From a virus: a DNA stretch of 25,731 bases. A model generated the notes under the pieces. The model had not been told where the DNA came from. It worked only from the letters and a program-made list of their open reading frames with translations, and ran no database searches. The position numbers were made by a program, and so were the translations under genes. Shown here piece after piece: positions 1-25,731 of this stretch (within the stretch, counting starts at the first letter, position 1; every line of letters begins with the position of its first letter). The DNA lies in IMG/VR virus record IMGVR_UViG_3300017956_000117, positions 1 to 25,731 of that record; one strand, written 5' to 3'.

Positions 1-3000
1 CTTAGTGGTAATTATCCTTTGCGTTATTTTGAATCTGAAGACCCAGTCACTGCTGATCATTTTTTGTATAGAATTGAAAAAGAAAGATTTACAGGAATTA
101 AACTAGGAGATAAGATCAAGCTACATTATAATAAATTAAGTAATGTAAACCAAAATAATTTAATTTTACAATCTACAGAACCTTTTGGCGATAATTTTAC
201 GTTTGTAGGCGATCCTAATATAAAGTTTAGTGATGTAATTACAGATACTCATATTATTGCTGCAAAAGTTGAATTAATTATTAATATAGATAATGCATTA
301 ATATCTCCTACAGTTGGACAAGTTATTACAACAAATAATGGAATAGCAGAAATTGTATATGTGTTTAGCCCGTTTATAGGTAGTAATGATTTTACTTTAT
401 ATTTGGCAAATGTAAGAGGAGTTTTTGAGATTTCAGATACAGCATATTTGTTAGGAAATCTAGTTGGAAATTATCAGTTAGTTGCTCCTGTAGATAGTTA
501 TGATTTTGGCGGGTATGTGATGTTAATGGTTCCTCCTTACTATGTTAAGAATGTTAATGCTGATAATGGATTCAATATAGTTTTGGTTGACATTATAACA
601 GATAATACAGAAAGTTCTGTAAAATATATAAACGTTCTTGATTACTCGCAAACTGATACGTATGGTGAAAATACTGTAGCTAGTTTAATAAGAAGTTTTA
701 GTTATCGAGGTACAAACATTATAAATGCTACAACTTTTGAGGATGTTGAACGTAAAATGAATTATGTCGGTGTTAGATTTCCTAAAGAATTAACTGATAC
801 TATTAATGCAGGCGATAATTTCAATTTTTACTATAATCAACTTAAAAAAACAGTTAGTTTATTAAGAGTAAGAAATACGAGGTACATAGTAAATCCTACT
901 GTACAAGTAGGAGAAATTTTAACTCAAAAGAATACTGGTGTAACAGCCACAGTAATTTCAGCAGAAGTTGTTATAGATGAAAATATTATTACTCCTTCAA
1001 ATCCAGTTTACATTATCCAAGTTCAAGCTGTAACTGCAAGTGATACAAATGAAACTTTTAATTTTGTAGATGAATTAGTAGGATCTGTAACTGGAGAATT
1101 GTTTATACGACCATATACTGAGATAGAAACAGATATATATAAATCTTTAAAAGACATTGGTGCTGGGTTATCTGATGTATTGAATGGTGAAAATGAAATT
1201 TGGAATTTATGGGACGGTTATATAGAGTATAATGAAAATAGATATAGCGAAGAAGGATTACCTTTTCAACCATACCCTAAATATTATGAAGATGGGTCAG
1301 GTTTGTTGGTAAGTGATCCAGGTAGACAAGGACAGATAATAAGACAAAAAGGAACTTCGAATACAGCAGAAGTAATGTATCTACAAAGATTTAGTCCTAG
1401 TAAAGTTGTTGTTTATGTTAATAATGTACAAGGAACATGGACACAAGGAGCATTGTTTGGAGCTTTAGCCGAGGATACTATCTTAGAAATGCTTGCTATT
1501 GGGGACATACAAGATCCCTGGGACAGATCAAATATATATACAGTTAATAGGCAAGTCGGCATTATTCAAAAAACTTCTTTGGGGTATGAAGATACCTTAG
1601 GAAAACTTTTAATAATTCAAAGTTCACCATTTGATATTACATTTAATAGTTTAGGCATATTTGAAAATGAACTTAAAGGAGAAGAATATTGGTATTACAC
1701 GTCTAGAACAGTCCAGGGTATAGAAAGAGAGCCTACGATTCCAGTTGATAATAATTTGTCTTGGAATGAAATTTACGATATTCCAGTTAGCACTCAAGGA
1801 GTAACTAGCACAAATATCAATGAGGGTAGTGTTTTTATATATGAAAAATTAGGAAATGAATATAAATTAGTAAAAAATATAATTTCTAATTTTAGGAAAA
1901 ATAATCATTATTTTGGAGCTAAAGTTAAGATAGCCGAAATTGATAATGTAGTTCATGTTTATGTTTTGTCTTTAGATGGTGATTATGATTTTAATTTTCC
2001 AGGGATGCTTCATTTTATAAAATACGGTACTTATGGAAATATTACTTATAATTGGGAATTTGGAAAAAATAAAAATTATAAAGGATTGTTTAGCGATCAA
2101 TCAATATATTTTAAAGATGACATTGTACTTTTAAACAACACACTGTATCAAGCAAAAACAAATTTATTACAGTCTTATTTTGATGAAATTTATTGGAGTG
2201 CGTTAGATAATTATACAGATGTTTTTGGATATATTCCTAATAAAACAGGTGTACAAATTTCTATAGATTCCGTTGATATTAGTACAATACCATTGGAAAA
2301 CATCTATGATTATGCTTCTAATTTTGAGATTAGTAATGACGGTCAAGTATTAGCAATATTAGTAAAATATGAAACAGAAAAATCAAATGTAATAGCAATT
2401 TACAGATATATTAATGGTGCTTACAGATGGTATGAAAATATTATTTCTCCAGTTGTAGATATAGAATTTGGAAGTTCGATATCTCTAAATAATGATGGTT
2501 CGATATTAATAGTTGGCGCTCCTGCAGCTGATATCAATTTTCGAGATCAAGGACTTGTTTATATCTATAGATTGACAAATTTTAAATTTGAGCTATCTCA
2601 AACATTAAAATGTCCAAAAGAAAAAACTTTAGATTATTTTGGTTATAGAGTAGATATATCAAATGATATTTTAATTATTATTTCTTTATTAGGTACATTA
2701 GAAAAAGAGACTATATTTGATAGTTCTTTAACAATTTTTGATAGTAATTTTACAAAATTTACTTATGTTAAAGAAAATGTTGGCTCAGTCTTTGTATATG
2801 AACAATTAAACAATTCTTTTATTTATTGTAATGAATTTAGTTATGATGAAGTTAATAGTACAATATATGGGATCGGAAAAAATATTCATTTAAATAAAAA
2901 CCATATATATATCGGCTTGCCGAACATAGCAATAGAAACCAATAACATTATAAGTTATGGTAAAGTAATAGAGTTCGCAAAAGATACTTCTTCGTTATTG

Positions 3001-6000
3001 TCAGTAATACAAAGTCAAAAATATTCAGTTGATTTATCAAAAATAAAAAGAGTTTATCTTTATAATAAGAAAACTAGAAAGTTAATTAAAAATCTAGATT
3101 ATATAGATCCGTTACAAGGAAAAATTTCAGGATTAGCTGAACAAAATATATCTTTTAAAACAATTTATGATCCTGCTGTTTATTCTGTAGGAGATGCAGC
3201 CGATGTATCTATTCTACCAGATATGAGTTGGACAACTGAAAATGTTGGTAAATTGTGGTGGGATATTAGTGATGTAATTTTTTACAATCCTATGCTAGCA
3301 AGTGTTACTTTTTCTACTAATTATTGGAATAAATTATTTACTAATTCTTCTATAGATATTTATGAATGGGTAGAATCTGATATTTTACCAAGTGTATGGG
3401 ATACATTGGTTTCGACTGGAGAAGGATCAACAGCAGGGATAGTAGGACAAACAAAGTATGGAGACGCAGCATATTCTGTAAAAAGAATTTACGATCCAAT
3501 TTCAAAAACTTTTACTGAAAAATATTTTTACTGGGTAAAAAATCTAACAACAATTCCAGAACTTGATAATAGGAATTTAAGTGCATTAGATGTATCAAAG
3601 TTAATAGAAAATCCTTTTTTAGCTGGATATGAATTTATAAGTTTGATTAGTGATAATGAGTTTGGACTTTTTAACATAGAAAAATATACAAACGATAATA
3701 ACACAGCAATAGGTTTCGAAATATACAAATATGATAACTTATCAGATATGAATAAAGTTCATTATCAGTATAATATTTTTACAGATGGCTTAGGAACAAA
3801 TATACCTAATGAGAGTTTAGAAACGAAATGGATAGATAGTTTAGTTGGTTATGATTTATTTGGAAGATCTGTACCAGATTTTTCATTAAGTGAAAAATAT
3901 AAGTATGGATGCTTGAATGATCCACGTCAAAGTTGGTTTAAAAACAGACAAGAAGCTTTAAAGCAGTATATTGAACGTATAAATTATGTTTTAAAGAATC
4001 AATTAATAGTAGATAGTAAAAATTTAATAAATTTATATAAACAAGATAATTATCCTAATCAACAATCAAATATATATGATTTAGAAGTAGATCTAAAAAG
4101 TGATTTAGATTTGTATGGAATTGCAAAAGCTGAGCAAGCTGAAATAAAATTGGAAATACAAAACGGTGAGATTGTAGGAGTAAGTATTGTAAATCCAGGT
4201 AGAGGATACTTGAGAAAACCTACATACACAGTTATAGGAAAAGGAAAAGATTTAGAATTAGATTTTACATTAACAAGCATAGGCAGTATTGACGATGTTC
4301 AAATAATCAATCCTGGTGAGAATTATAATGATAGCACATATATTATTATTAGAAAATTTACTGCATTAGTAAAAACAGACGAAACTATATTAGGAAAATG
4401 GGCTTTATATGAAAGAGATTATGCAGCTAAATTTTGGAAGAGAATTCAAACGCAAAGCTTTAATTTATCTTTATATTGGAATTTTATAAGTTGGTATGCT
4501 GAAGGATATAGTGAAAATACAAAAATTGATTATTTGATTGATTATTCATATGAATTAACAAGTATAAAAGATGAAATAGGTAGTATTGTTAAGATAAACA
4601 ATGTAGGTCTAGGTGGCTGGCTTTTGCTTTTAAAAATTAATGATATAGAAAATGTAGATTATACGATTAATTATGAAACTATTGGTAGACAAAATGGAAC
4701 TATACAATTTTCAAGTGTATTATATGACCCTAATGAAGCTTTTAAAAATTTCGATTTAATCAGCTATGATACAGATTTTTATGATAGTATTCCTAGTAAA
4801 GAAATAAGAGAAATTGCTAAAATTGTAAAAAATGATTTGTTTGTAGATGAGTTAGCTGTGGAATATAATCAATTATTTATTGCAGCGATAAAATATGTTT
4901 TATCTGAGCAACCTGATGTTGATTGGATATTTAAAACAAATTTTTTAAAAGTAAAGCATAATTTAGGAAGTTTGCGACAAGATATTACTTTCAATAATGA
5001 TAATCTACCTAGCTATGAAAGTTATGTAAATGAAGTAAAACCTTTTAAAGCTAAAATTAGAGAGTTTGTTGCTGCTTACGATAGATTAGAAAATACATCA
5101 AGCCTTACAACAGATTTTGATTTACCTCCTAGATTTAATTCATATTTTAGTAAAATTCTTCCTTTAAGACCTATAGTTGTAAATGATGTTATTACAAACA
5201 TAGATAGTATCGATACTTATCCTGATTTAAATTGGGTATCAAACAATACCTATAGTGTCACAAAAGTAGAAATTATAGATGGCGGTTTAGGTTATGGTGT
5301 TGCTCCTAAATTAATATTAGAAGGAGGAGGAGGCACAGGTGCAGAGGCTATTTGTACGATAGGCGAAAATGGAAAAATTGCTAATGTAACAGTTACAAAT
5401 AGTGGACAAGGTTACGTAAGTGCGCCTAAGTGTATAATAAATGGATCTTTAAAAGAAAATGGGTATGACGGAAAATTAAGTGTAATTATTGGTAATTCTA
5501 AAGTTAGATCTATGAAAACTGTTTTAAAATTTGATAGAATTAACAAAAATTTAGATAGAGTTTCTTTAGATACTACAGAAAGTTTTGTAGGTTCAGGGTC
5601 TAAATATATTTTTGATTTACAATGGCCTATATCTTATAATAAAAAAGACGTAACAATTTCTGTAGATAGTAAAGTTTTATTAAAAAGTGATTATACAATT
5701 GAAAATGTAGTAGATAATTCTAAAGGTTATAGTAGAATGTTAGGTAGGATTGTTTTTGATACACCTATAGAAAATTTTGCATTATGTATTATTTCTTATA
5801 AAAAAGAAATAAGTTTTTTACATGCTCAAGATAGAATTAATCTTTTTTATCAACCAGAAATAAATCAATATGGTAAAGATTTGTCATTGTTACTAGACGG
5901 TGTTGACTATGGCGGAGTAGAAGTCCGAAGTTTTGGTTTTGGGAATACTAGTGGATGGGATACAACAGACTATTTTTCAAATGCATATGATACGTATGAT

Positions 6001-9000
6001 ATGGCTTATGAAGATATAGTTTATAATATGCCGAGAAATGTATATAATTTTGCAAGTATAAGTAATCAATTGGAGATTAATTTTAAAGAGTTTGCAAAAA
6101 ATGTAAATGCAATTGTAAAAGGAGATAGTGTAAACATTTCTCCTACATTTTATGAGATATTTAATGTAAATGCATTAGATGAAGTTTTAGAAGATCCTTT
6201 GAATTCTTCTAGTATTTTAAATGTTGCTGATGAAAATTCTTTGACAGTGCTTAGTGCAAATAAAATTCAACAATATGGTATAAATTTAGAAGTAGATAGT
6301 ATTTCTTTAAACAATATCATTACTCAAATTATACCAAAGATACTAAATTTAGGACAAGAAGATTTAACAAATTTAGTCTCAGAGGGAATACTAAAACCTT
6401 TGATAATAAATTTTAATACTCCTCTTGAAAATGGAATTACTTACAATGTTTATATTAATAATGTGCGAGTAGATGATCCGAATTTTGAAAATGATCCTAC
6501 TAATATAAATAATCCTGCTGCTATTATGCCTAGTCTTGTAGGAGATGGAATTAAACAAAATTTAATTTTGAATGACTACAATATTGTTTTACAAGATAAT
6601 GATGTTGTAATAATTAGAAAGATTACTAGTGATGGTAGTTTTCTACCTACAGATTTAGATTACGATAGTTTATTATCTGGAGGTGGATTAAATTACAGTA
6701 ATGCGCGAGGAATTAATGCCGAAGAAATTGTTGTGGATGGAGATTTATTTGTAACTCCTACCAATGCAAAGAGTTTAGAAGAAAATGTTCCTGGACTAGT
6801 ACAGGATTCAGTTAGTATATCAGTATTTGAAAAACCAGTGCCAGGCGTAAGTAAAATTACCAGTAGGAATTATGTAGGAAATGGAGCAGATAATACTTTC
6901 TCATTAGGAATAACACCATTTGATAATGATCTAATATTTGTTAAAATAAATGATAAAATTAAAATTCAAGATATTGACTATAAAGTAGATTTTAGCCAAA
7001 AGAGTATTATCTTTACGGATCCTCCTGCACTAAATGATAAAATAAATTTACAAACATTTAATATAAGTGGTACAAACATTCTAGATATGGGTGTGCATAT
7101 TGCAGATGGACAATCTAATACATTTATAGTAAATGCAAGATGGGAAGAAGATTTAACAAGTCAGATTACAGTTGATGGTGAACAAGTTAATTATGTATTA
7201 ATACCTGCAGATAACGAAGAATATGATAGTAGCAACAATATTTTAATTAAGTTTTCTGAATCTATTCCGCAAGGAAAAACTATTAATTATGTAATTTATG
7301 CAGGTGCAGAACAAAATTACAGCGAAATATATATTGATAATTTTATCGCAGATGGTAGTACTAATATTTTTAATTTAACCCAAACACCTTTTATGCAAGA
7401 ACCAATTGAATGGTTTACATTGGTTTTTGTAAATGATGTATTATTAAATCCTGGTTACGTTGAAACTTTTGTGCTTTCTACTGCTTTAGAATATCGGTTA
7501 AAATTATGGCAAGTTCCTTTAAGCTCAACTTCTTATAACCAAATAAGAGTGTTTCTTAATAATAACGAGTTAACGTACCTTACTGAATGGACATTTTCTG
7601 CAGCAGAATCATTGAATCCGTTAATAGATGATAGTGAACAGGTAGGATCTACGATTAAAATTAAGGAAGGTTTAGGTAAACAGGGCGATGTATTAAAAGT
7701 TTATATCATAGGATGGAAAGATAGCACAGTAGCTGGTGGAGATTATAGGTATGGTTACTACGCAGATGATGAATTTGTAAAGACGCCGGGTGTTATTCAT
7801 ATAGATGTTCCAATGGCACAAGGAGATAATGTAAAAATTTATCAATTTAGTAATCATGATAGCCAAAAAATAGACTGGCAAAGTTATGATGTAACTGAAA
7901 GGACAAAATTATCTCCTGGTATTAAAATAAATTCTGCTTATAGAAGAGTACCGGCATCAAAAATATTAGAATTTGATTTTATTTTGAATGTAGATTTCTT
8001 GTACACTGTTTATAGGAATGGAATTAGAATAGATGATGAAAATTTTGGTGTTGGACAGCAAAGCAACCCTAATGCAGAAATACCGACAATTCAAGGTAAT
8101 GGTACACGTTTTTTGAGCTTGTTTGATTATAGTATTTCTGCTAATGAAGGAGATGTGATAAAAATAGAAGAAATTAATGACTCTTATGAAATTAATGATC
8201 AATCTAAAGACTGGTACGAATTACGACAAATAAGGAATGGTTTAATACCATTAAATACTCCGGCAATTGATGACAATTATGTGTGGGTTGCAAGAAATGG
8301 GTTTTTGTTAACACCTAGTGTAGACTATTATGTTACGCATGATAGAATGTTTGTTAAATTATATAGAGAATTAGACGAGTTAGATAATATACAAACAATT
8401 CATTTTAGTAATGATGCAATGCAAAATAAGTTTGCATGGCGCCAATTTAGTGATATTTTAAATAAAACACATTATACTGTATTAGAAGGATCAAAAAATA
8501 TAAGATTAACAAAAGACTTACACTGGTATGATAAAGAAATTGAAATTAATGATGGAAATTTGTTACCAAATATCTCGCAAAAAAGTAAATTCCCAAATGT
8601 TATTTTTGTAGACGGTGAAAGGATAGAATACTGGCAAAAAAATGGTAATATTTTATATCAATTAAGAAGAGGAACATTGGGTACAGGTGTAAAAAATATT
8701 TATAAAGCAGGTATAGAAGTTTATGATCAGAGTGTAGATAAAATGTTACCTTATAAAGATGAAATTGTTTCAAGTACATTTATAGGAGACGGTAGTACTA
8801 ATGAATTTTTATTAGATTTTATGCCTAACAGTATTAATGAATTTGAAGTATTTGTTGCAGGAATTCGATTAAGAAAAACCGAACTTGTAAAATATAGTAT
8901 AGAACTAGGACAAGATTCACCAGAATCAGATATTGTACTGCCTCCAGAATTTTCGATTAACAATAATACATTAATATTAGATAGGGCTCCAGCAGAAAAT

Positions 9001-9123
9001 AATAAAGTTGTAATTTTAAGACGTTTAGGAAAATTGTGGACAGAACCTGGAACACCGTTGTATAAAAGTAATTCAAATATTGCAAAAATACTATTATCAA
9101 CAGAGGCAGACTTGCCAAGATAA
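1..9123 (+). CDS. Giant modular virion structural protein, 5' end outside the window
   Basis: The frame is open from base 1, so the gene starts upstream; the TTG at 19 is probably internal. At least 3,040 codons are present (residues below count from base 1). Visible modules are: three degenerate 'VGxxxTxxxGxxAxV' beta repeats near 103, 303 and 441; a block with FG-GAP/beta-propeller-like repeats at about 606-996 (motifs such as FGSSISLNNDGSILIVGAP and GSVFVYEQL); a Trp-rich segment at about 1066-1136 (KLWWDISDV, SSIDIYEWVES) that I remember from large structural proteins of marine T4-like phages; Gly-rich 'GxGYxxxP' repeats near 1389-1451 and 1756-1816; and repeated 'xGDGSTNxFxL' modules near 2290, 2366, 2446 and 2926. 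There is no signal peptide or enzymatic motif. Position just before the fibre genes and the repeat-rich composition suggest a baseplate, tail-fibre or whisker-like virion component. The exact role is unknown. It ends in TAA, 20 bases before the next ATG. Confidence 0.85.
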   Translation, partial: LSGNYPLRYFESEDPVTADHFLYRIEKERFTGIKLGDKIKLHYNKLSNVNQNNLILQSTEPFGDNFTFVGDPNIKFSDVITDTHIIAAKVELIINIDNALISPTVGQVITTNNGIAEIVYVFSPFIGSNDFTLYLANVRGVFEISDTAYLLGNLVGNYQLVAPVDSYDFGGYVMLMVPPYYVKNVNADNGFNIVLVDIITDNTESSVKYINVLDYSQTDTYGENTVASLIRSFSYRGTNIINATTFEDVERKMNYVGVRFPKELTDTINAGDNFNFYYNQLKKTVSLLRVRNTRYIVNPTVQVGEILTQKNTGVTATVISAEVVIDENIITPSNPVYIIQVQAVTASDTNETFNFVDELVGSVTGELFIRPYTEIETDIYKSLKDIGAGLSDVLNGENEIWNLWDGYIEYNENRYSEEGLPFQPYPKYYEDGSGLLVSDPGRQGQIIRQKGTSNTAEVMYLQRFSPSKVVVYVNNVQGTWTQGALFGALAEDTILEMLAIGDIQDPWDRSNIYTVNRQVGIIQKTSLGYEDTLGKLLIIQSSPFDITFNSLGIFENELKGEEYWYYTSRTVQGIEREPTIPVDNNLSWNEIYDIPVSTQGVTSTNINEGSVFIYEKLGNEYKLVKNIISNFRKNNHYFGAKVKIAEIDNVVHVYVLSLDGDYDFNFPGMLHFIKYGTYGNITYNWEFGKNKNYKGLFSDQSIYFKDDIVLLNNTLYQAKTNLLQSYFDEIYWSALDNYTDVFGYIPNKTGVQISIDSVDISTIPLENIYDYASNFEISNDGQVLAILVKYETEKSNVIAIYRYINGAYRWYENIISPVVDIEFGSSISLNNDGSILIVGAPAADINFRDQGLVYIYRLTNFKFELSQTLKCPKEKTLDYFGYRVDISNDILIIISLLGTLEKETIFDSSLTIFDSNFTKFTYVKENVGSVFVYEQLNNSFIYCNEFSYDEVNSTIYGIGKNIHLNKNHIYIGLPNIAIETNNIISYGKVIEFAKDTSSLLSVIQSQKYSVDLSKIKRVYLYNKKTRKLIKNLDYIDPLQGKISGLAEQNISFKTIYDPAVYSVGDAADVSILPDMSWTTENVGKLWWDISDVIFYNPMLASVTFSTNYWNKLFTNSSIDIYEWVESDILPSVWDTLVSTGEGSTAGIVGQTKYGDAAYSVKRIYDPISKTFTEKYFYWVKNLTTIPELDNRNLSALDVSKLIENPFLAGYEFISLISDNEFGLFNIEKYTNDNNTAIGFEIYKYDNLSDMNKVHYQYNIFTDGLGTNIPNESLETKWIDSLVGYDLFGRSVPDFSLSEKYKYGCLNDPRQSWFKNRQEALKQYIERINYVLKNQLIVDSKNLINLYKQDNYPNQQSNIYDLEVDLKSDLDLYGIAKAEQAEIKLEIQNGEIVGVSIVNPGRGYLRKPTYTVIGKGKDLELDFTLTSIGSIDDVQIINPGENYNDSTYIIIRKFTALVKTDETILGKWALYERDYAAKFWKRIQTQSFNLSLYWNFISWYAEGYSENTKIDYLIDYSYELTSIKDEIGSIVKINNVGLGGWLLLLKINDIENVDYTINYETIGRQNGTIQFSSVLYDPNEAFKNFDLISYDTDFYDSIPSKEIREIAKIVKNDLFVDELAVEYNQLFIAAIKYVLSEQPDVDWIFKTNFLKVKHNLGSLRQDITFNNDNLPSYESYVNEVKPFKAKIREFVAAYDRLENTSSLTTDFDLPPRFNSYFSKILPLRPIVVNDVITNIDSIDTYPDLNWVSNNTYSVTKVEIIDGGLGYGVAPKLILEGGGGTGAEAICTIGENGKIANVTVTNSGQGYVSAPKCIINGSLKENGYDGKLSVIIGNSKVRSMKTVLKFDRINKNLDRVSLDTTESFVGSGSKYIFDLQWPISYNKKDVTISVDSKVLLKSDYTIENVVDNSKGYSRMLGRIVFDTPIENFALCIISYKKEISFLHAQDRINLFYQPEINQYGKDLSLLLDGVDYGGVEVRSFGFGNTSGWDTTDYFSNAYDTYDMAYEDIVYNMPRNVYNFASISNQLEINFKEFAKNVNAIVKGDSVNISPTFYEIFNVNALDEVLEDPLNSSSILNVADENSLTVLSANKIQQYGINLEVDSISLNNIITQIIPKILNLGQEDLTNLVSEGILKPLIINFNTPLENGITYNVYINNVRVDDPNFENDPTNINNPAAIMPSLVGDGIKQNLILNDYNIVLQDNDVVIIRKITSDGSFLPTDLDYDSLLSGGGLNYSNARGINAEEIVVDGDLFVTPTNAKSLEENVPGLVQDSVSISVFEKPVPGVSKITSRNYVGNGADNTFSLGITPFDNDLIFVKINDKIKIQDIDYKVDFSQKSIIFTDPPALNDKINLQTFNISGTNILDMGVHIADGQSNTFIVNARWEEDLTSQITVDGEQVNYVLIPADNEEYDSSNNILIKFSESIPQGKTINYVIYAGAEQNYSEIYIDNFIADGSTNIFNLTQTPFMQEPIEWFTLVFVNDVLLNPGYVETFVLSTALEYRLKLWQVPLSSTSYNQIRVFLNNNELTYLTEWTFSAAESLNPLIDDSEQVGSTIKIKEGLGKQGDVLKVYIIGWKDSTVAGGDYRYGYYADDEFVKTPGVIHIDVPMAQGDNVKIYQFSNHDSQKIDWQSYDVTERTKLSPGIKINSAYRRVPASKILEFDFILNVDFLYTVYRNGIRIDDENFGVGQQSNPNAEIPTIQGNGTRFLSLFDYSISANEGDVIKIEEINDSYEINDQSKDWYELRQIRNGLIPLNTPAIDDNYVWVARNGFLLTPSVDYYVTHDRMFVKLYRELDELDNIQTIHFSNDAMQNKFAWRQFSDILNKTHYTVLEGSKNIRLTKDLHWYDKEIEINDGNLLPNISQKSKFPNVIFVDGERIEYWQKNGNILYQLRRGTLGTGVKNIYKAGIEVYDQSVDKMLPYKDEIVSSTFIGDGSTNEFLLDFMPNSINEFEVFVAGIRLRKTELVKYSIELGQDSPESDIVLPPEFSINNNTLILDRAPAENNKVVILRRLGKLWTEPGTPLYKSNSNIAKILLSTEADLPR
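6430..6636 (+). repeat. Protein-level repeat module A in the giant virion protein
   Basis: This stretch encodes about 69 residues that align with the stretch at 7990-8187 of the same gene. Shared positions include YxVYxNxxRxDDxNF, then NPxAxxP, then GxG, then LxDYxI and DVxxIxxI. The DNA itself has diverged, so this is an old internal duplication rather than a recent one. The alignment was made by eye. Confidence 0.6.
7990..8187 (+). repeat. Protein-level repeat module B in the giant virion protein
   Basis: This is the partner of the module at 6430-6636. It keeps the YTVYRNGIRIDDENF core, the NPNAEIP turn, the GNG turn and the LFDYSIS...GDVIKIEEI end, with a gap of one or two residues relative to module A. 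It belongs to a run of related beta modules that fill the C-terminal third of the protein. Confidence 0.6.
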
Positions 9124-9143
9124 ATAATATAATAGGACAAATT

Positions 9144-9755
9144 ATGAGTGATATATTAAAAGACAGAAGTAACACTAGAATAGAAGGATACATTAAAATT
9201 TATGATCCTGAAACTAAGAAAATTTATGTAGATAAAAGAAATGCAATACATTATGAAAATATGAGTATTGCTATGGCTCAGTCTTTGAGTAATGCAGGTA
9301 TAGGTTTTATATACTCTATGGCTTTTGGAAATGGCGGAACAAGTGTGGATCCTACTGGAATTATAACTTATTTAACTCCAAATAGCACCGGAACTAATGC
9401 AAGTTTGTATAACGAAACATATGAAAAAATTGTTGATGATAGAAGTGTTAATAATAATGATGCATTTCGGAATAAGACAGAAATTAGACATGTAAGTGGT
9501 ACAAATTATACCGATATTCTAGTATCTTGTTTGTTGGATTATGGAGAGCCTAGCGGACAAGATGCTTTTGATACTGCAACTAATACAGAAGATCTATTTA
9601 TTTTTGATGAATTAGGATTAAAAAGCTATAATAATGATGGAACATTTTTAATAACTCATGTTTTGTTTCATCCTGTTCAAAAAAGTCTTAATAGATTAAT
9701 ACAAATAGATTATACCTTACGCATACAAAGTTTATCCGGTTTACTTGGAGATTAA
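9144..9755 (+). CDS. Putative virion structural protein, 203 aa
   Basis: The ATG at 9144 follows AGGA (9134-9137) at a good distance, and the gene lies between two clear virion genes in the same direction. The protein is soluble and beta-rich, with no signal peptide, membrane segment or enzymatic motif. Recognisable conserved-looking parts are the N-terminal 'KIYDPETKKIYVDKRNAIHYENM' region (first 40 residues), a central FGNGGTSVDPTGIITYL segment near residue 61, and a C-terminal THVLFHPVQKSLNRLIQIDY segment. I remember proteins of this type beside tail-fibre genes in marine T4-like phages, annotated only as structural or hypothetical. A neck, baseplate or fibre-connector role is possible but unproven. 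Confidence 0.75.
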   Translation: MSDILKDRSNTRIEGYIKIYDPETKKIYVDKRNAIHYENMSIAMAQSLSNAGIGFIYSMAFGNGGTSVDPTGIITYLTPNSTGTNASLYNETYEKIVDDRSVNNNDAFRNKTEIRHVSGTNYTDILVSCLLDYGEPSGQDAFDTATNTEDLFIFDELGLKSYNNDGTFLITHVLFHPVQKSLNRLIQIDYTLRIQSLSGLLGD

Positions 9756-9759
9756 TTAA

Positions 9760-11841
9760 ATGCCATATGAAATTTTATTTACAGATAGTGTTAATAAATT
9801 AGGAATTGTTGTAGAAGATGGCACTGTAAATCAGGAAACATCTTTGAAATTACCTGGAAAAAACACAACCTCCTATGGTTCAATCATAGCAGAGAATTTT
9901 TTACATCTATTAGAAAATTTTGCTTCTACTACTTCACCTTCAACACCAGTTGAAGGGCAACTTTGGTACGATTCTTCACCAAATGTAGAGCAATTATTTG
10001 TTTATAATGGGGTCAATTGGATTCCAGCAAATGGTGTTAATAAATCTATAACTGCTCCTACTTTAAAGCAAGAAGGAGATCTTTGGATAGATAGAGAAAA
10101 TTTACAACTTTACATGTATACCGATGCAGGAGGGTGGATACTTATTGGACCAGAATATAGTGATGGGGTAGTTACTGGACCTATTCCAAAATCAATATTA
10201 GGAATAGATGATATTTTGTATAATATACTACAAATAGACATAGCAGGAAAAACAGTAGCTATTTTTGCAAAGAAAGCATTTACACCTAAAGTTAAAATTG
10301 ACGGATTTAGTACGTTATACCCAGGTATGAATTTATCAAATAATCCGTTGCCTGGAGAAAAATCTTTTAAGTATTATGGAATTGCTGAAAAAGCTGAAAG
10401 TTTAATAGTAGGACAAGAAACAGTTTCGGCTGGAAACTTTCTTAGAAGTGACGCAGTAAGCACATCAAATTTTCAAATTAATGTTTTAAATAACAAAGGC
10501 GTTTTATATGGATTGAATTCAGAACTGGAAATAGGTGTAGAAGGATCTAATGGTGTAATAAAACATAATGTCGCAGGTGCTTCTATTGACGTCAAATTAA
10601 GAAATGATGGACTTTTTAAAACATTGTTACGATTTGACAGCTCTATGAAAGTTGGTATTAATAATGATAATCCTGATACAGAATTATCTGTAACAGGAGA
10701 TATTAATATTTCTGTACCCTTTAATGATAGTACAAAAGGTAATTTATTTGTACAAGGAACAGCTGATAGTACCAGAATAAATAACGGATCTATAGTTACT
10801 GCAGGAGGTATTGGGGTTGCTCAAAGTGTTACTATAGGTGGTAATTTATATTTAAATCATACTAATTCTAGTAATATTATTGTTGATAAAATTTTGCCAA
10901 CAGTGACAGCAGATGAGTTGTTTGGAGATGCCCAATCTTATATAGGATCTCCGAGTTTACAATACGAATCAATATATGCAAAAAGATTTTATGGAGACTT
11001 AACAGGAACTGTTACAGGTTCTGTTACTGGTCGTGCAGGATCTGCAAATAAGCTTGCTAAGGCATCTACATTTAAATTTATTGGAGATGTAGGTTTATTG
11101 AATTCTACTGATTTAGAAAGCGGAATAATTAATTTTACTGGTCAAGGTGAATTGGTTGAATTCCAAACGGAAATATCACAAGGCGTGGTTTCTAATAAAA
11201 TAGAAATTATAGATACACAACTAGATGACGAACTGCTTATTTCTAGAAACAGAGAAGATATTGGATTAAAGAAAATTTCTATAGAAAATTTATTAAAAAC
11301 AGTTCCTACTATACCTATAGGTAGTATAACGCCATATGCAGGATTAACAGTTCCTGCAGGTTGGTTGCTTTGTGCAGGACAAAATGTATTAAAAGTAGAT
11401 TATGAAAAGTTATTTGCAGTTATTGGATATACTTTTGCCAGTATTGAATCCGTTCCTTCAGGATATTTTACTTTACCTGACTTAAGAGGAAGATTTCCAT
11501 TAGGATTAGTTGATCCAGCAAATCCAGTATTAGAAAATACTAATTCTACGGAGTTAGGAGGCACTGGAGGAAACGAAAAAGTAACTTTACAAGAAGCAAA
11601 TTTACCAGATCATAAGCATGATCTTTTTTATAATGATACTCAATTTTATGCTACTGCTCCTAAACAGTTTGAAATTGTTGACGATCAAGTTGAAGACTAT
11701 CATTTTTATGAACAACAGACAGAATTTACTGGTGTAGCAATGAAAAACACACAAGGGATTGTTACAGATGAAACCCTAAGTTCAAAAGTAGATATTTTAA
11801 ATCCATTTTTGGCATTGAATTTTATTATATATGCAGGATGA
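9760..11841 (+). CDS. Tail fibre protein with C-terminal phage tail collar domain
   Basis: The 693-residue product begins 4 bases after the upstream stop; GGAG at 9747-9750 serves the ATG. Residues 1 to about 137 form a module shared with the products of 11846 and 13908 (EDGTVNQ, ENFLHLLENFAS, EGQLWYD, EGDLWID), probably the part that attaches to the virion. The middle (about 345-430) has GGIGVAQSVTIGGNLYL and SIYAKRFYGDLTGTVTGSV, a beta-helical fibre-type shaft. The C-terminus from about 522 is a tail collar domain: GSITPYAGLTVPAGWLLCAG, FTLPDLRGRFPLG near 570 and NLPDHKHD near 615, ending in LNFIIYAG. Collar domains usually form short-fibre or fibre-tip regions that contact the host surface. 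This is therefore a strong candidate host-recognition protein. Confidence 0.9.
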   Translation: MPYEILFTDSVNKLGIVVEDGTVNQETSLKLPGKNTTSYGSIIAENFLHLLENFASTTSPSTPVEGQLWYDSSPNVEQLFVYNGVNWIPANGVNKSITAPTLKQEGDLWIDRENLQLYMYTDAGGWILIGPEYSDGVVTGPIPKSILGIDDILYNILQIDIAGKTVAIFAKKAFTPKVKIDGFSTLYPGMNLSNNPLPGEKSFKYYGIAEKAESLIVGQETVSAGNFLRSDAVSTSNFQINVLNNKGVLYGLNSELEIGVEGSNGVIKHNVAGASIDVKLRNDGLFKTLLRFDSSMKVGINNDNPDTELSVTGDINISVPFNDSTKGNLFVQGTADSTRINNGSIVTAGGIGVAQSVTIGGNLYLNHTNSSNIIVDKILPTVTADELFGDAQSYIGSPSLQYESIYAKRFYGDLTGTVTGSVTGRAGSANKLAKASTFKFIGDVGLLNSTDLESGIINFTGQGELVEFQTEISQGVVSNKIEIIDTQLDDELLISRNREDIGLKKISIENLLKTVPTIPIGSITPYAGLTVPAGWLLCAGQNVLKVDYEKLFAVIGYTFASIESVPSGYFTLPDLRGRFPLGLVDPANPVLENTNSTELGGTGGNEKVTLQEANLPDHKHDLFYNDTQFYATAPKQFEIVDDQVEDYHFYEQQTEFTGVAMKNTQGIVTDETLSSKVDILNPFLALNFIIYAG

Positions 11842-11845
11842 TTAG

Positions 11846-13867
11846 ATGAGTTATAGAATTAATAGGACTGATGGAGAATTAATTATAGATCTAATAGATG
11901 GTATAATTGATACAACAAGCACAGATATTACATTAATAGGACGCAATTATAAAGGGTTCGGTGAATGGATTAATGAAAATTTTATTAAAATACTCGAAAA
12001 TTTTGCAAGCACAGAACAACCCCCTTTTCCATTAACAGGACAATTATGGTATGATAAAGCTGATTTAAGATTAAAAGTCTTTGATGGAACATCATTTAGA
12101 AGTGCAACAGGAACTATTGTTAATAGCTCACAACCTGGAAATTTAGTTGCAGGAGATTTATGGATAGATAATGAAAATAATCGTTTATATTTGTATGATG
12201 GAACAGATTTAACTTTAGTTGGTCCAACATATGATGCTGGACAAGGTAAAACAGGATTTGAAGCCCATAGTCAAATAGATGACCGAAATATTACTAGGAC
12301 AATTTTAAAATTATTTTTAGGAGATGTTTTAGTAGGAGTCTATTCTCCAGCAGAATTTATTGTACCTATTCAGTATAAGATTAACGGATTTCATACTTGG
12401 GCTGAGGATGACCAAGATCCTCCAAGACAAAAATTATATAAAGGGTTTAATATTGCAGATGTAGAAAATGAAACTGGAATAAATGGATTTTGGTGGAGAG
12501 GTACAAGTTTAAATTCAAAATATTTGTTAGATGACCAAGGAAATCAAAAAACAAGTGTAAATTTTTTACCTGCAGATGGTAATGGCGAAACAACAGGTTT
12601 TATAACAATAAAAAATAGTAAAGGTCTAACAATTGGTGTTGGCGACAGACCATTTGTTAATGCTAAGATTTTCGGATCAACAACATACATAGATATGTTA
12701 GAATCGAACGCAGATTTTGGAATAAGAATAAAAAATGCTCAATATACAAACAGTTTTGTAAACGCAATTTATATAGATACGTCAGAATATAAAATTAAAA
12801 TGTTTGACGGATTAGGGCAATTTGAAAATTTAGTTAGTGTTCCTGAATTAGATTTATACGGAAATTTGACAGTTGCTGGTAGTGTAAGTATAGCAGGTTC
12901 TTTATCGGTTTCGGGTGATGTAACTTATGTAACATCGCAAGATTTAAAGATTATTGATAAAACAATAGAATTAGCTATAGGAGAACAGGATCAAATAGGG
13001 TCAAATGCAGATGTAGAAGGTGGCGGTTTCATACTTAGAAGTAATGAAGGTGATAAAGATTTTGTATGGAAGCTTGATACAGACGTCGTCAATGATACTC
13101 CAGTAGGATCTTGGACAAGTAACCAAAATATAAATTTGTCTGTATCAGGGATTAATGCTAATCCTTCTTATAGAATAAATGGAGAAATGGTTCTTTCAAG
13201 TTCTGAGTTACATTCTGGAGTTACAAAAGCCTCAGGATTAACACAACTTGGAACATTAACGGAATTATCAGTTGACAATATATATATTGATTCTGCTTCT
13301 ATTACACGAATAAATGGAGCCGGTATAACGATAAATCCAAATGGCGGTTCTCTTAGTTTGAGCAACAATAAGATATCTAATTTAGCTACTCCTATTGCAA
13401 ATGACGAAGCTGCTAATAAGGAATATGTAGATAGGGCAGTAGATGGAAAAGAAATATTGTTATCATTAGATATAAACGGATTAATAGCTAGTGGTGATCC
13501 TGATTATACACCTTTTTATGCATCTACAATACAAAATGTTCGATCAGTTTTAAATAATATGCTTCCGATTGAAGAATCGTTACCTGGGCAAAATGTAAAA
13601 ATTATGGCAACACGTATCCGACAAATTACAGCAGTTTTTCCTATAACAGTTTCAGAAGAAGATACTGCAGTTTTACAAAAATCAAGAGTAACTGTCCGTA
13701 ATTTTGATAATACAGGCACAGTTGCTGTTGTGCAAGATATAGTAGCTAACCCTGCATATTCAGGTTCTACAACAGAAATAGAATTTACAGTTGATAGATT
13801 TATCTATAGATTTCAAAGCGATGGAGCAAATTGGAACAGCACAGGAGTTGATAGGATCGTTGTATAA
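11846..13867 (+). CDS. Tail fibre paralogue without collar domain
   Basis: The 673-residue product uses ATG at 11846 with AGGA at 11835-11838. The N-terminal module (DGIIDTTSTDITLIGRNY, ENFIKILENFAS, TGQLWYD, AGDLWID) matches those of the 9760 and 13908 products. Around residues 334-430 is a fibre segment starting GNLTVAGSVSIAGSLSVSGD and followed by a 'LKIIDKTIELAIG' stretch, typical of marine myophage fibres. Near 509 is KISNLATPIANDEAANKEYV, a common fibre-shaft linker. The C-terminal part of about 140 residues is beta-rich, ends in STGVDRIVV and carries no collar domain. Role inferred: a second fibre or a subunit of the same fibre assembly, with a different tip. Confidence 0.85.
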   Translation: MSYRINRTDGELIIDLIDGIIDTTSTDITLIGRNYKGFGEWINENFIKILENFASTEQPPFPLTGQLWYDKADLRLKVFDGTSFRSATGTIVNSSQPGNLVAGDLWIDNENNRLYLYDGTDLTLVGPTYDAGQGKTGFEAHSQIDDRNITRTILKLFLGDVLVGVYSPAEFIVPIQYKINGFHTWAEDDQDPPRQKLYKGFNIADVENETGINGFWWRGTSLNSKYLLDDQGNQKTSVNFLPADGNGETTGFITIKNSKGLTIGVGDRPFVNAKIFGSTTYIDMLESNADFGIRIKNAQYTNSFVNAIYIDTSEYKIKMFDGLGQFENLVSVPELDLYGNLTVAGSVSIAGSLSVSGDVTYVTSQDLKIIDKTIELAIGEQDQIGSNADVEGGGFILRSNEGDKDFVWKLDTDVVNDTPVGSWTSNQNINLSVSGINANPSYRINGEMVLSSSELHSGVTKASGLTQLGTLTELSVDNIYIDSASITRINGAGITINPNGGSLSLSNNKISNLATPIANDEAANKEYVDRAVDGKEILLSLDINGLIASGDPDYTPFYASTIQNVRSVLNNMLPIEESLPGQNVKIMATRIRQITAVFPITVSEEDTAVLQKSRVTVRNFDNTGTVAVVQDIVANPAYSGSTTEIEFTVDRFIYRFQSDGANWNSTGVDRIVV

Positions 13868-13907
13868 CAAATAGGGTAAATACACTAAAGCATTAGGGGA
13901 CAAATGA

Positions 13908-15476
13908 ATGGCATATATAATTAATACATATAATACTGCTCAACTAACAGTAGTGGAAGACGGAACAGTAGATCAAACTACTGATTTAAAATTAGTTGGT
14001 AAAAATTACGCAGGCTACGGTGAAATACAGAATGAGAATTTTGTTTTTTTACTAGAAAATTTTGCAGGAGAAAATCAACCTCCAAAAGCACTTAGTGGGC
14101 AAGTTTGGTTTGATGCAGGTTTAAGTAAATTAAAATTTTATGACGGAACAAAATGGCGTACAACAGGTGGGTCAGAAACAGGTGATACAGCTCCAGCAGG
14201 ACAAACTGCAGGTGATTTTTGGTGGGATACCCAAAATGAACAACTTTATGTTTTTAATGGTACAGATTGGATATTAGTAGGTCCTCAAGGTACTGGTACA
14301 ACTGTAACTCAGTTTCAAAGCAGGACTGTAAGAGATGATACAGGAACAAATCGTCCTATAATTTGTAGTGTTATTAATGACGAAGTTAAACATATTATAA
14401 GTGGATTTCATCCATATTTTACAATTCATCCTGACGACAGAAATGGTTATCCTGGATTTGATACAATTCATGAAGGTTTAACCTTACAACATACACTCAA
14501 TTCAACATCTGGAGTTACTTCTCAAGCTATTAGATACTGGGGAACTGCTTCAAATTCAGATAGGTTAGGTGGATTTACTGCTGATAAGTATATTAAATAT
14601 GAAGGAGCAGCTTTTCAAGCCGCAGTTACTTTCGGAGATGATGGATTATCAGTCGGTGACGATAATGATTTGAAATTAAGAATTGTTAACGGTAATCAAG
14701 CAATTATAGGAAATGAAGTAGGTTTAGATTTATTTTTTCAAGTAAGAGATGACTCAAATAATGTTAGAATGCCATTTAGACTAACTCATAATGAAGTGTT
14801 GCCAGGTTACAATTTAATTATTGACCCTACAAGTGAATCTTTTAGTACTACAAATGCAGGCACTAGACAAGTTAACATAGGTAGTACAACCCATTCATTT
14901 AATTATGTTTATGCAAGTGAATTTAAAGGAACAGCTGATAATGCAAAAGCAGTATCAACATCTTTTATAAATGCTCAAAGCACTGTTGAAACAGGATTTT
15001 ACACTGCAGATGCAAGGAATACAAACGGAGTATCTATTGTTGCTCGTGATATTTCTGGTGATATCCATGCAAATTTGTTTAGAGGTACAGCTACAGCAGC
15101 AAAATATGCAGATTTAGCTGAAATGTATCTGTCTGATAAAGTTTATGAACCTGGAACTGTTTTAGTAATAGGCGGAGATGCTGAAGTAACTCAATCTGTT
15201 AAAAGCAATGATTCTACTGTAATTGGTGTTGTTTCTACTAGTCCAGCTCATATAATGAATAGTGAATTAGAAGGAGTAAAAGCTTGCGTTGCATTACGTG
15301 GAAGAGTTCCTTGCAAAGTAATAGGAAATATTAATAAAGGTGATTTATTAGTTACTTCTGACACTCCTGGTGTAGCTAAAGCAGCATCTGATAATTATAC
15401 GGCACTGCAAGTAATTGGAAAAAGTTTAGAAAATTATAATCTGTCAGAAGTAGGATTAATAGAAATAATTGTATAA
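13908..15476 (+). CDS. Tail fibre paralogue with Peptidase_G2-like C-terminal domain
   Basis: ATG at 13908 follows AGGGGA (13895-13900). The N-terminal 135 residues are the third copy of the shared fibre module (VVEDGTVDQTTDLKLVGKNY, ENFVFLLENFAG, SGQVWFD, AGDFWWD). Near residue 320 is VNIGSTTHSFNYVYASEFKG, also seen in diverged form in the 9760 product. From about residue 398 the sequence runs AAKYADLAEMYLSDKVYEPG, then GTVLVIGGDAEV, IGVVSTSPAHI and a final VIGKSLENY. This resembles the Peptidase_G2 type of intramolecular-chaperone domain that helps trimeric phage appendage proteins fold and may then be cut off. The domain call is from pattern memory; cleavage is inference. Confidence 0.85.
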   Translation: MAYIINTYNTAQLTVVEDGTVDQTTDLKLVGKNYAGYGEIQNENFVFLLENFAGENQPPKALSGQVWFDAGLSKLKFYDGTKWRTTGGSETGDTAPAGQTAGDFWWDTQNEQLYVFNGTDWILVGPQGTGTTVTQFQSRTVRDDTGTNRPIICSVINDEVKHIISGFHPYFTIHPDDRNGYPGFDTIHEGLTLQHTLNSTSGVTSQAIRYWGTASNSDRLGGFTADKYIKYEGAAFQAAVTFGDDGLSVGDDNDLKLRIVNGNQAIIGNEVGLDLFFQVRDDSNNVRMPFRLTHNEVLPGYNLIIDPTSESFSTTNAGTRQVNIGSTTHSFNYVYASEFKGTADNAKAVSTSFINAQSTVETGFYTADARNTNGVSIVARDISGDIHANLFRGTATAAKYADLAEMYLSDKVYEPGTVLVIGGDAEVTQSVKSNDSTVIGVVSTSPAHIMNSELEGVKACVALRGRVPCKVIGNINKGDLLVTSDTPGVAKAASDNYTALQVIGKSLENYNLSEVGLIEIIV

Positions 15477-15479
15477 ATA
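15472..15479 (+). promoter_or_regulatory. Candidate T4-type late promoter (TATAAATA) before the 15508 gene
   Basis: An exact TATAAATA overlaps the stop codon of the upstream fibre gene and lies 28 bases before the next ATG. TATAAATA is the established late-promoter element of T4 and its relatives, read by gp55-type sigma factors. AT richness makes chance matches possible, but the placement fits. Confidence 0.5.
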
Positions 15480-15493
15480 AAATACGTATATAT

Positions 15494-15498
15494 AGGAG
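15494..15498 (+). promoter_or_regulatory. Ribosome binding site AGGAG for the 15508 gene
   Basis: AGGAG lies 9 bases before the ATG at 15508 and downstream of the candidate late promoter. It is one of the strongest Shine-Dalgarno matches in the window, which fits a highly expressed virion protein. Confidence 0.7.
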
Positions 15499-15507
15499 TT
15501 TAAAATT

Positions 15508-16440
15508 ATGGCAGTGTCAAGTGTGGTTCAAGGTGGATCGATTAATGCAACTGATTACAATAATTTGCAAAGTAAAGTTGCTCAAATTTTAGGTGTAGGA
15601 TCAGGTGATTATGGTTATGGGCAATCTGTTACAAGCTCGCAAGTTGTTGCTAGTAATTATCCTACCCAGCCCGCAGTTGGAGATTTTGTAACAGCGGAAC
15701 AATTAGATGATTTAAGAACCGACATTCAAGCATGCTATGTTCATCAAACTACTAGCAATTTTTTATTAGGTGATATAAATGTTGGAGATTGGATTACTGC
15801 AGGAGCATCTGCTGGTACAGATAGTGCAACACACAATCAGTATGTATCTTATGTAAATACAATTGATGCTAATAGATTACCTACTACTTCATTAAATACT
15901 AACGAAATGGATTCAGTTTTTAGTGTTAGGTCTAGCTCAAGAACAAGTGCTTGGAATGGAACGATAAATTTTATTTTTACAGTCACATTTTCAGACGCAA
16001 ATCATAGAAGATATTTTTTTAACACTGGAGGAGAAATTAGGATTAATTTAGCAATGTCAGGAACAAGCGGATCAAAATCTAATAATTGGGCCACAATGGT
16101 AACAAATGCCCCTGACCCGGTGACTTTTGGATATACTCAAAACGCAAGTCTTACCCAAAATTGGTCAAACTTATACACAGCAACAGGTTCAGGAGTGTAT
16201 CTCGAAAATGATTTAATTGTAAGAGCAAAACAGGGAACAAACACTTATCAAATTCAATTTGAAGTAAGGTTACAAGATGACGATACCGGTGATCAACGAT
16301 TGCCAGCTACAGAACCAGGACCGGCAGTAGACGAAAATGTTAACGGGACAATTACTTGCTCAGTAGATGAATTTAAGGCTGTAGGTTCTTACGTTGCTAT
16401 AACTAGTCCTACTTATACTACTGATTCAGCTTTCCAATAA
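15508..16440 (+). CDS. Putative virion structural protein, 310 aa
   Basis: The product starts AVSSVVQGGSINATDYNNLQ and is Ser/Thr/Asn-rich and beta-rich, with no signal peptide, membrane span or catalytic motif. The first 100 residues (two DY/N-L motifs, GVGSGDYGYGQ near 32, TAEQLDDLRTDI near 63-75) look like a conserved N-terminal domain that I associate with structural proteins of marine T4-like phages. The rest (FIFTVTFSDANHRRYFFNTG near 150, then TGSGVYLENDLIVRAKQG and IQFEVRLQDDDTGDQ) resembles a beta-sandwich. It follows the fibre genes and has its own apparent late promoter and strong ribosome binding site. A virion component is likely; which one is unknown. It is the last structural-type gene before the enzyme cassette. 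Confidence 0.7.
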   Translation: MAVSSVVQGGSINATDYNNLQSKVAQILGVGSGDYGYGQSVTSSQVVASNYPTQPAVGDFVTAEQLDDLRTDIQACYVHQTTSNFLLGDINVGDWITAGASAGTDSATHNQYVSYVNTIDANRLPTTSLNTNEMDSVFSVRSSSRTSAWNGTINFIFTVTFSDANHRRYFFNTGGEIRINLAMSGTSGSKSNNWATMVTNAPDPVTFGYTQNASLTQNWSNLYTATGSGVYLENDLIVRAKQGTNTYQIQFEVRLQDDDTGDQRLPATEPGPAVDENVNGTITCSVDEFKAVGSYVAITSPTYTTDSAFQ

Positions 16441-16463
16441 ATTGATAGTTTTTTTAGTAAGTC

Positions 16464-16471
16464 TATAAATA
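16464..16471 (+). promoter_or_regulatory. Candidate T4-type late promoter (TATAAATA) driving the enzyme cassette
   Basis: An exact TATAAATA sits in the 50-base gap between the last structural gene and the 16491 gene, 19 bases before its ATG. It is the only plausible promoter seen ahead of the ten-gene cassette. AAAAGG at 16481-16486 then serves the 16491 start. If real, the glycosyltransferases and radical SAM proteins are expressed late, with the virion proteins. Confidence 0.55.
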
Positions 16472-16490
16472 TTTTTTTAAAAAAGGTTTT

Positions 16491-16838
16491 ATGGACGAAC
16501 GACTTGAAAAAGCTATTAAATTTTCCAATTATATGGCCTCTTTACACAATCAAAAAAGGTCATTTCAAGAAAAGTATTATCAAGATTTAATTTATTTTTT
16601 TAATGGAAGTCAATTTACAGTTACAAAAGAATTAATATCCTTTTGTAAAATTATGTTAGATTCTTCTCAAACAGAAATAATTTTAATAGATGATAATCAA
16701 ATTCCAACCGAAATAGAAAATTTAGAGGAATTTTTTAATAATATTAAAAATATCTACATAAATGCTTCAAATGAATTTATTGTAAGTTATAATAGAATAA
16801 AAAAAGAACGGACAATTGAGAATTTAGTAGATTTATGA
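16491..16838 (+). CDS. Small conserved-type phage protein of unknown function, 115 aa
   Basis: ATG at 16491 follows AAAAGG at a 4-base gap. The product is mostly helical and charged, starting DERLEKAIKFSNYMASLHNQ, then QEKYYQDLIYFFNGSQFTVT, a probable strand TEIILIDDNQIP, and a second helical part ending RTIENLVDL. It has no Cys-rich, membrane or nuclease motif. I recall similar short proteins in marine T4-like phages without a function. It is first in the cassette after the candidate late promoter, and its stop overlaps the next start as ATGA. Helical content and small size would suit a chaperone, adaptor or assembly factor, but nothing proves that. Confidence 0.75.
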   Translation: MDERLEKAIKFSNYMASLHNQKRSFQEKYYQDLIYFFNGSQFTVTKELISFCKIMLDSSQTEIILIDDNQIPTEIENLEEFFNNIKNIYINASNEFIVSYNRIKKERTIENLVDL

Positions 16839-17731
16839 GTAAAGGTATTTTACTGTATGCAAGAAATAATTCAAAAATAGATTATACTAAACAAGCTTAT
16901 TTCTTGGCAAAAAGAGTTAAAAATATTTTAGGGTTACCTACATCAATAGTAACCGATAGCGAATTGTATTTGAAAACACAATTTCCGGATTGTGAAAAAG
17001 TTTTTGATAAAATTATTCCCATAGTATGGTCGGAAAATAGTAACATTGATGGCACTATTTTAAGTAAATTTGAAAATCATTTTTACAAATTATATAGAGA
17101 TGGTACTATATCTAAACAAAAGTTAGCTTTTAAAAATCAATTAAGATCTTCGGCATATGATGTTACACCTTATAATGAAACTTTATTATTAGATACTGAT
17201 ATAGTGCTATCTAATACTAATTTTTTACATTGTTTTGAACAGAAAAATAATTTTCAAATTTATCATGAATCCTTTGATTTAGCTGGTTTTAGAGATTATT
17301 CTGAATTTAAGTATATAAATGATATAGGAATTAAATTTTATTGGGCAACAATAGTCTTTTTCCGGAAAACGGAAGAAAACAAAATATTTTTTGATTTATT
17401 AAAACATATCCAAGACAATTGGAATCATTATAAATCAGTTTTTCAAATAAATCAAAGTTATTTTAGAAATGATCATGCTTTTAGCATAGCTATACATATT
17501 ATGAATGGTTATACAGAAGGAGATTTTGCGTCTTCTTTACCTGGTAAACTTTATTATACTACAGATAAAGATATTTGTTGGGATATAGATAAAAATAAAA
17601 TAACTTTTTTATTAGAAAAAGAAAATTATGTCGGAGAGTATACATTGGCATCTTGGAATGATGTTACAATACACGTTATGAACAAATTTAGCCTTAATAG
17701 ATGTATTGATAAGGAATTAAAAAATGTCTAA
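16835..17731 (+). CDS. Putative GT-A glycosyltransferase, GT8-like
   Basis: The 298-residue product begins with a beta strand (KGILLYA) and has PYNETLLLDTDIVLSNTNF, with the Asp-Thr-Asp at about 120-122. That is the DxD metal/nucleotide-sugar site of GT-A enzymes. RNDHAFSIAIHI downstream matches the second Asp-containing motif of GT8-like enzymes, and HVMNK near residues 280-284 gives a C-terminal H-x3-K. It is paralogous to the next gene (same start, DTD, and H-x3-K). It should move a sugar from a nucleotide donor to an unknown acceptor in the cytoplasm. The start overlaps the previous stop by 4 bases. The fold and class are reasonably supported; donor and acceptor are not. Confidence 0.7.
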   Translation: MSKGILLYARNNSKIDYTKQAYFLAKRVKNILGLPTSIVTDSELYLKTQFPDCEKVFDKIIPIVWSENSNIDGTILSKFENHFYKLYRDGTISKQKLAFKNQLRSSAYDVTPYNETLLLDTDIVLSNTNFLHCFEQKNNFQIYHESFDLAGFRDYSEFKYINDIGIKFYWATIVFFRKTEENKIFFDLLKHIQDNWNHYKSVFQINQSYFRNDHAFSIAIHIMNGYTEGDFASSLPGKLYYTTDKDICWDIDKNKITFLLEKENYVGEYTLASWNDVTIHVMNKFSLNRCIDKELKNV

Positions 17732-18548
17732 TGGGTTTTTATTTTATGCTGATGGAAATGAATATGTAACACAAGCATGTTTATCGGCAATGAGTATTAA
17801 AACAAAAAATGATGTATCTATTAGCATAATTACAAAGAACAAAATTTTGCCAAAGTATCAAGGATTGTTTGATAACATATTAGAACCTTTATGGTTAGAA
17901 CATGATGATTCGAGATATAGTATTTTAAATAGATGGAAATTATATCATAATACTCCATATGATAAAACTATTGTATTAGATACAGACACATTAGTCTTAC
18001 AAAATTTAAATTTGTGGTGGAAATTTTTTGAAAATTATAATCTTTTTTTCTTAAATAAAGTTTTTACTTATAGATCTACAATTGTAACTGATAATTATTA
18101 CAGGAAATTATTTGAAACTAATCATTTACCTAATTTATATTCGGGAATGCATTATTTTTTAAAGTCACAAAAATCTAAAGATTTTTTTGCTTTAGTAGAA
18201 TTAATATCAAAAAATTGGGAAATGTTTTACGGACAATTTTGTAAAGAATATTATCCTAAATATCCTAGTATGGACGTTTCATTTTCCATTGCAAGTAAAA
18301 TCTTAGATAATGATGTTGAAATTACAAATAATATTGTAAATTTTGTAAAATTTGTTCACATGAAAAAGAATATCCAAAATTGGAAAAATGTTACAGGTGA
18401 ATGGCATGATAAAGTTGGAACTTATTTAAGTCCAAATTTAGATTTTTATGTGGGAAATTATTTGCAAACCGGAATTTTCCATTATGCATCTAAAAATTTC
18501 TTGTTAGATAATATTTTTAAAAAATATGAAAAATTTTTGGGAATTTAG
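17724..18548 (+). CDS. Putative GT-A glycosyltransferase, paralogue of the 16835 product
   Basis: The 274-residue product starts SNGFLFYADGNEYVTQACLS, mirroring the previous protein, and has PYDKTIVLDTDTLVLQNLN with DTD at about 86-88. A later SMDVSFSIASKIL corresponds to the second Asp motif, and HYASK at about 253-257 is the C-terminal H-x3-K. AAGGA (17711-17715) lies 8 bases before the ATG, and the gene overlaps its neighbour by 8 bases. Compared with the 16835 product, it is shorter before the DTD and has an inserted segment near residues 100-130. Divergence suggests the two transfer to different acceptors or act in sequence. No membrane segment is seen, so it is probably soluble. Confidence 0.7.
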   Translation: MSNGFLFYADGNEYVTQACLSAMSIKTKNDVSISIITKNKILPKYQGLFDNILEPLWLEHDDSRYSILNRWKLYHNTPYDKTIVLDTDTLVLQNLNLWWKFFENYNLFFLNKVFTYRSTIVTDNYYRKLFETNHLPNLYSGMHYFLKSQKSKDFFALVELISKNWEMFYGQFCKEYYPKYPSMDVSFSIASKILDNDVEITNNIVNFVKFVHMKKNIQNWKNVTGEWHDKVGTYLSPNLDFYVGNYLQTGIFHYASKNFLLDNIFKKYEKFLGI

Positions 18549-18550
18549 AT

Positions 18551-19099
18551 ATGTTTATACAATTTGATCCAGCGAACGGAGAGCTTATTCGTGTAACAAA
18601 TACCCAACCTGATTTTGATTTTATAGAAGTAGATAAAGAAGATATTATTGAAGTCCATACTGGAAAAATTTCTGCAAAAAAATATATTGTTGTTTTTAAT
18701 GATAAATTAGGGAAGTACCAATTACAGAAAAAAGATGTAATTAATGTTTTTAATACTACAATACACAATATTTTATATGAAATTCCTACAAATAAAAATA
18801 GAGAAGGAATTACCATTATTCAAGATATATCAAATAGTTGCTGGAAATTTTTAATAAATAAAGATTTAGAAATTGACTTAAAATCTAGAAATTCTTTTAC
18901 AAATTATTCTTTATATTTTAGTGTTACTGAATTAGGAAATCCTAATGTACTTTACAGGCAACTAGAAATTAATTTAGAACAATTAGTAAAAAATCATTAT
19001 CAGATAGTTAGTTTTTTACATGATTTTGAAAGTAGTGAATTATTAATAAGCATTTACACAAATAAAATATTTGAATATAACTATGAAAGAAAAGAATAA
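18551..19099 (+). CDS. Hypothetical phage protein of unknown function, 182 aa
   Basis: The product starts FIQFDPANGELIRVTNTQPD, followed by a short beta-rich region (KKYIVVFNDKLGKYQLQKKD) over the first 65 residues, and then a second region (about 85-182) that reads as a beta-sandwich (GITIIQDISNSCWKFLINKD, NYSLYFSVTELGN, LLISIYTNKIF). It has one Cys and no enzymatic motif. The N-terminal part resembles small domains I remember at the start of marine phage structural or fibre-associated proteins. It lies inside the glycosyltransferase/radical SAM cassette with a 2-base gap before it and a 1-base overlap after it. It could be a substrate, partner or minor virion protein; none of these is shown. 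Confidence 0.7.
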   Translation: MFIQFDPANGELIRVTNTQPDFDFIEVDKEDIIEVHTGKISAKKYIVVFNDKLGKYQLQKKDVINVFNTTIHNILYEIPTNKNREGITIIQDISNSCWKFLINKDLEIDLKSRNSFTNYSLYFSVTELGNPNVLYRQLEINLEQLVKNHYQIVSFLHDFESSELLISIYTNKIFEYNYERKE

Positions 19100-20025
19100 T
19101 GGAAAATACATTCCGTGTATTAGACTATGATATAATATATTTAAGTTATGATGAACCTAATGCAGAAAAAAATTATGCTGATTTAGTTACAAAAATTCCA
19201 TGGGCAAAAAGAGTTCACGGTGTAAAAGGTTCTGATTCTGCTCATAAAGCTTGTGCAGAGTTGAGTGAAACAGATAGGTTTGTTACTATAGATGGCGATA
19301 ATAGAATTAGAGAGCATTTTCTAGCACAAGAAATTAATTTTGAGCAACATGTTGAATTAAAAAATAAGGTTATATCGTGGTGCGGTCATAATGTAATTAA
19401 TGGATTAATGTATGGTAATGGCGGAGTAAAATGTTGGCCTAAAGAATTTGTTTTAAATATGAAAACTCATGAAAATGCTGCACCTGATAATCCACATGCC
19501 CAAGTTGATTTTTGTTGGGATGTAGAATATATACAGATGAATAGTTGTTTTAGTGACATTTATAATAATGCAACACCACAGCAAGCATGGCGGGCAGGAT
19601 TTAGAGAAGGGGTTAAGATGGCGCTTGATCAGGGAGTAAAGCCTTCTTTAGATGATTTTTATAAAAATCATTGGAAAAATCTACATCGGTTGTATATATG
19701 GTTAATGATAGGAGCAGATATTGAAAATGGTTTATGGGCAATATTAGGAGCAAGGCAAGGTTTATACAAAACTATGTGTACAGATTGGGATTATGTGAAT
19801 GTGAGAGATTTTGAATACTTAAATAATTTATGGAATAAAGAATTGTTGTGTATAAAAGATAATGATTTAGAAAAAGAAATTAAGCAAATAGGAAAATATA
19901 TTATAGGAGAATTGAAAATTCCTATCGGCGTAGATCCATTAAGTAAAGATCAGAGCGTATTTTTTAAAACAGTTTATTTAAATCCTGCACGAATATCTAA
20001 TAAAATAATAGATGTAGAAACATGA
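19099..20025 (+). CDS. Possible GT-A-like protein with DGDN motif
   Basis: The 308-residue product opens with DIIYLSYDEPNAEKNYADL (about 11-29), PWAKRVHGVKGSDSAHKACA (34-53) and DRFVTIDGDNRIREHF (59-74). Asp-Gly-Asp at 65-67 after a beta strand fits a GT-A DxD site, and the N-terminal order (strand, SYDEPNAE, KGSDSAHKACA) resembles GT2-like nucleotide-binding folds. WCGHNVINGLMYGNGGVKCW (from about 94) would then be the acceptor half. I remember similar unannotated proteins in T4-like cyanophages. The C-terminal part is helical and of no known domain. Stop and start overlap on both sides (TAATG before, ATGA after), so it is translated with its neighbours. Glycosyltransferase function is a moderate inference. 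Confidence 0.6.
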   Translation: MENTFRVLDYDIIYLSYDEPNAEKNYADLVTKIPWAKRVHGVKGSDSAHKACAELSETDRFVTIDGDNRIREHFLAQEINFEQHVELKNKVISWCGHNVINGLMYGNGGVKCWPKEFVLNMKTHENAAPDNPHAQVDFCWDVEYIQMNSCFSDIYNNATPQQAWRAGFREGVKMALDQGVKPSLDDFYKNHWKNLHRLYIWLMIGADIENGLWAILGARQGLYKTMCTDWDYVNVRDFEYLNNLWNKELLCIKDNDLEKEIKQIGKYIIGELKIPIGVDPLSKDQSVFFKTVYLNPARISNKIIDVET

Positions 20026-21395
20026 ATGAGATAGATCATATCAAGAATGTTTTAGATATTACAAATAAAGAAGTAAGTCCAACATTTTGTTTAGCTAAAT
20101 GGCATCATACAACTCTTTATCTGCAAACTGGGGAAACGCATAGCTGTTATCACCCGCCTCCGCATAAAATATTAATAGAAGAAATAAAAAATAATCCTAG
20201 TGCTTTGCATAATACAAGTGAAAAAAAAATGCAAAGAAGTTTAATGTTAAAAGGAGAAAAGCCTGTAGGATGCAATTATTGTTGGAATATAGAAAATTTA
20301 GGGTCCGAGTATGTAAGTGATAGGCACATAAAGACAGCAAGTATTTATACACCAGAAAGATTAGCTGAAATAAAAAATAATTCTTTTGATTTTAACATCA
20401 ATCCAGAATATATAGAAATTTCTTTCTCGAATGAATGCAATTTTAAGTGTGGTTATTGTCATCCTAAAGCAAGTAGTAGATTTTGGAACGAAATTGAAGA
20501 ATTTGGACCATACAAAGACAGTACAGAGCATAGGCAAGATATAGATTGGTTTACAGTTTATAAAACCGAAGATGAAAATCCCTTTGTAGAGGCATGGTGG
20601 AAATGGTGGCCTACTGTATCAAAAACACTTAACATTTTAAGAATAACAGGTGGAGAACCTTTATTGCACAAAAGTACTTGGAAATTGTTAGACCTTTTAG
20701 ATAAAAATCCTAAACCCTATCTTCAAATTGAATTAAATACAAATCTTGGAGTTAAAAAAAGTTTAATTGAAAAATTAGTAAAAAAAATAACAAAATTACA
20801 TCAAGAGAATAAAATTAAAAGTTTTAAATTGTATTCATCTATAGATACATGGACGAGTAGAGCCGAATATGTTAGAACAGGACTAGATCTAAAATTATGG
20901 GAAGAGAATTTAGATTATTTTTTAATGAATTCTAACTATCCAATAACTTTTATGATTACTTTTAATATATTTTCAGTAACAAGTTTTGATAGCTTATTGT
21001 TAAAGATATTAGAATGGAGAAAAAAGTATAACAATGATAAAGTAGAGCAATGGCAAAGAATAAGATTTGACACTCCACATTTAAAAGAGCCTTATATTTT
21101 TGATATGAATATTTTGCCAAAAAGTGAATATCTTCCTTATATGTACAAACACATGGACTTTTTTAAAAAAAATTTAGATGATAATAATAAATTAAAATTT
21201 TCTACTATTGAGTTGAAAAAATTTGATAGGATTTTGAATTATATGAAAGGAACAGAATTTTCTGAGTTGAAACTTTTAGAAATAAGGAGAAATTTTACAA
21301 ATTGGTTTGATGAATATGATAGAAGAAGAAAGTTAAACAGATACGATTATTTTCCTGAAATGAAAGGTTTCTTTGAGTTGTGTAAAAAAATATAA
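20022..21395 (+). CDS. Radical SAM protein with N-terminal twitch-like domain (first of three)
   Basis: The 457-residue product has the radical SAM cluster motif CxxxCxxC at Cys139, 143 and 146 (NECNFKCGYCHPK) and the SAM-binding GGEP at 210-213. Before it is a twitch-like element: Cys23 and Cys42 (x18 between them, with Trp27 and Gly37), then Cys84-x2-Cys87, four likely ligands of an auxiliary iron-sulfur cluster. This order, auxiliary domain before the radical SAM barrel, is the N-terminal-twitch architecture. A Trp-rich insertion (W192, W193, W195, W196) lies between CxxxCxxC and GGEP. The helical tail after about residue 380 is long. Radical SAM enzymes use SAM to make a 5'-deoxyadenosyl radical; twitch members often act on peptides or sugars. 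The substrate is unknown. The start overlaps the 19099 gene by 4 bases (ATGA). Confidence 0.85.
   Translation: MNEIDHIKNVLDITNKEVSPTFCLAKWHHTTLYLQTGETHSCYHPPPHKILIEEIKNNPSALHNTSEKKMQRSLMLKGEKPVGCNYCWNIENLGSEYVSDRHIKTASIYTPERLAEIKNNSFDFNINPEYIEISFSNECNFKCGYCHPKASSRFWNEIEEFGPYKDSTEHRQDIDWFTVYKTEDENPFVEAWWKWWPTVSKTLNILRITGGEPLLHKSTWKLLDLLDKNPKPYLQIELNTNLGVKKSLIEKLVKKITKLHQENKIKSFKLYSSIDTWTSRAEYVRTGLDLKLWEENLDYFLMNSNYPITFMITFNIFSVTSFDSLLLKILEWRKKYNNDKVEQWQRIRFDTPHLKEPYIFDMNILPKSEYLPYMYKHMDFFKKNLDDNNKLKFSTIELKKFDRILNYMKGTEFSELKLLEIRRNFTNWFDEYDRRRKLNRYDYFPEMKGFFELCKKI
21363..21367 (+). promoter_or_regulatory. Ribosome binding site AAAGG supporting a TTG start at 21373
   Basis: AAAGG lies 5 bases before a TTG at 21373, inside the end of the upstream gene. 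No in-frame ATG lies near the start of the 21373 gene; the nearby ATG at 21395 is in another frame. The motif therefore decides the start, though a second TTG ten codons downstream (21403) cannot be excluded. Confidence 0.45.
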
Positions 21396-22548
21396 TGACT
21401 ATTTGATATTTATTGATAACACACAAAATTTATATGATGCTATACAGATTGATAATATATATATAGAAAGATTATTTGGTGTATTTAATGGGTTTGATAT
21501 CACAAAAGTTAGAAATATTTCTTATTTAAATTTTGCTCCTGAAAATGTTCTGAAGCTAGTATTATGCCATATGCATTTGCCACTAAATTATGAAATAAAT
21601 CTTGCTGATGAAACATTAATTAAAATTAATAATTCTCCTAATACTTTTTTATGGATTGTTAGTTTTTTTGAATTCTTTTTTGCCCAAGACAAACTTTTAA
21701 ATTCTATTAATTCTAGGATAATACAAGAAAAAAAAGTTATACTAACTACAAGTAATAGTAACTATAAGAATAAAATAATTAATAAAGTAAAGTTTACGTC
21801 TGTAAATACATTCTGGTGGGGATTTCATCGACATGTAATTAATCATTACCCACAGACTGCTCTTATCAAACCTTTGGAAAAGTATGATAATTTGAAGAGA
21901 GCTAAGAAAAAATTTTTATGTTTAAATCAAAATTTAAAAACTCACAGAATTTGGACAGTTTATCATATTTTAAAAGAAAATGCAGAAAAGCAAGGTTACC
22001 TCAGTTGCAGATTTGATTTAATGATTAAATTACAAAAAGATTCTGTTTTAGCAGGTTGGTATAGCAATATTAATAGGTTACCAGACAAAGATATCGCTGA
22101 AAAGATGTCTAATGGAATTATTTTAGATAGGATTAAAGGTAAATCCGTATATAGACCAGAAGATTCTATAATGTCATATTATATGAAGTCTTTATTCAGT
22201 ATTATAACAGAATCTGATGTAGTAGAAGATTTTGTTACAGAAAAAGTATATAAAGCAATTTGTTGCTCACATCCTTTTATTATAATAGGAAGTAAAAAGT
22301 ATATTACAACATTACACTCACTTGGTTTTCAAACGTACGAAGAAATATTCGGAACATCTTATATTGATAATGAACATGATTTTCAAAGATTTGTTAAAAA
22401 AATAAAAATAATGCCGCTAGATGTAATTAAGGAAAAAATTGTTGCAGTAAAAAACAAAGTAGAATATAATTATAATCATTTTCTGCAAACACCTTTACCG
22501 TTTAATCAAATAATTGAAGATATTTATAAAGTATTAGAAAATGAATAA
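21373..22548 (+). CDS. Putative glycosyltransferase with GT10/fucosyltransferase-like C-terminus
   Basis: The 391-residue product has an unmotifed N-terminal half. Its C-terminal half contains SLFSIITESDVVEDFVTEKV, then YKAICCSHPFIIIGSKKYI, at about residues 275-312, followed by LHSLGFQTYEEIFG. 'FVTEKVYKA...HPFIIIGS..Y...L..LGFQT' is the nucleotide-sugar-binding pattern of GT10 (alpha-1,3-fucosyltransferase) and similar GT-B proteins. LKTHRIWTVYHILKE (about 189-203) would be in the N-terminal lobe. A GT-B transferase is therefore likely, with sugar and acceptor unknown. It uses a TTG start that overlaps the upstream radical SAM gene by 23 bases, so its translation is coupled to it. The first 180 residues are divergent, so their fold assignment is weak. 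Confidence 0.6.
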   Translation: MSCVKKYNDYLIFIDNTQNLYDAIQIDNIYIERLFGVFNGFDITKVRNISYLNFAPENVLKLVLCHMHLPLNYEINLADETLIKINNSPNTFLWIVSFFEFFFAQDKLLNSINSRIIQEKKVILTTSNSNYKNKIINKVKFTSVNTFWWGFHRHVINHYPQTALIKPLEKYDNLKRAKKKFLCLNQNLKTHRIWTVYHILKENAEKQGYLSCRFDLMIKLQKDSVLAGWYSNINRLPDKDIAEKMSNGIILDRIKGKSVYRPEDSIMSYYMKSLFSIITESDVVEDFVTEKVYKAICCSHPFIIIGSKKYITTLHSLGFQTYEEIFGTSYIDNEHDFQRFVKKIKIMPLDVIKEKIVAVKNKVEYNYNHFLQTPLPFNQIIEDIYKVLENE

Positions 22549-23752
22549 AACCTTTTGTATATATCCTTGGATAAATTTCCATACAACAACTGAAGGAAGA
22601 TGTAAGCTATGTTGTCATGTTTACACAGAAGATTATATTAAAGTAGGTGATAATGATGCTATTGTAGGGCATCATGATATAGATCAAATATGGTTCGGTG
22701 ATTATATGGAAAATGTTCGTAATAAAATGCTAAATGGAGAGCCAGTTAAAGAATGTAGCAGATGTTATGAACACGAATTAAAAGGTATAGAAAGCAGTAG
22801 AGAATGGGCTAATAAAAATTATTTTACTAAACAATATCTAAGTTTAGAATATCCTAAACATTTAGAGTTAAGATTAGGAAATAAATGTAATTTAAAATGT
22901 AATAGTTGTTGGAGTGTTAGTAGTAGTAATTTATATAAAGAGCGTAAAAAAATTATGTCTATAGATAAGGACATTCCAGAATGGATCAATAATCAATGGC
23001 ATCATGAAATTAACATTGTGGAAAGTTTTGATTTTAAATGGTTTGAAACTAAAGAATTTTCGACTTTTATTGATAAAGTTAGTCCTACACTAGAAAAATT
23101 ATATTTAACAGGAGGAGAACCAACTTTAATAAAAGCAAATGTAAATGTGTTAAATTCTTTAATAAAATATAATAATAATAGTTGTTATGTAGCATGGACT
23201 ACTAATTTAACATCTTGGCCACAAGAATTTTATGAATCTTTAGATTTTTTTGATAGCAGTGAAGTCCAAATGAGTATTGATGGATATAAATCTTCAAACA
23301 CATACATCAGATATCCTACCGAATGGGATATTGTAGAAAAAAATTTTAAAAATGCGTTGGATTTACCTAGTAAAGTTTCGTTGAAAGTATATTTTGTTGT
23401 ACAAGCTTGGAATCTGTTAGATATTAGAAAGCTTGTAACATGGTTAGAAACATTTGAAAGGAAAATTGATTTTGTACCTATATTTTTAGAGTATCCGGAT
23501 CAGTTACATTCAACAGTTTGGCCTAAAGAAGTGATTGAATTTATAATTAATGATTTACAAAAGATTTATACAAAAAGGCACAGTAATTCAATAGAGAGAA
23601 TTATAAATTATTTACATGATTCTATTTATGATAAAAAGAAAATAACAAAAATGAAAGAATTCATTGCCATTAACGATAAATATAGGAAAATTAAATTTAA
23701 AGATATATTTCCTTATTTCCATCAAATAATAGAAAAAGAGTGCAAGATTTAA
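22541..23752 (+). CDS. Radical SAM protein with N-terminal twitch-like domain (second)
   Basis: The 403-residue product has an N-terminal twitch-like element with Cys6 and Cys25 (x18; also Cys21 and Cys24), Trp10 and Gly19, then Cys72-x2-Cys75 (KECSRCYEHE). The radical SAM motif is at Cys116, 120 and 123 (NKCNLKCNSCW) and GGEP at 191-194 (LYLTGGEPTLIKAN). A 60-odd residue stretch separates the two, longer than in a minimal radical SAM barrel, and includes FKWFETKEFSTF. YVAWTTNLTSW and VQMSIDGY follow as later barrel strands. It is paralogous to the 20022 and 24732 products but is diverged, so a separate substrate or position is likely. The start overlaps the 21373 stop by 8 bases. Confidence 0.85.
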   Translation: MNKTFCIYPWINFHTTTEGRCKLCCHVYTEDYIKVGDNDAIVGHHDIDQIWFGDYMENVRNKMLNGEPVKECSRCYEHELKGIESSREWANKNYFTKQYLSLEYPKHLELRLGNKCNLKCNSCWSVSSSNLYKERKKIMSIDKDIPEWINNQWHHEINIVESFDFKWFETKEFSTFIDKVSPTLEKLYLTGGEPTLIKANVNVLNSLIKYNNNSCYVAWTTNLTSWPQEFYESLDFFDSSEVQMSIDGYKSSNTYIRYPTEWDIVEKNFKNALDLPSKVSLKVYFVVQAWNLLDIRKLVTWLETFERKIDFVPIFLEYPDQLHSTVWPKEVIEFIINDLQKIYTKRHSNSIERIINYLHDSIYDKKKITKMKEFIAINDKYRKIKFKDIFPYFHQIIEKECKI

Positions 23753-24717
23753 AAGCAATTATACCAGCAAAAGAAAAATGGTGTAGTATAGTTTGGCAAG
23801 TAAATGATTGGTGCAATTACAGGTGCTCATACTGCAATGATTGGAACTGGGCTGGTAGGAACAAGAATGATAAAAACATTAATTTAATTGTAAACACTCT
23901 TGAAAATATAATAAATTTTTATAAAAAAAATGGATATAGATATTTTAAATTGTATCTTAGTGGTGGTGAACCGACTTTTTGGGACGGACTGATTCCTGTT
24001 GTAGAAAAATTTAGGGAGTTAGCAACTTGGCCAGGCAGTTGTGTTGGAATCAATACAAATTTTAGTAGATCAACAACTTGGTGGGAAGAAAATCATCATT
24101 TATTTGAAGATGTTGTTGCCAGTTATCATGCAGAATGGACTAAAGAAGAAAAATATCTTAATTCTTTTAAATTTTTACAAACTAAGAAAAACTATTTATG
24201 CAGTCGTATAATGATGCATCATCAGCTATTTCAACAATGTATTAACTTTGGTGAACGTATAAAAAAAGAGTGTCAAAATTATATAATAGAATATGCTCCT
24301 GTTTATGACGAATTAAGACCAACAACTGACCCTTACAATTATAATGAGAAATGGCAAATGGATTTTTTTAAAAATAATAGTACAGTTTATAAACAAACTG
24401 TGCCAATTAAAAAAAATCCTAATTATGCATGGGCGAAAATAGAATTTATTGACGGTACAACATCTCCTATCAACACAAATGCTTTAATAACTGAAAGGAA
24501 AAATTTTTTCAAAGGATGGACTTGTAATATCCATGAAAGTTTGCATATTCATCCAAATGGAAAAATTCAAGCTGCAAGTTGCGGAGTTGGTCCAGTTCTT
24601 GGCAATATTGTTCTTGGAGAATTTAATAGTCATTTAGTAGAAGGTGTAATTTGTCCAAAAAACCATTGTCATTGTGCAGCTGATTTTAACATTACAAAAT
24701 TTAAACAAAGAACATAG
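23740..24717 (+). CDS. Radical SAM protein with C-terminal twitch/SPASM-like domain
   Basis: The 325-residue product starts at GTG (23740), 13 bases inside the upstream gene; the next in-frame Met is far downstream, after the radical SAM motif. CxxxCxxC is at Cys25, 29 and 32 (DWCNYRCSYCNDW) and GGEP at 75-78 (LYLSGGEPTFWDG). The auxiliary Cys set is at the C-terminus instead: Cys262-x18-Cys281 around HIHPNGKIQAAS, then Cys305, 310 and 312 (ICPKNHCHC). The Cys-x18-Cys spacing is the same as in its three neighbours, so the auxiliary module has the opposite placement here. Radical SAM proteins with C-terminal twitch or SPASM domains commonly modify peptides. The substrate is not visible. No good Shine-Dalgarno precedes the GTG, so coupled translation is likely. 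Confidence 0.8.
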   Translation: MQDLKAIIPAKEKWCSIVWQVNDWCNYRCSYCNDWNWAGRNKNDKNINLIVNTLENIINFYKKNGYRYFKLYLSGGEPTFWDGLIPVVEKFRELATWPGSCVGINTNFSRSTTWWEENHHLFEDVVASYHAEWTKEEKYLNSFKFLQTKKNYLCSRIMMHHQLFQQCINFGERIKKECQNYIIEYAPVYDELRPTTDPYNYNEKWQMDFFKNNSTVYKQTVPIKKNPNYAWAKIEFIDGTTSPINTNALITERKNFFKGWTCNIHESLHIHPNGKIQAASCGVGPVLGNIVLGEFNSHLVEGVICPKNHCHCAADFNITKFKQRT

Positions 24718-24731
24718 ATATAATTTAAAAA

Positions 24732-25731
24732 ATGGTAGTAGATAAAAATAAATTGCTAAAAGAATCTAAAACATTTTGTATGTTTCCGTGGATGCATATT
24801 TACTCTAATCCTGACGGAACTACATGGCCCTGCTGTAATACTGAGCCTGAAGTTATAAATGAATCGTTGGAGAACAAGACTTTAGAAGAAATTTTTGTTA
24901 GCGAAAAATGGAATCAGTTGCGATTAGACATGCTTGAAGGAAAAGAAAATCCAGCATGTAGAAAATGCTATGCAGTTGAAAAAGCAGGCGGTGCAAGTTA
25001 TAGAAGTTATGCAAATAAAGATTTTGGTAATAATATTGATTTGGTAGACAATACTTTACAAGATGGTAGTTTAGAATCGGTACAATTTAAATATATAGAT
25101 ATTAGGTTTAGTAATCAATGTAATCAGGCATGTGCAACATGTGGGCCTGAATTTAGTACTTATTGGCAAAAACTATTAATAGATAATGACAGATTTTTTG
25201 ATAAATTTAAAAAATTTTATAGGTTATCAAATCATTCAAAAGAGAACATTTTTGAACAGTTAAAACCTCATTTTCCTACTGCTCAAGAAATTTATTTTGC
25301 AGGCGGCGAACCTCTAATTATGGATGAGCACTATCAAATATTAAATCATCTAATAGATATAAAAGCTAATGATACTGTAAAGTTAAGATACAATAGTAAT
25401 TGTAGTAATTTTTACTATAAAAAAAGTAGTGTTATAAATTTATGGAATAAATTTAAATATGTTAAGTTAGGAGCAAGTGTAGATGCTGTTGAAGATGTTG
25501 CAGAGTTAATAAGATTTGGTACTAATTTTAAAACGTTATCTAGTAATTTAAAAGAAGCATTAACTTGTGAAAATTTAATATTACAATATGATACTGTTGT
25601 AAGTGTATTAAACATTGATCATTTACCTTATATGTATGATTATTTGTTAGAAAATGATTTAGTGAATAAACAAACATGGTTTACACTTAATTTAGCCTTC
25701 ACCCCTCTTCCTTTTAGTTTAACTAGTTTAA
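24732..25731 (+). CDS. Radical SAM protein with N-terminal twitch-like domain (third), 3' end outside the window
   Basis: An ATG at 24732 opens a frame that runs to the end of the window without a stop (333 codons). Translating it gives FCMFPWMHIYSNPDG near residues 15-29, with Cys16 and Cys35 (x18; also Cys34), Trp20 and Gly29, then Cys76-x2-Cys79 (ACRKCYAVEKAGG). The radical SAM motif is at Cys130, 134 and 137 (SNQCNQACATCGPE) and GGEP at 191-194 (IYFAGGEPLIMDEH). This is the third protein of the same architecture as the 20022 and 22541 products. It lies 14 bases after the previous stop, the only break of that size in the second half of the cassette, and has no clear Shine-Dalgarno. The remainder lies beyond the window. 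Confidence 0.85.
   Translation, partial: MVVDKNKLLKESKTFCMFPWMHIYSNPDGTTWPCCNTEPEVINESLENKTLEEIFVSEKWNQLRLDMLEGKENPACRKCYAVEKAGGASYRSYANKDFGNNIDLVDNTLQDGSLESVQFKYIDIRFSNQCNQACATCGPEFSTYWQKLLIDNDRFFDKFKKFYRLSNHSKENIFEQLKPHFPTAQEIYFAGGEPLIMDEHYQILNHLIDIKANDTVKLRYNSNCSNFYYKKSSVINLWNKFKYVKLGASVDAVEDVAELIRFGTNFKTLSSNLKEALTCENLILQYDTVVSVLNIDHLPYMYDYLLENDLVNKQTWFTLNLAFTPLPFSLTSL

Follow-up and report, generated by a model that had tools for sequence, protein, structure and literature searches.

A glycosyltransferase and radical SAM core conserved behind the fibre genes of marine T4-like phages, with exchangeable cargo and a possible role in fibre-protein modification

The window analysed here, the whole 25,731-nucleotide stretch of IMG/VR virus record IMGVR_UViG_3300017956_000117, raises the question of why a run of genes for glycosyltransferase (GT)-like and radical SAM (rSAM) proteins should follow phage tail-fibre genes, and what their products act upon. 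A sequence-only reading had proposed a single late, co-translated pathway that modifies a glycan or peptide of the virion or host surface. The features that bear on this question are as follows:

1 to 9123, plus strand: giant virion structural protein, 5' incomplete (phrog_10938 virion structural protein, 3e-74)
9144 to 9755, plus strand: fib1, small virion protein (phrog_11259, 4e-67)
9760 to 11841, 11846 to 13867 and 13908 to 15476, plus strand: three FIB2-type fibre/collar proteins (tail collar and tail fibre PHROGs)
15508 to 16440, plus strand: FIB4 fibre-type protein, candidate substrate (homologous to PA5oct gp360)
16442 to 16471, plus strand: cassette promoter region (TATAAATA at 16464, alternatively TTGATA-N16-TATAAA)
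16491 to 16838, plus strand: s115, small conserved protein, first core gene (same place in 78 DGDN-seeded loci and in s115-seeded loci)
16835 to 17731, plus strand: GTa, GT8-like glycosyltransferase (invariant D120 and D122)
17724 to 18548, plus strand: GTb, GT8-like glycosyltransferase (invariant D86 and D88; glycogenin match)
18551 to 19099, plus strand: p182, probable partner protein (AlphaFold pLDDT 91)
19099 to 20025, plus strand: DGDN protein (AlphaFold model; linked to N_Twi_rSAM in Bdellovibrionota)
20022 to 21395, plus strand: RS1, N-terminal-twitch rSAM, last core gene (NF033640, 297 bits)
21373 to 22548, plus strand: GTx, possible glycosyltransferase of unproven class, first gene of the exchangeable block
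22541 to 23752, plus strand: RS2, N-terminal-twitch rSAM (NF033640, 293 bits)
23740 to 24717, plus strand: rsB, rSAM of another kind (PF04055, 1.5e-5; block conserved in other viruses)
24732 to 25731, plus strand: RS3, N-terminal-twitch rSAM, cut by the window end (NF033640, 306 bits)

The gene content first described for 16491-25731 holds: ten plus-strand ORFs, mostly overlapping, the tenth truncated by the window end. Overlaps occur at seven of the nine junctions (4, 8, 1, 4, 23, 8 and 13 bases), with gaps of 2 and 14 bases at the other two, in agreement with the view that co-translation is likely, and the upstream PHROG matches confirm that the cassette lies directly behind virion and fibre genes. 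HMM homologues of the giant virion protein are present in Phosso, Atu_ph07 and PA5oct (gp355), and the FIB2-type proteins have homologues in Phosso and PA5oct; PA5oct gp355, gp357 (the fib1 homologue) and gp360 (the FIB4 homologue) are all annotated as detected by ESI-MS/MS. Collagen-like repeats were sought in the fibres and none was found.

The same gene order was searched for elsewhere, as the sequence-only reading had advised, and the core order s115-GT8-GT8-p182-DGDN-rSAM proved syntenic in some 150 loci of IMG/VR, following FIB4, at protein identities of roughly 40-70%. It is complete in 76 of the 78 DGDN-seeded loci with s115, as well as in the s115-seeded loci with enough flank (p182 being unrecognised in one), and the median core junctions in relatives are -4, -8, -4, -8 and -1 bases. 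This conservation is far beyond chance. The ten genes are nonetheless two modules, a core and an exchangeable cargo: module 2 (GTx-rSAM-rsB-B12-rSAM-SGNH) is cargo, found also far from fibres in other viruses. The claim that the ten genes form a single inseparable pathway does not hold, and the scattering among relatives that was to speak against it is seen by half, with the core staying at the fibres and the GTx block travelling independently. A contig 99.94% identical over 9538 bp (L002) runs past the window end, and there, as in L082, the RS3 array carries on; in the former it comprises six N-terminal-twitch rSAMs, rsB, one B12-type rSAM and an SGNH hydrolase.

The core, carried by large uncultured marine T4-like phages, is common in IMG/VR, where at least 595 DGDN relatives were confirmed; among 50,697 phage records, s115, GTa and DGDN had no match. 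The source virus is itself marine, T4-like and akin to jumbo phages. On the largest relative contig (382 kb), the major capsid protein (gp23) is nearest to those of the jumbo phages Phosso (72%), Vibrio 2.275.O (71.5%) and CBB (69%).

With respect to the encoded products, the two GT8-like transferases were borne out by sequence match and a DxD motif in each: the GTb profile matches glycogenin at 5.5e-7, and GTa is linked to GT8 through GTb only (99.7%, profile-to-profile), neither reaching any Pfam cut-off or giving a Pfam GT8 match. The DGDN protein named earlier is, on its AlphaFold model (pLDDT 86), a probable GT-A-fold glycosyltransferase, since its top Foldseek PDB matches are GT-A enzymes (best 3.1e-5), yet with a TM of about 0.3; kinship with GT8 is not supported by profile comparison. 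Sequence searches gave no credible homologue of solved structure for GTa, GTx or DGDN. The p182 protein, whose AlphaFold model has no PDB match, is probably a non-enzymatic partner; in relatives it has an exchangeable module in common with GTb, the inserted module of its long forms being fused to GTb in L055, L060, L075, L079 and L081; we rejected p182 as a virion protein because phmmer finds the inserted modules in p182 and GTb only. The four expected rSAM proteins are present in two kinds: RS1, RS2 and RS3 (genes 6, 8 and 10) pass the curated N_Twi_rSAM (NF033640) cut-off of 170 bits, and rsB (gene 9), scoring just 21 bits, falls outside that family. All 230 homologues scanned retain an intact CX3CX2C motif, and the N-terminal auxiliary-cluster cysteines 8, 26, 68 and 71 are invariant (alignment A7). 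A genome scan with a twitch rSAM found no relative; alignment A7 was too divergent to serve as a query. A search for RS2 relatives gave the L002 contig only. The GT10-like assignment of GTx was abandoned, as hhalign to real GT10 proteins reached 18% probability, on a (V/I)TEK motif, and the protein has no Pfam or PDB match.

We surmise, with about an even chance of being right, that the soluble core enzymes make a tailored glycan and install it on the FIB4-type fibre protein; a change to some glycan or peptide of the virion or of the host surface, as originally suggested, remains the best class of explanation. We infer acceptor, chemistry and benefit along these lines: s115, the two GT8-like transferases, their p182 partner, the DGDN transferase and the twitch rSAM would work jointly in the cytoplasm to assemble a short modification made of sugars (or of something sugar-like) and transfer it to a virion protein of the fibre type, FIB4 being the likeliest; the exchangeable cargo downstream (further rSAMs, a B12-type rSAM, SGNH hydrolases and nucleotide-sugar enzymes) would tailor it by oxidation, epimerisation, C-methylation or similar, and cargo exchange may lead each lineage to show a different surface to its hosts. 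Besides the fixed core order behind FIB4 and its tight junctions, several findings count in favor: 1) some relatives have rsB genes flanked on either side by a copy of FIB4; 2) in one clade a poly-proline fibre precedes a 2OG-Fe oxygenase and DUF6065, with the core following these; 3) the N-terminal twitch region found in the rSAMs matches the cyclitol dehydrogenase BtrN (8.9e-7); 4) cargo in relatives includes UDP-sugar dehydrogenase, epimerase, RmlC, DegT, FkbM, halogenase and hexapeptide transferase; 5) membrane proteins are nearly absent, a crude hydropathy test predicting a membrane segment, mostly short or spurious, in 19 of 1037 cassette ORFs; 6) one Bdellovibrionota contig (L219) carries FIB4-s115-GTa-GTb-p182-DGDN-RS-RS-rsB on the trmD-rimM-pheS-pheT side, in a genome where Gp23 was sought and not found; 7) Sinorhizobium phage Phosso and Agrobacterium phage Atu_ph07 have SPASM rSAM genes at the corresponding position behind fib1 and FIB2. 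Counted against it are the presence of FIB4 in PA5oct without any cassette, the occurrence of DGDN, rSAM and rsB in Bdellovibrionota chromosomes without fibre genes, the fibre-independence of module 2 and the promoter type of most relatives.

On the latter point, TATAAATA lies 27 bp upstream of s115, at 16464, and again at 15472, upstream of FIB4, but the window holds 6 copies vs. 11 in shuffles, so that the motif alone is weak evidence of a late promoter; it precedes s115 in 3 of 76 relatives and FIB4 in 15 of 64. A strict sigma70 promoter (TTGACW-N16-18-TATAHT), not a T4-late one, stands before s115 in 57 of 72 non-redundant relatives, vs. 43 matches per 1.155 Mb of background. Given the count below shuffles and the rarity before s115, we rejected a late operon driven by TATAAATA alone; late expression is doubtful and contradicted by the sigma70 promoter in most relatives, although the window itself has TATAAATA. 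The sigma70-type promoter of those relatives suggests that the cassette is expressed apart from, perhaps before, the late virion genes. It also favors the main competing explanation, which we regard as unlikely but worth serious attention, namely that early enzymes made from a host-type promoter alter the sugars on the LPS or capsule of the infected cell, which would shut out competing phages or keep progeny off debris. The nucleotide-sugar enzymes in the cargo would fit as well, and the GT clusters of pelagimyophages (PMC7029224) and jumbo cyanophages (PMC7824862) have been interpreted in this way in the literature. However, no membrane phosphoglycosyltransferase, flippase or polymerase was recognised among the 1037 cassette ORFs by the crude hydropathy test, which is not the picture of an O-antigen or capsule locus, and the core strictly adjoins FIB4, even on the single Bdellovibrionota contig.

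It is less probable still that the product is diffusible or DNA-directed (a small molecule, peptide or DNA base modification), with the fibre position a shared insertion hotspot. The mobility of the GTx-rSAM block independently of fibres agrees with this, as do the N_Twi_rSAM arrays of up to 8 genes in 20 kb that lie among housekeeping genes in Bdellovibrionota. In that phylum NF033640 proteins occur in 124 of 369 genomes, with tandem arrays, DGDN in 21 (every time with NF033640) and s115 in one; except in L219, these loci lack fibre genes. A secondary-metabolite cluster has also been proposed for jumbo cyanophages (PMC7824862). A mere hotspot would not account for how strictly the core keeps its place behind FIB4, and neither an export gene nor a carrier protein or precursor peptide turned up in the window. 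Finally, viperin-like rSAMs making antiviral nucleotides for defence or counter-defence are very improbable, as genes 6, 8, 9 and 10 match pVip weakly and within the common radical SAM core only, scores against prokaryotic viperin NF038283 are 37 bits or less vs. a cut-off of 180, and multi-gene arrays plus GTs do not fit.

The cassette is a variant of something known, since fibre-adjacent GT8 genes and "radical SAM cassettes" have been noted in the host recognition cluster of pelagimyophages (PMC7029224), where, as here, fibres, GT8 and rSAM genes sit among virion genes. Hence the combination is not as new as first supposed. The sections consulted describe neither a core at the level of genes nor a promoter, a counterpart in bacteria or a function for the rSAM genes. 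Jumbo cyanophage clusters (PMC7824862), with several GT families, nucleotide-sugar enzymes, halogenase and 2OG-Fe oxygenases, share all of these with the present relatives; the terms "radical SAM" and "SPASM" are absent from the main text, and the sections consulted describe no fibre-linked conserved core. The main text of the Atu_ph07 virion paper (PMC6102473) does not name the slot genes.

In Phosso and Atu_ph07, the upstream order (giant virion protein, fib1, FIB2) is as here, whereas the slot holds SPASM rSAMs of other families without GT8, DGDN or s115. The slot rSAM is similar to peptide maturases of the PapB type (7.6e-12) and shows a weak likeness to TIGR04115, the CXXX-repeat maturase; beside it is a protein of 306/297 aa (XYS97446/gp170) that is 38% identical between the two phages in its body and ends in a conserved CXXX-repeat tail (CHTSCHASCHSSRSRR / CHSSCHASCHNSRSRR). 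Such a tail was seen in those two phages only, and the Phosso protein has no relatives in IMG/VR. We tentatively speculate that fibre-slot rSAM arrays of T4-like jumbo phages may serve virion-protein maturation, RiPP-like but on the virion, with rSAMs equipping receptor-binding fibres with crosslinks or epimers made by radical chemistry, or with sugars edited by it. Next to the rSAMs of the present cassette no RiPP-type precursor or core peptide was found: the FIB4 proteins have no Cys-rich tail, and no CXXX core occurs in the loci examined. Some actinobacteriophages have GT genes beside tail genes, and phage-encoded GTs act on virion proteins; to our knowledge, rSAM enzymes are not known there.

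Both Phosso (Sinorhizobium meliloti) and Atu_ph07 (Agrobacterium tumefaciens C58) are culturable and have rSAM genes in the same slot, making a test by mass spectrometry possible. If maturation of virion proteins is true, rSAM/GT cargo would be a second route, besides amino-acid change, by which phages vary their surface. If fibres are decorated, much of the receptor-binding surface of abundant marine phages would be chemically modified and unreadable from protein sequence; if the host surface is edited instead, the cassette would represent a new exclusion chemistry.

Ten plus-strand genes make up the cassette, running from 16491 to the end of the window, which is the complete IMG/VR record (25,731 bases) and cuts the last gene. 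As read from the ORFs, the cassette lies directly behind the genes of a giant virion structural protein, fib1, three FIB2-type fibre proteins and FIB4, and 7 of its 9 gene junctions overlap. The related contig L002, 99.94% identical to the window over 9,538 bases, extends further with two N-terminal-twitch radical SAM genes (N_Twi_rSAM, NF033640), a B12-binding radical SAM gene, another N_Twi_rSAM, an SGNH hydrolase, a second DGDN, a UDP-sugar dehydrogenase and f7, the product of which looks like a class I methyltransferase and had no match in a Pfam search.

RS1, RS2 and RS3 scored above the curated cut-off of NF033640, and the cysteine domain at their N-terminus matches the part of the cyclitol dehydrogenase BtrN that holds its auxiliary cluster; the same cut-off ruled out rsB as a member. 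GTb matched glycogenin and was in turn matched by GTa, the structure model of DGDN resembles GT-A enzymes at low overall similarity, and a GT10-like nature of GTx, proposed in the sequence-only reading, was not confirmed. No known relative of s115 was found, and the confident structure model of p182 matched no known fold. Since relatives carry one and the same inserted module either within p182 or in longer GTb variants, p182 and GTb are probably partners.

A DGDN-seeded search of IMG/VR gave 80 loci among the matches listed; s115 is present in 78, and the order s115-GT8-GT8-p182-DGDN in 76/78, which is the informative figure because the 76 loci, with N_Twi_rSAM nearly always downstream and FIB4 nearly always upstream, were themselves chosen by that order. 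The DGDN-independent, s115-seeded search also yielded 80 loci, and all contigs of sufficient length showed the same order (p182 being unrecognised in one); the two sets overlap in some contigs and some loci are near-identical, with 54 mutually <90% identical in p182. Core gene junctions are tight in all relatives. The FIB4 C-termini of many relatives carry a pattern like RATGSYVxVxxPxYxxxSxL at the extreme end.

The apparent late promoter of the sequence-only reading is TATAAATA at 16464, but most relatives have a strict sigma70 promoter there: TTGACW-N16-18-TATAHT lies <=100 bp from s115 in 57/72 non-redundant relatives, the -10 most often ending 20-29 bp before the start codon, vs. a background of 43 matches in 1.155 Mb of the same loci. 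Upstream of DGDN stand 22 of these 43, a second strict sigma70 promoter in relatives. Given the sigma70-type promoter before s115 vs. TATAAATA before FIB4 (15/64 relatives), the cassette appears to be a separate host-type transcription unit in most relatives, with the clade of the window as an exception.

Gene content downstream of RS1 varies between relatives. The contig that holds L004 (91 kb) has 10 NF033640 matches and the one that holds L015 (382 kb) has 13, weak ones counted. Beyond radical SAM arrays, the cargo includes SGNH hydrolases, UDP-sugar dehydrogenase, epimerases, RmlC, DegT, FkbM methyltransferase, tryptophan halogenase, 2OG-Fe oxygenases and AMP ligase; a tryptophan-halogenase family protein (PF04820, 1.7e-70) lies on the opposite strand of the cargo region at L021:12028-13500, and also in L023 and L024. 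The rsB-seeded search revealed a block, GTx-RS-RS-B12-rSAM-RS-rsB-RS-SGNH, conserved in other marine viruses:

L251-L274, around rsB (10001-10966 in most): mobile GTx...SGNH block

Since fibre, GT8 and DGDN genes were mostly absent within up to 20 kb of this block in those viruses, the window joins two modules. An rsB gene also stands on the opposite strand between two FIB4 genes in L099, L105, L106, L112 and L125.

Among 369 genomes assigned to Bdellovibrionota by record titles, 124 carry N_Twi_rSAM and 21 carry DGDN, all 21 having both (hypergeometric P 3e-11, shared ancestry ignored), often adjacent. N_Twi_rSAM arrays without DGDN occur amid housekeeping genes; in L231 and L237, on Bdellovibrionota chromosomes, such tandem arrays reach up to 8 genes in 20 kb. 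One contig of this phylum holds the phage-type arrangement:

L219:5067-17513, after pheS-pheT: FIB4-s115-GTa-GTb-p182-DGDN-RS-RS-rsB

The FIB4 and core block comes here after pheT and a bacterial-type RS-DGDN-rsB, and no Gp23 was found in the genome. L219 may be a chimera or prophage remnant, as the contig stops shortly after the core block, but the GC change is gradual and the fibre gene is open.

As to the target, we favour modification of a fibre protein, as an evenly balanced proposition supported by the strict FIB4 linkage, the L219 case, rsB between FIB4 copies, an oxygenase beside a poly-proline fibre and the presence of no membrane proteins to speak of in the cassettes. The oxygenase arrangement is as follows:

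L051:617-7286, also L029, L032 and L033: FIB4-type fibre (~1,800 residues, long proline runs), 2OG-Fe oxygenase, DUF6065 protein, core

This adjacency suggests prolyl hydroxylation of the poly-proline fibre. A change of the host surface by the cassette seems rather doubtful to us, even if the sigma70 promoter before the cassette in most relatives and the nucleotide-sugar genes in the cargo speak for it, and similar phage clusters are read that way in PMC7029224 and PMC7824862. Radical SAM cassettes and GT8 genes in the fibre region were already noted in pelagimyophages (PMC7029224); the conserved core, two modules, promoter, bacterial linkage and isolate counterpart were not found described in the literature searched.

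Gp23 of the 382 kb contig shares 72% identity with its counterpart in Sinorhizobium phage Phosso, 71.5% with that in Vibrio phage 2.275.O and 69% with that in CBB. Virion proteins of the window have PA5oct homologues annotated as detected by ESI-MS/MS, including gp360, the FIB4 homologue, but PA5oct lacks the cassette in that place. In Phosso and Atu_ph07 (Agrobacterium), by contrast, radical SAM genes occupy the same slot, although this system is not homologous to that of the window; the two phages have in common the giant virion protein, fib1, FIB2, a cupin-like gene and radical SAM proteins (three at 68-81% identity). A protein with a CXXX-repeat tail adjoins a SPASM radical SAM protein in each:

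L240:10415-11335 (Phosso): 306 aa, ending YCHTSCHASCHSSRSRR
L243:13119-14009 (Atu_ph07): 297 aa, ending FCHSSCHASCHNSRSRR

The bodies are only 38% identical, the tails almost completely. In these two culturable phages the tail looks like a radical SAM-matured one, which points to peptide-type maturation at this genomic slot and, by analogy, would point to a virion target for the cassette.
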